From the NCBI RefSeq assembly GCF_040687965.1, contig NZ_CP156084.1, forward strand, positions 1,254,501 through 1,318,500: a stretch of 64,000 nt of DNA, in the 5' to 3' direction. Source of the DNA: Methylocystis echinoides. GTDB lineage: Bacteria; Pseudomonadota; Alphaproteobacteria; Rhizobiales; Beijerinckiaceae. The position numbers were made by a program, and so were the translations under genes. This document shows, in pieces, positions 1 to 64,000 of the stretch. Numbering within the stretch: the stretch's first letter is position 1; the number at the start of each line of letters is the position of its first letter. Below the pieces are notes generated by a model. The model was not told the DNA's origin and made no database searches. It was given only the letters and a program-made list of their open reading frames with translations.

Positions 1-228
1 TTGTAGTGAGCCGCTTCCCGTTTCCAGTTGCCTTTGCGCAGAGGCGATCACCTCCCTGAATTCAGCGACCACGTTCCAGCGTAACGCATTAGCTTTCGCT
101 AAGCTGTCGGTTTTCAAGGGTCGAACTAACTTAGCTTTTCCGACGATGTGCCGTACGGGCGCAGGTACCTTAACCTGAACACGCCATTGGTTACCGTGCT
201 TTTCCAAGTATCTTTTGTCGAGAGCCAT
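1..228 (-). CDS. Tyrosine integrase, N-terminal part (runs off window)
   Basis: The reverse strand reads from an ATG at 228 to the window edge as 76 uninterrupted codons beginning MALDKRYLEKHGNQWRVQV. This is the opening expected of phage-type tyrosine recombinases with a DUF6538-like N-terminal domain, which binds arm-type DNA sites; the catalytic domain would lie beyond the window. The stretch is less GC-rich than most of its surroundings, as is common for mobile DNA. The family call rests on this short piece only. It is distinct from the integrase at 1314 and implies a second element or remnant to the left. Confidence 0.6.
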   Translation of the reverse strand, partial: MALDKRYLEKHGNQWRVQVKVPAPVRHIVGKAKLVRPLKTDSLAKANALRWNVVAEFREVIASAQRQLETGSGSLQ

Positions 229-260
229 CTGCGCCGGTTCTAAAGCGAATGTACGCCACG

Positions 261-282
261 GGTACACCAATCTGGTACACCA
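261..282. repeat. Tandem GGTACACCA repeats upstream of the left integrase
   Basis: The 9-mer ggtacacca occurs at 261-269 and 274-282, about 30 to 55 bases upstream of the integrase start at 228. Short direct repeats in this position are typical of integrase arm sites or an autoregulatory operator. Only the repeats themselves are seen; the role is inferred. Confidence 0.4.
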
Positions 283-478
283 TAAAAAGCCTATTTGAAA
301 TGGATAATCAATACTTTCAATTAGAAAAATGCCTATGACGTAGGCTCCTCCCGCCCCAGCCAAGGTTTTCTGCAAGTCTCGGTTCTGCCTTCAGCTGTCC
401 GGCGCTCGACGTGGGCTCGTGGCCCGCGTTGTCACATTCACCGACGGATAGGCTTCGGCGCGCGATTGAGGCTCCGCC

Positions 479-826
479 GTGAGCTACAACGCCCTCGTTT
501 TTGCGCCCCAGATCATCGCCGATCGCGTCCGGCTCCTCCCTCGAAGCGATCAGCGCCTCGGGGGATTCCCGCAACCCGCCTTCATTTTCGGCGTTCTGCC
601 CCTGGTGATTGCGACGGGCGCCGGCGCCAATGCGCGACGATCGCTGGGCGTCACTGTGCTCACCGGGATGCTGTCGTCGACCTGCCTCGCGGTCGTGCTG
701 GTTCCAGCATTTTTTGTGGTTCTGCAGCAATTGGACGAGAACAGGCGGCGCAGCAAACAGTTGGTTGCGCGGCCGCGCTCCGAGGAGAGCGCAAACGATG
801 CGACTTCAGCTCCGCAGAGTCCGTAA
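479..826 (+). pseudogene. Remnant of an RND efflux permease, C-terminal end
   Basis: The frame contains FIFGVLPLVIATGAGANARR followed by a hydrophobic stretch ending in VPAFFVVLQQ. This is the last transmembrane hairpin of AcrB/HAE1-type RND permeases. Full proteins of this family are about 1,000 residues, and only some 115 codons are here. Directly upstream of the hairpin the frame does not look like RND sequence, while a neighbouring frame reads GSSLEAISASG, which does resemble it, so at least one frameshift is likely. The rest of the gene is absent. I read it as a decayed 3' end stranded at the edge of an integration hot spot. Confidence 0.65.
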
Positions 827-846
827 GCCCGCCTCCTCAAAGGCGC

Positions 847-878
847 AAAAAAGGAAGCTCGGCGCAAGCCGAGCTTCC
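847..878 (-). terminator. Rho-independent terminator of the split porin gene
   Basis: An 11-bp perfect stem (853-863 with 868-878) closed by a four-base loop is followed on the minus strand by six Ts (847-852). It lies 32 bases beyond the stop codon of the porin 3' fragment. It is therefore the original terminator of the gene whose promoter and 5' end are now near 14.5 kb. Confidence 0.85.
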
Positions 879-909
879 CGCTGTCGTCTCAACCCTGAGC
901 GTCCGCCGA

Positions 910-1145
910 TCAGTATTTCGCGACGGCTGGCGCCGGGGCGCCAAAATTGAAGTGATAATTGACGCCCGCGCGAACGATGTTGAACTGCGGGTGGCGATGG
1001 TAGCCGGTCTGGAAGCCCCAGTAGCCGGTCTGGCCGCCGCTGTTGAGATCCGTGTAGAGATACTCCGCCTTCGCCGACCAATTGGGCATGAACATCCACT
1101 CGACGCCGCCGCCAGCCGTCCAGCCGGTGCGGGTGTTGGAGAAGT
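910..1145 (-). pseudogene. Outer-membrane porin, 3' fragment of a split gene
   Basis: The minus strand from 1145 encodes SNTRTGWTAGGGVEWMF and then a typical terminal beta-strand region ending NYHFNFGAPAPAVAKY. This is the C-terminus of an Omp25/31-like (RopB) eight-stranded barrel of Rhizobiales. There is no start codon context or signal peptide. The N-terminal part is at 13930-14515 on the same strand. Joining the two at the shared 9-bp repeat gives 813 bases, exactly 271 codons including stop, in frame with no lost residue. The gene is thus interrupted by the element at 1146-13929 rather than decayed. Confidence 0.9.
1137..1145. repeat. Left attachment site core (attL), TGGAGAAGT
   Basis: The 9-mer tggagaagt at 1137-1145 is repeated in direct orientation at 13930-13938. 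Both copies lie exactly where the porin frame breaks, and recombination between them restores the frame. The integrase gene begins about 170 bases inside this site, the usual place. Confidence 0.8.
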
Positions 1146-1244
1146 CTCCTCATTAGCATCCGCCAGTGTCCATAATTGTCTGAATATCGCGTAAAAACAA
1201 TGGCATTACGCTAGCGGCCTGTCTGTGAGCGTCCGTCGCTGCCC

Positions 1245-1313
1245 GTTGGTATCCACGGAAAACGATGGTATAAGAGTTGGTGTCGGCGCTTCGCCGGGCG
1301 GGATCATACCAAC
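1245..1313. promoter_or_regulatory. Candidate left-arm integrase sites (GTTGGTAT)
   Basis: The 8-mer gttggtat occurs at 1245-1252 and inverted at 1306-1313, with a one-mismatch copy at 1264-1271. The same 8-mer occurs twice close to the right end of the element. Repeats shared by both ends, between core site and integrase gene, are the hallmark of arm-type sites. The copy touching the integrase start could also autoregulate it. Binding itself is inferred. Confidence 0.55.
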
Positions 1314-2543
1314 ATGCCATTGACTGACATTGAGATCAGGAAGGCCGCGCCCTCCGATAAGGTCCGTAAGCTCTCGGACGGCGGCGGGCTGCAACTGTGG
1401 GTCCAGCCTGACGGGGCAAAGTATTGGCGTCTCGCCTATCGCTTCGGCGGGAAACAGAAGCTGCTGGCCCTAGGCGTCTATCCGACGGTTGGATTGCGGG
1501 AGGCTCGGGCGGAACGCGAGCGCGCTAAGGGTCTACTTGTTGACGGGCGGGACCCTGGCCAAGCGAGGAAACTAGAGAAGGCGGCGAGGGCGGCTGCGTC
1601 GGAAAACACGTTTTGCGCCGTCGCCACAGAACTTGTCGAAAAGAAGCGGCGCGAACAAAAGCGCGAAGCCACGATTGACCAGCTGGAGCGCCTACTCGCT
1701 CTCGCAACGCCGTCTATCGGTGCGCGCCCCATAGCAGACATAACGGCGGCCGAGATTCTCTCTGTTTTACGTGGTGTTGAAAGGCGCGGAACGCATGTTA
1801 CGACGCTCCGCTTGCGCTCCGTCATCGGCGCCGTTTTTCGGTATGCTATCGCCACCGGCCGCGCAGAGAATGACCCGACCGGCGCACTCAAAGGCGCGCT
1901 AACGACGCCCACGTTGAAACATCGCGGCGCGATTGTAGACCCGAAAGCTTTTGGCGCGCTTCTCAGAGCTATAGATGGCTACCACGGCGCTCCCGAGACC
2001 TGCATCGCCCTTGAATTGCTCGCCCTCACCTTCGTTCGCCCCGGCGAGCTTCGGGCGGCAGAATGGGCGGAGATCGACCTTGACGCGGCCGTGTGGGTCA
2101 TTCCCGCTGGAAAAATGAAGATGGGTCGCGAGCATCGGATTCCACTTGCGCCTCGCGCTGTGGCGATCCTGCGCGAGTTACAGGTCATTACCGGCGGCGG
2201 CGGGAAATATCTTTTCCCATCCATCCGCTCGGCGGCGCGCTGCATGTCGGAAAACACCTTGACGGCAGCCCTCCGGCGGCTCGGCTACAAGCCCGATCAA
2301 ATGACGGCGCACGGTTTTAGATCGGCCGCAAGCTCAATGCTGAATGAGAGCGGGCTGTGGCACGCCGACGCAATCGAGCGGCAGCTGGCGCACGTAGATA
2401 AAGACGCCGTTCGCCGCGCATACGCTCGGGCAGACTTTTGGGAAGAGCGCATTCGGATGATGAATTGGTGGGCGGATCGCTGCGATGAAATGCGTCGCGG
2501 CGGCGAAGTCGTTCATCTCAAAATATCAGGCAAATCAGCCTGA
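1314..2543 (+). CDS. P4-type tyrosine integrase (DUF4102 plus phage integrase domain)
   Basis: This 409-residue protein catalyses site-specific integration and excision of the element. The N-terminus (MPLTDIEIRKAAPSDKVRKL, then GGGLQLWV) is the DUF4102 arm-binding domain of P4-type integrases. The C-terminal catalytic domain carries R247 in RPGELR, the H333-G-F-R336 box and the nucleophile Y370 in AYARADFWEERIRMM. Length matches the family. It is the first gene inside attL and points into the element. P4-type integrases usually target tRNA or tmRNA genes, so a porin-gene target is unusual. All catalytic residues are present, so the enzyme is probably active. Confidence 0.95.
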   Translation: MPLTDIEIRKAAPSDKVRKLSDGGGLQLWVQPDGAKYWRLAYRFGGKQKLLALGVYPTVGLREARAERERAKGLLVDGRDPGQARKLEKAARAAASENTFCAVATELVEKKRREQKREATIDQLERLLALATPSIGARPIADITAAEILSVLRGVERRGTHVTTLRLRSVIGAVFRYAIATGRAENDPTGALKGALTTPTLKHRGAIVDPKAFGALLRAIDGYHGAPETCIALELLALTFVRPGELRAAEWAEIDLDAAVWVIPAGKMKMGREHRIPLAPRAVAILRELQVITGGGGKYLFPSIRSAARCMSENTLTAALRRLGYKPDQMTAHGFRSAASSMLNESGLWHADAIERQLAHVDKDAVRRAYARADFWEERIRMMNWWADRCDEMRRGGEVVHLKISGKSA

Positions 2544-2616
2544 TAAGCGGCCGGGGCGCGGTGAAGTGGCAAGCCGCGCTCCGACCTAACCACATTGCAA
2601 AAAGGAGTTTCGCACC

Positions 2617-3057
2617 ATGGCTGAATCAGGTTCTACACCAAATCGCCGAACATTGCTTACCGGCCTCGCCGCTGCGCCCGTCGTCGGGCTACCGGCTGTC
2701 GCGAGCGCCTACATGGCTTCCGATCCAATCTTTTCCGCCATCGCAGGGCGGGGCAGGCTTAATGCGGAATTAGAAACAGCGATGGATCATACCGACAACA
2801 CTATCGTTAGCCGTGCTGATAAAGTGTCGATTGACGCCGCTTGGCGGGCCCAACACGTGGCCGGCGATGCGCTGGATGATGCAGACGCCGCAATATTTGG
2901 GATGCAGCCACAGACGCCGCAGGGCGCGCTCGCGTTGCTGCGCCATGTGGCCACCGTCATGGGCGGCGATCCTGGCCAGCTTTACCATGAGGGCAAAGAG
3001 TGCGAGGCGATCATGCGTTGCGTGGCCTTCCTCGAAGCGACGGGAGGCCAGCAGTGA
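2617..3057 (+). CDS. Hypothetical protein with Tat-like N-terminus
   Basis: This 146-residue protein has a good ribosome site (aaaggag, 9 bases before ATG). Its N-terminus has NRRTLLTGLAA at residues 9-19 followed by a hydrophobic stretch ending in ASA, resembling a twin-arginine signal. The rest is soluble and mostly helical, with one cysteine pair near the end. Its stop overlaps the GTG start of the next gene, so the two are probably co-translated. I recognise no domain. Similar Tat-like small proteins occur in accessory regions of Rhizobiales, but no function can be assigned. Confidence 0.7.
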   Translation: MAESGSTPNRRTLLTGLAAAPVVGLPAVASAYMASDPIFSAIAGRGRLNAELETAMDHTDNTIVSRADKVSIDAAWRAQHVAGDALDDADAAIFGMQPQTPQGALALLRHVATVMGGDPGQLYHEGKECEAIMRCVAFLEATGGQQ

Positions 3058-3593
3058 ATATCGCCATTACCCAAACCGATCCGGCTCTTGAAGCCATCGC
3101 CGAGGTTAATCGGCTCGACGCCGAAAGCTGCCAAGTCTCGATGAGGCTCGCTGACATTGTTGACGATATACGATGGAGCACCGGTAGCTTGCGTCCCTTT
3201 GGCCTAATAGATTGGCGCGGTCACTGCATCGGCCGCCAAGAAGTCGAACGGCTGCGCGACCAATTGTTATCCGAGCCCGACGCCGACCCTGAGAAGATCG
3301 AAGCCGAATACCTCGATGCAAAGGCGCGGGAGCGAGCCGAAGAGATAGCGGCGCGCGAGTGGGACGAGGCGCACGGCCTCACCGACATGCGCCGCCAGGA
3401 AGAGGCGTTGCTTAGTGATTATCGGAAGGCGTTTGAGCGATTGACGAGAACCGTCCCGACGACGCCGGCAGGAGCAATCGCGCTGCTTGGGTTTCTTAAG
3501 AAAAACCTAACCGACGAGATGTTTGACGAGCAGCATTACAAGATGCTCGACAATTTGGAGGCTGCGATTTCCCGGTGGAGGCTGGCGCTATGA
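3054..3593 (+). CDS. Hypothetical protein
   Basis: The predicted protein has 179 residues and starts at GTG 3054, overlapping the upstream stop (GTGA). It is rich in Glu, Asp and Arg and contains a long charged helical region (about residues 75-125, ARERAEEIAAREWDEAHG), probably a coiled coil. No catalytic motif is recognised. It ends in an ATGA overlap with a very small gene. A longer frame from ATG 3000 exists but would overlap the preceding gene by 58 bases, so GTG is preferred. It belongs to the left, early-looking part of the element. Confidence 0.65.
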   Translation: MNIAITQTDPALEAIAEVNRLDAESCQVSMRLADIVDDIRWSTGSLRPFGLIDWRGHCIGRQEVERLRDQLLSEPDADPEKIEAEYLDAKARERAEEIAAREWDEAHGLTDMRRQEEALLSDYRKAFERLTRTVPTTPAGAIALLGFLKKNLTDEMFDEQHYKMLDNLEAAISRWRLAL

Positions 3594-3739
3594 TAGCCAA
3601 GGATCGCCCCGGCCTGCTTTACCTTATCATGCTTCTATGGCGTCTCCGCCTCGCGCGGCTGATGCTCTGGTTGGCGCGGACAACGTCGCGTTTCGAAGAC
3701 GCTGCCCAGACGTATGCGCAGCGCGTCTTGAGCCGCTGA
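3590..3739 (+). CDS. Very small membrane-associated protein, hypothetical
   Basis: An ATG at 3590 overlaps the upstream stop (ATGA) and opens a 49-codon frame. The peptide has a strongly amphipathic, Leu/Trp/Arg-rich helix (residues 9-30, LLYLIMLLWRLRLARLMLWL) and a short polar tail. The overlap and the helix suggest a real coupled gene, possibly a small membrane peptide. It is too short to assign to a family. Confidence 0.45.
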   Translation: MIAKDRPGLLYLIMLLWRLRLARLMLWLARTTSRFEDAAQTYAQRVLSR

Positions 3740-3757
3740 GCGCAGGTCGAACCGAGT

Positions 3758-3986
3758 GGCCAAATTGTCCACACGGGCAAGTCGCAAAGTTTGCGACTTG
3801 ATAGGTTCGCAGATTGTGCGAACCCTCTGCAACGCAGCGGACAACTTGGCCGCTGCATAGGAAAAGGGCTGCGACGCGCCGGACAAATTGTCCGCTGCGT
3901 CCTGCGCCGGCGGCGAGTGAATCAAGCAGCAGGCCAATAAAATTCGTTTGCTGTGACAACGGACAGTAACGGCGGACAACTTGCCC
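3758..3986. repeat. Cluster of dyad motifs GGACAANTTGNCC plus two larger palindromes
   Basis: Four related 13-mers occur: ggccaaattgtcc (3758), ggacaacttggcc (3839), ggacaaattgtcc (3881, a perfect dyad) and ggacaacttgccc (3974). Between the first two lie a 23-bp perfect palindrome (3778-3800, 11-bp arms, core tcgcaaagtttgcga) and an 8-bp inverted repeat ggttcgca/tgcgaacc (3804-3824). The stretch between 3739 and 4082 has no convincing gene. It could be a repressor operator array, a partition or centromere site, or an origin. Confidence 0.7.
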
Positions 3987-4081
3987 ACCGTAAGGAACGC
4001 GCAAGGCTAGGGCGACGGCCCGAAAACGGATTTAGCCCATCCGCTGCCTTGCGCTCCACCTGGGCTTCGCGAGGCTCGCGA

Positions 4082-4711
4082 ATGGTTAAACGCACAGTTA
4101 AGAAAAAGATCGATTTCGGAAAGCCATCGCCGAGCGCCGAGAAGGCCCTTCGGCTGCTTGAACTGCCGATCCAGCTAGCAGAAGGCGAGAAAGTCGAGAC
4201 GTATGAATGGATAGAGCGGACTTTAATCGAGGAAGAATTTAGACGTGCTGGCATCATAGCCGAGCAGTATGGGCTGGATTTCATGAATAGCGAGCATGCG
4301 CCAATGATAGCATTGATGATAGCTCGCGACTTTGTGCCAGGGTTCAATCTATCGCGGCGACGCGGTGCTCCGAGAAAAACAATAGAGCTACTCAAAATTG
4401 CTAAAGAAGTCATTGCTGTCATGAAGCAGCCGGGACGGACCCTAACGGTTTCCAGTGCTTGCGAGATTGTTGCCAGCCGGCAGCGAAAGAGCGGCAAAGA
4501 GAGCAAAAGCAGAGAGGAAATTGAGCAGATGTTCTACCGCTTTTTAAAAGCTCGTGATTATACAATGGAAGTCATCGCTGATGCTAAGGATGCGATGGTC
4601 GCCGACAAGGCGCGATGGCATGAATTGAGCCGGCAAAATGCGCCTCAAGAGACGCTACTGGGACAAGCCTGCAAGCGGGAGGCGCAAACTACAGATAAAG
4701 GCGACAATTAA
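4082..4711 (+). CDS. Hypothetical protein of the element
   Basis: The predicted protein has 209 residues from ATG 4082. The frame is open from GTG 3953, but that part runs through the dyad repeats and is poor in typical protein sequence. The N-terminus is Lys/Arg-rich (MVKRTVKKKIDFGKP), followed by a mostly helical, charged body. The middle contains SRRRGAPRKTIE, common in uncharacterised Rhizobiales phage and island proteins. A basic N-terminus next to palindromic DNA would suit a DNA-binding role, but this is inference. No named family is recognised. Confidence 0.6.
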   Translation: MVKRTVKKKIDFGKPSPSAEKALRLLELPIQLAEGEKVETYEWIERTLIEEEFRRAGIIAEQYGLDFMNSEHAPMIALMIARDFVPGFNLSRRRGAPRKTIELLKIAKEVIAVMKQPGRTLTVSSACEIVASRQRKSGKESKSREEIEQMFYRFLKARDYTMEVIADAKDAMVADKARWHELSRQNAPQETLLGQACKREAQTTDKGDN

Positions 4712-4822
4712 TCGTAGCGCTTTCTTACGTTACGGAAATTGTAGCGGCTTTAACCGTAGTCGCCCTGGTGGTGTTGTCCATCCATAGCCGCATCAAGACA
4801 CCTGCGGCGAAGGATGGTGGAT

Positions 4823-5044
4823 ATGATTGCAAACCCTGAAGTTACCGGTCACAAAGCTGGCAGCGTGGCTTTCCACGACAAGCCGCGCGCTCGGCGGATC
4901 AATGACGCGTGCGCTGCGCTGGGCGTCAGCCGGTCTCATTTGTATGCGCTGGCGTCCAAGGGACTGATCCGCCTGGTTCGGATCGGGAACCGCACCGTCG
5001 TTCCTGAGAGCGAAATCGATCGATTGCTTGGGGAGGCGGCATAA
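4823..5044 (+). CDS. AlpA/excisionase-like helix-turn-helix regulator
   Basis: This 73-residue protein contains a MerR-like winged helix: DACAALGVSRSHLYALASKG followed by LIRLVRIGNRTVVPESEIDRLL, the typical 'recognition helix, wing, then DRLL' signature of AlpA and excisionase-like proteins. ATG 4823 is preferred because aagga lies 8 bases upstream; ATG 4814 lacks a spaced ribosome site. In P4 and Gram-negative PICIs, AlpA activates excision and the replication operon. Its place immediately before the primase operon fits that role. Confidence 0.75.
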   Translation: MIANPEVTGHKAGSVAFHDKPRARRINDACAALGVSRSHLYALASKGLIRLVRIGNRTVVPESEIDRLLGEAA

Positions 5045-5048
5045 GCGA

Positions 5049-5306
5049 ATGCAGGCCCTCAAAACTGAGAGGGCCGTCCCTTCATTGCGTGCGGCGAGAA
5101 GGAACGGCCCGAAGAATGAGCGCATTGGCGAGCGGCTCGACAGGGAATCTACCAGACCGGCGTCTGACTTTCAAATGATTGCCGACGTTGCGGCCGATGT
5201 GGTCGAGCGCCTCCGCGTCGCCCGTCTACGCCGCAAGTTCGGTCTCGACGCCGACATGGCGACGCTGCTGGCCCGGATCGCCTTCGAGACCACGGAGGCG
5301 CGCTGA
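5049..5306 (+). CDS. Hypothetical protein of the replication operon
   Basis: This 85-residue basic protein starts at ATG 5049, just after the AlpA-like gene, and ends in a TGATG overlap with the next gene. The N-terminal 35 residues are rich in Arg and Lys; the rest forms helices (IADVAADVVERLRVARLRRKF). No family is recognised. Its tight coupling with the following three genes places it in the replication operon. Confidence 0.6.
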   Translation: MQALKTERAVPSLRAARRNGPKNERIGERLDRESTRPASDFQMIADVAADVVERLRVARLRRKFGLDADMATLLARIAFETTEAR

Positions 5307-5509
5307 TGCAGCACCAAACCGACAATGAGGCGGCGCTGCGCCGTCTCTCCCATAACCTTGTCGCGTGCGGCGAGCGCGTCGTCTTCGAGCTTCTGGCCGA
5401 TCTCGTCAGAGGGCGCGATCTGTCCGAGACCTTGGCGGACTTCTCGCGGATCGATCCTGCGACATACGCGGCGTTGCTCGCTGCCATGCCGAAATGGGGG
5501 CGGGCATGA
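5306..5509 (+). CDS. Hypothetical small acidic protein
   Basis: This 67-residue helical protein starts at an ATG overlapping the previous stop and ends overlapping the next start (ATGA). It is almost entirely predicted helix (LSHNLVACGERVVFELLADL) without recognisable motif. Coupling on both sides supports a real gene in the primase operon. Confidence 0.6.
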   Translation: MQHQTDNEAALRRLSHNLVACGERVVFELLADLVRGRDLSETLADFSRIDPATYAALLAAMPKWGRA

Positions 5510-5811
5510 CCAACCGTCTCGACTTCGACGCGGTGAACCGGGCGGCGCTCTCCGCTCTCCCGGCCGTGCTGCATAGGCTGTTGCCGGGCGGAAAGGCTGT
5601 TGCCGGGGAATATGTCGTCCGCAACCCCAGGCGCGCGGACCGTTCGCCGGGAAGCTTCAAGGTCAATCTGCGCACGGGCCGATGGGCTGACTTCGCCTCG
5701 GGCGACAAGGGCGGCGACGCCGTTTCGCTCGTCGCCTACCTGGAGGACGTTAATCAAGGAAAGGCCGCCCGGCTGCTTTCTGAAATGCTCGGGCTCGGAG
5801 GCGCTCAATGA
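5506..5811 (+). CDS. Primase-like N-terminal domain protein
   Basis: This 101-residue protein resembles the N-terminal domain of phage primases: YVVRNPRRADRSPGSFKVN, then GRWADFASGDKGGDAVSLVAYL. The 'G.W.DF..G..GGD..SL.AYL' signature is that of the zinc-binding primase module, but here the zinc cysteines and histidines are missing, as in many DUF927-linked versions. It overlaps the TOPRIM/DUF927 gene by four bases. The two probably act together as a split primase-helicase that replicates the element. Confidence 0.75.
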   Translation: MTNRLDFDAVNRAALSALPAVLHRLLPGGKAVAGEYVVRNPRRADRSPGSFKVNLRTGRWADFASGDKGGDAVSLVAYLEDVNQGKAARLLSEMLGLGGAQ

Positions 5812-8267
5812 ATAATCGGTTTGCGCCTCTAAGCGCTGACGAAATGCGGAGTTCCGTGATTGAATTTCCGGCCGCGCAAGAGGATGCGGGGGACATTGTG
5901 TCGCCGGTCCCGTCTGACGCGCCGTCGATGCCGGCGACGCATCCTGTGCATGGCGGGCATGTCGCGGAATGGACGTATCACGACTATCAAGGGCGCGTGC
6001 TCTTTATCGTTCGTCGCTTCGAGCCGGTGGGCGAGCGCAAGCAAATACTCCCGCTCTCTCTCTGGCGTGACGCGCTTGGGCATGTCAGGTGGAAATGGAA
6101 AGCGGCTCCGGCTCCGCGTCCGCTCTACAGCCTAGACGCCATCGCGGGCAATGTTGATGCTCCCGTCGTCATCGTTGAGGGGGAGAAGTCGGCGGATGCC
6201 GCCGGGCGCATCTTCACTCGAAGCATCGCGACAACCAGTCCCGGCGGTTCTCAGGCTGTGTCTAAAGCCGATTGGACGCCGCTTGCCGGCCGGCGCGTGC
6301 TGATCTGGCCGGACGCTGATGCGCCAGGCGCAAAGTATGCGCGCGAGGTTGGCGAAGTTCTCGCCGGGCTCGGCTGCGAGGTTTCAACTATCGACGCCAT
6401 GGCGCTCGCGGCGATGGCCCCCAATGGTTCAAAGCGCGAGCCGCAAGCCGGTTGGGACGCGGCCGACGCGGTAGTGGAATGGGCGGACCTTGCGGCGCTG
6501 CGCGCCGCCGCCGTGAAGCTCCTCAAGCCGTTCGAGGCGGGCCCTGCTTTTATCTCCTGGGGCGCTTTCTCGATGGGCTCGGGCGGGCTCACAATCGAGG
6601 CGACAAAGGGCCGTGGCGACGACGCCGAGACGGTTAACGAATGGGTGTGCTCGCCCTTCGAAGTGCTCGGCGCGACGCGTGATCCGAACGGGAGGGACTG
6701 GGGCAAATGGCTGCGCTGGCGTGACGGCGACGGGCGCGAGCATTTGCGGCATGTGGCCGAGGCGTCGTTACAGGGTGAGCCGGCGTCGCTTGCGGCCTCC
6801 CTTGTATCTGACGGGCTTCGCGTGAACCGGGCGCAACAGAAGGCGCTCGCGACCTACCTGTGCGGCGTCTCGACCAAGGGCCGCGTGACCATAGTTTCGC
6901 GGACCGGCTGGCATAGGATAGGCGATCGCGACTTGTTCGTGCTGCCGGGTGAGACAATCGGGCCGCGAGGGTCCGAGACTGTCATTCTCGACGGTGCGGC
7001 GCATGGTCCATACGAGTCACGCGGGACGCTCCAAGATTGGCAGGCCGGCGTCGGCGCTCTCGCGGCGGATCATGCGCTTGCCGTGCTCGCCATATCTGCT
7101 GCGCTGGCCGGGCCGCTTCTACATATCGCCGGCCAGGAAGGCGGCGGGCTGAATTTCTTCGGGCCATCGTCCAAGGGCAAGACGACCATCCTTCAAGCTG
7201 GCGCTTCCGTGTGGGGCCGTGGCGCTTCTCCTGGGTATGTGCGGGCGTGGCGGGCGACGGCAAACGGTCTCGAAGGCGCGGCGTCGAGCGCGACGGACAC
7301 TTGCTTGGTTCTCGATGAGTTGGGCGTGGTCGAAGCCCGTGACGCACAGTCGGCTGTCTATGGGCTCTCAAATGGGACTGGCAAAGCGCGGTCGGGGCGC
7401 GATGGTTCTTTGCGGGAGCCGAAAAGCTGGCGCGTCCTTGTTCTCTCGACGGGCGAAATCCCGATTGCCACGAAGCTCGCGGAAGACAGAGGACGAAGGG
7501 CTCGCGCCGGCCAAGAAGTGCGCTTGCTCGACATTCCAGCGGATCGGGGGCTCGGGTGCGGCGCGTTCGATCATGCCGGGCCGGAGGGCGATGCGGGGAA
7601 GCTCTCGAAGGCCATCAAGGTTGCTGCGCAATCGGCATATGGGACGGCCGGGCCGGAGTTCGTCCGCCGGCTGATTGCCGAAGGCGTAGACGGGGAGTCC
7701 GTGCGGGCGATGGTCTCGGGCTTCGTCGCGGCGGAGGTTCCGGCCGGGGCTGATGGTCAGGTTGATCGGGCGGCGCAACGTCTTGGTCTTATCGCTGCGG
7801 CGGGCGAACTGGCGACATTGGTGGGAGTGGTGCCTTGGCGCAATGGCGCGGCGCGTGAGGCGGCGGCTTGGGCTCTCCGCCAGTGGATCGATGCGAGGGG
7901 CGGGACCGATGCGGGCGAGGTGCGCCAAGCCATCGAGGCGGTGCGGCTTGTCATCGAGCTTCACGGGGAAAGTCGCTTTGAAGCAGTTGGCGGCGACGGC
8001 GACAGCCGGCCCGTCAATAACCGGCTTGGCTGGCGCAAGGGCGAGGGTTCTGAGCGCGAGTGGTGGGTCTCGCCGCAGGTCTGGAAGGAGGAAATCTGCG
8101 CCGGACTTAACCCGTCCTTTGTCGCCAAGACGCTCGCGGACAGGGGCCTGCTTCGAGTTCAAAGCGGGCGCGGCTTTCAATGCAAGGTCAACCTTGGGGG
8201 CGACAGGCGGGCCAATGTCTACGTGGTGACGGCCGGCATTTTGGAGGGGGCGGAAAATGAGGGCTGA
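5808..8267 (+). CDS. TOPRIM and DUF927 primase-helicase
   Basis: The protein has 819 residues. Residues about 110-235 form a TOPRIM domain: VVIVEGEKSADAA with E124, and LIWPDADAPG with D169 and D171, the metal-binding acidic residues of primases. Residues about 255-580 are a DUF927 superfamily helicase with Walker A GPSSKGKTT (452-460) and Walker B CLVLDELG (D503, E504). The C-terminal part (about 720-815) resembles a winged-helix DNA-binding end. It should unwind and prime element DNA. It is coupled by overlaps to genes on both sides. This is the core replication protein of the element. Confidence 0.9.
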   Translation: MNNRFAPLSADEMRSSVIEFPAAQEDAGDIVSPVPSDAPSMPATHPVHGGHVAEWTYHDYQGRVLFIVRRFEPVGERKQILPLSLWRDALGHVRWKWKAAPAPRPLYSLDAIAGNVDAPVVIVEGEKSADAAGRIFTRSIATTSPGGSQAVSKADWTPLAGRRVLIWPDADAPGAKYAREVGEVLAGLGCEVSTIDAMALAAMAPNGSKREPQAGWDAADAVVEWADLAALRAAAVKLLKPFEAGPAFISWGAFSMGSGGLTIEATKGRGDDAETVNEWVCSPFEVLGATRDPNGRDWGKWLRWRDGDGREHLRHVAEASLQGEPASLAASLVSDGLRVNRAQQKALATYLCGVSTKGRVTIVSRTGWHRIGDRDLFVLPGETIGPRGSETVILDGAAHGPYESRGTLQDWQAGVGALAADHALAVLAISAALAGPLLHIAGQEGGGLNFFGPSSKGKTTILQAGASVWGRGASPGYVRAWRATANGLEGAASSATDTCLVLDELGVVEARDAQSAVYGLSNGTGKARSGRDGSLREPKSWRVLVLSTGEIPIATKLAEDRGRRARAGQEVRLLDIPADRGLGCGAFDHAGPEGDAGKLSKAIKVAAQSAYGTAGPEFVRRLIAEGVDGESVRAMVSGFVAAEVPAGADGQVDRAAQRLGLIAAAGELATLVGVVPWRNGAAREAAAWALRQWIDARGGTDAGEVRQAIEAVRLVIELHGESRFEAVGGDGDSRPVNNRLGWRKGEGSEREWWVSPQVWKEEICAGLNPSFVAKTLADRGLLRVQSGRGFQCKVNLGGDRRANVYVVTAGILEGAENEG

Positions 8268-8706
8268 GGCGCTCCAAGGGCTTCTCCAAACCATGCGCGG
8301 GGAGACAGCCAAAAAGACGGCCGGAACGGGCGGAACGTCGGAACTGGGGCCGTTCCAACCTTCCGTTCCAACACGTTCCAACAAAAAGTTCCAACATTTG
8401 GCCTCGGAAAACCCTAACAATTTCAATGACGTTCCAACAGTTCCAACAGTTCCAACACACTATGTAAGGGGTAAAACGGAAGCAGCAAAAATCGAGGCTT
8501 TCGCGTCGGAACTAGCGTCGGAACGCGGTCGGAACGGGCCGGCGCAAACCGACCCGGTGATGAGTCGCAAAGTTTGCGACTCCACCACGGGCTGGTGGGA
8601 TGAACCGGTGGAGGGATGGCCTCACAGCCTGACCATTCGAAACCTTGCGACCGGCAAGGAGACGATCATCGACTTGCGCCGCGTCCCGGCGGAGGGTGAG
8701 GCGTGA
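8257..8706 (+). CDS. Hypothetical protein spanning iteron-like repeats
   Basis: The ATG at 8257 overlaps the end of the primase gene, and the frame runs 149 codons into a GTGA overlap with the next gene. Residues 35-67 are low-complexity and encoded by repeated GTTCCAAC units (PTVPTVPT). The C-terminal 45 residues look like ordinary protein (GWPHSLTIRNLATGKETII). No family is recognised. The gene may tolerate DNA repeats whose real function is in replication. Confidence 0.55.
   Translation: MRAEALQGLLQTMRGETAKKTAGTGGTSELGPFQPSVPTRSNKKFQHLASENPNNFNDVPTVPTVPTHYVRGKTEAAKIEAFASELASERGRNGPAQTDPVMSRKVCDSTTGWWDEPVEGWPHSLTIRNLATGKETIIDLRRVPAEGEA
8352..8456. repeat. Seven GTTCCAAC iterons, candidate replication origin
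   Basis: Exact gttccaac copies start at 8352, 8365, 8375, 8388, 8431, 8440 and 8449; the last three are tandem with 9-base period. The reverse motif core ggaac appears at 8323, 8332 and 8340 and again past 8508. Iterons immediately downstream of a primase-helicase gene are the arrangement of P4-like origins. Function is inferred. Confidence 0.6.
8562..8582. repeat. Second copy of the tcgcaaagtttgcga palindrome
   Basis: A 21-bp perfect palindrome with 10-bp arms. Its central 19 bases (agtcgcaaagtttgcgact) are identical to those at 3780-3798, 4.8 kb away in the same element. Exact reuse of a palindrome, once between genes and once inside a gene beside the iterons, suggests one DNA-binding protein acts at both. 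Confidence 0.65.
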
Positions 8707-8990
8707 CGATGGAAGATGATGGGACTGACTTCATCCTGAAGCCCTTCGACGCCGCCGAAGCGATCCGCGTGAATGTCGCTGCGCGTCTGGCGGGGGTTGC
8801 GCCCAGGACAATTCAGCACTGGTGTGCCGTGCATCGCATCGGACGCCGCATCGGTGGGGGGCATTGGCGAGTGTCGAGGGTGGCGCTCGCGATGCATCTT
8901 GATGGGGATGAAGAGGCGTTGCGGCTGTATCTGAGCGGCGACCGTGTAAGCGCGCGGGTCGCAGGGTATTTCCGCCGCGCGGGACTATAG
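8703..8990 (+). CDS. Helix-turn-helix DNA-binding protein, excisionase-like
   Basis: This 95-residue protein starts at GTG 8703, which has ggagg seven bases upstream and overlaps the previous stop. It contains VNVAARLAGVAPRTIQHWC and then GRRIGGGHWRVSRVAL, a winged helix of the MerR/excisionase type, followed by a short helical tail. Ending the replication operon, it may be the excision factor or a late regulator. It is the second such protein in the element, after the AlpA-like one. Confidence 0.65.
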   Translation: MTMEDDGTDFILKPFDAAEAIRVNVAARLAGVAPRTIQHWCAVHRIGRRIGGGHWRVSRVALAMHLDGDEEALRLYLSGDRVSARVAGYFRRAGL

Positions 8991-9001
8991 CGGTGTCGGC
9001 T

Positions 9002-9340
9002 TCAGTCTTTCCGGAACGGGCACCAGACCTGAAATATCTCGTGGAAAGAATGTAGCATCTCGAAGGTATTTACGGTCTTGCCGTCCGGAGACTTGGCTGC
9101 GATCTGATCTAGGGCCGGCCCTATTTTGCTGATGGCGTCTCGCTGCACCTCGGCCAAGGCTTCTTCCATGGTCGGCCATGGCTCCATGCCTGAGGGTAAA
9201 CGCCATCCAGGATGCGGATCGTAGACAATCGCACGCACGGCGGAGACTATTATCTGCTTGCCTTGTTCAGATATCTTCCCACCCGTGCAAGACTCCCAGC
9301 TTGTGATCGCTGCGTGAATTTTTTCTGCGATATCGACCAC
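9002..9340 (-). CDS. Hypothetical protein, opposite strand inside the element
   Basis: This 112-residue protein is the only minus-strand gene between the two plus-strand operons. It has plausible globular composition (IAEKIHAAITSWESC, SPDGKTVNTFEMLHSFHEIF) and no known motif. Its stop lies 12 bases beyond the stop of the convergent HTH gene. Its promoter would lie in the 9341-9711 gap. Function unknown; repressor-like motifs are not seen. Confidence 0.6.
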   Translation of the reverse strand: MVDIAEKIHAAITSWESCTGGKISEQGKQIIVSAVRAIVYDPHPGWRLPSGMEPWPTMEEALAEVQRDAISKIGPALDQIAAKSPDGKTVNTFEMLHSFHEIFQVWCPFRKD

Positions 9341-9711
9341 GGAACCCAGCTGTCGGTCTGAGCGGATTTTCGGAGTGCGAACTTACCTGAAGCCCCCAGA
9401 TAAGTCCGCGAGGAAGTCGCAGGAGCACGGCCTAAGCCATTTGAGGGGGAGCCACAACCTATGATGGTGGACCCTACCTGAGCTTTCCTACAACTCGATA
9501 ATAGTAGAACCGCGTGATTGTAGCTTTGTTTCGTGGCTGTGCGGAATTGTCGTGCTATCCGCTGGGCAACTCAGGACAACGCCAGCAATGCGGGCACGGG
9601 CTCGGATGGCTGATCAGCGATCATGTTTCCGTCAATGAAAAACACCGCATAACCCGCAAGGGCCGCAAAAGCGACGTGGCGTCTCGGAGTCCGCGTGCTT
9701 AAGATTCTCAC
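9341..9711. other. 371-base gene-poor stretch with a hairpin
   Basis: No convincing gene is seen; a 62-codon plus frame at 9514 lacks a ribosome site and protein-like composition. A hairpin with nine-base arms and one mismatch lies at 9381-9405 (acttacctg/cagataagt). The stretch separates a minus gene from the plus-strand late-looking operon, so it probably holds divergent promoters. Confidence 0.5.
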
Positions 9712-9927
9712 ATGACGCCGCATGAAGTCGAACAGATTGCGACTGCTTTTGCAGCCATCATGGACGCCGCGTTGTCGTCGCTCGATCCGAGCGGCGCAGC
9801 CCTTCGCGGGGTGGGGTGGCACCTGCGCGAAGGGCTGAAGCTCGCCGAGCAAATGGACGCTGTCGACAGTGACGCCGCCAAGATCGTCCACCACTTCTTG
9901 CAAAACATTGAAAGTGAATCCGAATGA
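9712..9927 (+). CDS. Hypothetical small protein, first of the packaging operon
   Basis: This 71-residue, mostly helical acidic protein (EVEQIATAFAAIMDAAL) ends in an ATGA overlap with the next gene. No clear ribosome site precedes the ATG, so transcription may begin close to it. It is the first gene of the operon that leads to the small terminase. No family is recognised. Confidence 0.55.
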   Translation: MTPHEVEQIATAFAAIMDAALSSLDPSGAALRGVGWHLREGLKLAEQMDAVDSDAAKIVHHFLQNIESESE

Positions 9928-10370
9928 CAGACAGCCCCGCCATTCTCGTCCGCCGTTTTCAATTGGCTGAAAGCCAGCGCGCCGAGTATTTCGCGACGGT
10001 GGAGGAGACCGTAACGCCCGAGGAGGTGCTGAAGCCTGACTTCTGGCGGCATGTGGCAACAACCCTGCGGCCCTATGACCTGATCGATGTCGCTGTCGAT
10101 AGCTGCGATTGGTTCATGCGTTTGCTCGTCGCCGACGCTTGGCATAATGGCGTCCGAGTCATTGAGCTGAGCCGCCATGATATGACGGGTGAAGCCGAAG
10201 AGGCTCAGAGCATCGGCAACGACCTTCGCGTGAAATGGCGCGGCCCGGTGAACAAATGGGCGGTCGTTCGATCGGATGGCGTTATCTTGCGGGCCAACCT
10301 GCCCGACAAGAATATCGCCCTCGAAGCGCTGGCCGCCGCCGTGTCCGACCGCGCCAAGATTGGCTTCTAA
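9924..10370 (+). CDS. Hypothetical phage-related protein
   Basis: This 148-residue protein overlaps both neighbours by a few bases. It has a globular pattern with Trp-rich segments (DVAVDSCDWFMRLLVADAWH, VKWRGPVNKWAVVR). It lies immediately upstream of the small terminase, a position in which uncharacterised phage genes often sit. I recognise no motif and assign no function. Confidence 0.6.
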   Translation: MTDSPAILVRRFQLAESQRAEYFATVEETVTPEEVLKPDFWRHVATTLRPYDLIDVAVDSCDWFMRLLVADAWHNGVRVIELSRHDMTGEAEEAQSIGNDLRVKWRGPVNKWAVVRSDGVILRANLPDKNIALEALAAAVSDRAKIGF

Positions 10371-10849
10371 TGCCGGCTGGACGCCCCAGAATCCGCCCGC
10401 ATCCATTAGATGAGGGTATTGTGGATCGCATCGCAGAGGGGCTCGCTTCCGGTCTGGGTATTCGCAAGGTCTGCGAACCTGAAGACATGCCGACATACCA
10501 ATCCGTCTATGTCGCAATGGCCAGGGACGGCAATTTTGCGAAAGCAATCGCGCGCGCGAGGGAAGCCCAACAGGAGCACGAAGCCGACGCCTGCGTCGAG
10601 ATGGCTGACGAGGCGAACGAGGGCAACTGGCAGGTTGTGAAGCTGCGCATCTGGGCTCGCCAATGGCGTGCGGCGAAACTCGCCCCGAAGAAATACGGCG
10701 AGAAGGTCCAGCAAGAAATCACTGGCAAGGATGGCGGGCCAATTGAGACGAAGGGCGACCAAGCCGTGACGATAGAGACGGCGCGCCGGCTGGCGTTTCT
10801 CCTGGAGCAAGGACGGCGGGCGCTGGAGGGGAAGGGCGAGAAACCATGA
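10370..10849 (+). CDS. Phage small terminase subunit, Sf6-like
   Basis: This 159-residue protein starts at ATG 10370, overlapping the previous TAA. An N-terminal helix-turn-helix (IVDRIAEGLASGLGIRKVC and MPTYQSVYVAM) is followed by REAQQEHEADACVEMADEAN and LRIWARQWRAAKLAPKKYGEK. This is the pattern of Sf6-type small terminases, which form a ring that binds pac DNA and hands it to the large terminase. No large terminase is encoded here. In PICIs a private small terminase redirects a helper phage's packaging motor to the island, and that is the best explanation in this context. Confidence 0.8.
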   Translation: MPAGRPRIRPHPLDEGIVDRIAEGLASGLGIRKVCEPEDMPTYQSVYVAMARDGNFAKAIARAREAQQEHEADACVEMADEANEGNWQVVKLRIWARQWRAAKLAPKKYGEKVQQEITGKDGGPIETKGDQAVTIETARRLAFLLEQGRRALEGKGEKP

Positions 10850-11418
10850 GCGGATTAGAGCCGGCGCTGATGGGCGCTGCGATGGCGACGCAAGCTGGCG
10901 GAACCTTGTTGAGCGCCTTCGGCGAAACGAGCGGCACGAATGACCAAGCGTCGGCTCTAGACGCGCAGCGCTACTTCGACATTCTGACTTCTCAGTATAA
11001 GGCGCGGGCTCTGAATGACGCGGCCAATCAAGCGATGGCAGGCGCGCAGCGTCAGGCGATGGATCGCGTGACCGACAAGAAGCTGGCGCTTTCCAAGGCG
11101 CAGGCGATCAATGCGGCAGGCGGCGGCGGGTCAACGGACGCCTCCTTCGTCAACACGGTTGGGCAGATTGAGCAACAGGGCGAATACAATAAGGCGGTTG
11201 CGCTGTTCGAAGGCGAAACCGAAATGAACCGGCTGAACTATGAGGCGCAGAACGCTCTGATCGAGGGAATGAACGTCGCCAATGCGCGCGGCTATCAAGC
11301 GGATCAAGTGAGGCGGCAGGGCCGGAGAAAGGCCGCTGGGACACTGCTTTCCGGCGCTGGCGAGATTGGCAAATCCTATACGAGATACTCGAATGCGGCA
11401 TGGCGGCAAAATGACTAA
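10846..11418 (+). CDS. Putative internal virion protein, T7 gp14-like
   Basis: The protein has 190 residues, starting in an ATGA overlap with the terminase gene. It has an N-terminal small-residue segment (ALMGAAMATQAGGTLLSAFG) and a long helical Ala/Gln/Glu-rich body. It ends in GRRKAAGTLLSGAGEIGKSY, the layout of podovirus internal core or ejection proteins such as T7 gp14. These form part of the channel through which DNA enters the host. The match is by composition and layout, not by a sharp motif. For a satellite, carrying its own ejection protein would be unusual. Confidence 0.5.
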   Translation: MSGLEPALMGAAMATQAGGTLLSAFGETSGTNDQASALDAQRYFDILTSQYKARALNDAANQAMAGAQRQAMDRVTDKKLALSKAQAINAAGGGGSTDASFVNTVGQIEQQGEYNKAVALFEGETEMNRLNYEAQNALIEGMNVANARGYQADQVRRQGRRKAAGTLLSGAGEIGKSYTRYSNAAWRQND

Positions 11419-11671
11419 GTTACGCAAGGGCCTTTCGAGCCCGTTCGAGACGCCCGAGGCCCGAGAAGCTTTCAAAGAAGCGCTACGGGCGGCTTTCACC
11501 GCCAGCCGGGCTCTAACTGATTCCCTGGAGAGAATGTTGAAGGGCGATGCCGTCGAGCCCATGGGGGCCATCGAAGAAGCGGTGGCTGAGGCTCGGAACG
11601 CTCAGGCGGCATGGGCGCTGTTTGCGCGGCTTTCTGATCCGGCGAGGGGCGAGGGGTCGCGGCTGAATTAA
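11411..11671 (+). CDS. Hypothetical protein, last gene of the packaging operon
   Basis: This 86-residue helical protein starts at ATG 11411, overlapping the previous gene by 8 bases. A longer frame from 11366 would overlap more and is less likely. The sequence is Ala/Glu/Arg-rich (EAREAFKEALRAAFTASRAL) and lacks a recognisable motif. It ends sharing bases with the convergent minus-strand gene. Confidence 0.55.
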   Translation: MTKLRKGLSSPFETPEAREAFKEALRAAFTASRALTDSLERMLKGDAVEPMGAIEEAVAEARNAQAAWALFARLSDPARGEGSRLN

Positions 11672-12459
11672 GGGCCCGCTGGCGGGGGATCACGCCTCGG
11701 AAGCTTCCGACCCAAGTCGTCGGCAAACAGATGACAAGCAAAGGCGATCTCGAAAAACTCGTCGGCTGAAAACGTCACTCGCTCCCCGGCTCGATAGCTT
11801 TTCCGGTAAGAAACCCGTTGGCCAAAAATCGGCACTTGGCCCTGCCCCTCAATTCTTACGCCGGGACGCAAGTCTATCTCTTCTTCCCCGCGCTTATAGA
11901 AACACCGGAGCCGGGGAAATGTCAGGCTGAGATTGCCGTCCTTTGCAATATCGCGTGCACCAACAACGCCACCCCGATGTTCGAGGCAGTTCCTGACATC
12001 CTGTATCGAGCGAAATTCCGCGTCGAAAGCCAGCGGCTCTGTTAACCCCTCATTAACTCGCGCAAGAAGCTGAGGAAAGAGTAGCCTGCCGGCTTCGGTC
12101 TTAACGTCCAAAATCTCTTTTTCTAGTTCGCCACAGGTCATCACTCGCTCGGCTCGGTTGAAAAACGCCAAAAACAAAAACGCTTCCTCAAGCGAGGCGC
12201 GAAGCCCTCTGGCTAAGTCCTGGAATGCTTTGGCGAGCAGCCAGTTGTGATAGGAAGCGCGGCGATCCTCCGACGTTAAATTTGGGCCTGGGAAACGAAA
12301 TCCCAGCGCCGCACTCGCCGGCATTGGCTCGGCCAATTCTCGCCCTGACATGCTCGATAGGCATTCGGCTACGACATGAGCGGCTAGCCGCGCGGCCTCC
12401 TGTGCTGGGGCAACTACTTGGTTGGGGTTTAAAGTCATTTGGACGCGTTCGATCATCAC
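11668..12459 (-). CDS. HEPN-like protein, possible anti-phage cargo
   Basis: This 263-residue protein is convergent with the packaging operon and shares its last four bases. It is mostly helical and contains DVRNCLEHRGGVV, giving R156-x4-H161, the RX4-6H motif of HEPN ribonucleases, which act in abortive infection and toxin systems. The C-terminal third is beta-rich (SLTFPRLRCFYKRGEEEIDL). A single motif is modest evidence, and many HEPN-fold proteins are not nucleases. Its place at the right end, where satellites carry host-benefit genes, supports a defence role. Confidence 0.5.
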   Translation of the reverse strand: MMIERVQMTLNPNQVVAPAQEAARLAAHVVAECLSSMSGRELAEPMPASAALGFRFPGPNLTSEDRRASYHNWLLAKAFQDLARGLRASLEEAFLFLAFFNRAERVMTCGELEKEILDVKTEAGRLLFPQLLARVNEGLTEPLAFDAEFRSIQDVRNCLEHRGGVVGARDIAKDGNLSLTFPRLRCFYKRGEEEIDLRPGVRIEGQGQVPIFGQRVSYRKSYRAGERVTFSADEFFEIAFACHLFADDLGRKLPRRDPPPAGP

Positions 12460-12597
12460 CTCGTTCGCCCCGCCAAAAAGCCTAAGCGGGGCATTCTTTG
12501 TTGGGTCCGCGTCGGCCGCAGATCGATCCGGCTTTCGCCGTTTGGTAAGAATCTGCCAGCAAGGACCGGCGTGGCATTTAAGGTGAAGACGGCGACA

Positions 12598-12864
12598 TCA
12601 GCTGTCATTGCGATTCCGCTTTTCAAAGAACTCAATGAGGCCGGCTGTGACTAAGAGGCCGCAGAAAAAGCCGATCAAGCCGGCCCAGTTTCCTTCCTTC
12701 AGCGTGTATACTTTGCCTAGTTCGTCTATATAGCCGAGCCTTCCACGCATCGCTTCTTCGACGTTTTCCTCGTCAGCTATTACCCCTTGGAAGATTGTCC
12801 CTGGAGAATCGCCAACGAGCCAAGCTCCGATCCAGATAGCCAAAAAGACGCTTAGATAAAGCAC
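12598..12864 (-). CDS. Small two-helix membrane protein
   Basis: The predicted protein has 88 residues with a transmembrane helix at each end (LYLSVFLAIWIGAWLV; NWAGLIGFFCGLLVTAGLIE) and a charged loop of about 40 residues between them. The topology suggests both ends on the same side. No family is recognised. It lies in the cargo end of the element next to the HEPN-like gene; two-helix membrane partners occur in some abortive-infection modules, but a link is speculative. Confidence 0.55.
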   Translation of the reverse strand: MLYLSVFLAIWIGAWLVGDSPGTIFQGVIADEENVEEAMRGRLGYIDELGKVYTLKEGNWAGLIGFFCGLLVTAGLIEFFEKRNRNDS

Positions 12865-12964
12865 TCCTCGCGCCGCCAGAGTTCAAGTTCGACGGGATAG
12901 TCGAGCCATAGGCGAGAAGTCGGGGGCTTAAGCGGGTCGCTGACCGAGGGACTGATTTAACCTC

Positions 12965-12981
12965 GGCGTCAAATTGACGCC
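12965..12981. promoter_or_regulatory. 17-bp perfect palindrome ggcgtcaa-a-ttgacgcc
   Basis: An odd-centred perfect dyad with 8-bp arms lies in the gene-free stretch upstream of the membrane-protein gene. It looks like a regulator binding site, though no partner is identified. Confidence 0.4.
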
Positions 12982-13036
12982 AGTCTGATTGCAGGCGCGT
13001 TGAGACCGGGCCGTCTGCAGCTCACGCTATCGGGAA

Positions 13037-13063
13037 TGCAGCCGCGCAGGTAACGCGGCTGCA
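13037..13063 (-). terminator. Hairpin downstream of the Gly/Trp-rich gene
   Basis: A perfect stem with 10-bp arms (tgcagccgcg / cgcggctgca) and a 7-base loop lies about 50 bases beyond the stop at 13115 on the minus strand. No T-tract follows, so it may be a weak terminator or an mRNA 3' stabiliser. Confidence 0.4.
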
Positions 13064-13114
13064 CCCTTCGCATCGGCCCGAGAGATGTAGCTAGAACCGG
13101 GTCGTGCAAAACGC

Positions 13115-13540
13115 CTAGCAGGGGCAGTTGCACCCGCCGCTATAACCGTAATAGGCGGGGTATGAGTAAGTGGGAGACGCCATTCCGTAAGTGCCGCAGC
13201 CCGCTGAGCCCCAATAGCCAGGATATGCCGAGCCATAATAGCCGTAGCCGCCGTATGGGTAGCCAGCGCCGAGCGCCAAGCCAGTCGCCAAGCCAGCCCC
13301 CAAGCCTAATCCGCCATATCCCCAGTGGCCGTAGCCCCAGCCGGGCCGCGCATATCCCCAATGGCGGCCCCATCCACCATATCCCCAATGACGACCCCAT
13401 CCGCCGCCATATCCAATGTGGCGACCCCATCCGCCGCCCCAACCATAACGGCCCCATGCCGAAGCAGGGGTGGAAACCGACACCGCGCCGGCCAGCATGA
13501 CTGCGGCAAGCGCCGTCGTAAGCATCTTCGAGTTTCTCAT
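13115..13540 (-). CDS. Gly/Trp/Tyr-rich secreted protein, copy 1
   Basis: The protein has 141 residues. A Sec signal (MRNSKMLTTALAAVMLAGAV, cleavage after STPASA) precedes a repetitive mature part built of GGGWGRHWGYGG-like units, then YPYGGYGYYGSAYPGYWGSA and a Cys-rich end GGCNCPC. Such proteins are found in Rhizobiales envelopes without known function. A paralogue lies at 50657-51004. Both genes have an identical 18-base leader 17 bases upstream of the ATG. This copy lies just inside attR, so the mobile element carries what looks like a host gene with its leader. Confidence 0.75.
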   Translation of the reverse strand: MRNSKMLTTALAAVMLAGAVSVSTPASAWGRYGWGGGWGRHIGYGGGWGRHWGYGGWGRHWGYARPGWGYGHWGYGGLGLGAGLATGLALGAGYPYGGYGYYGSAYPGYWGSAGCGTYGMASPTYSYPAYYGYSGGCNCPC

Positions 13541-13557
13541 TGCCGTGTCTCCGGGTG

Positions 13558-13575
13558 CTTGTCTGACAAAGCCCC
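13558..13575 (-). promoter_or_regulatory. Conserved leader element of the Gly/Trp-rich gene
   Basis: The 18-mer ggggctttgtcagacaag (minus strand) ends 17 bases before the start codon. The same 18-mer at the same distance precedes the paralogue at 50657, and similarity extends about 40 bases further upstream. The core ctttgtc-agacaag is a near-palindrome, suggesting an operator or a structured leader. Confidence 0.55.
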
Positions 13576-13929
13576 TCGGCCAACCCGTGCAACGCGAACG
13601 AAATCCCCTTGTTCCGGGCAATCGAAGGCAGCGAGGCGGCCGGGCGCTCGCCCTCGGCCGGAGTCTCTCGCCTTATGACAGCCACTTACGAAAGGGGTGG
13701 AATTATAAAAAGTTGAAACTCAAGCCAAGACGACGGCGCAGACCCTCACTCAGCCTGCGGCTCACGGCCGGACTGGTCGCAATACAGGGCACGACTTGGC
13801 CTCAGCCGCATGGATCGCCTTTCCGGCAGGCCTAGCGAAAAAAATCGTTGGTATCTCTGTTGGTATAAAAATTTTCGGAACGCCATCTACTCGAATTAGA
13901 TCAATACTTTAGACGCGCAATTCGGACGC
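13576..13929. other. Gene-free right end of the element
   Basis: No gene is seen. The stretch contains the promoter region of the Gly/Trp-rich gene and, near 13850, an AT-rich segment carrying the right-arm repeats. It ends at the attachment core. Confidence 0.5.
13847..13866. promoter_or_regulatory. Candidate right-arm integrase sites (GTTGGTAT x2)
   Basis: Two direct copies of gttggtat (13847-13854 and 13859-13866), spaced 12 bases, lie 64 bases inside the right core. They match the copies at 1245 and 1306 near the left end. A pair of direct arm sites on one side is common in tyrosine-recombinase attP sites. Confidence 0.55.
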
Positions 13930-13938
13930 TGGAGAAGT
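13930..13938. repeat. Right attachment site core (attR), TGGAGAAGT
   Basis: Direct repeat of 1137-1145. On the minus strand the porin frame reads into ACTTCTCCA and then continues eight codons of element sequence to a stop. Confidence 0.8.
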
Positions 13939-14515
13939 TCGAATAGCCGCCAGAGACGCCGCCATAGGCGAAGCCGCCCGTGCCGTAGACGAGCAGCGTG
14001 GGCGTGATGAGGAAGCCGGCGCGCCCGCGAACGGTGCCAACCCAGTTGAGGGCGATGCCCGGGTTGCCCCCCGGCGACACCGGAACCAGGTAATTGCCGG
14101 GCGAGGTCGGATCGGGATAGACGATGTAATTCGAGTTGCCGCCAGAGCTCATGCTCGTGCCCTGGATGTCGGTCTCGACGCCGACGACGAAGCTCGAACC
14201 AAGCTGATAATTGTAACCCGCCTGGCCGCCGCCGACGACGCCGCCGGCATTATTGCCGCCGTTGCCATTGCCCGGCAGGAGATGGAGCGAACCGTTCACT
14301 GTCGAGGCGTAGGGCGTCAGCTGGTTCGGATTGACGCTATTGGCGCTCCAGCCGCCGCCAATATTCAGACCGGCGTAAAACCCGGTCCATAACGGCGGAG
14401 GCGGCGGCGGGACATAAACAGGCTCCGCCTTGCGAGACGGCAGATCGGCTGCGAAAGCGCCGCCGACGCTCAAAGTGGCAAGGGAAGCCGCCATCAGCAG
14501 CATAGCTTTTTTCAT
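13930..14515 (-). pseudogene. Outer-membrane porin, 5' fragment of a split gene
   Basis: Starts at ATG 14515 with a Sec signal (MKKAMLLMAASLATLSVGGA, cleavage near FAADLPSRK). The Omp25/31 hallmark follows: PPPPPPLWTGFYAGLNIGGG. It continues through barrel strands (GTVRGRAGFLITPTLLVYGT) to the attR core at SNFS. Element sequence then adds a few codons and a stop. The missing last quarter lies at 910-1145. As it stands the protein lacks its C-terminal strand, needed for BAM assembly, so it is presumably non-functional until the element excises. An in-frame upstream ATG at 14548 lacks signal-peptide character. Confidence 0.9.
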
Positions 14516-14690
14516 ACTTAATCCTCTGTCAACGGTAGGCGAACGCACAGCTTCCGTGCGCCGCCTTAAAGCTAAGCTCTAGCCATTGACTTGACGTTGA
14601 CAGATCACGCCACGGAACCCTCCAAACCCGTCAAGGAGACAGCTCGTCTTCTGATTTGGCCTTTGGCGTGGCAATCATGCCACAGTGCCC

Positions 14691-15689
14691 TCACTCGATT
14701 TCCTCCGCTCTCCATCTTGCGGGAGGCGTTCCCGTCCATCGACGGAACGCTCTGATGAAGGCCGTCGAATCGGCGTAGCCAAGCATGAGGGCGGCTTCGG
14801 CGACAGTTTTTCCGCCCTTTAGAAGGCGCTGGGCTTCCTGAAGCCTTACGCGCCGAACCAACCCGCCATATGATTGGTTCTCGAGCGAAAGACGTCGAAC
14901 GAGCGTGCGTGAACTCATCTGCAGAGCGGCGGCCGTGCCAGCGAGCGTCATTTCCCCCGCAAGCATCTGGCCGTGCAAAACCTGCAACACGTCCGCCACG
15001 AAGCTCTCCTCCCGTTGTTTGGCGGATTTGAGCAGGGGAGACAGGATGTCGTAGAGATCGCGATTTCGGTGGACGACAGGCTGGTCCAGAAACTTGCTTT
15101 CAAAAATGAGACAGGCGTGTTCGGCCCCGAAACGGACTGGCGCCTGGAAGAATGCGGTGCGCCCGCCGCGCGCCAACGCATGCGGCCTCGGCAGGTCTAC
15201 CTGCAACGGCTTCCAGCCGCTTCCACACAAACGCGAGAAGATATTGAAGGAAACGGCCATGCAAAGCTCGGCTATGCGAAAACTTGCCGGCCCTTCAGGG
15301 ACGAAAATATACCAGTAAGCGAACTTGCTTTTTTTTCGCAAATAGAGGGTCGTTCCTCCGTCCGTCAATCTCAAGGACGACTGGAGTATCTCCAAAGCTT
15401 CACGGACAGTCCCGGCGTTCGACGCGACGAAGCCCGCGAGCCCGAGGGTCTCTTCGGCCTGCCGCATGCCGATCCTCAATCCAATGTCGTCGAACCCCGT
15501 TGCCTGGGCAGCCGCTTCCATTAGAAGCGCCCCTGCTGAATAGCTGATGAACGCATCCGGACATTCGAACAGATCGCCGTCCAGATTGACGGACGCAAGA
15601 ATTTCGCGCTCGTCGACGCCGGCCTCCTGGAGCACGTCTCGAAGTGACAGGAAATTGCGAACTCTAACGACGGGTTGCGATCGATTCAT
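14691..15689 (-). CDS. AraC family transcriptional regulator
   Basis: This 332-residue regulator has an N-terminal AraC-type ligand domain of the OruR/ArgR kind (Arabinose_bd, about residues 15-200). The C-terminal double helix-turn-helix includes LAGTAAALQMSSRTLVRRL and AEAALMLGYADSTAFIRAFR followed by WTGTPPARWR. A GTG six codons upstream (15707) is an alternative start; neither has a strong ribosome site. It is a lone gene next to the split porin. Its effector is not predictable. A second, related AraC regulator lies at 16826. Confidence 0.85.
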   Translation of the reverse strand: MNRSQPVVRVRNFLSLRDVLQEAGVDEREILASVNLDGDLFECPDAFISYSAGALLMEAAAQATGFDDIGLRIGMRQAEETLGLAGFVASNAGTVREALEILQSSLRLTDGGTTLYLRKKSKFAYWYIFVPEGPASFRIAELCMAVSFNIFSRLCGSGWKPLQVDLPRPHALARGGRTAFFQAPVRFGAEHACLIFESKFLDQPVVHRNRDLYDILSPLLKSAKQREESFVADVLQVLHGQMLAGEMTLAGTAAALQMSSRTLVRRLSLENQSYGGLVRRVRLQEAQRLLKGGKTVAEAALMLGYADSTAFIRAFRRWTGTPPARWRAEEIE

Positions 15690-15884
15690 AGTTGCCCGGC
15701 GATCCACGAGGCCGGCTTGCTCCCCAGTGCGCGCGGACGCGCCGCGGCCTTGGCCGACGCGATGGGCGGGAAGACTGCAGTAGCTGCGTCGGGCGAACCT
15801 TGATGTTCGCTCCTATTGCGCTGAAAATAGAGGACGCGCCCCCGCCCTGGTCGCGAACGGAGGCGTCGCCGAGGCGCCGAAAAA

Positions 15885-16238
15885 TCATTCGACCTTTATG
15901 CCGTGTTCCGCGCGGTATTTTTTGAAGACCTCATCCATCGCATGGATCACCTTCTGATCTCTGTGCTCCTTGCAATACACGATCACCTCGTGTTCAACCG
16001 TCTTCGCACGGTCAACCTTCATTTTATGATGCTTGCCAAGCCCGTTGTACCATCCGCTGTACCATACGGTCAGATAGTCGGCGTCCTCCTGATAGGTGTT
16101 CGCCAGCTGGTCGCAAGTCAGAGCCTGGACGTCGATATAGCCATCTTTATCGGCGTATGCGGACAATTCGGTCGTCGCCATGGCGGACCCGCCGGCGGCA
16201 AACAGCATCGCGCAGCAAAGAGCGGCTTTCATTTTCAT
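15885..16238 (-). CDS. HdeA/HdeB-like periplasmic protein
   Basis: The predicted protein has 117 residues from ATG 16238, with ggagg 6 bases upstream. A Sec signal (MKMKAALCCAMLFAAGGSA) precedes a small helical domain with two cysteines (TCDQLANTYQ and VYCKEH), as in HdeA-type acid-stress chaperones, which form one disulphide. The spacing YLTVWYSGWYNGLGKH also fits this family. The protein would guard periplasmic proteins against low pH. It stands alone on the minus strand. Confidence 0.7.
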   Translation of the reverse strand: MKMKAALCCAMLFAAGGSAMATTELSAYADKDGYIDVQALTCDQLANTYQEDADYLTVWYSGWYNGLGKHHKMKVDRAKTVEHEVIVYCKEHRDQKVIHAMDEVFKKYRAEHGIKVE

Positions 16239-16513
16239 TGAAACCTCCAAGTTCGTTTGGGTCGCAGTCGTAGATTTATCGTCGTGATGCTGGATAGGGA
16301 TTCATTCAAACCCGCTTGCACAACGTTTCGATTACGCTTCTCACCGAGCGCGCGTCGCCCCCTTGCTACTTTATGTTGTGTCACAGCAGGAAAGGGACGC
16401 CTTTGGAATGGCCGTCCGCCCCGGCGCCCAAGCGTACCGCGATGAGCCAACGCTTCTCCCGCATACCGCGCGAGACGCAGGGGCGCGAGATTTTGCCCAC
16501 GCCCCTCAAATCC

Positions 16514-16693
16514 TTACCACCTGCGGTAAACGGCCCGCGGCGCGTAAACCGGCCGACCCGTCACCACCGCGCCGCGAGGACCGGCGCATCCTGCACGATA
16601 AACGCCGCGCGCGCACACCACGGCGTTAGCTTGAGGCGCGAACGCCGCGAGGCTCGCGATCGCAGCAAGCACGAACACGGTATATTTCAACAT
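16514..16693 (-). CDS. Small secreted basic protein
   Basis: The frame from ATG 16693 encodes 59 residues. It has a clear Sec signal (MLKYTVFVLAAIASLAAFA, cleavage near ANA). The mature peptide of about 34 residues is rich in Arg, Gly, Ala and Val (VCARGVYRAGCAGPRGAVVT) with two cysteines. The ribosome site is weak (gggag). Short mature peptides of this sort are frequent in Bradyrhizobium relatives and have no assigned role. Confidence 0.55.
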   Translation of the reverse strand: MLKYTVFVLAAIASLAAFAPQANAVVCARGVYRAGCAGPRGAVVTGRPVYAPRAVYRRW

Positions 16694-16825
16694 CGGATTA
16701 CTCCCTTGCTCGTTCTCATTGTCGCTTCGGACACTGATGCGAGCTCCAGCGTCCGGCGTTGGCATACAGAATCAGCTTGCAGAATCAGCTTGACCATAAC
16801 TTTTTTTGCGGCAAACTGTTAAAGA

Positions 16826-17866
16826 ATGTCGGACAATTGCATCAGAGCCGCGGATGCATCCCAGAGGTTGGGGCCTCTGACGGGAATTCCCGACCTTCTC
16901 GCTGATTTCGGGCGCGGGACTGAGGAAGTTGTCGCTGGCCTCGGGATAGCCACGGGCGTCTTCGACGACCCGGACAATCGTGTGCCTTTCTCATTGGCGG
17001 GCAGGTTGATAAAGCGGTGCGTCGATGTCACCGCGTGTCCCCATGTGGGGCTCATTCTCGGTTCGCGACACGATCATCGCTCATTGGGGTTGGCGGGGGA
17101 GGTTATGCAGAACTCGCCGGATCTGGGTTCGGCGCTTTCAAATTTCTGCGCGCTTCAGGATGCGAACTCTCGCGGCGCCGCCGTCTATCTTCGCAGAGCG
17201 GGTGACGTCTTTGTGTTCGGTTATGGCATCTACGATCCGGCCGCCGTCGCTCACGAGCAAGTCTATTCTCTTGCTTTAGCTATGGGCGTCAATATCATCC
17301 ACGCGCTTACCGAAGGGGCGGTCGAGCCGGTCGAGACGCTTCTTTCGAGCCGCCGGCCCGCCGATGTTGAACCCTATCAGTCCATCTTGAAGTCGCCCGT
17401 TCGCTTCGACCAGCAGGAGACTGGCATTGTCCTCCATCGCGCGTCGATGGCGGCCCCGATCCCGGGAGCGTCGTCGCAGGAGCTCGCGCGGCTGAGAGAG
17501 CGCATCGCGTTGCTTTCGCCCGCTTCGGATCACGTCTGGACGGATCGCGTGAAGCACGCTGTAAGACCGCTCCTGCTTGAAGGAGAAGCAACGACCGCCA
17601 GCATGGCCAGGCTCCTCAACCTCAATGTGAGAACGCTCTCGCGCCGCCTCGAAACGGAAGGAACGACCTTTCAGCGCATTTTGGAAGGCGTGCGTTATTC
17701 AATCGCTCGGGAGCTGCTCGAGGTCACGCTCCTGCCAATCGGCGACATCGCTGGCGCGCTTGCCTATACGGAGCATTCGAGCTTCTCCGACGCCTTCCGC
17801 AGGTGGAGCGGCGTCACGCCCTCCGAATGGCGCGAGAAGAGCCGCGTCTCGGAAATCGCACGCTAA
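16826..17866 (+). CDS. AraC family transcriptional regulator
   Basis: The protein has 346 residues. An Arabinose_bd-type N-terminal domain (about 20-210) is followed by an AraC DNA-binding domain with ATTASMARLLNLNVRTLSRR and IGDIAGALAYTEHSSFSDAF, then RRWSGVTPSEWR. It is related in layout to the regulator at 14691. The small secreted protein gene at 16514-16693 lies divergently 130 bases upstream and is a possible target. Effector unknown. Confidence 0.85.
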   Translation: MSDNCIRAADASQRLGPLTGIPDLLADFGRGTEEVVAGLGIATGVFDDPDNRVPFSLAGRLIKRCVDVTACPHVGLILGSRHDHRSLGLAGEVMQNSPDLGSALSNFCALQDANSRGAAVYLRRAGDVFVFGYGIYDPAAVAHEQVYSLALAMGVNIIHALTEGAVEPVETLLSSRRPADVEPYQSILKSPVRFDQQETGIVLHRASMAAPIPGASSQELARLRERIALLSPASDHVWTDRVKHAVRPLLLEGEATTASMARLLNLNVRTLSRRLETEGTTFQRILEGVRYSIARELLEVTLLPIGDIAGALAYTEHSSFSDAFRRWSGVTPSEWREKSRVSEIAR

Positions 17867-17934
17867 GAGCAGGCCCCGACCAGGGACGACGGCGAGCGTG
17901 AGACACGCGAGCGGCGTGAACAGGTCGAGAGTCG

Positions 17935-18858
17935 TTAGCGTGCGGCCGATCGTTCTTCTGCTTGCTCCGGTCCGAGCTGAGGAAAGAAGCTTCCGCCGGC
18001 ATGTTCGACAGCCGCCTCGGCCAAAAGATCGCGCCACATCCGATAGGGATCGTCAAACACTGCTTGACCCAGATCTTTCTCGACGATCGCCGACGCCAAG
18101 AATTTGAGGCCGTCGGGGATCGTAAGCGCATTTTCCAAATAGAGCAGGCGAACCCCAAGGGCCTCGCGGCCCATCACCGACATGGCCGCTGCTATCTCGA
18201 TATTATCACGCCGGCCCTGGCCCGGGCCACAGACGCCGACGAAACACTGTCGCCAATCGTCCGGATCGCTGTCGTCCTTAAACGCCTGGAAACTACGTGT
18301 GAGCGAGTCAAAAGCCGCTTGACCAACGGCTCTGATGACTTCTTCGAGCTCCCCCTTGACCCGCCGTAAGGCGGCCGGAAGTTGATCATGCGTCGCCGCC
18401 TGGCCGGAACACCAGAGATCGGACAGATCTCGTAGTTCAGTCAAAACGACCCGCGCTGGAATGGCCAATTCGACAGGCAGTTCAGCGGAAACCCGCTCGA
18501 TGGCCTGGCCGAGCGCTGCGTTCAGCCGCATTGCCGCCTGCAGCGCCAAGTCGGCATCCTGGCGCCGCACCAGCTGGCCCCAGGTCCCGTGGGCGCCGAG
18601 GACGGCATGCATCAATCCTTTTGCCTTCGGAAGCATCTCGACCGGCTGATAGCGCTTCACGAGCTCGCCGCATTCGACGCGCCAGATTTCGCCAGTTCCG
18701 ATCAGGGTGAGCGCGGCAAGCGGAAGCTCCGCCAAGAGCTGATCGCGATTGGCGCCATAAAGCGCACGGAAGGTCAAATTGAGGCTCGCGACAGGATCGA
18801 GGGGACCGTCCGCTTGACCGGATTGCGGAGGAAAATCCGCTGATGCGCCAGCATTCAT
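17935..18858 (-). CDS. Hypothetical protein
   Basis: The predicted protein has 307 residues, soluble and mostly helical, without signal peptide or recognised motif. Segments such as GTGEIWRVECGELVKRYQPV and GRREALGV-like glycine-rich parts near the end do not match a family I know. Gggag lies about 9 bases before the ATG. It is convergent with the AraC gene ending at 17866. No function proposed. Confidence 0.6.
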   Translation of the reverse strand: MNAGASADFPPQSGQADGPLDPVASLNLTFRALYGANRDQLLAELPLAALTLIGTGEIWRVECGELVKRYQPVEMLPKAKGLMHAVLGAHGTWGQLVRRQDADLALQAAMRLNAALGQAIERVSAELPVELAIPARVVLTELRDLSDLWCSGQAATHDQLPAALRRVKGELEEVIRAVGQAAFDSLTRSFQAFKDDSDPDDWRQCFVGVCGPGQGRRDNIEIAAAMSVMGREALGVRLLYLENALTIPDGLKFLASAIVEKDLGQAVFDDPYRMWRDLLAEAAVEHAGGSFFPQLGPEQAEERSAAR

Positions 18859-19043
18859 GCATTAACTCCCACCCCAAAGGGAAGATGGAATAAGGCCCGA
18901 CTTTTCGGCGATTGCAACACTATTCGACCCGAAACTGTGCGCTGTGGGCATGTCTTGTGGAAGCCTCGCAGCGGCGCAGCGTGAATTAATGTGGCGCGTG
19001 CGAGCGGTGTTTGACAGATTCCAAGCGAAGGAAAGATCGCGAC

Positions 19044-19715
19044 ATGTGGCTATGGAATGAAAAGGCGCCGACAACAGCCGTCTTGCTTGCGGCGCTAGCA
19101 ATGTCGGCCTCCTTCGCAACACAAGCCCAAACGCCACAGGCGAGCTATGGCCCGATACCCGACCATGTATGGAGCTATATGCAGGGCCGGTCCTGGCGGC
19201 CAGACCTGCCCTGCGCCCAGCGTGGGGATCTCGTGCTGATGCGCATTCCTTACCGGAATTTTCACGGGGAGACGCAAACGGGCGAAATGGTCGTGGCGCG
19301 CAAAGTCGCTGCGCAGGTCGCCGAAATCTTCGCGGAAATTTACAGAAACGGCAAGTTCCGCATCTTCCAAATGCGTCTCATAGACGACTTCGACGCTGAT
19401 GACGACAAGTCGATCGCGGCGAACAACACGAGCGGCTTCAATTGCCGGCTGACCGATCACGGCGGGCTTTCGAAGCATGCGCTCGGCCTCGCGATCGATA
19501 TCAACCCGGTACAAAACCCCTACCGAGAGGGAAGCTTAACCGCCCCAGAGGCTGGCAGGGCTTACGACCAGCCAGACGAGCGGCGCAGCGACATTTTGGG
19601 GATCATAACCGAAGGCGACGTCGTTACCCGGGCCTTTGGGCGACGCGGGTGGTCATGGGGCGGCAGATGGAAACACACGGTCGACTACCAGCATTTTTCC
19701 TTTGGCGGCCATTGA
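19044..19715 (+). CDS. M15 family D-Ala-D-Ala peptidase, secreted
   Basis: This 223-residue protein has a Sec signal (TTAVLLAALAMSASFATQAQ). Its C-terminal half carries the M15_4 zinc signature: SGFNCRLTDHGGLSKHALGL with the metal-binding SxHxxGxAxD pattern (SKHALGLAIDIN), and the final histidine in TVDYQHFSFGG. Such enzymes trim peptidoglycan stem peptides in the periplasm. ATG 19044 is chosen because a gaagga site lies upstream and the signal starts there. It is a single gene; a short palindrome plus T-run after the stop (near 19730) may terminate it. Confidence 0.8.
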   Translation: MWLWNEKAPTTAVLLAALAMSASFATQAQTPQASYGPIPDHVWSYMQGRSWRPDLPCAQRGDLVLMRIPYRNFHGETQTGEMVVARKVAAQVAEIFAEIYRNGKFRIFQMRLIDDFDADDDKSIAANNTSGFNCRLTDHGGLSKHALGLAIDINPVQNPYREGSLTAPEAGRAYDQPDERRSDILGIITEGDVVTRAFGRRGWSWGGRWKHTVDYQHFSFGGH

Positions 19716-19791
19716 CTAGCCGTCGAGGCGCGAGCGCTCGTTTTTGTTATATTTAGAGCCGGCGATTGATCGCCCTTTCGCACTTTGCGCC

Positions 19792-20622
19792 TTATCCCGC
19801 TGCTTGATTCTGCGCCGTGCAAACAGCGTAGTAATCATAGAGAGGCGACGTCAATTCGCGGCCGGGCCAGTAAGCCCGATGGAGATCGGCTAGGGTGGCG
19901 GTCTCGATCACCCTGAACCCGCAGGAGGCTCCGAGCGCCTCGGGATCGTTGATCCCATAGGTCCAAGGCGCTCCCATCGCCGCAAAACGTTGGACCACAT
20001 TCGCTATCTCCGGGTCGCCCGTCCTGCCTTCAATCACCGCCTCGGCCAAATAATCAAAGGAGATCGTGCAATTTTGAATGTCGCGCGCAAGGGCGGCAAG
20101 GACTTGCCGGACCGATTGGTCGCTCAGATACATGCTGTTTCCCTCCCATATGACAAAAGTGGAAAGGGCGACGTTGAAGTCACGGCATGTCAGCCGATCG
20201 ATGATCGAGCCAGTCAGGTAGTCGCCGCTTATGAATGTCGTATTCGGGTCGATGTTACGCTCTTCGAGCCTGGCTTTCTTGAAGGCCTGGATCCCAGGGG
20301 CGTCGATTTCGAAGAAGACGACGCCGGGCGCCGCCATCCTCTGCGGCCTTGTGTCGAGGCCGGCGCCCAGGATCACCACCTGGCGGCATCCCTGTCGCAA
20401 TTGTTGATCGAGCTTATCGTCGAAATATCGCGTTCTAAGCCTCACATTGTTCCTTATCGGGGGGAAAGACCGAGAAATATTCGCTGCCGCCTTTTTTGAT
20501 TCCTCGTCGAGAAACAGGCCGACGAACCGGTCATGATAAAGCGGATGCGGTTCCCCGTTCTCTTCATTGCGGAATTCCGCCACGACAAAGGCCGTGCCTT
20601 CGACAGTGTGAATCTGGGTCAT
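19792..20622 (-). CDS. Class I SAM methyltransferase, LCM/PPM family
   Basis: This 276-residue protein has QVVILGAGLDTRPQRM, the SAM-binding signature of leucine carboxyl methyltransferase-like enzymes, then VVFFEIDAPGIQAFKKAR where the acidic residue binds the ribose. Bacterial members are common and their substrates are mostly unknown; some act in polyketide or non-ribosomal peptide pathways. Start at ATG 20622. It is divergent from the helicase gene, with a 70-base gap that must hold both promoters. Confidence 0.8.
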   Translation of the reverse strand: MTQIHTVEGTAFVVAEFRNEENGEPHPLYHDRFVGLFLDEESKKAAANISRSFPPIRNNVRLRTRYFDDKLDQQLRQGCRQVVILGAGLDTRPQRMAAPGVVFFEIDAPGIQAFKKARLEERNIDPNTTFISGDYLTGSIIDRLTCRDFNVALSTFVIWEGNSMYLSDQSVRQVLAALARDIQNCTISFDYLAEAVIEGRTGDPEIANVVQRFAAMGAPWTYGINDPEALGASCGFRVIETATLADLHRAYWPGRELTSPLYDYYAVCTAQNQAAG

Positions 20623-20693
20623 CCCGGGCCCTTTCAATTCGACTCGCGAAGGATCGCGCCGGGGCGCCGACCTCTTCAAGCCATAGCGTAGCA

Positions 20694-22847
20694 ATGAGCA
20701 GCGCGCCGTCTTATTGCGAACAAAACAAGAAAAGACACAAAATGCTCCTGCAAATGGGTGATTCGCACTTGTCTCACGGCCTTCTCGACAAACTCAATAG
20801 CGAACAGCGGCGCGCCGTCGAGCACGGGCTGGAGGCGCAGGGCAGGATCGACTGCCCGCCCCTGCTCGTCATCGCGGGCGCTGGCTCGGGGAAGACCAAT
20901 ACGCTCGCCCATCGCGTCGCCCATCTCGTCGCCAATGGCGCGGATCCGCGCCGCATTCTGTTGCTGACTTTTTCGCGCAGAGCGGCAATGGAGATGACGC
21001 GGCGCGTCGAGCGAATTTGCGGCGATGCGCTCGCCTCGAAGGGACGAGCCAGGGAAGCAAAGGGAGCGATCCTGCCTTGGGCCGGCACTTTCCACGGCGT
21101 CGCCGCTCGGCTGCTGCGGGAATATGCGCTCCAGATTGGGCTCGATCCATGTTTCACCATCCATGATCGAGAGGATTCAGCCGATCTCATTAATTTGGTT
21201 CGTCACGAGCTTGGCTTTTCGAAGACCGAACGGCGTTTCCCGACCAAGGGAACGTGCCTTTCCATTTACTCGCGATGCGTCAACGCCGAATCCGACATCG
21301 ACGCCGTCCTGACGACGTCTTTTCCCTGGTGCGCAGGTTGGCGCGAGGAGTTGAAGCGGCTTTTCGAAGCCTATGTCGAGGCAAAGCAGGCTCAGAACGT
21401 GCTCGACTACGACGATTTGCTGCTCTACTGGGCCGAGATGACGAACGACCCCGTTCTCGCGGCCGAGATGGGCAGGCGCTTCGATCACATTCTGGTCGAT
21501 GAATATCAAGACACCAACGCCGTTCAGTCGTCTATTCTTCTCGCCTTGAAGCCCGACGGACGCGGGGTGACGGTCGTCGGCGACGACGCGCAGTCGATCT
21601 ATTCGTTCCGCGCGGCGACGGTTCGCAACATTCTCGATTTCCCCGCGCGCTTCGATCCGCCGGCCAAAATCGTCACTTTGGAACGCAATTATCGCTCGAC
21701 GCAGCCGATACTGGCGGCGGCAAACGCCGTTATCGACCTTGCGCGCGAACGCTTTGCCAAGAACCTTTGGACCGAACGGAATTCTGGCGGACGGCCATTG
21801 CTTGTCGCGGTTGGCGACGAAGCCGATCAGGCCCGATACGTCGTCGAGCGGGTCCTCGACAATCGGGAGGCTGGCGCCGCCTTGAAGCAGCAGGCGGTGC
21901 TGTTTCGGACATCGCATCACAGCGGGCCGCTGGAAGTGGAGCTGACGCGCCGGAACATTCCCTTCGTCAAATTCGGCGGGCTGAAATTCTTGGACGCGGC
22001 CCATGTCAAGGATCTGCTCGCGCTGCTGCGCTTCGTCGAGAACCCGCGCGATCGCGTCGCAGGCTTTCGCTTGATGCAGCTCCTGCCCGGCATGGGGCCA
22101 AGCACGGCGACGCGACTTCTCGACGGCATGAAGGAAGATGCGGATCCGCTGGCGGCGCTCGCGGCCGTGGCCGCGCCCGCGCGCGTCGGCGCCGACTGGC
22201 CCCTGTTCCTGGCTTTGATCGACCATCTCAAAGCCGGCGCGGCGGGTTGGCCGGCTGAAATCGGATATTGCCGGGAGTGGTACGAGCGGCAGCTCGACCG
22301 CATCTATGACGACGCGGCGACGCGGCGCGCCGATCTGGTCCAGCTCGAGCAGATTGCGAGCGGCTACCCGTCGCGGGAGCGCTTTCTGACCGAATTGACG
22401 CTCGACCCGCCGGACGCGACGAGCGACGAAGCCGGGCCGCCCCATCTCGACGAAGACTTCCTTATCCTCTCGACGATCCATTCAGCCAAGGGGCGGGAGT
22501 GGAAATCAGTTTTTCTCCTCAACGTGGTCGACGGCTGCATTCCGTCGGATCTCGCGACAGGCGCGTCGGCGGAAATCGAGGAGGAGCGCCGCCTGCTCTA
22601 CGTCGCCATGACCAGAGCGAAAGACGATCTTCACCTCGTCGTCCCGCAACGATTCTATACGCACGGCCAACACCCGCGCGGGGATCGCCATGTCTATGCG
22701 TCTCGCACGCGTTTCATAACAGAAGAGATTCTGCCTTTGCTAGAAGTCGTGTCCTGGCCGACGCCCACGACACAAGCCGCCGAGGCGAGGTCCGCGCGGA
22801 GCGTAAGAATAGACGTCGGCGCAAAAATGCGCGGCATGTGGCGGTGA
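20694..22847 (+). CDS. UvrD/Rep-family ATP-dependent DNA helicase
   Basis: This SF1A 3'-5' helicase has 717 residues. LLVIAGAGSGKTNTLAHRV is Walker A (about 57-75), ILVDEYQDTN is Walker B, VVGDDAQSIYSFRAA motif III, NYRSTQPIL motif IV, LSTIHSAKGREWKSVFLL motif V and EEERRLLYVAMTRAK motif VI. All motifs are intact. Length and motif order match UvrD/PcrA-like enzymes. Alternative starts at 20742 or 20757 are possible because the first 20 residues look unstructured. It likely acts in DNA repair; it is not the canonical long UvrD. Confidence 0.9.
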   Translation: MSSAPSYCEQNKKRHKMLLQMGDSHLSHGLLDKLNSEQRRAVEHGLEAQGRIDCPPLLVIAGAGSGKTNTLAHRVAHLVANGADPRRILLLTFSRRAAMEMTRRVERICGDALASKGRAREAKGAILPWAGTFHGVAARLLREYALQIGLDPCFTIHDREDSADLINLVRHELGFSKTERRFPTKGTCLSIYSRCVNAESDIDAVLTTSFPWCAGWREELKRLFEAYVEAKQAQNVLDYDDLLLYWAEMTNDPVLAAEMGRRFDHILVDEYQDTNAVQSSILLALKPDGRGVTVVGDDAQSIYSFRAATVRNILDFPARFDPPAKIVTLERNYRSTQPILAAANAVIDLARERFAKNLWTERNSGGRPLLVAVGDEADQARYVVERVLDNREAGAALKQQAVLFRTSHHSGPLEVELTRRNIPFVKFGGLKFLDAAHVKDLLALLRFVENPRDRVAGFRLMQLLPGMGPSTATRLLDGMKEDADPLAALAAVAAPARVGADWPLFLALIDHLKAGAAGWPAEIGYCREWYERQLDRIYDDAATRRADLVQLEQIASGYPSRERFLTELTLDPPDATSDEAGPPHLDEDFLILSTIHSAKGREWKSVFLLNVVDGCIPSDLATGASAEIEEERRLLYVAMTRAKDDLHLVVPQRFYTHGQHPRGDRHVYASRTRFITEEILPLLEVVSWPTPTTQAAEARSARSVRIDVGAKMRGMWR

Positions 22848-22901
22848 AGGATCGCTGCGTGGAAGCTGCACAATAGCGGTTGCGGCTCTCTCTCCTGGCG
22901 A

Positions 22902-23492
22902 TCAGGGCATCGTCCATTCTTGCAGAAGCTTTTCGGTTTTCACGATGCGAGCAAAGCAGGAAAGGGGCATAAGCGAATTGGAGCGCGACGCCGAGATTTC
23001 GTCGACATCGGCCGCACCTAGGGGCACGGCGTCGCTGACGACAATCATGGGATGTCCCGTCAGAAAGCTGTCGATCGCCGTCTCCATGACAAGGCCTTCC
23101 AGATCATCGCTAACCAGAATGAGCAACGGTCCGCCGAGATCTTCGAAGAACCTGTTGAAGCGCGAACTGCGAAACAGCGACTGCCCCTGTGGCTGAAAGA
23201 CGAGATCGCCCGGGCGGGGCCTGACCAGCGGATCGGAATATTCGTGACAGTCGTTCCGCGAAGCCCAGCAGCTTCCGAGCGTCGCCGGGGCGTCGAACTG
23301 CGCGCGCGCGCATTCCTGGACGTCTTGGGCCGCCAGCGAGGCATGTTCGACGAACATGAGGGGCAATTCGGCGTTCTCCCACTTCTCAATCAGCGTTACG
23401 CCATTTGCTTCGAGCTTGCTCGGCTGCAAGGCCCTCCCGGTTTTTCGCGGGAGGGCCGGACGGTTGGCGATAAAAATCAAAAGAGCTCGCAT
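22902..23492 (-). CDS. Isochorismatase-fold protein without catalytic cysteine
   Basis: This 196-residue protein has the cysteine-hydrolase (isochorismatase) layout: RALLIFIANRPAL at the N-terminus where active enzymes have a catalytic Asp, and ILVSDDLEGLVMETAIDS where they have the nucleophilic Cys. Here the Asp is Asn and the Cys position is Leu. GHPMIVVSDAVP closes the fold. It is probably a non-catalytic homologue. It lies directly downstream of the GNAT gene in a three-gene operon divergent from a LysR regulator. A start 12 codons upstream (23528) would overlap that gene by four bases. Confidence 0.65.
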   Translation of the reverse strand: MRALLIFIANRPALPRKTGRALQPSKLEANGVTLIEKWENAELPLMFVEHASLAAQDVQECARAQFDAPATLGSCWASRNDCHEYSDPLVRPRPGDLVFQPQGQSLFRSSRFNRFFEDLGGPLLILVSDDLEGLVMETAIDSFLTGHPMIVVSDAVPLGAADVDEISASRSNSLMPLSCFARIVKTEKLLQEWTMP

Positions 23493-23524
23493 TGAATGAC
23501 CGGTCCAAATGTCTCTATGAAAAT

Positions 23525-24175
23525 TCATTGTCGCTTTCCGGATGAAACCCGCCCCGAGACCACATTATCCGTCGTCGGATGCAGGGGACGATGGGCGGAG
23601 AGCTCCAAAATGCCGGGACGCTCCCAGTCTCCTTCGGGTCGAAGGATCACCATCGGATCGCTGCCGATCGAAATGGCGTCCGGCAAGGGTTCGAGATCGA
23701 GGTTCATCTCCGTGTAATTGAAACCGGAGAAACGGAACGGCTCCCGGTTTTTCATGGGCTTCGCCCCAAAGCGCGCCCAAAACGGCTCGAGCCCCTCGCG
23801 CGCATGGCCGTAGGCCCGTCGAAACCCCTTGCGCCGCGCGTGTTCGAGGCCCGTTCGAACAAGCTGAAATGCGAGCGATGTCGGACGAAAATTCTTTCGA
23901 ACCGCAAGACGCTCCAGCTTCACGAAATCATGGAAAAAGCGAACGCGCAGACATCCAGCAGGTTCGTCGTTCCAGAAGCCGATGAAATGCGTGGCGCAGT
24001 GGTCGTTGCCGTCGAATTCCTCGGCGAAAGGGCAATCTTGCTCGGCGATGTAAACGGCCGAGCGGATGGCGTAAACCATAAGCAAGTCATCGAGGCCGCG
24101 AGCGACTCTCACGTAAGTTTTCTGGTTCCGGCGCGGGGGGATTTTGTCCTCGGCGAGCGCATACTCGTAACTCAC
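23525..24175 (-). CDS. GNAT family N-acetyltransferase
   Basis: The protein has 216 residues. FNDEPAGCLRVRFF-like strand, VKLERLAVRKNFRPTSLAFQ and LVRTGLEHARRKGFRRAYGHA form the GNAT acetyl-CoA-binding region (about 85-150), although the usual Q/RxxGxG/A loop is altered to RKNFRPTSLA. FWARFGAKPM near residue 160 is the terminal motif. The N-terminal AIRSAVYIAEQDCPFAEEF resembles N-acyl amino acid and autoinducer synthases. It is the middle gene of a three-gene operon. Substrate unknown. Confidence 0.7.
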   Translation of the reverse strand: MSYEYALAEDKIPPRRNQKTYVRVARGLDDLLMVYAIRSAVYIAEQDCPFAEEFDGNDHCATHFIGFWNDEPAGCLRVRFFHDFVKLERLAVRKNFRPTSLAFQLVRTGLEHARRKGFRRAYGHAREGLEPFWARFGAKPMKNREPFRFSGFNYTEMNLDLEPLPDAISIGSDPMVILRPEGDWERPGILELSAHRPLHPTTDNVVSGRVSSGKRQ

Positions 24176-24200
24176 AAGAACCTCCTACTGCTTTGTCCAA

Positions 24201-24776
24201 TTAGAGACGCTTCACGCGGCGGTAAGCCCAGAGCGACGCCGACGGGCTGGAGTCGGCCACCGGACGAAAGCCCGTCTTGACCATGAATTGCTCGCCCTTC
24301 AGCGTCGCTGGACGAGCATAGATGTCCGCCTCGGCATGGGCCGGCCCGCGAAGCAGATGCATGATGTTGCCCATCGCGCCGATGACCGAGCCCGGCAGAC
24401 ACATGGCCCATGCGTATAGGGCCGCGGCCTTCTCATCCCCGCGAGCGAGCAGGCGCGTATTCGGGCTGGAGATTGGAAACTCTCCCTCGACCAGGGCCTC
24501 GAAACCTGCCTGGTTGAGAAACAGGAAGGCGATGCTGCCGACGACGCCGCGCTGCTGGCGGATCGCCAGAATGCTCCTCGAGAAATACTGAACGGTTAAA
24601 ATATCTCGATACGCTGTTTTAATTCCTGGAATATATTGCGAAGTTACATCCATAAGCTCCTGAAGCTCTTCGATTCTCGCCGGCGCGACCGTGAACCGAC
24701 GGCTCGAAGGGAGATTATCGAGCAACCAGTGCTGCGCAGACGCATCAGGAGAATAGGCCACGCTTGTGAGAGTCAT
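24201..24776 (-). CDS. Acyltransferase-like hypothetical protein
   Basis: The predicted protein has 191 residues. The order of strands and helices (RFTVAPARIEELQELMDV, SILAIRQQRGVVGSIAFLFL and a final FMVKTGFRPV) looks like a divergent GNAT fold, but the cofactor loop is not recognisable. It is the first gene of the operon that continues with the GNAT and the isochorismatase-fold genes, and is divergent from the LysR gene by 59 bases. A joint metabolic or signalling role of the trio is likely; the pathway is unknown. Confidence 0.5.
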   Translation of the reverse strand: MTLTSVAYSPDASAQHWLLDNLPSSRRFTVAPARIEELQELMDVTSQYIPGIKTAYRDILTVQYFSRSILAIRQQRGVVGSIAFLFLNQAGFEALVEGEFPISSPNTRLLARGDEKAAALYAWAMCLPGSVIGAMGNIMHLLRGPAHAEADIYARPATLKGEQFMVKTGFRPVADSSPSASLWAYRRVKRL

Positions 24777-24835
24777 TGTGTGGGGTCCGGATTAATGTCA
24801 TTTCTAGGTAGAAATGTACTGAATGAGGCCGGACG

Positions 24836-25927
24836 ATGCCGCCTAAAACATTACATAGCCGCGCTGCAAAAACGCATCGGCCCACGACGACTGAATATCC
24901 GACGCCGTCCTGGGATGATCTGCGGCTGTTTTTAAACTGCGCCGAGCTTGGCAGTTTCCGTCGCGCGGCGAAGGAGCTTGGCATTGATTCCGCGACGATG
25001 GTGCGTCGGATTTCGCGGCTCGAGGACTTGATGGGGCAGCGCCTGTTCCTGCGCGCGACTGGCGGATTGAAGTTGACTGAGGAAGGCCGGAGAATTCTCG
25101 AGGACGTGCGCGCTATGGAACAAGCGTCGCTGAACATCTCCCGGCAATCCCAAATGGCCTCGCAGGGCGTGCGCGGTCTCGTTCGCGTCGCCATCACAGA
25201 AGGGCTCGGCACCTACTGGGTCTTACCTAGGCTGCTGGAATTTCAAAAGGCCAACAGGTTTCTGACCTTCGAATTGCAGGCGACGATGCAACATGTCGAC
25301 GTCGGGCGTTTGGACGCCGACATCTCGATCCAGTTCACGCGGCCGAGCCGGCCGGATCTGAAAGCCGTTCAGCTCGGCTATCTGCATGTCTACCCCTTCG
25401 TTTCGGAAGGCTACCGACGCATGCATGGGATGCCGAAATCAGTAAACGACCTGAAGCTTCATCGCGTCATTCAGCAAATCTCGCCGCTCTTGGAAGAAGG
25501 GGCCTATGAACGCGGCCTGGGGGTCGACAGCCTGGAAGGCATCGTGGGCGTTCGCACCAACGCAAGCTCAGCTGTTCTTTACGCCGTCGAGCGCGATGCG
25601 GGAATCGGGTTCCTGCCCAGTTACGCTCTCGCTCTGGGAGCCAGGGTCGTACCCGTCGATATCGGGGTGCGGCACTGTCTCGACATTTGGATGACCTATC
25701 ATCCGGACATCCGCAAATCGAAGCGCCACGTCGTGGTCATCGACTGGCTCCGACGAATTTTCGACCCCAAGCGCTTTCCCTGTTTTCACGAGTCGTTCGT
25801 CCACCCGCGGGAGCTGCTCCAATCGATGTCCGAGTCTGCCGCAATCAATTACGGAGGCAGCTTTCTCGCCGCGCACCCCTATTCGACCTTCTCCCCTGTG
25901 CCCTCATCGATTCCGGAGGATGCTTGA
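24836..25927 (+). CDS. LysR family transcriptional regulator
   Basis: This 363-residue regulator has a winged helix at about residues 27-85 (LRLFLNCAELGSFRRAAKEL, then DSATMVRRISRLEDLMGQRL), preceded by an unusual 24-residue basic tail. A periplasmic-binding-like effector domain follows (about 110-320). The C-terminus is about 40 residues longer than usual. The divergent three-gene operon 59 bases away is the likely target, as is usual for LysR genes, with the shared intergenic region holding its binding site. Confidence 0.85.
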   Translation: MPPKTLHSRAAKTHRPTTTEYPTPSWDDLRLFLNCAELGSFRRAAKELGIDSATMVRRISRLEDLMGQRLFLRATGGLKLTEEGRRILEDVRAMEQASLNISRQSQMASQGVRGLVRVAITEGLGTYWVLPRLLEFQKANRFLTFELQATMQHVDVGRLDADISIQFTRPSRPDLKAVQLGYLHVYPFVSEGYRRMHGMPKSVNDLKLHRVIQQISPLLEEGAYERGLGVDSLEGIVGVRTNASSAVLYAVERDAGIGFLPSYALALGARVVPVDIGVRHCLDIWMTYHPDIRKSKRHVVVIDWLRRIFDPKRFPCFHESFVHPRELLQSMSESAAINYGGSFLAAHPYSTFSPVPSSIPEDA

Positions 25928-26187
25928 CGCCGACGCGATCGCGAGGACCCTCGGCGACGCCGGCCACAGTCGAAAGAGAGCGCCGCCGCTAGAGGGTGAG
26001 AGGGGGAGGCGCAATCAACCATCGATCGCACCACACCCGCCTCTTCGCACTTCCAGTCGGACGTAGATTGTATTTCGTATTCGAAAAGCGATGGCCATGG
26101 CTTGCCTGAAACCCGCTTTTGCAAAATCCTGGCCCCGAGCCCGGCGAATCGCGAGGCTCGCAACAAAATCATCGGGGTAGAGGCATA

Positions 26188-26967
26188 ATGTTTGTGCATG
26201 TTTCTCTCGATCGCTATCCGGTCGGGGTGGCGGCGATCGCCTTTTCGGTCGGCGCTGTCCTTGTTTTCCAGGCAATTGTGAGGAAATCAATCGGCCCGGA
26301 GACGTTGAAGAAATCTCATGAGGTCGGTGGATATTATCTTTCTCTCGTTGGCACCTTCTATGCCGTTCTTCTCGGATTGGTCGTGCTCGACGCGATGGGG
26401 AAATTTCAGAGCGCCGAAAAGACGGTACAAAATGAGGCCAAGGCGCTTTTGTCGATTCACTCGCTGTCCGAGCAATTCCCCGGTGAACAGGCGGCGGTCA
26501 AAGATCTTGTAAAGTCCTACGCCCGCGAAGTCGCCGACAAGGAATGGGCTTTGATGGAAAAAGGCCAGGTGAGCGCCAAGGCTCAGCATACGCTCTTGTT
26601 GCTCGCGCGCCACGTGAAGAGCCTCGATCCGAAAACCCCAAATCAGCAGTCAGTCCACCCCGCTCTTCTTTCAGAAATCATATCCCTTTGGGAAAATCGG
26701 CTGGACAGGACCCGCGTGTCCAATTTCGGGGTGCCGACCGCGGAATGGGTTGTCCTGCTCGTGGGGGCGGCGATCACGATCGCCTTTACGTTCTTCTTCA
26801 CGACAGAGAGCCATGGAATTCATCTCGTCATGCGCGGCATGGTCACTCTGTTGATCGCGATGAGTCTATACCTGGTGCTGCTGTTCGGTTCGCCCTTTTC
26901 CGGCGATCTGAAGGTCTCGCAACGGCCATTCCTGTTCATCGAAGACGTCGCTTCTGAGTTCTTGTAG
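26188..26967 (+). CDS. DUF4239 membrane protein
   Basis: This 259-residue membrane protein has two N-terminal helices (VGVAAIAFSVGAVLVFQAIV; YYLSLVGTFYAVLLGLVVLD) and two C-terminal ones (WVVLLVGAAITIAFTFFFTT; LLIAMSLYLVLLFGSPFSG). A cytoplasmic helical section lies between. FSGDLKVSQRPF near the end is the DUF4239 signature. The family resembles bestrophin-like channels but has no proven role. ATG 26188 follows a ggggtagagg site. It stands alone. Confidence 0.75.
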   Translation: MFVHVSLDRYPVGVAAIAFSVGAVLVFQAIVRKSIGPETLKKSHEVGGYYLSLVGTFYAVLLGLVVLDAMGKFQSAEKTVQNEAKALLSIHSLSEQFPGEQAAVKDLVKSYAREVADKEWALMEKGQVSAKAQHTLLLLARHVKSLDPKTPNQQSVHPALLSEIISLWENRLDRTRVSNFGVPTAEWVVLLVGAAITIAFTFFFTTESHGIHLVMRGMVTLLIAMSLYLVLLFGSPFSGDLKVSQRPFLFIEDVASEFL

Positions 26968-27190
26968 GCCGTGCAGCGAGGAAACGAAGCGGGCGTCGGA
27001 GCGACGTTGCAGGACCCCCGACCGTTACGTGCTATTGACACCGCTCGCCGGCCAATGCCAGGATTCAGGTTGCGGAATAGCTGGCGACCTTTCAAAAATA
27101 TGTGCCCGGAGCGACGTAACCTAAGTCGGCGCGAGCGTCTTTGCGATCGCAGGCGCTCATGATTCCCCAGCGGAGAGCTCGAGGCGCGTT

Positions 27191-28255
27191 ATGAAGCTCA
27201 ACTTTCTCACGAAAAATTTGGAACAGCCGGATTTTGTCGCGCGCGCGGTGACCGTCGCCTTTGTGGCGGCCGCCGCTGTCGTGCTCGCGTTCCTGTTCTG
27301 GCGGTTGTCGGAGTTCATCCCCATCGTCTTCGCGACGATTGTGCTTGCAATCGGCTGGCGCGGCGCGGCGGAAGGCTTCGGCCGACGGTTCGGGATTTCG
27401 CCGGGCCTTTCTCTTCTGGCGGTCGCAGTGGGGCTCATCGCCGGAACCGCCGCGACGCTGATGGCCTTCGGCAATCAACTCATCCGTCAATATGATGAAG
27501 TCGCGCTCGACATCCCCGCCGCCATCGCTCTCATCGAACGTCTCGTCGAGGAGCATCCCTGGGGACGATTTGTCGAGAAACTTGTCCTGGACGTCGACTA
27601 CTCAAAGGCCGCGGCGCCGATCGCACGGCATGTCGGCGCCGCGCTCGGGTCGTTGGGCGGCGGTCTCGCCCTTGCGGCCCTGGCGATTATCGGCGCCGCT
27701 TATCTTGCCGCCGATCCGAAGGGACATATCGAAGGCGTCGTCGCTCTGACTCCGGTCCAGCACCGCACAAAAATGATGTCGTTTCTCCATCGGTCTGGCG
27801 CTTCCCTGCGCCAGTGGATGGTGATCCAGCTCTATGTCGTCGTCATGAATGCGGTCTTCGCCGGCGTGGCGCTTTGGGCGTTCGGAGTCCCCGCGCCGCT
27901 CGCCCTTGCGACGATCAGCGGCGCGCTCGCCTTCATTCCCTATATTGGCTCGATCATCGCGATCCTGGTCGGCGCGCTCGTGGCCCTGCCGCATGGCGGC
28001 GAGACCGCCGCGCTCGCCGCGCTCGCGATCGGTGGCGCGAGTTTCATCGAGGGTTATCTGATCACGCCGTTTCTGCAGAGCCGATCCTTGAGCGTGCCGG
28101 CGGTGGTGCTGCTTTTTTGCATGCTCGCCTTCGGCGCGCTGTTCGGCGCAATGGGGGTGGTGCTCGCTGTGCCGGCGACTGTCGTGCTCAGCGTCGCCTA
28201 TGACGTCGTCACCCGGTCCGCGTCGCCATCACTCCCGCACCCGCGAAGTGAATGA
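27191..28255 (+). CDS. AI-2E family transporter (PerM/YdiK-like)
   Basis: This 354-residue integral membrane protein has about eight helices, with paired helices at the N-terminus, a soluble segment (about 105-160) and the conserved C-terminal block ALAFIPYIGSIIAILVGALV and GYLITPFLQSRSLSVPAVVL. The family includes TqsA (autoinducer-2 exporter) and cation antiporters, so substrate cannot be inferred. It is a single gene followed by a strong hairpin. Two more family members lie at 45324 and 46562. Confidence 0.85.
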   Translation: MKLNFLTKNLEQPDFVARAVTVAFVAAAAVVLAFLFWRLSEFIPIVFATIVLAIGWRGAAEGFGRRFGISPGLSLLAVAVGLIAGTAATLMAFGNQLIRQYDEVALDIPAAIALIERLVEEHPWGRFVEKLVLDVDYSKAAAPIARHVGAALGSLGGGLALAALAIIGAAYLAADPKGHIEGVVALTPVQHRTKMMSFLHRSGASLRQWMVIQLYVVVMNAVFAGVALWAFGVPAPLALATISGALAFIPYIGSIIAILVGALVALPHGGETAALAALAIGGASFIEGYLITPFLQSRSLSVPAVVLLFCMLAFGALFGAMGVVLAVPATVVLSVAYDVVTRSASPSLPHPRSE

Positions 28256-28275
28256 GGTCCTTGTCTCGAACGAAA

Positions 28276-28303
28276 GGGGAGGACGGCAGGCGCCGTCCTC
28301 CCC
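28276..28303. terminator. Bidirectional terminator between convergent genes
   Basis: A perfect stem with 12-bp arms (ggggaggacggc / gccgtcctcccc) and a four-base loop lies between the AI-2E gene (stop at 28255) and the convergent small gene ending at 28333. T-tracts on both sides are weak. Confidence 0.65.
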
Positions 28304-28332
28304 TTGATTGATCTCTGATCCAAGTTTTCGTG

Positions 28333-28563
28333 TCACCGCCACTGAACGCAGCGGCGGTGGCCGAACCCGTGCCGGGTATTCCACCTCCGCGTCCATTTGA
28401 CACAGTTCTTGCCGGCGGGGGTCGTGTGCGCCGTCTTCTCGACGATCGAAGCGTCGAGGCCATCTGCATTGACGCCCGAAAGAACCGCCGAGCCAGAAGG
28501 CGCCGCAAAAAGGAACATCCCGCAAATCGCGCCAAACAATGAAGCTTTCAGGTTCAGGCCCAT
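28333..28563 (-). CDS. Small secreted protein
   Basis: A frame of 76 codons with gggagg six bases upstream of ATG. The signal peptide (MGLNLKASLFGAICGMFLFA, cleavage near GSA) precedes a short mature part with two cysteines and a basic C-terminus (CVKWTRRWNTRHGFGHRRC). No family is recognised. The ribosome site and clear signal sequence support a real gene. Confidence 0.6.
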   Translation of the reverse strand: MGLNLKASLFGAICGMFLFAAPSGSAVLSGVNADGLDASIVEKTAHTTPAGKNCVKWTRRWNTRHGFGHRRCVQWR

Positions 28564-28827
28564 ATAAGTCCTCCCTTATCCGCGTCAAATAACGGATTTC
28601 GTCTTTTGAACGCCATCAAGCGTCGCAGTCATAGTGACCCAGCGCGAATTAAAGTCAAGAATAGCTGGGCGCGCACGCTCTTTTGCCGCCGATGCGAAGG
28701 GGCGGGGAGCGACGCCCTCGAACGCGACTTGAATTTCGCTTTAGCTTGAGGACTAATCGCAATCGTTGCCTGCGGGAATTTCGCTTCTTGCGCCACGTCC
28801 GCCTTTGCGGAAGATGAAAGGTCAGAG

Positions 28828-29847
28828 ATGACACGCGACACGATCTCGGTCGATCTCGCCTTGCAAGGCGGCGGCGCGCATGGCGCCTTTACGTGGGGCG
28901 TGCTCGACCGCCTCCTCGAAGAAGAATGGCTGAAGATTGAGGGCATCTCCGGAACGTCTGCGGGCGCGATGAACGCGGCGGCGCTCATCAGCGGCCATAT
29001 GCAGGGAGGTCCGCAAGGGGCGCGCGCGGCGCTCGAAACCTTCTGGCGGCGCGTGTCCGACTCCGCGCGCCTCAGTCCTCTGCAGCGCAGCCCCGTCGAC
29101 GTGCTTCTCGGTCGATGGACGCTCGACAACTCGCCTCTCTTCGTCGCGACCGACCTGATGTCACGGCTTTTGTCGCCGTACGACGTCAACCCGAACGGCG
29201 TCAATCCGTTGCGACGCATTCTCGCGGAGGTCATCGACTTCGACAACGTCGCCCGCGCGCCCATAAAGATTTTCGTCACCGCCACAAGCGTTTCGACCGG
29301 GCGCGCGCGCATCTTCCGAAACAACGACGTCACCCCCGACGCGCTTCTCGCCTCGGCGTGTCTGCCGACGATGTTTCAAGCTGTGGAAATCGAGGGAGAG
29401 CTTTACTGGGATGGCGGCTATTCGGGCAATCCGACGATCACGCCGCTGGTGCGGGAATGCGTTTCGCGGGACACGATCCTCGTCCAGATCAATCCGATCG
29501 AGCGAAAGGAGAGACCGCGCTCGGCGACGGAAATCGCCAACCGCCTCAACGAAGTGTCTTTCAACGCGGTTCTTCTCAAGGAGTTGCGCATGATCGCGCT
29601 CTTGCGCCAGGCCGCCAACCCTGGCGACCGGGAGGGCGCGCAATGGGCCGGCATGCGCATCCACCGCATCTCGACGGAGATGATGACTCAGCTCAGCGCC
29701 TCCTCCAAGCTCCTCGCCGAGTGGAAGTTCTTATGCATGTTGCGGGACGAGGGACGCCGCGCCGCGCAAGCCTTTCTCGATCTCAATGGGGCGGACGTCG
29801 GGGCGCGCTCCACGCTTGACCTCGACGCTTTGCTCGAAGGAATCTGA
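28828..29847 (+). CDS. Patatin-like phospholipase
   Basis: This 339-residue hydrolase has the patatin Ser-Asp dyad: oxyanion loop LALQGGGAHGAFTWGVLD, nucleophile S44 in GISGTSAGAMN, and D195 in DGGYSGNP. No signal peptide, so probably cytoplasmic or membrane-associated; it should hydrolyse acyl esters of lipids. It starts three bases before the GntP-type permease gene, forming an operon. The same pairing is seen around polyhydroxybutyrate metabolism in other bacteria, which is a suggestion only. Confidence 0.85.
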   Translation: MTRDTISVDLALQGGGAHGAFTWGVLDRLLEEEWLKIEGISGTSAGAMNAAALISGHMQGGPQGARAALETFWRRVSDSARLSPLQRSPVDVLLGRWTLDNSPLFVATDLMSRLLSPYDVNPNGVNPLRRILAEVIDFDNVARAPIKIFVTATSVSTGRARIFRNNDVTPDALLASACLPTMFQAVEIEGELYWDGGYSGNPTITPLVRECVSRDTILVQINPIERKERPRSATEIANRLNEVSFNAVLLKELRMIALLRQAANPGDREGAQWAGMRIHRISTEMMTQLSASSKLLAEWKFLCMLRDEGRRAAQAFLDLNGADVGARSTLDLDALLEGI

Positions 29848-29850
29848 CCA

Positions 29851-31299
29851 ATGGGACTGTTGGGAATTCTCATTGCCCTCGCGGCGCTCATCTGGTTCGC
29901 TTATCGGGGCTGGAGCGTTCTATTGCTCGCGCCCGCAGCGGCGCTCGTCGCCGCCGCCTTCGCCCGCGAGCCGCTGCTCGCCCACTGGACAGTGACTTTC
30001 ATGGGCGGCGCGGCGCGTTTCGTGGCGCAGTTTTTTCCCATATTTCTCCTCGGCGCGCTCTTCGGCAAGCTCATGGACGATAGTGGCTCGGTCACCGCCA
30101 TCGCTCATTTCATGGCCGATAAATTGGGGCCGCGTCGGGCGATCCTTTCGGTCGTGCTCGCAGGCGCCTTCGTCACCTATGGCGGCGTGAGCCTCTTCGT
30201 CGCGTTTTTCGTGCTCGCGCCCATGGCGCAGCAGCTATTTCGCAAGGCCGGCACGCCGCGCCGTCTCGCGCCGGCCGCCATCGCGCTCGGCACGTCGACC
30301 TTCACCATGTCGGCCTTGCCGGGAACGCCCGCGATCCAGAACGCGATCCCCATGCCGTTCTTCGGCACCACCGCCTTCGCCGCGCCCGGCCTCGGCGTGA
30401 TCGCCGCCCTCATCATGCTCGGCTTCGGCATGTGGTGGCTGGGGCGCGCGGAGCGCGCCGCCAGACGGCGGGGAGAGGGCTTCGGCGAGGAGCCGGGCGT
30501 CCGCATCGATGCGACGGAGAACCAGGCCATTCGCGACAGGGCGGCCGTCGCCCGCGAATTCGATCTCGCCGAGATTCCGCATGGCCATCGCGGCGCCGCG
30601 CCCCATGTGCTCGTCGCAATCCTTCCGCTTATCGTCGTCGTCGGCGTCAATCTCGTGATGTCGCTTCTCGTCATCCCGCGCATGGACGACTCCTTCCTCT
30701 CGGAGGAGCGCTGGGGGCCGACGACGCTCGCCGCCGTTGGCGGGGTCTGGTCGGTCATCGTGGCGCTGGCCGTCGCAATCCTGACTCTCATCCTGTTGAA
30801 CTGGCGACGTCTGACCGAGATCCGCGAAAGCGTCGACGCCGGCGCGACCGCCTCCGTGCTGCCGCTGCTCAGCGTGGCGAGTCTCGTCGGCTTCGGCGCG
30901 GTCGTCGCGGCCCTGCCCGCCTTCGCCGCGGTTCGGACCTGGGTGCTGTCGATCGAGGGTGGGCCGCTCGTTTCGCTCGCCATCGCCACCAATGTTCTCG
31001 CCTCCCTGACCGGATCGGCTTCTGGCGGGCTCACCATCGCCCTGGACACGCTTGGAGAAACCTATTTGCGCCTCGCCGAGAAGCAGGGCATCGACCCGGC
31101 GCTCCTGCATCGTGTGGCGGTGATCGGCGCGGGAACGCTCGACAGTCTCCCGCACAACGGCGCCGTCGTGACCTTGCTCGCGGTATGCGGCTGCACACAT
31201 AAGGAGAGTTACCTCGACATCGTCGTCGTCGCCATTCTCGGGGCGATACTGGCGCTTGTCGCCGTCATTGTCCTGGGATCGACGGTCGGCTCGTTTTGA
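29851..31299 (+). CDS. GntP/Gluconate-type H+ symporter family permease
   Basis: The protein has 482 residues and about 12 membrane helices. ALFGKLMDDSGSVTAIAHFM, then GGVSLFVAFFVLAPMAQQLF and STFTMSALPGTPAIQNAIPM are typical of the GntP branch of the ion-transporter superfamily, which imports gluconate-like or small hydroxy acids with protons. The substrate is not predictable. It follows the patatin gene by three bases, so both are co-transcribed. The convergent outer-membrane factor gene starts downstream with a three-base gap. Confidence 0.8.
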   Translation: MGLLGILIALAALIWFAYRGWSVLLLAPAAALVAAAFAREPLLAHWTVTFMGGAARFVAQFFPIFLLGALFGKLMDDSGSVTAIAHFMADKLGPRRAILSVVLAGAFVTYGGVSLFVAFFVLAPMAQQLFRKAGTPRRLAPAAIALGTSTFTMSALPGTPAIQNAIPMPFFGTTAFAAPGLGVIAALIMLGFGMWWLGRAERAARRRGEGFGEEPGVRIDATENQAIRDRAAVAREFDLAEIPHGHRGAAPHVLVAILPLIVVVGVNLVMSLLVIPRMDDSFLSEERWGPTTLAAVGGVWSVIVALAVAILTLILLNWRRLTEIRESVDAGATASVLPLLSVASLVGFGAVVAALPAFAAVRTWVLSIEGGPLVSLAIATNVLASLTGSASGGLTIALDTLGETYLRLAEKQGIDPALLHRVAVIGAGTLDSLPHNGAVVTLLAVCGCTHKESYLDIVVVAILGAILALVAVIVLGSTVGSF

Positions 31300-31301
31300 G
31301 T

Positions 31302-32909
31302 TTACGGCCACGGGCCCTTGTCGGCTTCATAAGCCTCGTTGGCGCGCGCGATCTCGGCGTTGCGCGTCGTCGGCGACCAGCCGCCGCCGAGCGCCTGGTA
31401 GAGGCTGACGGCCGATTGGTAATATGCGAGCCGGGCCAGCGTGAGATTGAACTCATATTGGAAGAAGGTGGTTTGCACCGTTGAAAGCGTTATGACGTCG
31501 ACCGTGCCTTCGAGGAGCTGCGCTTCGACGGCGTCCAGCGCGATTTTCGACGCGGCGACCGCTTCGACGCCGATCTTGACGCTTTTTGCCGTCTCCTTCA
31601 CGGCGATGAGGGCGCTTTCCGTGTCGGCGAGCGCCGCCAGAATGCGCTGACGGTAAAAGGCCGCCGCTTCCTTGAACCGTCCCTGTTCGAGCTGATACTG
31701 GCCTTGGAGCGCAAAGCCGTCGAACAGGGGCTGCGCGAGATTCGACCCGATTTCCCAAGCGATCGCTTCAGGCCTGAGCAGGTTGCGCAAAACGATGCTT
31801 TGCAAGCCGTATCGACCGTTCAGCGTGATTGACGGAAAAAACGCCGCGCGCGCCCGCAGCACCGAGAATTCCCGCGACGCGAGAAACGCCTCCGCCTCGG
31901 CCACGTCCGGTCGTCGCAGCAGCACCTCCGACGGAAGGCCCGCATCGAGCTTGGGATAACGCAGCGAATTCAAAGTCCCGCCTCTGACTTCGAGCGTTTC
32001 GGGCGTCTGGCCCAGCAGGACGGCCAAAGTGACCTTCGTTTGCCGCAACGCCTGTTCGAGCGGCGGTATCGTCGCCCTCTGTCCTGCGAGAACCGCCGCC
32101 TGCTGGCCGTAATCCAGCATCGTCGCCGCGCCCTTCTCCAGCCGCGCGTTGATCGCGCCGAGAACGCGCTCGGCGATGCGCACGTTCTCCGCCGCGATGC
32201 GCAGTTGATCCTGCACCGCAAGCACCTGAAAATAGGCGTTCATCACCGCGGTGAGGGTCGCGATCTCGACGACGTCGCGATCGAAGCGCGAGGCGTTGGC
32301 GAGAAGACGCGCCGCATTGGAGGCGTTCTGGTTCTTGCCCCAGAAATCGATTTCATAGCTCGCATTCACGCCGAGCGCGAAGAAGTTCGTGCGCGTCGCG
32401 CTGAACGTGCCGAGATTATCGGCGAGCGCGGCCGCCTCGCGCTGGCCGGCCCCCTGCAGGATCGATCTCGCCGGATTGAAATTGGGTAAGTCGCTCGTCA
32501 CCGTTCCCGGGACTTGCGTGCGCAGCGCTGAAGAGCCGAGACTGACGGATGGCCAAAGGGCGGAGCTGACAATACGGGCGTTGGCGTCCGCCTGTTCGAT
32601 TCGGGCCATCGCGGCGGCGATCGCCAGATTGTCGGAGAGCGCTTTCGCCGTCAGCTCGGTCAGTTCCTTCGAACCGAATTTCGCGGCGAATTCCGGCCCG
32701 CCGACGATCGGCGAGGCGGACTTCGGCTTGCCTTCCAGAAATTGCTCTGGCGGCACGACGCTCAGATCGGGCTTTTCCCAATCCAGATTGCAACTGGAAA
32801 GGCCGGCGATCGCCAGGCCCGTCGCCAGAACCGCCGATGCTCGAAGTCGTCTCGATCGTGCCAGCAACGCCGTGGTCCGCACGCTCTTCCCCTGGCGCGT
32901 TTTTCCCAC
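31302..32909 (-). CDS. Outer-membrane efflux factor, NodT/OprM type lipoprotein
   Basis: This 535-residue TolC-like protein has a lipoprotein signal ending LAIAGLSSC (Cys about residue 40). Two outer-membrane efflux domains follow, each with long helices and a beta-strand hairpin (YEIDFWGKNQNASNAARLL is the hallmark at the first repeat). It forms the outer-membrane exit duct of tripartite pumps. It is divergent from the adaptor-RND operon at 33096, with a 186-base shared promoter region. This and its location make it the partner of that pump and possibly of the ATPase-adaptor fusion at 37424. Confidence 0.9.
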   Translation of the reverse strand: MGKTRQGKSVRTTALLARSRRLRASAVLATGLAIAGLSSCNLDWEKPDLSVVPPEQFLEGKPKSASPIVGGPEFAAKFGSKELTELTAKALSDNLAIAAAMARIEQADANARIVSSALWPSVSLGSSALRTQVPGTVTSDLPNFNPARSILQGAGQREAAALADNLGTFSATRTNFFALGVNASYEIDFWGKNQNASNAARLLANASRFDRDVVEIATLTAVMNAYFQVLAVQDQLRIAAENVRIAERVLGAINARLEKGAATMLDYGQQAAVLAGQRATIPPLEQALRQTKVTLAVLLGQTPETLEVRGGTLNSLRYPKLDAGLPSEVLLRRPDVAEAEAFLASREFSVLRARAAFFPSITLNGRYGLQSIVLRNLLRPEAIAWEIGSNLAQPLFDGFALQGQYQLEQGRFKEAAAFYRQRILAALADTESALIAVKETAKSVKIGVEAVAASKIALDAVEAQLLEGTVDVITLSTVQTTFFQYEFNLTLARLAYYQSAVSLYQALGGGWSPTTRNAEIARANEAYEADKGPWP

Positions 32910-33095
32910 CGCGCGAGGCAGGAGATTGGCCGGCTGACGCCAGCCAATCTTTATTTATCGGCTCTCGACGGCGCGCCCGCGTCGCATGGCGTGTTACTGC
33001 TCAGTTATCCACAGAAAATCGCCCAGTCGTCGCGCGTCGTTGCAGACCACATGACCTTTTCCATTTACCGATTGCAGGAGGGCTAGGACCGCATT

Positions 33096-34217
33096 TTGGA
33101 TGAAACATTGGCTCTCATCAGGCGATTGGCGAAGGAATCGTCCTGGCGGCGCATGGTTTGGGCGGCGCCGGCGTTCCTGTTGGCGCTCTCGGGATGCGGC
33201 CGTGACGCGGAAAGCGACGCCGGCGCGCCTCGCCCCGTGCGCGCCGTCGTCATCGAGAAAAGCAAACTCGGCGAAACCGTCGAACTGACGGGAAGCATCC
33301 AGCCGGAAAACGAAGCCGCCCTGTCGTTTCGCATCGGCGGCCGCATCGCCGAACGTTTCGTCGGCACGGGCGACCAGGTCAAAGCCGGGCAACTGCTCGT
33401 GCGACTCGATCCTCAAAACGAGATGAATGCGCTGCGATCCGCGCAGGCGCGGCTGACGGCGGCGCAAGGGCGCCTGCGCGAAGCGCGCAATAATTTCGCC
33501 CGCGAGCAGGCTCTTCTCGCGCGCCGCTATACGACCAAGACCAAATTCGACCAGGCGCAGACCGCCATGGAGACGGCGCAGTCGGACATTGTGGACGCAA
33601 CCGCGCAACAAAAGATCGCGCAGGACAATGTCGGCTTCACCGAGTTGAAGGCGGATACGCCCGGCACCATCGTCGCCCGCGCGGCCGAGGCGGGCGAAGT
33701 GGTCCAGCCCGGCCAGCTCATTTTCCGTCTCGCCCGGACCGGCGGCTGGGACGCCGTCTTCGACGTTCCGGCGCGCGTGCTGCGCGACGCGACGCGCGAC
33801 GCGCGGGTCGCTCTGGCCCTGACCGACGATCCGAACGTCACCGCCGTCGGCCGGGTTCGGCAGGTCGATCCGCAGGCCGACCCCAACACGCGCACGTTTC
33901 GGGTGCGGGTGAGCATCCAGTCGCCGCCGCCGGCGATGCGGCTCGGCGCGACGGTTTCCGGACGCATCCGGCTCGACCCCGCCGCGGCGATCGCCATTCC
34001 GGCCGCGTCGCTGACGGAGACGGATGGACGGCCGAGCGTCTGGATCGTCGATCCCGCGACGCTGACCGTGTCGCTGCGCAACGTCAAAGTCGCACGCTTC
34101 ACGAGCGACGCCGTCATCGTTTCTGAAGGATTGAGGCCCGACGACACCATCGTGACGGCGGGCGTCCAGGCGCTCCATCCCGGTCAAAAGGTCCGACTGC
34201 TGGACGCGCGTCAATGA
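33096..34217 (+). CDS. RND periplasmic adaptor (membrane fusion protein)
   Basis: The protein has 373 residues from TTG 33096, which has aggac 7 bases upstream; ATG 33153 is an alternative. A lipoprotein signal (AAPAFLLALSGC) leads to a lipoyl/hairpin/lipoyl core: GSIQPENEAALSFRIGGRI, a short coiled coil (TAAQGRLREARNNFAREQAL), then TIVARAAEAGEVVQPGQLIF. A beta-barrel domain follows. It links the RND permease to the outer-membrane factor. Its stop overlaps the permease start by four bases. Confidence 0.85.
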   Translation: MDETLALIRRLAKESSWRRMVWAAPAFLLALSGCGRDAESDAGAPRPVRAVVIEKSKLGETVELTGSIQPENEAALSFRIGGRIAERFVGTGDQVKAGQLLVRLDPQNEMNALRSAQARLTAAQGRLREARNNFAREQALLARRYTTKTKFDQAQTAMETAQSDIVDATAQQKIAQDNVGFTELKADTPGTIVARAAEAGEVVQPGQLIFRLARTGGWDAVFDVPARVLRDATRDARVALALTDDPNVTAVGRVRQVDPQADPNTRTFRVRVSIQSPPPAMRLGATVSGRIRLDPAAAIAIPAASLTETDGRPSVWIVDPATLTVSLRNVKVARFTSDAVIVSEGLRPDDTIVTAGVQALHPGQKVRLLDARQ

Positions 34218-37200
34218 GCGGCTTCAATCTATCGGCCTGGGCGCTGCGACACCGCTCCTTCATGATTTACTGCATGATCGCGGTCGTGATCGCGGGCGCG
34301 AACGCCTACGCCAGTCTGGGGCGCGACGAGGATCCGGCCTTCACCTTCCGCACGATGGTCGTGCAGGCGTTCTGGCCCGGCGCGACGATGGATGAGACGC
34401 TCAAGCAGGTGACCGAGCGCCTCGAACGCAAACTGCAGGAGACGAAAAGCCTCGACTTCGTGCGCAGCTATACGACGGCCGGCTCCACGACCATCTTCGT
34501 CAATCTGAAGGGCGCCACCGCCCCTGCGGATGTGCCGGACATCTGGTACCAGGTGCGCAAAAATATCGGCGACATCCGCCATACCTTGCCCGCGGGCGTC
34601 GTCGGTCCGGGTTTCAACGACGATTTCGGCGATACGTTCGGCATCATCTACGGGTTCACGGCCGACGGCTTTTCACAGCGCGAGCTGCGGGACTATGTGG
34701 AGAAAATTCGCTCGCGTCTGCTCGCCGTCCCGGATGTGTCGAAGATCGAAGTGCTGGGCGCCCAGGAAGAAAAGATCTTCGTTGAATTTTCGACCCGCCA
34801 TCTCGCGGGATTGGGGATCGACCGCTCCCAGCTCATCAGGGCGCTGCAGGAGCAGAACGCCGTCAGCCCCTCGGGCGTCGTGCAGAGCGGCGACGAAAAA
34901 ATTTCGCTTCGCGTATCCGGCGGTTTTCAGTCGGAGCAGGATCTCCTTTCAGTCAATATCTCTGCGAACGGCCGGCTCGTGAGGCTGCGCGACATCGCCG
35001 AGATTCGCCGCGCCTTCGCCGACCCGCCGCAGCCCCTGTTCCGAGTGAACGGCCGCTCCGCCATCGGGCTCGCGATCGCCATGCGGCCCGGCGGCGACGT
35101 GCTGGCGCTCGGCGCCAACATCGAAAGGGCGATGAAGGAGGCGACCGCCGATCTGCCTTTGGGGATCGAGCCGATACTCGTGGCGAACCAGCCGCAGATC
35201 GTCGAGCACGCGATCGGCGACTTCATGACGTCGTTATGGCAGGCCATCGGGATCATCATGGCCGTCAGCTTCGTCAGTCTCGGGCTGCGCGCCGGGGCGG
35301 TGGTCGCGATTTCGATCCCGCTCACCCTCGCCATCATCTTCCCGATCATGCAGCTGATCGGCATCGATCTGCAGCGCATATCGCTCGGCGCGCTGATCAT
35401 CGCGCTCGGGCTTCTCGTCGACGACGCCATGACGACCGTGGATGTGATGAGTTCGCGTCTCGCGGCCGGCGACGACAAGGAAGCGGCGGCGAGCTACGCC
35501 TACAGCAGCGTCGCCATGGCGATGCTCACCGGCTCCTTCGTCTCCGCGGCGGGGTTCGTGCCGATCGGCCTGGCGAAAAGCTCCGCCGGCGAATACACCT
35601 TCTCGATCTTCGCGGTCGTGTCGATCGCGTTGATTGTCTCGTGGTTCGTCGCGGTGCTTTTTACGCCGTTGATCGGCGTGTTTTTATTGTCGAAGCCAGA
35701 CGGCCCCGCGTCGGGCGAGGAAGGCCGCGTGCTGCAGGCCTTCCGGCGGCTGCTGCTCGCCGCCATGCGCGCGCGCTGGGCGACGATCGGCGTCACGCTC
35801 GCCTGTTTCGTCATTTCCTTGCTGGTCTCGCCGCTCGTGCCCCGGCAGTTTTTCCCCGCCTCCGACCGCCCCGAACTCGTCGTCGACCTGTCCCTGCGCC
35901 AGAACGCCTCGATCTATGCGAGCCAGGAGGTCGCCGAACGTCTCGAAAAGGTTTTGAAAGACGACCCGGACGTGGCGAGCTGGAGCGCCTATGTCGGACG
36001 CGGCGCGATCCGTTTCTACCTACCCCTCAATGTCCAGCTCGCTCACGACTTCTTTTCGCAATTCGTGATCATCGCCAAGGATGTCGAAGCGCGCGAGCGG
36101 CTGCACAAGGGGCTCGAATCAATTCTGGCGGAGCGTTTCCCCGGGCTCGTGACCCGCATCGCCCCGCTCGAACTCGGGCCGCCCGTCGGTTGGCCGGTGC
36201 AATATCGCGTGAGCGGTCCCGACCCTGAGAAAGTGCGTGACATTGCGCTCGATCTCGCCAAGGCGATGGGTCAAGATCCATCGGTGACGCGGATCAATTT
36301 CGACTGGATCGAGCCCGCCCGCGCCGTCCATGTGAAGGTCGACCAGGATCAGGCCCGCCTTCTCGGATTGAGCTCGCAGGCCCTCGCCAACGCCCTGCAG
36401 GGCGTCGCCACCGGGCAAACGATCACGCAGCTGCGCGACGACATTTATCTCGTCAACGTCGTCGCCCGCGCGACGGATGAGCAGAGAGCCTCGCTCGAGG
36501 CCTTGCAATCCTTGCAGATTCCCTTGCCCAACGGCGGATTTGCGCCGTTGAGCCAGCTTGCGACATTCGAGTTCCAGCAGGAGAGCCCGCTCATTTGGCG
36601 GCGCGACCGCACGCCGACGTTGACGGTCCAAGCCGACCCGGCCGCGGGGCGAACGGCCGAAACAGCCGTCGCGGCGCTGGCGCCCGCCGTCGCCGCCATG
36701 GCGGCAAGTCTGCCGCCGCACTATCGCATCGAGACCGGCGGCACCGTCGAGGAAAGCGCCAAGTCGCAGGGCTCCGTGTTTGCCCGCGTGCCGCTGATGC
36801 TTTTTCTGATGACGACGTTCCTGATGATCCAGTTGCAAAGCTTCGCCCGCATGTTCCTCGTATTGGCGATCGTGCCGATGGGCCTCATCGGCATCATTCT
36901 GGCGCTGCTGATCTTTGGCAAACCGCTCGGCTTCGTCGCCATCCTCGGCATTCTGTCGCTGCTCGGCATGATCGCCCGCAACGCGGTCATTCTCGTCGAG
37001 CAGATCGAGATCGAGCGCGAAGAGCAAAGCAATCAGTGGCAAGCTGTTGTCGACGCGACGACTTCCCGATTCAGGCCGATCATGCTGACCGCCGTCTCGA
37101 CGGTGCTCGGTCTCATTCCCATCGCGCCGACCGTGTTCTGGGGCCCGATGGCCTTCGCCGTCATGGGCGGATTGCTGGTCGCGACGGTCCTGACCCTCAT

Positions 37201-37264
37201 CGTCACGCCGGCGCTCTATGTGCTGTGGTTCGGCATTAACGAAGCGGACGAAGGAAAAGCGTAA
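34214..37264 (+). CDS. RND efflux permease
   Basis: This 1,016-residue proton-driven exporter has 12 helices in the family order and two large periplasmic loops. The TM4 proton relay aspartates are present in LGLLVDDAMTTVDVM. The TM10 lysine of AcrB is arginine (GMIARNAVILVEQIE), a change found in a subgroup of uncharacterised permeases. LLVATVLTLIVTPALYVLW ends the protein. Length is normal. With its adaptor and the divergent outer-membrane factor it makes a complete tripartite pump; the substrate is unknown. Confidence 0.9.
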   Translation: MSGFNLSAWALRHRSFMIYCMIAVVIAGANAYASLGRDEDPAFTFRTMVVQAFWPGATMDETLKQVTERLERKLQETKSLDFVRSYTTAGSTTIFVNLKGATAPADVPDIWYQVRKNIGDIRHTLPAGVVGPGFNDDFGDTFGIIYGFTADGFSQRELRDYVEKIRSRLLAVPDVSKIEVLGAQEEKIFVEFSTRHLAGLGIDRSQLIRALQEQNAVSPSGVVQSGDEKISLRVSGGFQSEQDLLSVNISANGRLVRLRDIAEIRRAFADPPQPLFRVNGRSAIGLAIAMRPGGDVLALGANIERAMKEATADLPLGIEPILVANQPQIVEHAIGDFMTSLWQAIGIIMAVSFVSLGLRAGAVVAISIPLTLAIIFPIMQLIGIDLQRISLGALIIALGLLVDDAMTTVDVMSSRLAAGDDKEAAASYAYSSVAMAMLTGSFVSAAGFVPIGLAKSSAGEYTFSIFAVVSIALIVSWFVAVLFTPLIGVFLLSKPDGPASGEEGRVLQAFRRLLLAAMRARWATIGVTLACFVISLLVSPLVPRQFFPASDRPELVVDLSLRQNASIYASQEVAERLEKVLKDDPDVASWSAYVGRGAIRFYLPLNVQLAHDFFSQFVIIAKDVEARERLHKGLESILAERFPGLVTRIAPLELGPPVGWPVQYRVSGPDPEKVRDIALDLAKAMGQDPSVTRINFDWIEPARAVHVKVDQDQARLLGLSSQALANALQGVATGQTITQLRDDIYLVNVVARATDEQRASLEALQSLQIPLPNGGFAPLSQLATFEFQQESPLIWRRDRTPTLTVQADPAAGRTAETAVAALAPAVAAMAASLPPHYRIETGGTVEESAKSQGSVFARVPLMLFLMTTFLMIQLQSFARMFLVLAIVPMGLIGIILALLIFGKPLGFVAILGILSLLGMIARNAVILVEQIEIEREEQSNQWQAVVDATTSRFRPIMLTAVSTVLGLIPIAPTVFWGPMAFAVMGGLLVATVLTLIVTPALYVLWFGINEADEGKA

Positions 37265-37423
37265 CCAATGCCTAATCCGCTCGAGCGCGACGCGCAGCGC
37301 CGCTGGGATATGATGTCGAAAATCTCTCAGCGCTTGGCGAATTAAAAGGAAGCGGCCTTCCACGCCACACTTTACTCAGAAGGCTCGATCGGACAAGATC
37401 ACGCCAACCCCGGGGGCCTTGTA

Positions 37424-40400
37424 ATGACGCGTAAAGACCTCTCCAGAGACGCCATCTGGCACGCTGTCGACGCGGGGGAGGCGTTACGCCGCCTCGAGAG
37501 CGATCCTTCGCGCGGACTGGCAAGCGACGACGTCGCGCGGCGGCTGAAGCAATACGGACCAAACCGACTGCCGGAAGCCGCCAAACGCGGTCCGTTGATG
37601 CGATTTCTGCAGCAGTTCGACAATGTCCTCGTTTACGTCTTGCTCGCCGCCGGCTTCGTCAAACTCATGCTTGGCCTTTGGCTGGACGCATCGATCATCA
37701 CCGGCGTCGTCGTGATCAACGCCGTGCTCGGCTTTCTACAGGAGGGAAAGGCCGAGAAGGCGCTCGACTCGATCCGCAACATGCTGTCGGCGGATGCGCG
37801 CGCGCTTCGCGACGCAGAGCTGCGCGTCGTTTCGGCCGAAGAGCTGGTTCCCGGAGACATTGTCCTGCTGGAGTCGGGAGATCGGGTTCCCGCCGATCTG
37901 AGACTGATCGACGTCAAGAACCTTCGCGCCGACGAAGCCGCTTTGACGGGGGAGTCCGTTCCCGCCGACAAGGCGACCGCGCCCGTTCCCGAAAATTCGA
38001 CGGTGGGCGACCGCGAGGACATGGCTTTTTCGGGCACGCTGATCGTCTCGGGCCGCGCCACGGGCGTCGTCGTCGCGACGGGGGCCGGGACGGAGCTCGG
38101 CCGCATCAATCAGATGCTTGCGGGCGTCGACGCGCTCGAGACGCCGCTGCTGCGGCAGATCAAGGCGTTTGGCCATACGATTGCGAAAGTCATCGGCTTT
38201 GTCAGCGCCGCCGTTTTCGCCTATGGGCGGTGGGTGCGCGACCTGCCCTTCGTCGAGGCCTTCCAGGCGGTCGTCGGCATTGCGGTCTCCGTCATCCCCG
38301 AAGGCTTGCCGGCGCTGATCACCATCACCCTCGCCATCGGCGTGCAGCGCATGGCGCAGCGCAACGCCATCATCAGGCGCTTGCCGGCCGTCGAGACCCT
38401 TGGGTCGGTTTCCAGAATATGCTCCGACAAGACGGGCACGCTCACCCTTATGGAGATGATGGTCGCGTCGGCCGTCACGGCGAACGCCGCCTACCGGGTG
38501 ACGGGCGACGGCTACGCCAGCGAGGGACAAATTTTGCTCGACGGCGCGCCGGCGGCTGGCGGCGCCGTCCTCAAGCGCATGGGAACCGTCTCGGCTCTGT
38601 GCAACGACTCCGAGTTGCGCGCAACCGACAATGTCTGGAAAGTCGAGGGCGATCCGACCGAGGCCGCGCTCTATCCCTTCGCCGCCAAGATCGGCGTGGA
38701 CCGCAACGCGGAGCGGGAGAGCAGGCGCCGCGTCGACGCAATTCCCTTCGAGTCCGAACATAAATTCATGGCGACGCTGCATGAGGAGGCGGACGGCGGT
38801 CGGCTGCTCCTCGTCAAGGGCGCGCCGGAAGTCATTCTGGCCCACTGCGACCGTCAGGAGACGGAGAACGGTCCCGAACCCTTGCGTGGGGATTATTGGG
38901 ACGAAGCCTCCAATCGGCTCGCGGCGCAAGGCGAACGCGTGCTCGCCTTGGCCTGGCTCGTCAACCCGCGCATCGACGCGGCGAGTCTGAGCCCAGCCGA
39001 CCTGCCGAAGTCCCTGGCGCTTCTCGGCCTCGTCGGGCTGATGGACCCGCCGCGAAAAGAGGCCGTCGAAGCCGTCGCGGAGTGCCACAAGGGCGGCATC
39101 CGCGTCACCATGATCACGGGCGATCACAAGATCACCGCGGCGGCGATCGCCAAAATGCTGGGGATCGGCGATGGCGAGACCGCCGTCGCCGGGACCGAGA
39201 TCGAGTCGATGAATGACGCGGCGTTGCAGCAGACCGTGCAAAACGTCGACGTGTTCGCGCGTGCGAGCCCAGAACACAAGCTTCGTCTCGTGAAAGCGAT
39301 ACAAGCCAACGGCCAGGTCGTGGCGATGACCGGCGACGGCGTAAATGACGCTCCGGCGCTCAAGCGCGCGGATATCGGCGTCGCCATGGGCATAAAAGGC
39401 ACCGAAGTTACAAAGGAAGCGGCGGCGATGGTGCTCGCCGACGACAATTTCGCTTCGATCACCGCGGCGGTGCGGGAAGGGAGAACCGTCTACAATAATA
39501 TCGAAAAGGCGCTTCTTTTCATGCTGCCGACCAATGTGGCGCAGGCGTTGGTCATTTTGGTCGCGATCGTCGCGGGCTTCATGCTCCCGATCACCGCGCC
39601 CCAAATTCTGTGGGTCAATATGGTCACCTCGGTCGCGCTCGGACTGGTGATTTCCTTCGAGCCGCACGAAACGGACGTGATGCGGCGGGCGCCCCGCGCC
39701 GTCTCGCGGCCCATATTGGATGGCTTCGCGATCTGGCGCGTGATCTTCGTGGGCGTTGCGCTCCTCGCTCTTACGCTCGTCGCGTTCTTCTGGTCGAAAT
39801 CGACCAACGCTTCGGACGAGCTGTCGCGGACGATCGCCGTCAACACGCTGGTCGTCGGTCAGATTTTCTATCTGCTGAACAGCCGGTTCAAGACGGAGTC
39901 CTCTCTGTCGATCTCCGCCCACCTCGGCAATCCCTATTTGCCGCTCGGAATCGGCGCCGTCGTCCTGCTGCAGCTTCTCTTCACCTATGCGCCGCCGCTT
40001 CAGCGCCTGTTCGGCACGGATGCGATCCCCTTGGACATGTGGCCGTGGCTCTTCGCCGGCGGGCTGGCGTTCTTTCTCGTCGTCGAGGCTGAGAAGTTCC
40101 TCATCCGCACCTTCAAGCTCGCCGGACAGGAGGCCCCGGCGTCGCAGCCGACGCTTCGCGCGGCGACCTCGGAAGCGTATACGCCGCCGCCGAAGTGGCA
40201 GGCGCTGCTCGGCGCCCTCGCGGTTGCAGCGCTCATCGGCGGCGAGCTTTATGTTTTTTGGCGCGGCGCGCCAAATCAGGTCGCGACCGCCGCGCAGACG
40301 CCGTCAAACGTCGCGAAAATTCTGGACACGTCGCCGCCGCGCGAGGTCTTCGCGCCCGTTTCGGGGACGGTGGCCGCCATTCTCTGCGACAAGGGCCAAG

Positions 40401-40840
40401 AGGTCGAGTCGGGGCGTATCTGCGCGAAACTCGACCCGGCTCCTTTCACGGAAGCCGTCGCGCGCGAAAAAACTGCGCTTGCGACAGCCGAGCAGCGCCG
40501 CCAGGCCAGCGCCGCGGCGGCCGCCAAAGCCCAGGCAGACCTCGAGCGCAAGCAACGGAGCGGCAAGCGCTCCTCCGCCTCGCTCGAGCAGGCGCGCGCC
40601 GCCGTTGAGCGCGCGAGGGCACGCGCCGACGCCGATCAGGCGGCCGTCGATCGAAGCCAAGCGGCCTTGCGCGCTGCAGAAGATGCGTTGGGGCGGGTCG
40701 ACGTTGCGGCGCCCGTCGCCGGCACGGTCGTCTCCACCGCGGTGGTTGGCGCGGCGGTGGAAAGTGAGAAAGGGCCTGCGCTGTTTTCGATTGCGCCGTC
40801 CGCCCGCCCCATGGGCGCAAGCACGGATATGACCCGCTAG
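37424..40840 (+). CDS. P-type cation ATPase fused to a HlyD-like adaptor domain
   Basis: The protein has 1,138 residues; P2-type ATPases usually have about 900. Residues 1-900 are a P2-type pump: TGES at 175-178, PEGLP in TM4 (about residue 295), the phosphorylated D335 in DKTGT, and TGDGVND at 636-642. In TM5 and TM6 the SERCA ion ligands differ (NVAQ, NMVTSV). An extra helix at about 927-947 precedes residues 971-1130: APVSGTVAAILCDKGQEVES, a long Ala-rich coiled-coil hairpin, then VDVAAPVAGTVVSTAVVGA, a complete lipoyl-hairpin-lipoyl adaptor core. The extra helix would put that core in the periplasm. It lies directly downstream of the RND operon. Confidence 0.85.
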   Translation: MTRKDLSRDAIWHAVDAGEALRRLESDPSRGLASDDVARRLKQYGPNRLPEAAKRGPLMRFLQQFDNVLVYVLLAAGFVKLMLGLWLDASIITGVVVINAVLGFLQEGKAEKALDSIRNMLSADARALRDAELRVVSAEELVPGDIVLLESGDRVPADLRLIDVKNLRADEAALTGESVPADKATAPVPENSTVGDREDMAFSGTLIVSGRATGVVVATGAGTELGRINQMLAGVDALETPLLRQIKAFGHTIAKVIGFVSAAVFAYGRWVRDLPFVEAFQAVVGIAVSVIPEGLPALITITLAIGVQRMAQRNAIIRRLPAVETLGSVSRICSDKTGTLTLMEMMVASAVTANAAYRVTGDGYASEGQILLDGAPAAGGAVLKRMGTVSALCNDSELRATDNVWKVEGDPTEAALYPFAAKIGVDRNAERESRRRVDAIPFESEHKFMATLHEEADGGRLLLVKGAPEVILAHCDRQETENGPEPLRGDYWDEASNRLAAQGERVLALAWLVNPRIDAASLSPADLPKSLALLGLVGLMDPPRKEAVEAVAECHKGGIRVTMITGDHKITAAAIAKMLGIGDGETAVAGTEIESMNDAALQQTVQNVDVFARASPEHKLRLVKAIQANGQVVAMTGDGVNDAPALKRADIGVAMGIKGTEVTKEAAAMVLADDNFASITAAVREGRTVYNNIEKALLFMLPTNVAQALVILVAIVAGFMLPITAPQILWVNMVTSVALGLVISFEPHETDVMRRAPRAVSRPILDGFAIWRVIFVGVALLALTLVAFFWSKSTNASDELSRTIAVNTLVVGQIFYLLNSRFKTESSLSISAHLGNPYLPLGIGAVVLLQLLFTYAPPLQRLFGTDAIPLDMWPWLFAGGLAFFLVVEAEKFLIRTFKLAGQEAPASQPTLRAATSEAYTPPPKWQALLGALAVAALIGGELYVFWRGAPNQVATAAQTPSNVAKILDTSPPREVFAPVSGTVAAILCDKGQEVESGRICAKLDPAPFTEAVAREKTALATAEQRRQASAAAAAKAQADLERKQRSGKRSSASLEQARAAVERARARADADQAAVDRSQAALRAAEDALGRVDVAAPVAGTVVSTAVVGAAVESEKGPALFSIAPSARPMGASTDMTR

Positions 40841-40903
40841 GTCATGATCTTCAATAAAACTTTCATCTCGGAAACGCCAAATATCCAGGAAGGTATCGCC
40901 ACC

Positions 40904-41455
40904 ATGCAAGACGTCGTCGATTCTCCCCGCCCGCGACAGGCTGCGCCTCAGCGTAGCGTTCGCGGCTGGCTCGCCCTCCGTCTGCCCTATCTTGTCGTCC
41001 TGATCCTCGCGATCCTCGGCGTCGCCTACACGAGCATGTCTGGGCAGCCCCTGTACGGCTATTGGGAATTCCTGGGCTTCGCCATCGGCCTCGCCTGCAT
41101 CGCCATCGGCTGGCGCCAGACGCCTGACAAAGCCGCGCGGCGGCAGCTCGTCATCACCCAGTCGCTGCATTGGCTGGCGTTCCTGATCGCCATGAGCATC
41201 CTGCTCTTCCCCTCTGTGAATAACTTCCTCAATGGACCGGCGACGGGATTGGCGCTCATGTTGCTGCTCGCGCTGGGAACGTTTGTCGCGGGCGTGCATG
41301 TCTCCGCCGATATCGCCGTGCTCGGGATCGTTCTGGCGCTCACCGTGCCGGCGATGGCGTGGCTCAAGCAATCGGCGCTGCTGCTCGTCCTCATTGGTCT
41401 CGTCATTGGCGGATTCGTCGTCGTTCTGCGCCCCCACCGGGCGAACCAAGCGTAA
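40904..41455 (+). CDS. Hypothetical multi-helix membrane protein
   Basis: The protein has 183 residues with five or six membrane helices (YLVVLILAILGVAYTSM, LHWLAFLIAMSILLF, GLALMLLLALGTFVAGVHV, LLVLIGLVIGGFVVVL). ATG 40904 is chosen over 40844 because aggaagg lies 9 bases upstream. No family is recognised. It is 60 bases beyond the ATPase fusion gene and in the same orientation, so probably co-transcribed; a partner role with that protein is possible but unproven. Confidence 0.6.
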   Translation: MQDVVDSPRPRQAAPQRSVRGWLALRLPYLVVLILAILGVAYTSMSGQPLYGYWEFLGFAIGLACIAIGWRQTPDKAARRQLVITQSLHWLAFLIAMSILLFPSVNNFLNGPATGLALMLLLALGTFVAGVHVSADIAVLGIVLALTVPAMAWLKQSALLLVLIGLVIGGFVVVLRPHRANQA

Positions 41456-41470
41456 AGCCGGAACGACCCA

Positions 41471-42688
41471 ATGGCGGTGAGGGCGAAGCAGCGCCCCGGC
41501 CCTCGTACGGCCCTCTTGGGCGGCGTCGGACGCGCGTCGCGCGCGCTGGTCCTGATGGGGCTTGCGCTCGCGGGTTGCGCTGCGCCGGTCGGCGTTCTCG
41601 AACCGCCGATGGCCGTCGCGCCAGATGCGACCCGTCTCGACATGCTGGTCGCGACGACGCGCGCGCCGTCGCCGGAGAGAGGGGTGCTTTTTTCGGGGGA
41701 GCGCGCCGACGCGTCTCTCGCGAGTTTCGCCGTCTCGATCCCGCCGGACGATCGCCGTGAAATCGGTCGCGTGCAATGGCCGCAGGCGCTGCCGCCCGAC
41801 CCGACGCGCGAGTTCGCCACGCTCGACGTGACGGCGCTCTCCGGACCCTCGCAGATCGACGGCTGGCTGCGCCGCCACGGCGCCAAAAATCGGCGCGTCT
41901 TGGTCTTCGTGCACGGCTTCAACACGCGCTTCGAAACCGCCCTTTTCAACTTCGCGCAGATATTCCACGACTCGGGCGCGGAGGCCGCGCCAATCTTGTT
42001 CAGTTGGCCGTCCCGGGGCGGCGTCTTCAATTATGTGTACGATCGCGAGAGCGCGACTTTTTCGCGCGACGCGCTTGAGAAGCTGCTGCGGCGCCTCGCA
42101 GAGAGCCAGAATGTGACGGAAGTTTCCGTGCTTGCGCATTCGATGGGCGCTTGGCTCGCTATGGAGTCCTTGCGTCAGATTGCGATTCGAGACGGGCGCG
42201 TTCCTGCCAGGATCCGCAGCGTCATTCTGGCCTCGCCCGATCTCGACGTCGATGTTTTTCGCGCTCAGCTCAACAGCTTCGGCGAACGACGCCCGAACGT
42301 CGTGGTGTTTTTGTCGCGTGAAGATCGCGCGCTGCGCCTCTCGAGGGGGATTGGCGGGAATGTTGCGCGTCTCGGCGGCGCAGACCCGGCGGAAAAACCC
42401 TGGATCGAAGAAAAAGGCGTCGAGGTGATCGATCTCAGCGGCGCAGGCGCCGGCGATCCGCTGCGCCACAGCAAATTCGCCCAGAATCCAAATGTCGTGC
42501 GTTTTCTCGGCGAAGAGTTGATCAATGGCGCGTCTCGCGACCAGCAATCCGAGTTACGAGGGCAGATTGAAGGGCTGTCGATGGGCGTCGCGCAGGGCGT
42601 GACCAACGCGGCCGTCTTCGCCATCGGCGCGCCGCTTGCGATCGTCGATCCAGACCTGCGTCGCGCTTATTCAAATAAGGCGCAATAG
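41471..42688 (+). CDS. Lipoprotein alpha/beta hydrolase, DUF900 family
   Basis: This 405-residue protein has a lipoprotein signal (ALVLMGLALAGC). Its catalytic domain has VFVHGFNTRFETALFNFAQI, the nucleophile elbow VSVLAHSMGAWLAMESL (Ser in AHSMG) and conserved LASPDLDVDVF, matching DUF900 esterases. It would be anchored in the envelope. It follows the multi-helix membrane protein by 15 bases. The natural substrate is unknown. Confidence 0.75.
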   Translation: MAVRAKQRPGPRTALLGGVGRASRALVLMGLALAGCAAPVGVLEPPMAVAPDATRLDMLVATTRAPSPERGVLFSGERADASLASFAVSIPPDDRREIGRVQWPQALPPDPTREFATLDVTALSGPSQIDGWLRRHGAKNRRVLVFVHGFNTRFETALFNFAQIFHDSGAEAAPILFSWPSRGGVFNYVYDRESATFSRDALEKLLRRLAESQNVTEVSVLAHSMGAWLAMESLRQIAIRDGRVPARIRSVILASPDLDVDVFRAQLNSFGERRPNVVVFLSREDRALRLSRGIGGNVARLGGADPAEKPWIEEKGVEVIDLSGAGAGDPLRHSKFAQNPNVVRFLGEELINGASRDQQSELRGQIEGLSMGVAQGVTNAAVFAIGAPLAIVDPDLRRAYSNKAQ

Positions 42689-42785
42689 TTGGGGCGGCTC
42701 CCGCGGTTGCCTCCGATCCGAATTGGCGCCACTGTGAAGCGCGAGCGCATTAAGTTCAAAAGCGCACCCTGTGCAGGAGTCGAAT

Positions 42786-43055
42786 ATGAGCGACATCCAA
42801 CGCCGCGCTCTTCTCGAAATGCTGATCGGCGGCGCCACGGTCGCGGCGGCGGGAGCCTTAATGTCCTCGACTGCCGCAAACGCCGCTCCATTGCCGGTCG
42901 GCGCGGCCGCAGCGTCCCTGATCGAGGCGCCCATTGAGGATGCGGCCGTCCGCACCACCTGCTGGTGGCGCAGAGGACGGCGCGTCTGTTACCGCCGACC
43001 GGCGCGACGCCGGGTTTGCTGGTGGCGGGGCGGGCGGAGAATCTGTCGCTGGTGA
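42786..43055 (+). CDS. Secreted Cys/Trp/Arg-repeat peptide with Tat-like signal
   Basis: The predicted protein has 89 residues, with aggag 7 bases before ATG 42786. The N-terminus QRRALLEMLIGGATVAAAG looks like a twin-arginine signal. The last 30 residues contain two near-repeats of CWWR-x-GRR-x-C (CWWRRGRRVC and CWWRGGRRIC) linked by Arg-rich sequence. The mature C-terminus is strongly cationic and Trp-rich. Similar unassigned peptides occur in related genomes; the composition resembles membrane-active peptides. Confidence 0.6.
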   Translation: MSDIQRRALLEMLIGGATVAAAGALMSSTAANAAPLPVGAAAASLIEAPIEDAAVRTTCWWRRGRRVCYRRPARRRVCWWRGGRRICRW

Positions 43056-43291
43056 CGAAGAGGCCGCGAGGCGCAGAGCGAGGCGCGTCACAGCCGGACG
43101 GCGCCCTAGTTCGAGCGGCTCTTCACAGCGCGCTCTGTCGCGCATATCAAAGGCAGTCGTACGAAGCCCCGATGAAGTTCCCCACCGGCCTTACGCGCCC
43201 CTCGACGTCCTTTCGCAAGGTCACGCGAGCGTGCAGCCTCTCGCGCACGCCGATAAGCTACGACCGCCCCCCAACGGCGAGGTTCGCGTAA

Positions 43292-44848
43292 ATGTTCGCC
43301 ATGGTTTTGAAAGCGGTCAAATGGTCGGCAATCCTGCTGAGCCTTGCTTTCGTGATTTTCCTCGGCGTTCGAATTTACGTCACCCAGCGCGGGCTCCCGT
43401 TGGAGGTATGGCACACTTATGCGCCGGAGGAATTCACCGCCGAGGAAATCGATAACGCCGACTGGACCGCTTACCTCGCGAAAGAAGACAGGCTGTTCGA
43501 CTCCCTCATCCTGAACGTCAGCCGAAGGCTGGAGCCAGATGAGCGCGTTCCGTTCAATAGATATTACGAAGACAGCCCCGTCTATCCCGGCAAGTTCAAA
43601 CAGAACTGGAACCGCTCCTATCTCCTCGAGCCGACGGGCGCGCCTTCCGGCGCGGTCGTCTTGTTGCACGGACTGACGGATTCTCCCTATAGCCTCCGAC
43701 ATCTCGCCGCGCATTATCGCGACCGCGGCTTTGTCGTCGTCGCCATCCGCTTGCCGGGCCACGGGACCGTGCCCGCGGGCCTCACGGACGTCGACTGGCG
43801 CTCGTGGCTGGCGGCGACGCGGCTTTCGGTTCGAGAGGCGCGGCGGCGGGCCCCGGCGCCCTTGCCGCTCCATATCGTCGGATTTTCGAACGGCGGTTCG
43901 CTCGCAGTGAAATATGCGCTCGACGCCCTGCTCCATCAGGACTTGCCCCAGGCGGATCGCTTGGTCCTCATTTCGCCGATGGTCGGGATAACCCGCTTCG
44001 CGCGCTTCGCCGGACTCGCTGGTCTTCCGGCCATGCTCCCGGCGTTCGCAAAGGCCGCCTGGCTCAGCGTGATGCCGGAATTCAATCCGTTCAAATACAA
44101 TTCTTTCCCTGTCAATGGCGCAAGACAGGCGTACCGTCTGACCGATTCGCTGGGCCAGCAACTCATCGCCGCTCAACGTGACGGAACGCTAAGCAAACTG
44201 CCTCCCATTCTCACTTTTCAGTCGGTCATGGATTTTACCGTGAGCACGCCCTCCGTTCTGACGGGGCTTTACGATCGCTTGCCTGCAAACGGCAGTGAAT
44301 TGGTGTTGTTCGACGTCAATCGCAACGCGAAATTCGGGCCGCTGCTCCGCGCCTCCGCCGATGCGAAGCTCGGCGAGATCGCGCCGCCCGCGATCAGGAG
44401 CTATCGGTTAACGATCCTGACAAACGCCGACGAAGGAACGGACGAAGCGATTGAGCGGACCGTCGACGCGGGCGCGACAGAACAGCACATACGCCGAATT
44501 GGGCTCTTTTACCCGAAGGGCGTTTATTCGCTCTCGCATGTCGCCCTGCCTTTCCCCCTCACCGACGCGCTATACGGCTTGACGCCCGACAGCGCGGAAG
44601 ACTTCGGCGTCCAATTGGGGGCATTGGCGCCACGCGGCGAACGCGGCGCCTTGATCGTCAGCCTCGACGCGCTGCTGCGGATGTCGTCCAACCCCTTTTT
44701 TCCGTATCTCGTTGAGAGGGTTGCTGAATTCACGCCGAAGCCGGCTGCGGCCCGCGACCCGGAGGTCGAGGGATCGGCGCCTGTCGCGCAACGCCCCCCG
44801 CCCGTGGCGCCACGGCGCGCCCGCAATAAACGCGGGGGCGGCGTCTGA
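43292..44848 (+). CDS. Membrane-anchored alpha/beta hydrolase
   Basis: This 518-residue protein has one N-terminal membrane helix (VKWSAILLSLAFVIFLGVRI). A hydrolase domain begins near residue 115 with AVVLLHGLTDSPYSLRHLA and RLPGHGTVPAGL, then the nucleophile elbow LHIVGFSNGGSLAVKYAL (Ser in GFSNG). The acid and histidine are not clearly placed, though SHVALPF in the last third is a plausible His region. The C-terminal 40 residues are Pro/Arg-rich. An internal ATG at 43301 may be the true start. Substrate unknown. Confidence 0.7.
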   Translation: MFAMVLKAVKWSAILLSLAFVIFLGVRIYVTQRGLPLEVWHTYAPEEFTAEEIDNADWTAYLAKEDRLFDSLILNVSRRLEPDERVPFNRYYEDSPVYPGKFKQNWNRSYLLEPTGAPSGAVVLLHGLTDSPYSLRHLAAHYRDRGFVVVAIRLPGHGTVPAGLTDVDWRSWLAATRLSVREARRRAPAPLPLHIVGFSNGGSLAVKYALDALLHQDLPQADRLVLISPMVGITRFARFAGLAGLPAMLPAFAKAAWLSVMPEFNPFKYNSFPVNGARQAYRLTDSLGQQLIAAQRDGTLSKLPPILTFQSVMDFTVSTPSVLTGLYDRLPANGSELVLFDVNRNAKFGPLLRASADAKLGEIAPPAIRSYRLTILTNADEGTDEAIERTVDAGATEQHIRRIGLFYPKGVYSLSHVALPFPLTDALYGLTPDSAEDFGVQLGALAPRGERGALIVSLDALLRMSSNPFFPYLVERVAEFTPKPAAARDPEVEGSAPVAQRPPPVAPRRARNKRGGGV

Positions 44849-44985
44849 CAGGGCCATGAGGGGGGCTAACCGTCCGTGCGAACGCCTGAATCGGCGCACG
44901 GCGACGGGGTCGCCCAACCTTGACGGCAGGCAGGATTACGATCAAAGTCCAGGCGCACGAGCTCTATAAATGGGAGGATTCTTCG

Positions 44986-45270
44986 ATGAATAAAGATAAT
45001 AAAGAGCCCGAATCTCTGTCTCGCCGCTCTTTCGTCGCCGCGCTCTTCGCGGCCGCCGCCATCCCTGTCGTTTCCCTCGCTTCCTCGGACGCTGAAGCTT
45101 TGGAATCCACTGAGCGGCAATTCTCCGGCTTTCGCCATCAGCCCCGTGTCCAGCGGCCGAGGAGCCCGGTTCGGGGATCGCGCCGTCACCGCCGCGTCGC
45201 CCGCGTGAGGCATACTGGCAAGCCTCAACCGCGCCAGGACGCGCCCCAGGCGGACGCTCCGAAGCAATAA
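44986..45270 (+). CDS. Small Tat-exported basic protein
   Basis: The predicted protein has 94 residues, with ggagg 8 bases before ATG 44986. The N-terminus LSRRSFVAALFAAAAIPVVS is a clear twin-arginine signal. The mature part is rich in Arg, His, Pro and Gln (RGSRRHRRVARVRHTG) without recognisable fold. A strong terminator follows. No function assigned. Confidence 0.65.
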   Translation: MNKDNKEPESLSRRSFVAALFAAAAIPVVSLASSDAEALESTERQFSGFRHQPRVQRPRSPVRGSRRHRRVARVRHTGKPQPRQDAPQADAPKQ

Positions 45271-45279
45271 GCGTTTTTT

Positions 45280-45308
45280 AAAAGCGCGCCTTCCCAGGCG
45301 CGCTTTTT
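45280..45308 (+). terminator. Rho-independent terminator
   Basis: Arms aaaagcgcgcc and ggcgcgcttttt enclose a 6-base loop; the T-run is part of the arm. It follows the Tat-exported small protein and lies before the convergent AI-2E gene end at 45324, so it may serve both strands. Confidence 0.8.
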
Positions 45309-45323
45309 CAATTGAGCGACGCG

Positions 45324-46430
45324 CTAGACGCGATCTTCATTTTGATAGACTGGAACGGCCTCCGGGGGTCCACTCGACAGGAGCGCCGCAATCCATCGGG
45401 ACGGCTCGAACTGTTCGAAAGCGCTGAGGATAGCGATTGCGAGCGGGATCCCCAGAAAGGCGCCGACCGGTCCCCAGAGAAAGGTCCAAAGAATAATCGC
45501 GAAAAGGACCACTGGGGGCGAAATCGACAAAGCCGCGCCGGAGAAGGCCGGCTCCAAAAGGCTGCCGATGATGAAGTTGATCGCCATCAGCCCGAGAAGG
45601 ACCATGAGGGGCGCGCCAATCGTTCCAAACTGAACGAGGGCGAAGATCGGCAGGCTCACAACGGTGATAAAAGAGCCGAGGTAAGGAAGATAGTTCAGCG
45701 CGAAGGCCAAAACGCCCCAGGCAAGAGCTAACTCCAACCCGACATAGCGCGCCAGGGCCCATGTCGCCAAGCCGGTCGCAACGCTCGCGACGGTGCGAAC
45801 GTAAATATAAGAGCGGAATTTCTTTTGAATGTTCGCGCCGCAAGCGAGCAGCTTGACGCTTGTTTCCCGGTTCCGAAGAGCGGAGATTCGCGCCAGAAAA
45901 TAGTCCGCCTCGGCCAGTCCCAAGATCACATAGACGATCACAATCAGCGAAAAGGCCAGGATGCTATTCGCGCGCAACGCGAAAGCCTGCAACCTCGGGA
46001 TCAGCGCAGGTCCGCTGAATTGCTCCGCCAGGAGCGCGAAGAGCGAGATATCATGTCGTTCCAGCCATGCGCTCACGCTGAAGAGGGAATCCTGGATCAG
46101 GTCCAGGTTCTGTCTCAGCCAATGCGCGACCTCGCCTGCGCTCCACATCACAATGGAGACGAGCGCCAGCACGATGGCCGAGGCGCATACGACCGTCAAA
46201 GACAGCGCCGCCGCCTTGCCAAGCCTTTTCTGGAGCATGTTTTGGAGAGGCCAGGCGAGAATGACGACGAAGAGCCCGAAGACCGCGGGCTCGATCACGG
46301 CTTCTGCGATTTTGCAGGCGGCCAGAACCACAAAGACAAGCATAACGATCGATGCGGCGGTGACGATCCGGTTTTGAAACATTGCGGCCCTTTCAACGGC
46401 AGCGGCAGTGAGTTTCGACACTCTCGACAA
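45324..46430 (-). CDS. AI-2E family transporter
   Basis: This 368-residue membrane protein has the family layout: paired N-terminal helices (IVMLVFVVLAACKIAEAV), a soluble segment, and the C-terminal block NYLPYLGSFITVVSLPIFAL followed by GSLLEPAFSGAALSISPPVV and WTFLWGPVGAFLGIPLAIAI. ATG 46382 is an alternative start nearer the first helix. It is divergent from another family member at 46562, with a 130-base gap. Substrate unknown. Confidence 0.85.
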   Translation of the reverse strand: MSRVSKLTAAAVERAAMFQNRIVTAASIVMLVFVVLAACKIAEAVIEPAVFGLFVVILAWPLQNMLQKRLGKAAALSLTVVCASAIVLALVSIVMWSAGEVAHWLRQNLDLIQDSLFSVSAWLERHDISLFALLAEQFSGPALIPRLQAFALRANSILAFSLIVIVYVILGLAEADYFLARISALRNRETSVKLLACGANIQKKFRSYIYVRTVASVATGLATWALARYVGLELALAWGVLAFALNYLPYLGSFITVVSLPIFALVQFGTIGAPLMVLLGLMAINFIIGSLLEPAFSGAALSISPPVVLFAIILWTFLWGPVGAFLGIPLAIAILSAFEQFEPSRWIAALLSSGPPEAVPVYQNEDRV

Positions 46431-46561
46431 GACGCCTTAGTCGCAACCGACGGCTAAAGCCAAGCTCAACGGCGGAATAAACCCAGCTCGGCCCTGCCAG
46501 GCGGGCGCCGATACTGGAAACATTCCCGCCCCGGGCAAGTTATTGGCCACAGGCAAGCGGC

Positions 46562-48304
46562 TTGCTCCATGTCCGCCATTCCTCTAGGGCGCTTCGCAAA
46601 GTGGCGGAAGTCATCGTATCAGCGATTGTGGTGGTCGCCATCGTGTATGGGCGCGAAGTGCTCATGCCGTTGTCCCTCGCCGCCGTCGTCGCCTTCATGC
46701 TCTCGCCGGCCGTGGCCTGGCTCGCCCGATTCGGCCTTCCCCGCCTCCTCGCAATCGTCTTGGCGCTCTCGACGCTCGTCGGCGCGACGCTGTTTGCGGC
46801 CACGGTGTTCAGTTCGCAGATTATCAGCCTGACCGGCAGCCTTGCGACCTATAAGAACAACCTTGCCGAAAAGGCCCGCTCGCTCACCCCGACGACGGGC
46901 GGCGGCGCGTTGCAGCGCGCGATCGACTCGCTCGACGCCTTGCAAAGAGAGGTGGAAAAGCAGACCCACGGGCCCGAAAGGGACGAGGAGATCCGGGTCG
47001 TTGTCGAGAACCCTCGGGAGGGCGGCGTCTCGGGCGTGCTGGAGACGGTGCGATCGGTGCTGGGCCCGCTCGAGATGGCGCTCCTGACCCTCGTTTATGT
47101 CGCCGTGCTGCTCGCTGGCCAATATGATCTCGTCGACAGGGTGGTGCGTCTCGCCGGCGTCGAGAACATGTCGGAATCGACGGCGGCGCTGAGCACGGCC
47201 GGCGAGCGTCTTTCAAGCTTCTTCCTCGGTCAGGGCGCAATCAATCTGGCCTTTGGCGTCGCAACCGGCGCGGTGCTGGCGGCGCTCGGCATTCCGAACG
47301 CCATCCTCTGGGGGATGGCCGTCGCGCTGCTGCGCTTCATCCCCTTCATCGGCATATTTGCGGCGGCCGTCCCGCCGCTGCTGCTCGCCGCCGCGGTTTC
47401 GCCCGGTTGGGGCCTGCTGCTCGGCGTCCTCGCCTATTTCCTGATCGCGGAGCTGATCACGTCCAACATTGTCGAGCCCGTCGTCATGGGCCGCCACGTC
47501 GGATTGTCGCCGCTCGCCTTCATTGCAGCCGGCAGTTTCTGGTGGGTCGTCTGGGGCCCGGTGGGACTCCTGCTCGCCGCGCCCCTGACCACTACGCTGG
47601 TTGTGCTCGGCGAGTTCTTTCCGTCAATGTCGTTTCTCAGCCTTCTCTTCGGGGATCGCCCCCCTCTCACGCCCGAGCAGGAATATTACCATCGCTTGCT
47701 GGCGAGAGACGCCGCGACCGCGGCCGAGGCGCTGGAAAGCGCGACGCGCGGGCTGCCCGAGATTTGCGACGCTGTCGTGCTTCCCGCCCTCGCCGTTGCG
47801 ACAAAGGATTTTCGCGACCGTCGCATTTCGGCGGAGCGCGCCCAGGCGATCGCCGACACGATGCGCGAGGCGACCGAAAGCGTCTTCCCGGTCGCCAAGC
47901 CTGGGGCCGAGACGGCGGCGCGAACGATCATCATCCCTGGCCTCGGCCCGATCGACGCCGCCGCGAGCGGCTTGGCGGCGGCGGTCCTCTCCGAGACGAC
48001 GGGGAAACCCTGCGCCGCGGTTCAGGCGTCAACGGGTCTCCTCGCGCTCGCCTCCCTCAAGGAGGAAGAGACGGCGCCGCCCGAGACGCTTCTGCTCTTC
48101 ACCGTGGGCGGGCTTGCGCGCGCTCAGATGAATTACATGGCGCGCCGCGCCGGCGTCCTTTTTCCCGAAACGCGCATCATGCTGTTCGAGAAGGAAGAGG
48201 GTGGGCCGATACATGCGGGCGAGGAAGAGGGTCGCATCGTCCGCTGTTCGTCCTTGAGCCGCGCGGATCAACTCCTCAGGCTGGCGCCGCAGGGCTCGCC
48301 CTGA
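46562..48304 (+). CDS. AI-2E family transporter with long C-terminal extension
   Basis: The protein has 580 residues, about 220 more than usual for this family. Residues 1-370 form the transporter, including ALLRFIPFIGIFAAAVPPLL and IVEPVVMGRHVGLSPLAFIA. Residues about 370-575 are a soluble domain (PEICDAVVLPALAVATKDFR, then PLGPIDAAASGLAAAVL-like segments) for which I know no name. The start is TTG 46562, possibly GTG 46601. It is divergent from the AI-2E gene at 45324. Extended versions of this kind occur in other Proteobacteria. Confidence 0.8.
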   Translation: MLHVRHSSRALRKVAEVIVSAIVVVAIVYGREVLMPLSLAAVVAFMLSPAVAWLARFGLPRLLAIVLALSTLVGATLFAATVFSSQIISLTGSLATYKNNLAEKARSLTPTTGGGALQRAIDSLDALQREVEKQTHGPERDEEIRVVVENPREGGVSGVLETVRSVLGPLEMALLTLVYVAVLLAGQYDLVDRVVRLAGVENMSESTAALSTAGERLSSFFLGQGAINLAFGVATGAVLAALGIPNAILWGMAVALLRFIPFIGIFAAAVPPLLLAAAVSPGWGLLLGVLAYFLIAELITSNIVEPVVMGRHVGLSPLAFIAAGSFWWVVWGPVGLLLAAPLTTTLVVLGEFFPSMSFLSLLFGDRPPLTPEQEYYHRLLARDAATAAEALESATRGLPEICDAVVLPALAVATKDFRDRRISAERAQAIADTMREATESVFPVAKPGAETAARTIIIPGLGPIDAAASGLAAAVLSETTGKPCAAVQASTGLLALASLKEEETAPPETLLLFTVGGLARAQMNYMARRAGVLFPETRIMLFEKEEGGPIHAGEEEGRIVRCSSLSRADQLLRLAPQGSP

Positions 48305-48313
48305 GGCGAGCCC
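48292..48313 (+). terminator. Hairpin over the stop codon of the extended AI-2E gene
   Basis: A perfect 9-bp stem (gggctcgcc / ggcgagccc) with loop ctga includes the TGA stop at 48302-48304. No clear T-run follows. It may terminate transcription or act in both directions between convergent genes. Confidence 0.45.
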
Positions 48314-48328
48314 GAAACGAATTTCCTA

Positions 48329-49342
48329 TCAGCCAGCCGTCGGATGAGGCGCGCCGATAAAGGGAAACACATTCAAAATGTCGGTGTGCGGCTTGAGGCC
48401 GTCACGAGGGATTTCGCCTTTCGACAAAAAGGCGAGACGGTGGTTCAAGACGTCGTCGGTGAGGCGTCGGCCGTTGGGGTAGGCCGCGGGCTTCGAGGGA
48501 TCGAAGGTCAACAGGTCGGGAAGAATGCCTTCTGCGTCGAGCGCGCGGATTGCTTCCTCTTCCGTATAGTCGCCCGTATGGCCCATGAGATGTACGAATT
48601 GGCCGAGCCAGCGGTTTCGATCATTGATCGGCTCGCTGGCGTTGTATTCCTCCTTCGTCTCGTCCGTATTGAAGAAGCTGCTGACCGACGGATGACCCGC
48701 GCGATCGACATGAAGGAGCTTGCCGTCCCGACGCAGGCTGCATCGGCCCCAAACGCCGATCAGCGGCTTGGGCTGCAGCTCCGACGTCGGAATCTCGATC
48801 ACCGTCGAACAGACGTTTGCGCGCAAGTTCGAGTCGATTCCGGTCCAGGGCGACTTGCCGCCGAGCTGCGGCGAGGTGAAATTTCGTCCTCCCTTCGTGT
48901 CATAGAGATTGAGAACGCCGTCGAGATCAAAAAAGAAGGCGTCGCTTCTGGCGCCCGCAAAGAAGCGATAGGGACCGACGCTCACAATGTTCGGCGCCGT
49001 CTGAAACGAGACTTCGGCGTCGGCGATGATGCGCTCGCCGGCGACTTCGGCGGATTGCGCGTCAGCGCCTTTGGCGATGAAGACGCTCGCGGTTTGCTTC
49101 CCATTCTCGACCGGCGAGAAGACATAACTGACCGCCACGTCGGTCAGGCAATCGCCGTCCGTGTCGATATTCAGGCGATAGATCGCGTCCGGATGGAATC
49201 CGTTGGCCGAGGGGTTTGCATTGAGAATGAAGACTGTCTTCGCACTGTCTTCAGGCGACTGGAACAGATAAAGATCACAAAGGTCGAGACGCTGATCGTC
49301 GAGCGGCGGACCGAGACTCAGTCCGGTGAAATGATTCGACAT
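48329..49342 (-). CDS. DUF4331 family protein
   Basis: The predicted protein has 337 residues starting at ATG 49342, with ggagg 6 bases upstream. The N-terminus MSNHFTGLSLGPPLDDQRLD is typical of DUF4331, and FILNANPSANGFHPDAIYRL and DLDGVLNLYDTKGGRNFTSP are consistent with this Ca-binding-like beta-rich family. There is no signal peptide. The role of the family is unknown. It is convergent with the extended AI-2E gene. Confidence 0.75.
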   Translation of the reverse strand: MSNHFTGLSLGPPLDDQRLDLCDLYLFQSPEDSAKTVFILNANPSANGFHPDAIYRLNIDTDGDCLTDVAVSYVFSPVENGKQTASVFIAKGADAQSAEVAGERIIADAEVSFQTAPNIVSVGPYRFFAGARSDAFFFDLDGVLNLYDTKGGRNFTSPQLGGKSPWTGIDSNLRANVCSTVIEIPTSELQPKPLIGVWGRCSLRRDGKLLHVDRAGHPSVSSFFNTDETKEEYNASEPINDRNRWLGQFVHLMGHTGDYTEEEAIRALDAEGILPDLLTFDPSKPAAYPNGRRLTDDVLNHRLAFLSKGEIPRDGLKPHTDILNVFPFIGAPHPTAG

Positions 49343-49445
49343 TAGGCTGCCCTCCATTGTTTCGCGAACGAACCGTAGAGAAGATTTTTGCAACTTGCGG
49401 GGCCGAAATCGCACCGCCCCCTTTCACCGCGTCGCGGCCCCCGCC

Positions 49446-50000
49446 TTATTTCGGCGGCTCCCAGCTTTTCTGCAAAAGGCGCCGAACCATTGGCTCGAAG
49501 GTGGACAAGGGCTCGTTGGGGTAATCCGGGTCAAACGAAACCTCGTCATACCGCGCACAGAACTCAACGGTCCGCTCATAAGCAGGATCAGACTTGAACT
49601 GGTCGCGCGCATTGGGGTCGAGGCCCAGGTGCGCCGCGTAGAAATAGGTTTGAAACAAGCCGTGTTTGGCGAGCATCCAGTAATTGTCGCGGCTGATGAA
49701 CGGCCTCAGGATCGCGGCGATGACCTCGCCGTGGTTGAAAGGGCCAAGCGGCTCGCACGCATCATGCAGCAGCGCGACGACGACATATTCCTCGTCCTTG
49801 CCGTCGCGCAGCGCGCGCGTCGCCGTTTGCAGGCAATGATCATAACGGCTGATATTATAGGCGGTGTCCTTGCTGAGCTCCCGGAGCAATCCGAAAAGTC
49901 GATCGGGTAAGGCTCTCAACGTCCGTTCGTGCACATGCTTGAGCACGAGAAAATCTTCGTCCGTGCCTTGGTCCATGCGCGAAAAATGCATTTTTTCCAT
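49446..50000 (-). CDS. HD-domain protein
   Basis: This 184-residue protein has the HD metal-binding pattern: YDHCLQTATRALRDG, VVALLHDACEPLGPFNHGEV and ISRDNYWMLAKHGLF, giving H...HD...H. Proteins of this size include phosphohydrolases and mixed-valence di-iron oxygenases such as PhnZ; the sequence alone does not decide. It lies upstream of the DUF4331 gene on the same strand, with a gap of 104 bases, so the two may be co-expressed. Confidence 0.7.
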   Translation of the reverse strand: MEKMHFSRMDQGTDEDFLVLKHVHERTLRALPDRLFGLLRELSKDTAYNISRYDHCLQTATRALRDGKDEEYVVVALLHDACEPLGPFNHGEVIAAILRPFISRDNYWMLAKHGLFQTYFYAAHLGLDPNARDQFKSDPAYERTVEFCARYDEVSFDPDYPNEPLSTFEPMVRRLLQKSWEPPK

Positions 50001-50621
50001 GAGGCGCTCGCTACGGCGCGCGTAAAAAGGTTACGCTGCGACGCGGATATCGTGCCCTTGGCAAGCGCCGAAAGCAACGGCCATATCGAGCACAAGCTTC
50101 ACAAGTCGCATCGAAGGCGGACTTCGCCTCTCCTCACACAATGGACCCGCGGTCGGCCACACGGTCAAAGATGCGCGATTGCTTCGCACACGTATCGAAG
50201 CTGAAGGAAAACTCGGCGTCGCTCGGTTTAGCGGCGGAGCAAGCCTCGCTCTCGGAGATCATCCGATTGCCGATGAACTCCGATCCTTGCGCATTGGGGA
50301 AGCCGCCGTTCAATGCATATACGTTCAGCAAGCGCATAGCATTCATTACGATTCGAGCGAGCGCCCGCCTTTAGTTTAGCGGATCGTCACGTGAGCCTTT
50401 GGCGCGCCGGTTGCGCGCGCTGTCGCTCTTGGCTGCCGCTTCGCGGGCCTAAGCGCTGGGGGTCAACGGCGGCGACGACGTGAAGGGCCGCGAAATTATT
50501 TTTCATTTTTAAGTTACTGCGCACAGGAGCACTCCGCCCATCGGGGATAGACGGCTCGCCGCCTGCTGGCCTTCAACGCCTGGGAACAAGAAAATTACCT
50601 TCGCGTTGCAGGGGTGGCGTC
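50001..50621. other. 620-base stretch without convincing gene
   Basis: Short frames on both strands (for example 50141-50374 plus and 50134-50346 minus) lack ribosome sites and protein-like composition. I see no RNA gene or repeat. It presumably holds the promoter of the HD-domain gene on the left and that of the Gly/Trp-rich gene on the right. Confidence 0.5.
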
Positions 50622-50639
50622 GGGGCTTTGTCAGACAAG
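50622..50639 (+). promoter_or_regulatory. Conserved leader element, second copy
   Basis: The 18-mer ggggctttgtcagacaag ends 17 bases before ATG 50657, exactly as for the paralogue inside the mobile element. Similarity continues upstream for about 40 bases with scattered differences, so the leader as a whole has been kept. Confidence 0.55.
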
Positions 50640-50656
50640 GGCGCGGAGATGTGGCG

Positions 50657-51004
50657 ATGACAAACACACGTAAGATGATTACTGCAGCGCTCGCCGCCAC
50701 CATGCTGGTCAGCACGCTTTCAATTTCGACTCCCGCTTCCGCCTGGGGCGGCTATGGATGGGGTCGCCATTGGGGCTACGGCGGCGGCTGGGGATGGCGC
50801 CATCGCGGCTGGGGACGCTGGGGATATGGCGGACTCGGGCTCGGCCTGGCCACTGGCGCGGCGCTCGGCGCGGGCTACCCCTACGGCGGCTACGGCTATT
50901 GGGGCTCCGCTTATCCCGGCGGCTATTGGGGTTCCGCGGGTTGCGGCACTTACGGCGCAGCCTATCCGGCCTATTACGGCAGCGCCGGCTGCGGGTGCTG
51001 GTAA
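50657..51004 (+). CDS. Gly/Trp/Tyr-rich secreted protein, copy 2
   Basis: The protein has 115 residues, with cggaga upstream of ATG 50657. A Sec signal (KMITAALAATMLVSTLSIST, cleavage after PASA) precedes WGGYGWGRHWGYGGGWGWRH-type repeats, the block YPYGGYGYWGSAYPGGYWGS and a terminal Cys-rich GSAGCGCW. It is clearly paralogous to 13115-13540, shorter mainly by fewer Gly-Trp-Gly repeats. Function unknown; such glycine-rich proteins may be surface or stress-related. Confidence 0.75.
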   Translation: MTNTRKMITAALAATMLVSTLSISTPASAWGGYGWGRHWGYGGGWGWRHRGWGRWGYGGLGLGLATGAALGAGYPYGGYGYWGSAYPGGYWGSAGCGTYGAAYPAYYGSAGCGCW

Positions 51005-51052
51005 AGATTTGCGCGGCCCGGAGCCCCTTCGCCGGGCCGCTGCGCCAAAGGA

Positions 51053-51080
51053 AAAGGCGGGCCCTACGGCGCCCGCCTTT
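51053..51080 (+). terminator. Terminator between convergent genes
   Basis: Arms aaaggcgggc and gcccgccttt with an 8-base loop; A and T runs in the arms make it usable in both directions. It separates the Gly/Trp-rich gene from the convergent peroxidase. A second GC-rich hairpin lies just upstream (51013-51040). Confidence 0.75.
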
Positions 51081-51103
51081 GCTTTGTCCCGATCGATCGA
51101 CGC

Positions 51104-52168
51104 TCAGCGGTCGCGCGGCGGCAGGATCGGCAGGACGATTTCCGGCTGCTTGCCGGTCAAGGATTTGAGGAAGGCGACGATCTTGGTCGTCTCGTCGTCC
51201 GAGAGCTTCGTCCCGAGCTGCGCCTCCGCCATGATGTTCACCGCCTTGCGAAGATCGAAGGTCGAGCCGGTGTGGAAATAGGGCGCGGTCAGTTCGACGT
51301 TGCGCAGCGAGGGGACCTTGAACACGTAACGATCGGCGTTCGCTTTGGTGACAGCGTAGCGGCCGGCGTCCTCCGCCGGCAGATGCTCCGGCCCCGGCGC
51401 GGCGACGACGCCGAATTTGGCGTAGCTCGCGCCGCCCACGTTCATCCCGTTGTGGCAGCCCGCGCAGCCTTTCTCGACGAACAGCTTGAGGCCCGCTTTC
51501 TGGGTCTCGTCGAGCGCCGCGTCGTCGCCTGTGAGCCAACGGTCGAAGGCCGAGTCGGGGGTGATGAGCGTCGCCTCGAACACGGCGATGGCGCGGCCGA
51601 TATTGTCGTAGACCAGCGGATCGGCGCTCTCCGGGAAGGCTTTCTGGAAGGCGTCCCGATAGCCGGGGATGGACTTGAGCTGATCGATCTCCCGCTGCTT
51701 GGTCGCGGCAAGCTCGGCCGGATTGATCGCCATGGGGCCGCCGCGGGTCTTCAGCATGGCCTTGGGATTGGCCATGACGGAGTTCACCACCTGGTCCTTG
51801 AGATCCGAGGCGCGGCCGTCCCAATATTGCGATTTGTTGAAGACGGCGTTGAAGACGGTCTGCACTTCGCGGCCGGCGAGCTGCGCGGCGCCCGAGGAGA
51901 GCGCGCCGCCGTCGACGCCGCCCATGCTCAGATTGTGGCAGGTGGCGCAGGCGAAGCTGCGGCTTTCGGAGAGGCGCGGCTCGAAATAGAGCATCTTGCC
52001 GAGCGCGAGCTTCTCCGGCGTCGTCGGATTGTCGGGCAGGGCCGGCGCCGTTTTGGGGATCGGCTCGAAGAGGCCCTTCGCCTGATCGCGCAAGGCGTCT
52101 TCGCCGCGGGCGGAGGCGGCGCCGAGCGACAGGAGAGCGAGAAGCGAGACGATCAGGGACTGGCGCAT
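51104..52168 (-). CDS. Di-haem cytochrome c peroxidase, MauG/CcpA family
   Basis: This 354-residue periplasmic protein has a Sec signal (SLIVSLLALLSLGAASARG). Two c-type haem sites follow: CATCH in the first domain (about residue 75) and CAGCH in the second (about residue 235). LTAPYFHTGSTFDLRKAV holds a conserved axial-ligand region. Enzymes of this family reduce hydrogen peroxide with electrons from cytochrome c, or act as MauG-type oxidases. It is a single gene, not near methylamine dehydrogenase genes, so peroxidase is preferred. Confidence 0.9.
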   Translation of the reverse strand: MRQSLIVSLLALLSLGAASARGEDALRDQAKGLFEPIPKTAPALPDNPTTPEKLALGKMLYFEPRLSESRSFACATCHNLSMGGVDGGALSSGAAQLAGREVQTVFNAVFNKSQYWDGRASDLKDQVVNSVMANPKAMLKTRGGPMAINPAELAATKQREIDQLKSIPGYRDAFQKAFPESADPLVYDNIGRAIAVFEATLITPDSAFDRWLTGDDAALDETQKAGLKLFVEKGCAGCHNGMNVGGASYAKFGVVAAPGPEHLPAEDAGRYAVTKANADRYVFKVPSLRNVELTAPYFHTGSTFDLRKAVNIMAEAQLGTKLSDDETTKIVAFLKSLTGKQPEIVLPILPPRDR

Positions 52169-52235
52169 GTTCTAACCCGTCGTTGGGAAAGGGCCTTCGG
52201 GGAATCGTTCTATAGCACAGCTCTTCGCGCGCGAC

Positions 52236-52874
52236 TCACTGGCTCGCCCATAAAATCCTCGCCATCCAGGCGAGCTCGTCGCGCGATATAACGCGGTCGG
52301 GATAGGCGGGGTTGATCGAGCGCAGCTCGACCGAGCGGGCGGTCTGCCGCTTGAGCTCCTTGGCCATGATTTCGCCGCTCCTTGTCTTGACCACGACGCG
52401 GTCGCCGCGCCGCACAGGAGCCGAGGGCGAGACGATGACAATGTCGCCGTCGCGATAGAGCGGCTCCATCGAGTCGCCCGAGATCTCGAGCGCATAGGAG
52501 TTTTCATCCGCGCCGGCGAGCACCTCGATCTCGTCGAAGCCCGCCCCGACCACGAACCCCGCGTCGTCGAAGAACCGGCCCTCCCGGGCCTGCGCCAGAC
52601 CGATCAGCGGCCGCGTATGCCGGCGCGACGCGCCGCTGTTGGCCGAAATGAGCGCCATGAATTCGTCGAGGCTCGCCCCCGTCGCCTGCAGAACCTTTGC
52701 GATCGACTCTGTCGAGGGCCAGCGCTGGCGGCCGGTCGGGGTTTCGCGTTTCGAGCGGTTGAAGGTCGTGGGATCGAGGCCGGCCTTGCGCGCAAGCCCC
52801 GACGGGGTCAGCCCATAGCGCTCGCCGAGCGCGTCGATCGCGGCCCAGATCTGCGCGTGCGAGAGAATGTCCAT
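52236..52874 (-). CDS. S24-type LexA/CI-like repressor
   Basis: The protein has 212 residues from ATG 52874. The N-terminal helix-turn-helix (GLTPSGLARKAGLDPTTFNR) is followed by a S24 peptidase domain: YALEISGDSMEPLYRDGDIV with the nucleophile Ser in GDSM and the Lys in VVVKTRSGEIMAKEL. Such repressors self-cleave after DNA damage, or, as cyclic regulators, respond to stress. It lies 1 kb or less from no phage gene. It could also regulate a resident mobile element at a distance. Confidence 0.85.
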   Translation of the reverse strand: MDILSHAQIWAAIDALGERYGLTPSGLARKAGLDPTTFNRSKRETPTGRQRWPSTESIAKVLQATGASLDEFMALISANSGASRRHTRPLIGLAQAREGRFFDDAGFVVGAGFDEIEVLAGADENSYALEISGDSMEPLYRDGDIVIVSPSAPVRRGDRVVVKTRSGEIMAKELKRQTARSVELRSINPAYPDRVISRDELAWMARILWASQ

Positions 52875-52981
52875 GGCGCCGGCCCGGCAAGAATTCCTAC
52901 TCTCAGGAATATATGCTCCCGCTCTCTCGATCAACAGCAAGTTGTCTTTTGCTGACGGCAGACGCCTCGGACAGAGGCTTC

Positions 52982-54841
52982 TCAGACCTCCTCTCCCGCT
53001 TCTTCGGACGAGCGGCCCGAAATGCGGCGGCGCGCCTGTTCGCGCTTGATCTCCTTGCGCCGCTCGGCCTGCCGCGCCCGCGCCTCCTCGCCCGTGGGCT
53101 GCAGAATTTTGCGAAACTCGTCCCGCTTCTCGTGAATCGAGGCGATGACATAGCCCATGGGCACGCCGACGTCGACCAGAACCGTCTCCGCGAGTTGCAG
53201 GCTGGCTTCGATCGTCTCGGGAATCGCGTCGCTGGCGCCGAGCCGATAGAGCTTCGTGGCGTGACGCGCGTCGCGGGCGCGCGAGACGATCACCAGATCC
53301 TCGCGGATTTCATGGGCGAGCCGCACGATCTCCTCGACGGCGGCGGCGTTTTCGATGGTGACGACGAGCGCCCGCGCCTGTTCGACGCCGCATCTGAGAA
53401 GGAATTCCCGCCGCGCCGCATTGCCCCAATAGATTTCGACGCCCTTCTCCCGCCCCTCGGAGACAATCGAGACCAGATTCTCCACGGCGACGAAGGGCAC
53501 GTTATGGCGCTCGAGCATCTCGCCCACGAGGCTGCCGATGCGCCCGAAGCCGACGATGACGACCCGGCCTTCGGCGACCGGCGCGTCGGGCGCGAGATGC
53601 GCATATTGCGCCTCGTCGTCGTCGCGTTCGGCGGGCTGCGCCAGGCGCGCCCCGAGCCGCCCGAGCAGCGGGATAAAGAAAATGCTGAGCGTGACGACCA
53701 CCATGGCGTCCGCGCCGAAATGGCCCGGCAGCACGCCTGCGATCATCGCCGAGGTGAGCAGGGCGAAGGCGAATTCGCCGCCCGGCGCCAGCAGCAGCGC
53801 GGCTTCGGCGGCGGAGCGCCAGTCGATGCCGAAGAGCAGCGCGAGCGGGAAAATGATCGCCGCCTTGGCCAGGGTCAGGCCGAGGGCGTGCAGAACGATG
53901 GGGGCGGGGTTGGCGACGAGCGCGTCCATGTCGAGCCCCGCCCCGACCGAGACGAAGAACAGGCCGAGCAGCAGGCCCTTGAAAGGCTCGATCGTGACTT
54001 CGATCTCGCGGCGGAACTCCGTTTCCGCCAGCAGCAGACCGGCGATGAAGGCGCCGAGCCCCATGGAGAGGCCCGCCGCCGCCGTGACCAGCGCCTCGCC
54101 GACGACAACGAGCAGACAGGCCGCCATGAACAGCTCCGTCAGTTGCACGGAGGCGACGAGGCGGAACAGCGGCCGCAGCAAGAGGCGTCCAACGAAGATC
54201 AGCGCGGCAAGCGCGACGAAAGCCGGCAGAAAGGCGGTCGCCGCTTCGAAGGCGCTGAAGTCGCCGTCCTTCGTGCGCGCCAGCACCGAGACGAAGAACA
54301 GCGCCGGGGCCACCATCAGATCCTGCAGCAGCAGCACGGAAAAGGCGACGCGGCCGGGCGCCTTGTTGATGCGCCGCGCCTCCGAAAGCACGGGCATGAC
54401 CACCGCCGTCGACGACATGGCGAGCGCCGCGCCCATCAGAATCGAGGGCGCGGGATCGACCCCGAACCAGTAATGGCCGACAGCCGCGAGCACGGAGGTG
54501 GAGACCGCGACCTGCGCCAGGCCGAGGCCGAACACCAGCCGGCGCAAGCGCACGAGGCGCTCCCACGACAATTCGAGGCCGATCATGAACAGCAGGAAGA
54601 CGAGCCCGAATTCGGCGAGCTGCGAAACGCCCTGCACGTCGGTGATCGTGAACAGGGAGGCGACGTTGTGATTTTCCGCAAAGCGCCCGAGGCCATGCGG
54701 CCCGAGCGCCGCGCCGGCGAGCAGAAAGCCGAGAACGGGACTGATGCGCAGCCGGTGAAACAGCGGCACGACGACGCCGGCGGTCGCCAGGAAGACCAGC
54801 GCCTCGCGATAAGACTCGAAATGCAGTGTGTGTTCGCCCAC
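52982..54841 (-). CDS. CPA2 cation:proton antiporter with TrkA-N domain (KefB/KefC-like)
   Basis: The protein has 619 residues. About 12 helices form the Na+/H+ exchanger domain (VVPLFHRLRISPVLGFLLAG at the start). VVIVGFGRIGSLVGEMLERH opens a Rossmann TrkA-N domain (about 420-540) that senses nucleotide or glutathione adducts in Kef proteins. The C-terminal tail is basic and about 60 residues long. The protein would exchange potassium for protons in the inner membrane. There is no adjacent KefF/G-like gene. Its start is convergent-free; the next upstream gene is on the same strand. Confidence 0.85.
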   Translation of the reverse strand: MGEHTLHFESYREALVFLATAGVVVPLFHRLRISPVLGFLLAGAALGPHGLGRFAENHNVASLFTITDVQGVSQLAEFGLVFLLFMIGLELSWERLVRLRRLVFGLGLAQVAVSTSVLAAVGHYWFGVDPAPSILMGAALAMSSTAVVMPVLSEARRINKAPGRVAFSVLLLQDLMVAPALFFVSVLARTKDGDFSAFEAATAFLPAFVALAALIFVGRLLLRPLFRLVASVQLTELFMAACLLVVVGEALVTAAAGLSMGLGAFIAGLLLAETEFRREIEVTIEPFKGLLLGLFFVSVGAGLDMDALVANPAPIVLHALGLTLAKAAIIFPLALLFGIDWRSAAEAALLLAPGGEFAFALLTSAMIAGVLPGHFGADAMVVVTLSIFFIPLLGRLGARLAQPAERDDDEAQYAHLAPDAPVAEGRVVIVGFGRIGSLVGEMLERHNVPFVAVENLVSIVSEGREKGVEIYWGNAARREFLLRCGVEQARALVVTIENAAAVEEIVRLAHEIREDLVIVSRARDARHATKLYRLGASDAIPETIEASLQLAETVLVDVGVPMGYVIASIHEKRDEFRKILQPTGEEARARQAERRKEIKREQARRRISGRSSEEAGEEV

Positions 54842-54963
54842 GAAGCCTCCCCCGCGCCCGCTACAACACAGATAGCGCCCGTGCGCTGTGAATCACAAAC
54901 TTGCAGGCCGCGCTCGACGCAGCAATTTGCGATCCAATAGGCGGCTGGCGGCCTTTACGGACC

Positions 54964-54990
54964 AAAAAAAGCGCCGCCCGAAGGCGGCGC
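54964..54990 (-). terminator. Rho-independent terminator of the DUF2147 gene
   Basis: On the minus strand an 8-bp stem (gcgccgcc / ggcggcgc) with loop ttcg is followed by seven Ts. It lies about 25 bases beyond the stop at 55016 and is a textbook intrinsic terminator. Confidence 0.9.
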
Positions 54991-55015
54991 CGGGTCATGA
55001 GCAAGGGGCCGGCGG

Positions 55016-55489
55016 CTATTGCGCCTCGCCCCCGCTCGCTTCCTTTCCATGCGATCTCGCCGCCGGGCCCGCGGCGGCGACGCGCGTCCAGGTCTCGCCG
55101 CCGCAGAGAACGCCCCACAGGCAGCCCTTGAGTTTCAGCTCATTGGCCGAGCGCAGGATGACGTGTCCTTCGTAAATCTTGCCGTCGCGCGCATTGTAGA
55201 GCTTGCCCTTCCATTCGTTGGGCCCGCTCTTCGCGGCGCCGCGCAAGATCACCGTTCCGATGGCACCCGCGTCCTCGGGCTTGCCCACGGCGACGAGCTT
55301 GGCGCAGAGCAGCCCGCCGTCGCAGTCGTAGAAGCTGAACTGCTCGCCGCCGTCCGGCCGGCGCCAGACCCCGTGCGGATCGTTCGGGTCGCTGGCGCCG
55401 AACGCCGCCGGCGCGGTCGCCAGGGCGACAAGCGCCACGGCGCCAAACAAGCGCGCAAAGGGATCGAAGACAGAGAAATAACGCTTCAT
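55016..55489 (-). CDS. DUF2147 secreted protein
   Basis: The protein has 157 residues from ATG 55489. A signal (FGAVALVALATAPAAFGA) is followed by DPHGVWRRPDGGEQFSFYDC and a lipocalin-like pattern EWKGKLYNARDGKIYEGHVI, then LKGCLWGVLCGGETWTRV, which is the DUF2147 signature. Two or three cysteine pairs could form disulphides. The family is periplasmic and of unknown role. It is a single gene ending at a strong terminator. Confidence 0.8.
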   Translation of the reverse strand: MKRYFSVFDPFARLFGAVALVALATAPAAFGASDPNDPHGVWRRPDGGEQFSFYDCDGGLLCAKLVAVGKPEDAGAIGTVILRGAAKSGPNEWKGKLYNARDGKIYEGHVILRSANELKLKGCLWGVLCGGETWTRVAAAGPAARSHGKEASGGEAQ

Positions 55490-55620
55490 GTCGATCGCTC
55501 CTTTCCAGTTGCGATGCACAAAAGCATGCAGGATTTTATGGGCGATTCTTCGGCCTCAATGCGCGTGCGCTCGCGTGCGACGGCCACAATCCGTCCCACA
55601 AAGACCGGGAGGAGGCCGCG

Positions 55621-56826
55621 TCAACGCCGCAGCAGGCGCCGATAGACGTCGAGCGTCGCATGCTGCATCTGCTCGACGGAAAACCGCGCCTGCACGTTTT
55701 CGCGCGCGCGCAGCATCATGTCGTCGCGCTCCGAGGCGCGCATGGCGAGCGCCTCGCCGATGGCTTCGGCAAGCTTCGCCGGATCGCCCGGCGGCACGCG
55801 CCAGCCGGTGGCCTGATGACGCGGCGTCTGCGGCGGCGCGCGCACGATTTCCGGCGCGGCGCCGATGTCGGAGACGACGACCGGCGCGCCCATGGCCTGC
55901 GCTTCGATCGCCACGCGGCCGAAAGCCTCGGGCTCGGTCGAGGGCGCCACGATAACGGCGGCGGCGAGGTAGGCGGCCGGCATGTCGTCGCAATGGCCGA
56001 CGCTGCGCACGAAACCCGCGACGCCGGCGCGGGCGATTTGCGCTTCGAGGGCGCGGCGGAAACTGTCGCTGTGCGGATCGCCGACGAACAGAATGCGAAT
56101 GTCGTCGTGACCTTCCGCCGCGAGGCGGCGCGCGGCGTCAATCGTCACCGCATGGCCCTTGCGCGAGGCGAGCCGCGCCGGCAGCAGAACCACACGCTCA
56201 TGCGGCGCGACGCCCCACGCGGCGCGCAGCCTTTGGACGCGCGCGGGCGACACGGCGGCGGGAGAAAAGGCGCGCAGATCGGCGCCGCGCGGAATGACGA
56301 CCACGCGGTCGGCGGCCTCGGGATGCAGCTTCCGGATGCGCTCCGCCGCGAATTCGGAAATCGCGATCACAATGTCGCCGGACGCCATGATGGCGTTATA
56401 GCGCAGCTTGATCGGCGAGGCCCCGTAATAGGCGCTATGGTAGGTCGTAATGAACTTCGCGCCGGTCTGCCGCGTGGCGAAGTAAGCGACCCAGGCGGGC
56501 GCCCGCGACCGCGCGTGGACGATGTCGACGCCCTCGTCGCGGATGATGCGCGCGAGTTGCACCGAGTTCAGCGCCATGGCGATAGGGTTCTTCGTCGCCG
56601 CCGGGAAGGGAAGCCACACCCCGCCCTTCGACTGCAATTCGCTGACCATGCGGCCGCCGCGCGAGGCGACGAGGCACCGGCCGCCGGCCTGCGAGATCGC
56701 CTCCGCCATGTCGATGGCGGCGCGCTCCGCCCCGCCCGACTGGAGATCGGGAACGATCTGCAGGACCGTGCGCCCGGCGAGGATCGGGTCGGCTGCGGCG
56801 GTGAGAGGGGCGAGGGTCTGTGACAT
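55621..56826 (-). CDS. Glycosyltransferase family 4
   Basis: This 401-residue GT-B enzyme has an N-terminal domain opening TVLQIVPDLQSGGAERAAI. In the C-terminal nucleotide-sugar domain, GVAPHERVVLLPARLASRKG and VIVAPSTEPEAFGRVAIEAQ carry the E-x7-E motif typical of GT4 retaining enzymes. It likely works on lipopolysaccharide or exopolysaccharide in the cytoplasm. It stands alone and is divergent from the hydrolase at 56956. Confidence 0.85.
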   Translation of the reverse strand: MSQTLAPLTAAADPILAGRTVLQIVPDLQSGGAERAAIDMAEAISQAGGRCLVASRGGRMVSELQSKGGVWLPFPAATKNPIAMALNSVQLARIIRDEGVDIVHARSRAPAWVAYFATRQTGAKFITTYHSAYYGASPIKLRYNAIMASGDIVIAISEFAAERIRKLHPEAADRVVVIPRGADLRAFSPAAVSPARVQRLRAAWGVAPHERVVLLPARLASRKGHAVTIDAARRLAAEGHDDIRILFVGDPHSDSFRRALEAQIARAGVAGFVRSVGHCDDMPAAYLAAAVIVAPSTEPEAFGRVAIEAQAMGAPVVVSDIGAAPEIVRAPPQTPRHQATGWRVPPGDPAKLAEAIGEALAMRASERDDMMLRARENVQARFSVEQMQHATLDVYRRLLRR

Positions 56827-56955
56827 TCAGCGATTTAGCGAGCGTTCGATCCCGATGTGGCGACCCGCTCGCATTCTCTTGCGAGATTACTTACCAAGTG
56901 TGAGCGTGGGCCGGAAAAGCAAGCTTGGGCGCCACGGCGATCATCCGGGAAGCAT

Positions 56956-57801
56956 ATGAGTCACAGCGATTTAGAACTCGATTACGTCGACATTGAGAAC
57001 CCTGGCGGCGGAGCCCCCTGGCGGATCGCGCGGCGCCTCCGCCCGCCCGCCCGAGGGGGCGACGGCGGACCGGGCCTCGTCTGGCTCGGCGGATTCGCCT
57101 CTGACATGGCGTCGACGAAAGCGGCCTATCTCGACGACTGGGCGCGGGCGCGGGGCCGCGGCTTTCTGCGGTTCGACTACTCTGGCCACGGGCTCTCCGG
57201 CGGAAAGTTCGAAGACGGCTGCATCGGCGACTGGCTCGCGCAGGCCGAAGGCGTTTTGCTGCGCTCGACAGCGGGCCCGCAGATCCTCATCGGCAGCTCC
57301 ATGGGCGGCTGGCTCGCCTTGCTGCTCGCGAAGCGCCTCGCCGAACGGAGCGAGGAGCGGCGCCTTGCGGGGCTCATCCTGCTGGCCCCGGCGGTGGATT
57401 TCACCGAAGAATTGATGTGGAAAAACCTCGACGCCGCCGCGCAGCGCGACATCATGGAGAAAGGAGTCCTCCTGCGCGCCTCGCAATATTCGCCCGTCCC
57501 GACGCCGATCACCCGCCGGCTCATCGAAGAAGGGCGCCGCCATCTTCTGCTCGGCGGCATGATTCGCGCCCATGCGCGCGTGCATATTCTACAAGGCATG
57601 GCGGACCCCGACGTGCCCTGGCGCCACGCGCTGACGCTCGTCGAGCATCTTCCGGCCGATCCGGTGACGCTGACCTTCATCGCCGACGGGGACCACCGCC
57701 TTTCGCGCGAGGAGGACCTCGCGCAGCTTGGCGCCGCCGTCGAGGTGATGAGCGCGCCCCCGGCCGGAGAGCCGCCGCGCGACCTCTTTTCGGCCGGTTA
57801 G
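56956..57801 (+). CDS. Alpha/beta hydrolase
   Basis: This 281-residue protein has an early oxyanion segment (LVWLGGFASDMASTKAAYL), the nucleophile elbow ILIGSSMGGWLALLL (Ser in GSSMG) and an Asp/His end (MADPDVPWRHALTL, FIADGDHRLS). It resembles ABHD10-like carboxyl esterases/thioesterases. ATG 56956 is used because the frame upstream lacks a ribosome site. It precedes metX by 109 bases on the same strand and may share its transcript. Confidence 0.75.
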   Translation: MSHSDLELDYVDIENPGGGAPWRIARRLRPPARGGDGGPGLVWLGGFASDMASTKAAYLDDWARARGRGFLRFDYSGHGLSGGKFEDGCIGDWLAQAEGVLLRSTAGPQILIGSSMGGWLALLLAKRLAERSEERRLAGLILLAPAVDFTEELMWKNLDAAAQRDIMEKGVLLRASQYSPVPTPITRRLIEEGRRHLLLGGMIRAHARVHILQGMADPDVPWRHALTLVEHLPADPVTLTFIADGDHRLSREEDLAQLGAAVEVMSAPPAGEPPRDLFSAG

Positions 57802-57910
57802 CCGCAGCGCCGTCCGTTAAGGAAGAGCGTGGATTTCGGGCCTTGACAGGCCCGGCTCGCGCCTCGATGTTGCCGAACAACGCGTTCGGCATATCGAACG
57901 AGAGGATATT

Positions 57911-59140
57911 TTGACTGAATCCGAGCAGGCTCAGCAGCAAAGCGCCGAGCCGCAGGCCGCGCCTGGCGGCGACAACGGCGGCGACCTCGTCGGCGCGGCG
58001 GCGGCCCGGACGAATGGCAAATCGGTCGTCTTTCCGGTCGAGCAGGCGCTCGTCACCGACGGCGGCGGCTGCATTGCGCCGCTGGCCATCGGCTATGAGA
58101 CCTATGGCGCGCTCAACGCCGACAGAAGCAACGCCATTCTCCTGTGCCACGCGCTGACCGGCGACCAATATGCCGCCGGCGTCCACCCCGTCACCGGCAA
58201 GCCGGGCTGGTGGGAGGCGATGGTCGGCCCCGGCAAGCCCTTCGACACGGAGCGCTATTTCCTCATCTGCTCCAATGTCGTCGGCGGCTGCATGGGCACG
58301 ACCGGGCCGAGCTCGGTCAATCCGGCGACCGGCCGGCCTTACGGCCTCGACTTTCCGGTCGTCACCATTCGCGACATGGTGCGCGCCCAGGCGATGCTGA
58401 TCGACCATCTGGGGATCGAGACGCTGTTTTGCGTCGCCGGCGGCTCCATGGGCGGCATGCAGGTGCTGCAATGGGCGGCGAGCTATCCCGAGCGCGTCTT
58501 CGCCGCCATGCCCATCGCCACGGCGGCCAAACACACGGCGCAGAACATCGGCTTCAACGAAGTTGGACGGCAGGCGGTGATGGCCGATCCCGACTGGCGC
58601 GGCGGGCGCTATCTCGAACAGGGCGTGCGCCCCGAGAAGGGCCTCGCCGTCGCGCGCATGTCCGCGCACATCACTTATCTCTCCGAGGCCGCTCTGCAGC
58701 GCAAATTCGGCCGCAAGCTGCAGGACCGCTCGGCGCCCACTTTCTCTTTCGACGCCGATTTCCAGGTTGAGAATTATCTGCGCTACCAGGGCCTCGCCTT
58801 TGTCGAGCGCTTCGACGCCAATTCCTATCTCTTCGTGACGCGGGCCTGCGATTATTTCGATCTCGCGGCCGATTACGGCGGCTCGCTGGCGCAGGCGTTC
58901 AAGGATACGAAGACGCGCTTTTGCGTCGTCGCCTTTACTTCGGACTGGTTGTATCCCACGTCCGATTCGCGCGCGATCGTGCATGCGCTCAACGCCGGCG
59001 GCGCGTCGGTGTCCTTTGTCGAAATCGAGTCCGACAAGGGCCATGACGCCTTTCTCCTGCACGAGCCCGTTTTCATCGCGACGACCCGCGGCTTCCTCGA
59101 AGCGGCGGCCGCGGCGCGCGGCCTAAAGGGGCGCGCATGA
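57911..59140 (+). CDS. metX: Homoserine O-acetyltransferase
   Basis: The 409-residue protein transfers acetyl from acetyl-CoA to homoserine in methionine biosynthesis. [20 protein letters not shown] and the nucleophile elbow [19 protein letters not shown] (S179) are signatures of Met[14 protein letters not shown] holds the catalytic Asp-His pair. It starts at TTG 57911, with gagagg 7 bases upstream. It overlaps metW by four bases, the usual alphaproteobacterial arrangement. No SAM-II riboswitch consensus is seen in the 109 bases before it. Confidence 0.95.
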
Positions 59141-59766
59141 TCAGGATCGGACAACCGCGCCAAGATCACCTGCTCATCGTCGACATGGTCGAACAGGGCG
59201 CGCGCGTGCTCGACGTCGGCTGCGGCGACGGCGCGCTGTTGCAGCTCCTCGCACAACGCAAGAACGTCGACGGGCGCGGGGTCGAGCTCTCCCAGCGCGG
59301 CGTCAACGAATGCGTTGCGAAGGGGCTCTCCGTCATTCAAGGCGACGCCGACGCCGATCTCGCCGATTATCCGGACGACGGTTTCGATTACGTCATTCTC
59401 TCGCAGACGCTGCAGGCGACGCGGCGGCCGCGCGAGGCGTTGAGCAACATGTTGCGCATCGGCCGGCGCGCCATCGTCTCCTTTCCCAATTTCGGCTATT
59501 GGCGCGTGCGCGCGCAGCTCGCCTTCCGCGGCCGCATGCCGGTCACCGGCAATCTCTCCTACAGCTGGCACGACACGCCCAATATCCACCTGTGCACCAT
59601 CCGCGATTTCGTCGAGCTCATCGACGAGCTCGGCGCCGGCATCGAGCGCGGCGTCGCGCTCGATCACGCCGGCGTGCCGATCCGCGTCCATGCGCCCTGG
59701 TGGGTCTGGAACCTGCTGGGCGAGCAGGGTGTTTTCCTCCTGGCCCGCGGCGCGCCCCCGCAATAG
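59137..59766 (+). CDS. metW: Methionine biosynthesis protein MetW
   Basis: This 209-residue SAM-dependent methyltransferase-fold protein has [17 protein letters not shown] and [17 protein letters not shown], typical of MetW. The C-terminal [20 protein letters not shown] is also conserved. MetW acts with MetX to enable homoserine acetylation or transacylation. It overlaps metX by four bases. Length is normal. Confidence 0.95.
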
Positions 59767-59917
59767 CTCGCGCCCGTCGAATTGGCGCGCAAACATGCGA
59801 CGGTTTGTCCCGCGCCCTCGGCTTTCGCGCCGCTTTCATTCGCGTTAGCCTCAGCGAGTCGACCGGTCGAGCGCCATCGCCCTTGAGCTGGCGCCCCCGG
59901 CGGGAAAACAAGCTTTT

Positions 59918-60778
59918 ATGCCAATGAGCCATCGCGACGACGTGCGCGAGAAGGGGGATGCGGGCGTGTCCACACAGACGAGCGACATCGCTTTGGGCCT
60001 CGCCGCCGATCGAAAAGGCCGGGCGGGCCGACGCAATGGGCGCATCGCCGTCGCCGAGCCTCCGGCGCTGCGCGATCTGCGCTTGTTTTCCCTCGTCGAC
60101 GAGCCGACGCTCGCACGCCTTGCGCTCGAGGCGAAGGTCGAGACGTTCGACGAAGGCGGCGTCATTTTCCGCCAGGGCGATCCGGTCACCGCGGTCGTCG
60201 TCATTCTGCATGGTTTCGTGAAGGTGCTGCGGATCGCCTCCTGCGGCGACGAGACGTTGATCGGCATTCGCTCGAATGGCGAAACCGTGGGCGAACCGCC
60301 CATGAACCCCGGCGAGACCTGCCGCGTCTCGGCGGAGGCGATCGGGCCGACCTCGGTGCTCAAAATCCCCGCCGCCCGCTTCATGCGGCTGATGAAGGAG
60401 TCGCCCGCTCTCTTCGCCGCCGTCCTGCAGGACGGCAAGGACAAGATCGCCGCGCTCGTGACCGAGATCGAATCGCTCAAGGCGCAGAACGCCGATCAGC
60501 GGCTGGCCGGGTTCATCTTGTCGCTCTGTCCCCCGGGCGTCGAACAGTGCCGCTTTCGCCTTCCCTATGACAAGCGCCTGATTGCGGCGCGGCTCGGCGT
60601 TAAGCAGGAGACGCTGTCGCGCGCCTTCGCGAAGCTGCGCGACCATGGGGTGCGCACGGAGACGCGGGACATTCTCGTCGAAAGCGTGTCGCGCCTGGCT
60701 GGTCAGTTCGAGCAGCTCAGCCGGCAGACGCGGATGCCCTCCGAAAAACCCGACCCGCGCCGCGAGGATGCGGCCTGA
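59918..60778 (+). CDS. Crp/Fnr family transcriptional regulator
   Basis: This 286-residue regulator has an N-terminal tail of about 50 residues. A cyclic-nucleotide-binding fold follows (VETFDEGGVIFRQGDPVTAV, GFVKVLRIASCGDETLIGIR, then ETCRVSAEAIGPTSVL). A C-terminal helix-turn-helix (DKRLIAARLGVKQETLSRAF) gives the recognition helix. It lacks the four-cysteine iron-sulphur motif of FNR at the N-terminus. Effector unknown; regulators of this subgroup often respond to redox or nitric oxide. It stands alone. Confidence 0.85.
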   Translation: MPMSHRDDVREKGDAGVSTQTSDIALGLAADRKGRAGRRNGRIAVAEPPALRDLRLFSLVDEPTLARLALEAKVETFDEGGVIFRQGDPVTAVVVILHGFVKVLRIASCGDETLIGIRSNGETVGEPPMNPGETCRVSAEAIGPTSVLKIPAARFMRLMKESPALFAAVLQDGKDKIAALVTEIESLKAQNADQRLAGFILSLCPPGVEQCRFRLPYDKRLIAARLGVKQETLSRAFAKLRDHGVRTETRDILVESVSRLAGQFEQLSRQTRMPSEKPDPRREDAA

Positions 60779-60867
60779 GAAGCGCCCCGCCGTCGCGCGC
60801 CGCAGCAACGCTCAAGGCCGAGGCTAATAAGCGCTTGTCAATCCTGCGAAGCTGACCGAAAAGTCCT

Positions 60868-60884
60868 TCCCGCGAGTCGCGGGA
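60868..60884 (+). promoter_or_regulatory. Hairpin sequestering the DUF1636 ribosome site
   Basis: A perfect 7-bp stem tcccgcg/cgcggga with 3-base loop overlaps gggag (60881-60885), the best ribosome site for GTG 60894. Melting it would be needed for efficient translation, as in RNA thermometers or translational attenuators. It is seen by eye only. Confidence 0.4.
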
Positions 60885-60893
60885 GAATTGAGC

Positions 60894-61256
60894 GTGTCCA
60901 GCACGGATGTGAGAATTGTCGTCTGCGTGTCCTGCCGGGACGCGGGCGATCCCAATATCCAGCCCGGCGCCCGCTTTCTCGACGCCCTCCGCAAGAGACT
61001 GGCGGAGCGCAATCTGGCGATTCCGACCGAGGCCGTCGAATGTCTCGCCGTGTGCAAGCGGCCAGCGACCGTCGCCCTCGCAGCGCTTGGGAAATGGACC
61101 TATGTGATCGGCGATCTGAACCCGGAGACGAGCGTCGACGATCTGATCGAATCGGCCCTGCGCTTCGGCGAGAGCGAGAACGGCATCGTCGCCTGGAAAG
61201 ATCGGCCGACGTGCTTCCGCAAGGGCGTCGTCTCGCGCACGCCGCCGCTCCCCTGA
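60894..61256 (+). CDS. DUF1636 thioredoxin-like 2Fe-2S-type protein
   Basis: This 120-residue protein has CVSCRDAGDPNIQPGARF near the N-terminus and AVECLAVCKRPATVALAAL, giving the C-x2-C and C-x3-C pairs of DUF1636, a thioredoxin-like metal-binding family. GTG 60894 is preferred to TTG 60888 because gggag lies 8 bases upstream. DUF1636 genes are often near cobalamin or CobW genes, but none is nearby here. No reaction is known. Confidence 0.8.
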   Translation: MSSTDVRIVVCVSCRDAGDPNIQPGARFLDALRKRLAERNLAIPTEAVECLAVCKRPATVALAALGKWTYVIGDLNPETSVDDLIESALRFGESENGIVAWKDRPTCFRKGVVSRTPPLP

Positions 61257-61289
61257 AGTCCGAGGCGCGGCGGCGTCGGCCTTCGCGGG

Positions 61290-61823
61290 TTACTTGGCGG
61301 CCTTGGCCCGCTCGATCGCCGCGGTGATCAGCCCGCGGGCGTCGGCGGCGTCGCCCCAGCCGGCGACCTTGGCCCATTTGCCCGGCTCGAGATCCTTGTA
61401 ATGCACGAAGAAATGCTCGATGCGCCGCCAGGTCATCTCCTGAAGGTCGGTGTAATCGTGCACGTCATTGTAGCGCTGGGTCAGGCGCGAGGACGGGACT
61501 GCGACGATCTTCTCGTCGCCGCCGGCTTCGTCCGTCATGCGCAGAACGCCGATCGGCCGCACCGCGATGACGGCGCCGGGCGCGACGGGCCGCGTATTGG
61601 CGACGAGCACGTCGCAGGGGTCGCCGTCGTCGGAGAGCGTGTGCGGAATGAACCCGTAGTTCCCCGGATAACGCATCGCCGTGTAGAGGAAACGATCGAC
61701 GAAGAGCGTGCCGGAGGCCTTGTCGAGCTCATATTTGATCGGCTCCCCGCCGAGCGGCACTTCGACCACGACATTGACTTCATGCGGGGGATTCGCGCCG
61801 ATCGGAATGGCGTCGAGACGCAT
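61290..61823 (-). CDS. ppa: Inorganic pyrophosphatase
   Basis: The 177-residue family I enzyme hydrolyses pyrophosphate to drive biosynthesis. [18 protein letters not shown] is the PROSITE-type signature with three metal-binding Asp residues. [20 protein letters not shown] and [13 protein letters not shown] are typical. Length matches the bacterial hexameric form. It stands alone on the minus strand. Confidence 0.95.
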
Positions 61824-62028
61824 AATGTTAAGCTCCGGTTTCGAGAAGAGTCTTCAAAGGGCGCGCCGCGCGCTCGGCCACGCGTTGCGCGGGACCGGTT
61901 CCGTCGCGCTCCTTACGGACGCGCGCGTCTGGGACCGGCGCTCAGCGCGCCTCTTAGGGACTGGACGGGCGCGCAAAGTCAACCGTTTTTGCGCGGTTGC
62001 GTTCAGGTTTCGAAAGCCTTTCGGGCGG

Positions 62029-62913
62029 TCAAGGCGCGTCTGGCGCGGCGCTGACGGCGCGCGCCGCGCGCTCGCCCGCCGCCTGCATCTCTTCCGACGA
62101 TAGCGGGCCGACGAGGACGAAAGCGAATCCCGCCGCCCGCCACTCGACCGCCGAGACGCCCTGCCCGGCGCGCGGCGCCTGCGGCGCATTCGCCGCCTCG
62201 GCGCGCTCGAAATAGAGACCGACCCGCGCGCCGTCCGCCCGCTCATAGATGAGCAGTCCGGCGGGGGCCGCGACGCCCGGCGCGACACGGCCGCCGATGA
62301 GTCGCAGGCCGAGGTCTGCGAGGTCCGGCGTAGAGGAGAAGCCGACGCGCTCCTGCAGCCAGGCCGCGAGCTCGCCGCGCCGGGAAATGTCGATTTCGAC
62401 CGGGCGCGCGTCCGAGGCGTAAGTGGCGTAGGTCAGCCCCGCCCGTCCCGCATAGCTCTGCGTGAACGACGCGGCGACCGGCGGACGCGGCGTCTCGTGG
62501 CGGCCCACGAACACCAGCGCCGCCAGCCCGGCGACGGCGGCTCCGGTGAGCAGCGTCAGCAGCGTCGACAGCATCGCCTGCCGGCGTCGCTGGGCGCGTA
62601 AATCGTCCAGTCGCTGCGCAGGCCGCGACGCGCCGGGCCGACCCCAGTGGATGGCGCCGGTTTCGATGGGCCCCTGAGTCGACGCAGGCGCGCGCGACGC
62701 CGCGTCCTTGAGCGAGAGCGGCGGCGTCTCATGCGCGACGGGCTCGAAAGCTGCGCGCAGCGCGGCGTTCTGGCGCCGCCAGCCCTCCACGAGGGCCGCA
62801 TGTTCCGGGTGCTGCAGCAGATGATCCTCGACCTTGCGCCGCCGTTCCGGATCAAGCTCGCCGTCGACGAGCGCGTGCAGGTCGCTTTCCTCGATAAAAC
62901 CAGAGGACTTCAA
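62029..62913 (-). CDS. Anti-sigma factor, membrane-anchored
   Basis: The protein has 294 residues. The N-terminal part (EESDLHALVDGELDPERRRK, then HPEHAALVEGWRRQNAAL) is the anti-sigma domain; the zinc-binding HxxxCxxC is missing, as in many ChrR/RsiW-like types. A helix at about 115-135 (STLLTLLTGAAVAGLAALVF) anchors it, and a periplasmic domain of about 150 residues follows. It begins 10 bases beyond the sigma factor stop, so both are one operon. The sigma would be released on an envelope signal. Confidence 0.8.
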   Translation of the reverse strand: MKSSGFIEESDLHALVDGELDPERRRKVEDHLLQHPEHAALVEGWRRQNAALRAAFEPVAHETPPLSLKDAASRAPASTQGPIETGAIHWGRPGASRPAQRLDDLRAQRRRQAMLSTLLTLLTGAAVAGLAALVFVGRHETPRPPVAASFTQSYAGRAGLTYATYASDARPVEIDISRRGELAAWLQERVGFSSTPDLADLGLRLIGGRVAPGVAAPAGLLIYERADGARVGLYFERAEAANAPQAPRAGQGVSAVEWRAAGFAFVLVGPLSSEEMQAAGERAARAVSAAPDAP

Positions 62914-62922
62914 GACTCGAGC

Positions 62923-63423
62923 CTATTTCACGACGCGGAGATGCGCCGCCGCCCGACGCGCGCCAGTGTCGACGCTGGGCGGGCGCAGGCCGTCTGCGGC
63001 GAGCGCGGCGCGGGCGCGCGTCAAGCGGGCGAGCAACGTCTCCCGCGGGGCGCCGACGATCCGCGCGGCGGCGTCGTAGCCGAAGCCTTCGAGCGCCACG
63101 AGCAGCAATGCGGCGCGATCGTCCAAGGAAAGCTCGGCAAGGCCCTGGACGATGGGCGGCTGGCGCGGCGCAGTCCGCGGCGCAGCGGCGAGGCGCTTCG
63201 TCGCCATGGCGGTCAGCGCGGCATAGGCCTCGACGCGCGCCTCGTCGAGATCAGCCGGCCGCAGCTCCCTGGCGCGGATTCTCGCGCCGACGCTCTGCAA
63301 GGCGCTCTGCACGAGTTCGTCGGAAAGCGCCTGGCCCGCGCCGGCGCAGAGCGCGCGCGCGTAGCGGCGCAATGCGGGGACGACCCCGCCAAGACCTTCG
63401 AGGATCCCGGCTTTCCTGGACAT
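62923..63423 (-). CDS. ECF-like RNA polymerase sigma factor
   Basis: The predicted protein has 166 residues. Region 2 is weak (GVVPALRRYARALCAGAGQA) but region 4 is clear: LAELSLDDRAALLLVALEGF, then GYDAAARIVGAPRETLLARL with RARA at its end, the helix-turn-helix that binds the -35 element. It is followed directly by a membrane anti-sigma gene. It would direct RNA polymerase to its stress regulon and probably its own promoter. It is divergent from fabI, 188 bases away. Confidence 0.75.
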   Translation of the reverse strand: MSRKAGILEGLGGVVPALRRYARALCAGAGQALSDELVQSALQSVGARIRARELRPADLDEARVEAYAALTAMATKRLAAAPRTAPRQPPIVQGLAELSLDDRAALLLVALEGFGYDAAARIVGAPRETLLARLTRARAALAADGLRPPSVDTGARRAAAHLRVVK

Positions 63424-63611
63424 ATCCGGCCCATTCAGAAGATGAGGGACCCGCCTTTAGTGGCGTTTCCTATGGAATGATAGGTCAAGCGACGGCAAAT
63501 GGCCACAGGCTCGCGACCGCATTTTCATATACTGCCGCCCCCGGCGCCGCCCAGGGTTTCCTTTGGGCCAAATCCACGCTAAAGGGCGCGCGACCCGTTT
63601 TCGCTTGAGAT

Positions 63612-64000
63612 ATGGACGCCCCGATGACACAGCCCGCCGCGCCCGCCGCTCCTTTCGCCGGAATCCTCGCCGGAAAAAAGGGCCTGATTTTGGGCGTCGC
63701 CAATAATCGCTCGATCGCCTGGGGCATCGCCAAGGCCTGCGCCGACGCCGGGGCCGAGCTCGCTTTGACGTATCAGGTCGAGGCGCTCGAGAAGCGCGTG
63801 CGCCCGCTCGCCGCCGAACTCGGAGCCCATGTCGTCGGCCGTTGCGACGTCGCCGAGCCCGAGACGATCGACGCGATCTTCGCCGAGGTCGCGAAGCTTT
63901 GGGGCAAGGTGGATTTTGTCGTCCACTGCCTCGCTTATTCCGACAAGGATCAGCTCGACGGCCGCTACGTCGACACGACGCTCGACAATTTCCTGATGTC
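63612..64000 (+). CDS. fabI: Enoyl-[acyl-carrier-protein] reductase, partial (runs off window)
   Basis: Starts at ATG 63612 or 63624 and is open to the window end (129 codons). ILAGKKGLILGVANNRSIAW is the NADH-binding glycine motif of FabI, with SIAWGIAKACADAG and VDFVVHCLAYSDKDQLDGRY; the last equals the start of the active-site region. The tyrosine catalytic motif lies past the edge. FabI reduces trans-2-enoyl-ACP in fatty acid elongation. The short leader of Ala/Pro/Thr residues is a little longer than usual. Confidence 0.9.
   Translation, partial: MDAPMTQPAAPAAPFAGILAGKKGLILGVANNRSIAWGIAKACADAGAELALTYQVEALEKRVRPLAAELGAHVVGRCDVAEPETIDAIFAEVAKLWGKVDFVVHCLAYSDKDQLDGRYVDTTLDNFLM

Follow-up and report, generated by a model that had tools for sequence, protein, structure and literature searches.

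A mobile element of about 12.8 kb has split a porin gene, and the most probable explanation is that a phage satellite was inserted there by tyrosine-integrase recombination at a 9-bp core after the specificity of its integrase had shifted from a tRNA gene to a coding gene; we put the probability of this reading at roughly 60%. The window, meaning the whole 64-kb stretch of DNA analyzed, comes from a host that is probably a methane eater. The relevant features are listed below.

910–1145, minus strand: 3' porin fragment with the stop codon (910–912), terminator-like hairpin at 852–879
1137–1145, plus strand: integrase-proximal copy of the 9-bp core, ending 168 bp before the integrase ATG
1245–1313: P' arm sites, GTTGGTAT at 1245 (plus) and 1306–1313 (minus), near-copies at 1264 and 1276
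1314–2543, plus strand: tyrosine integrase (Arm-DNA-bind_3, Phage_int_M, Phage_integrase)
2617–4711, plus strand: three ORFs (2617–3057, 3000–3593, 3953–4711), no Pfam or PHROG match at 0.01
4814–5044, plus strand: HTH_17 protein, AlpA/excisionase-like (PF12728, phrog_66)
5808–8267, plus strand: DUF927 primase-helicase, by family match
8703–8990, plus strand: second HTH_17 protein, first gene of the module common to two sister satellites
9924–10370, plus strand: phrog_26742 protein, shared module
10370–10849, plus strand: small terminase subunit (TerS), Sf6 type; a longer ORF begins at 10235
10846–11418, plus strand: internal-virion-like protein (phrog_418)
11366–11671, plus strand: 101-aa ORF, end of the shared module
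11668–13621, minus strand: cargo, comprising 263-aa, 88-aa and Gly/Tyr-rich exported-looking ORFs without convincing family
13847–13866, plus strand: P arm sites, two copies of GTTGGTAT 12 bp apart
13930–13938, plus strand: distal copy of the 9-bp core, located 71 bp beyond the second P arm site
13930–14515, minus strand: 5' porin fragment with the start codon (14513–14515)

The Porin Gene and the Insertion Site

The element is bounded by the 9-bp repeat TGGAGAAGT, which occurs exactly twice in the 64 kb (1137–1145 and 13930–13938) and at which an outer-membrane beta-barrel (porin) gene is interrupted. The copy count alone is weak evidence, since 6 of 100 shuffled versions of the window also had two or more copies. 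Insertion at the 9-mer was accepted because of the position of the junction: the same genome has a plasmid-borne partial porin paralog (C4) in which the overlap between two homology blocks comprises exactly the nine bases, the chance of such an overlap at a fixed junction being about 4e-5. Across the junction, the reconstructed empty site agrees with this paralog at 105 of 129 bases, compared to 33 of 129 for the reconstructed attP.

The first-pass annotation had proposed an element splitting a porin gene whose joined flanks, 813 bases long, read straight through. This holds, as joining yields 270 amino acids plus a stop in frame, and the two halves have a common set of intact relatives (L010, L011, L181, and L182; 76–80% identity for the N-terminal and 83–87% for the C-terminal part). 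It was also suggested there that the case would fail if no uninterrupted homologue existed or if intact relatives lacked the 9-mer. Uninterrupted relatives with up to 81% identity to the joined porin were found, one of them (L010) being an OMP_b-brl protein, and another locus (L012) combines a porin (69%) with an AraC-type gene (43%) upstream, the arrangement seen in the window. The 9-mer, in contrast, is not conserved: a recount with duplicates dropped detected it exactly in only 1 of 30 distinct aligned porin copies, against the annotation's expectation. The single carrier, another porin encoded in this genome (C1:3126531-3126995), was covered only over residues 155–270 and has the 9-mer at the corresponding position.

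In agreement with the annotation, the 3' half retains its stop and a terminator-like hairpin with a T run on the minus strand (852–879). A sigma-70-like promoter was not detected upstream of the porin start. No tRNA was found in the 64-kb window, in line with the earlier view of a coding gene as the site. Further porin-like DNA amounts to at least 17 pieces at about 13 places in the genome (40 of 71 candidates scored), and therefore the loss of one porin copy may be of little consequence.

Nine base pairs is also a common target duplication size of DDE transposons, and a transposon or an unrelated rearrangement with such a duplication could in principle have produced the repeat. This origin is highly improbable: terminal inverted repeats are missing (the outermost 20 bases agree at 4 positions), inverted matches in the 100 bases next to the ends are at most 7 long, a value reached in 57 of 200 shuffles, and integrase arm sites with tRNA-like spacing are present at both ends.

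Gene Content of the Element and Its Sister Satellites

Besides the integrase, the element encodes an AlpA-like HTH protein, a DUF927 primase-helicase, TerS, and an internal-virion-like protein, whereas no capsid, portal, tail, or large terminase gene was found in its 19 ORFs (and the porin 5' part) using Pfam and PHROGs. Judged by this repertoire, it looks like a phage satellite, as had been assumed at first pass. The AlpA-like assignment rests on HTH_17 and phrog_66 (9e-5) and not on the Phage_AlpA family. Matches to the primase-helicase, many of them partial, occur in 11 of 38 other genomes of the genus; a pattern scan of IMG/VR returned no relative of this protein, and the phage collection contained no match to the internal-virion-like protein. 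PADLOC reported a single weak match (0.022), and the 263-aa cargo ORF contains an RX4H string that we regard as a HEPN-like candidate. The integrase carries R, HxxR, H, and Y, which we take to be the tyrosine integrase motifs. Because of these motifs, the excisionase-like HTH protein, and the arm sites at both ends, excision of the element appears plausible.

Two sister satellites reside in the same genome, at tRNA-Thr and tRNA-Glu, and share the TerS and internal-virion-like module with the element. One of them (el2) carries a polysaccharide-export gene, and a satellite of a sister species has a porin-like cargo gene (Pfam score just under the cut-off). As to a helper with the same TerS, the 98% TerS copy of this genome belongs to el2. 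Weaker TerS matches exist in five other genomes (surroundings viewed in G031, G018, and G006), which may include a helper prophage, and an IMG/VR contig (L252) encoding a TerS of 62% identity near a portal gene is a possible helper type. The large-terminase search, which covered Terminase_6C, located the only such gene of the genome in a phage-like cluster at about 2.24–2.26 Mb, presumably a gene transfer agent.

Integrase Relatives and Attachment Site

To determine the target types of the clade, 98 loci (80 integrase loci and the best genus matches) were tallied; leaving out the window, seven duplicates, and three loci with less than 300 bp upstream, 87 distinct loci were obtained. A tRNA or tmRNA was the target at 75 of them (69 whole tRNAs and 6 tmRNAs), ending 156–226 bp before the integrase, and three further loci featured a fragment. 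The nine loci lacking such a call comprise four with a short CCA-ending piece (recognized by eye), three with an LptF/LptG-type site, and two unassigned. The clade accordingly has another coding-gene target, an LptF/LptG-family gene used at its 3' end (L051 and L095; L052 by matching upstream DNA). In a tree of 19 chosen rows, the window integrase falls into a set of six with 97/97 support that includes tRNA-Thr and tRNA-Met users.

The arm motif GTTGGTAT occurs exactly four times in 64 kb, always near the two ends of the element (0.21 expected; none of 100 shuffles reached four), and is absent from 135 kb in seven other stretches of the same genome. In a relative at a tRNA-Thr site (L173, genome G033), a GTTGGTA arm pair shows the same spacing as the GTTGGTAT pair and is followed after 67 bp by the tRNA-Thr fragment, where the window has the 9-mer after 71 bp. 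At the other end, the core lies 168 bp from the integrase ATG, compared to 163–164 bp for the tRNA 3' end in four genus relatives. A tRNA block was not detected on either side of attP, the best 17-mer match to a tRNA (12/17) being at shuffle level; positive controls built from block-holding ends scored 15/17 and 16/17, which proves only that the scan detects a block. No close second attB was found for either attP half in 39 genus genomes with up to three mismatches; at three mismatches, the right half gave one foreign match versus none in the reversed control, and the left half four versus six.

Two candidate features of the site were discarded. As a candidate for T-loop mimicry, the empty site reads GTTCGAAT next to its core and scores 19/33 against tRNA-Pro; this is near chance by our estimate, and in the relatives the tRNA sequence is found at the opposite side of the core. 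A GGAG..CTCC palindrome in attP (fold z-score −0.89) was given no weight.

Changed Target, Mistaken Target or Switch

Since the element shares its arm sites and their distance from the core with relatives at tRNA sites while the core matches a porin, we infer that the specificity of the lineage has shifted. According to this changed-target reading, an integrase descended from tRNA-targeting ancestors would have brought the satellite into the porin core, recombination running through the two 9-bp copies, with a porin-matching core in attP where relatives carry a tRNA 3' block. A tRNA gene would remain functional after such an event, and a coding gene interrupted in its interior would not. Excision may still be possible, given that the cores are identical and that neither the integrase ORF nor the excisionase-like one is interrupted, and it would restore the porin gene; the present effect is most likely the loss of one of many porins and not a regulated switch. 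Several results speak against a changed target: allowing one mismatch, the arm motif shows no excess (11 found, 12.3 expected), the fork at which a tRNA-Thr user branches off before the window integrase is supported at only 87/76, and the divergence of the core-binding domain exceeds that of the remaining protein only a little (59–68% identity to relatives, which share 67–76% among themselves with one 97% pair left out).

Because the clade is mainly tRNA/tmRNA-directed, a changed or mistaken target has to be considered before a dedicated switch. The main rival is therefore a one-off insertion of a tRNA-specific satellite at a secondary site, from which it could hardly leave again; we regard this as a possible but distinctly less probable course of events. 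Only a single porin insertion was found: none of the 80 integrase loci revealed a porin half at E 1e-3 (upstream DNA being short at some), which also counts against a changed target. In this genome, another satellite already occupies tRNA-Thr(tgt), the kind of site used by the nearest relatives. The identity of only 9 bp is likewise short: satellites of the genus share 16, 47, and 59 bp at three tRNA sites and 11 wider relatives 15–18 bp, although in L173 the damaged right copy retains no more than 11 exact bases. Secondary-site insertion with poor excision is described for the tRNA-specific ICEBs1 (PMC3715440). On the other hand, if attP were adapted to a tRNA, a tRNA 3' block would be expected at one end of the element, and none was detected; moreover, the two cores are identical, without sign of a mismatched crossover.

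A reversible switch, in which regulated excision re-activates the porin and thereby affects, for example, the surface or phage sensitivity, is improbable. Exact restoration of the reading frame would be compatible with it but is expected of any site-specific insertion; porin-like DNA lies at about 13 other places, and no regulatory link was seen. In its favor, PMC10111431 uses the term regulated gene integrity for satellites that disrupt a gene without supplying a replacement sequence, and cargo of a porin-like and a polysaccharide-export type occurs in the sister-species satellite and in el2, respectively. Similarly doubtful is the extended idea that the lineage moved from tRNAs to fast-evolving porins, so that knock-out and restoration would act as a surface switch on the entry of helper or competitor phages; the second porin with the 9-mer could then offer a further insertion site.

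How integrases change targets is a long-standing question, and the element, which keeps the arm sites and spacing of tRNA relatives around a coding-gene core, makes a changed target directly testable with purified parts. It also provides a chromosomal, non-prophage case for asking whether gene-breaking satellites are accidents or switches.

Comparison with Known Systems

The element resembles Gram-negative PICIs and P4-like satellites (int-alpA-primase) in its size, inward-facing integrase, AlpA-like HTH protein, DUF927 primase, and possession of some phage late genes without a detected virion set. At 12.8 kb, it lies within the 10–20 kb of Gram-negative PICIs, which are free of portal, tail, and large terminase genes, and contains the integrase and primase of their int-AlpA-primase order. 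It differs in the module of TerS and internal-virion-like genes common to the sister satellites and in an AlpA call made by HTH_17 and phrog_66. Genomic islands at tRNA sites occupy the 3' end of a tRNA or tmRNA and keep that gene, whereas the window is devoid of a detectable tRNA. Active lysogeny prophages split a host gene and restore it precisely upon regulated excision; the element shares the split gene, and its sequence would allow precise restoration.

Like ICEBs1 at secondary sites (PMC3715440), the element combines a tRNA-type integrase with a site inside another gene, but its attP has no detected tRNA block and both cores are identical. New here is an integrase of a mainly tRNA/tmRNA-directed clade, grouped with tRNA-Thr and tRNA-Met users, with the 9-mer in the tRNA position at both ends. 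Helper-embedded PICIs (PMC10111431) reside inside a coding gene without replacement sequence, and their integrase clade, like the one studied here, has both tRNA and coding-gene targets; the element likewise lies inside a coding gene that excision would restore, its target being a chromosomal porin and not a prophage late gene.

Split porin gene and empty site

The 9-bp direct repeat, the split gene, and the joined frame of 270 residues, as proposed in the first-pass annotation, were borne out by the analysis, and uninterrupted homologues of the joined protein were found with 81% (L010, assigned to the Pfam family OMP_b-brl), 79% (L011), and 79% identity (L182, a paralog from the same genome aligned over 248 residues) across the junction. 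Compared with the plasmid paralog on contig C4, itself a partial copy, the empty site agreed in 105 of 129 bases, whereas the reconstructed attP agreed in only 33 of 129. An AraC-type gene is located upstream of the uninterrupted porin in a further locus (L012), and the arrangement in the window is alike. The interrupted 5′ part retains 195 of the 270 residues, followed by nine foreign residues at its end, which would leave its protein very probably inactive.

The genome, very probably of a Methylocystis, comprises 4.35 Mb in four contigs (window at C1:1254501-1318500) and features porin-like pieces at about 13 other places (at least 17 pieces), as well as two AMO/pMMO A genes that scored equally. 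In a second porin (L007:100-564; C1:3126531-3126995), an identical 9-mer occupies the corresponding position, and the frame continues uninterrupted across it over the stretch covered. The partial porin-like copy on plasmid C4 (L183:1458-1743) spans the empty site, and an IS630-type transposase match was detected near it. The sequence GTTCGAAT beside the core (13936-13943) resembles a tRNA T-loop, which was put down to coincidence.

Gene content and sister satellites

Genes of the element, in order
1314-2543, plus strand, integrase
following the integrase, plus strand, AlpA-like HTH protein; DUF927 primase-helicase; second HTH protein; phrog_26742
next in order, plus strand, Sf6-type TerS; phrog_418 internal virion protein; 101-aa ORF
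11668-13621, minus strand, three cargo ORFs before the right end

None of the 19 element ORFs was recognized as encoding a capsid, portal, tail, or large terminase protein, and no convincing family match was found for the three minus-strand cargo ORFs, one of which is Gly/Tyr-rich with a start resembling a signal peptide. The stretch at 8699-11671 is 89% identical at the DNA level to el2 (C1:3616789-3630796; tRNA-Thr(tgt), 16-bp repeat) and 86% identical over 1.46 kb to el3 (C1:2767186-2787395; tRNA-Glu(ttc), 47-bp repeat), with 73-89% over shorter pieces. This HTH/phrog_26742/TerS/internal-virion module is common to the window element and its two sisters (L170, L171, L188, L233), the replication-type genes of el2 and el3 differ from those of the window element, and both sisters reside in tRNA genes; on these sequence grounds, the genome harbours three modular satellites, the window element among them. 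Genes of the module are also present in three other genomes (G031, G018, G006).

As another envelope gene carried as cargo, el2 encodes a polysaccharide-export protein (L170:9473-10228). In a sister species, an element located in tRNA-Ala(cgc) with a repeat of 59 bp (L279:1900-16291) has as cargo a porin-like gene (11961-13082) with 37% identity to the window porin and a Pfam score just under the cut-off. A phage-like structural cluster resembling a gene transfer agent is located at about 2239-2257 kb of C1 (L276, L277) and contains the sole Terminase_6C match of the genome.

Integrase clade and attachment sites

The upstream DNA of 87 distinct relatives of the integrase, 300 bp or more in each, was compared: an entire tRNA or tmRNA gene ends 156-226 bp before the integrase in 75, and a fragment was found in three more; six relatives are located at tmRNA. 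In four relatives from the genus (59-73% integrase identity), the integrase lies 163-164 bp behind tRNA-Thr (two), tRNA-Met, or tRNA-Leu; in the window, 168 bp separate the end of the core from the integrase ATG. The window integrase falls inside a set of six with tRNA-Thr/Met users (support 97/97), its placement within this set being less sure (87/76). A second coding-gene target is an LptF/LptG-family gene, used at its 3′ end in L051, L052, and L095 (MAGs labelled Gallionellaceae, Methylophilaceae, and Nitrotoga); it was recognized by ORF in L051 and L095 and by matching upstream DNA in L052, the Pfam analysis covering L051. Judging from these loci, at least one other insertion target of the clade besides the porin is a coding gene.

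The putative arm motif GTTGGTAT is present at both element ends, with four exact copies in 64 kb versus 0.21 expected; none of 100 shuffles contained four or more, and 135 kb of seven other stretches of the genome contained none. At the right end of a tRNA-Thr-site relative (L173), the same two arm sites, likewise separated by 12 bp, are followed after 67 bp by a tRNA-Thr fragment; in the window, the 9-mer follows after 71 bp. Judged by the spacing of the core to the integrase and of the arm pair, as in tRNA-site relatives, the 9-mer stands where the tRNA would, on both sides of the element.

Changed specificity or off-target insertion

If attP were adapted to a tRNA, the element would be expected to retain a block from the 3′ end of that tRNA. 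No such block was detected when 17-mers of attP were compared with the 44 tRNA genes of the genome, the best match (12/17) being at the level of 40 shuffles (mean 12.4, maximum 14); two tRNA-site attPs reached 15/17 and 16/17, which, as they contain the block by construction, prove only that the scan works. Moreover, no close second attB for either attP half was found in 39 genomes of the genus. Together with the other coding-gene target, these results favour a change of integrase specificity from a tRNA gene to a coding gene. The single porin instance, the short repeat (9 bp), and the modest change in the core-binding domain speak for the chief alternative, an isolated off-target insertion.

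Excision and comparison with known systems

The cores are identical, an excisionase-like protein is encoded, and the integrase possesses the R, HxxR, H, and Y motifs, which we take to count toward excision; excision is therefore considered plausible. Exact restoration of the gene, from which a switch had been proposed, is to be expected wherever an element has inserted site-specifically and is no proof of a switch. Among the open-licence literature matches listed, no porin gene carrying a prophage or satellite appeared by title or abstract start, which does not establish absence from print. For ICEBs1 in secondary sites, poor excision has been described (PMC3715440). Helper-embedded PICIs are reported to reside in coding genes and to bring no replacement sequence, a behaviour interpreted as regulated gene integrity, and one group with an extremely similar integrase targets tRNA-Phe (PMC10111431).
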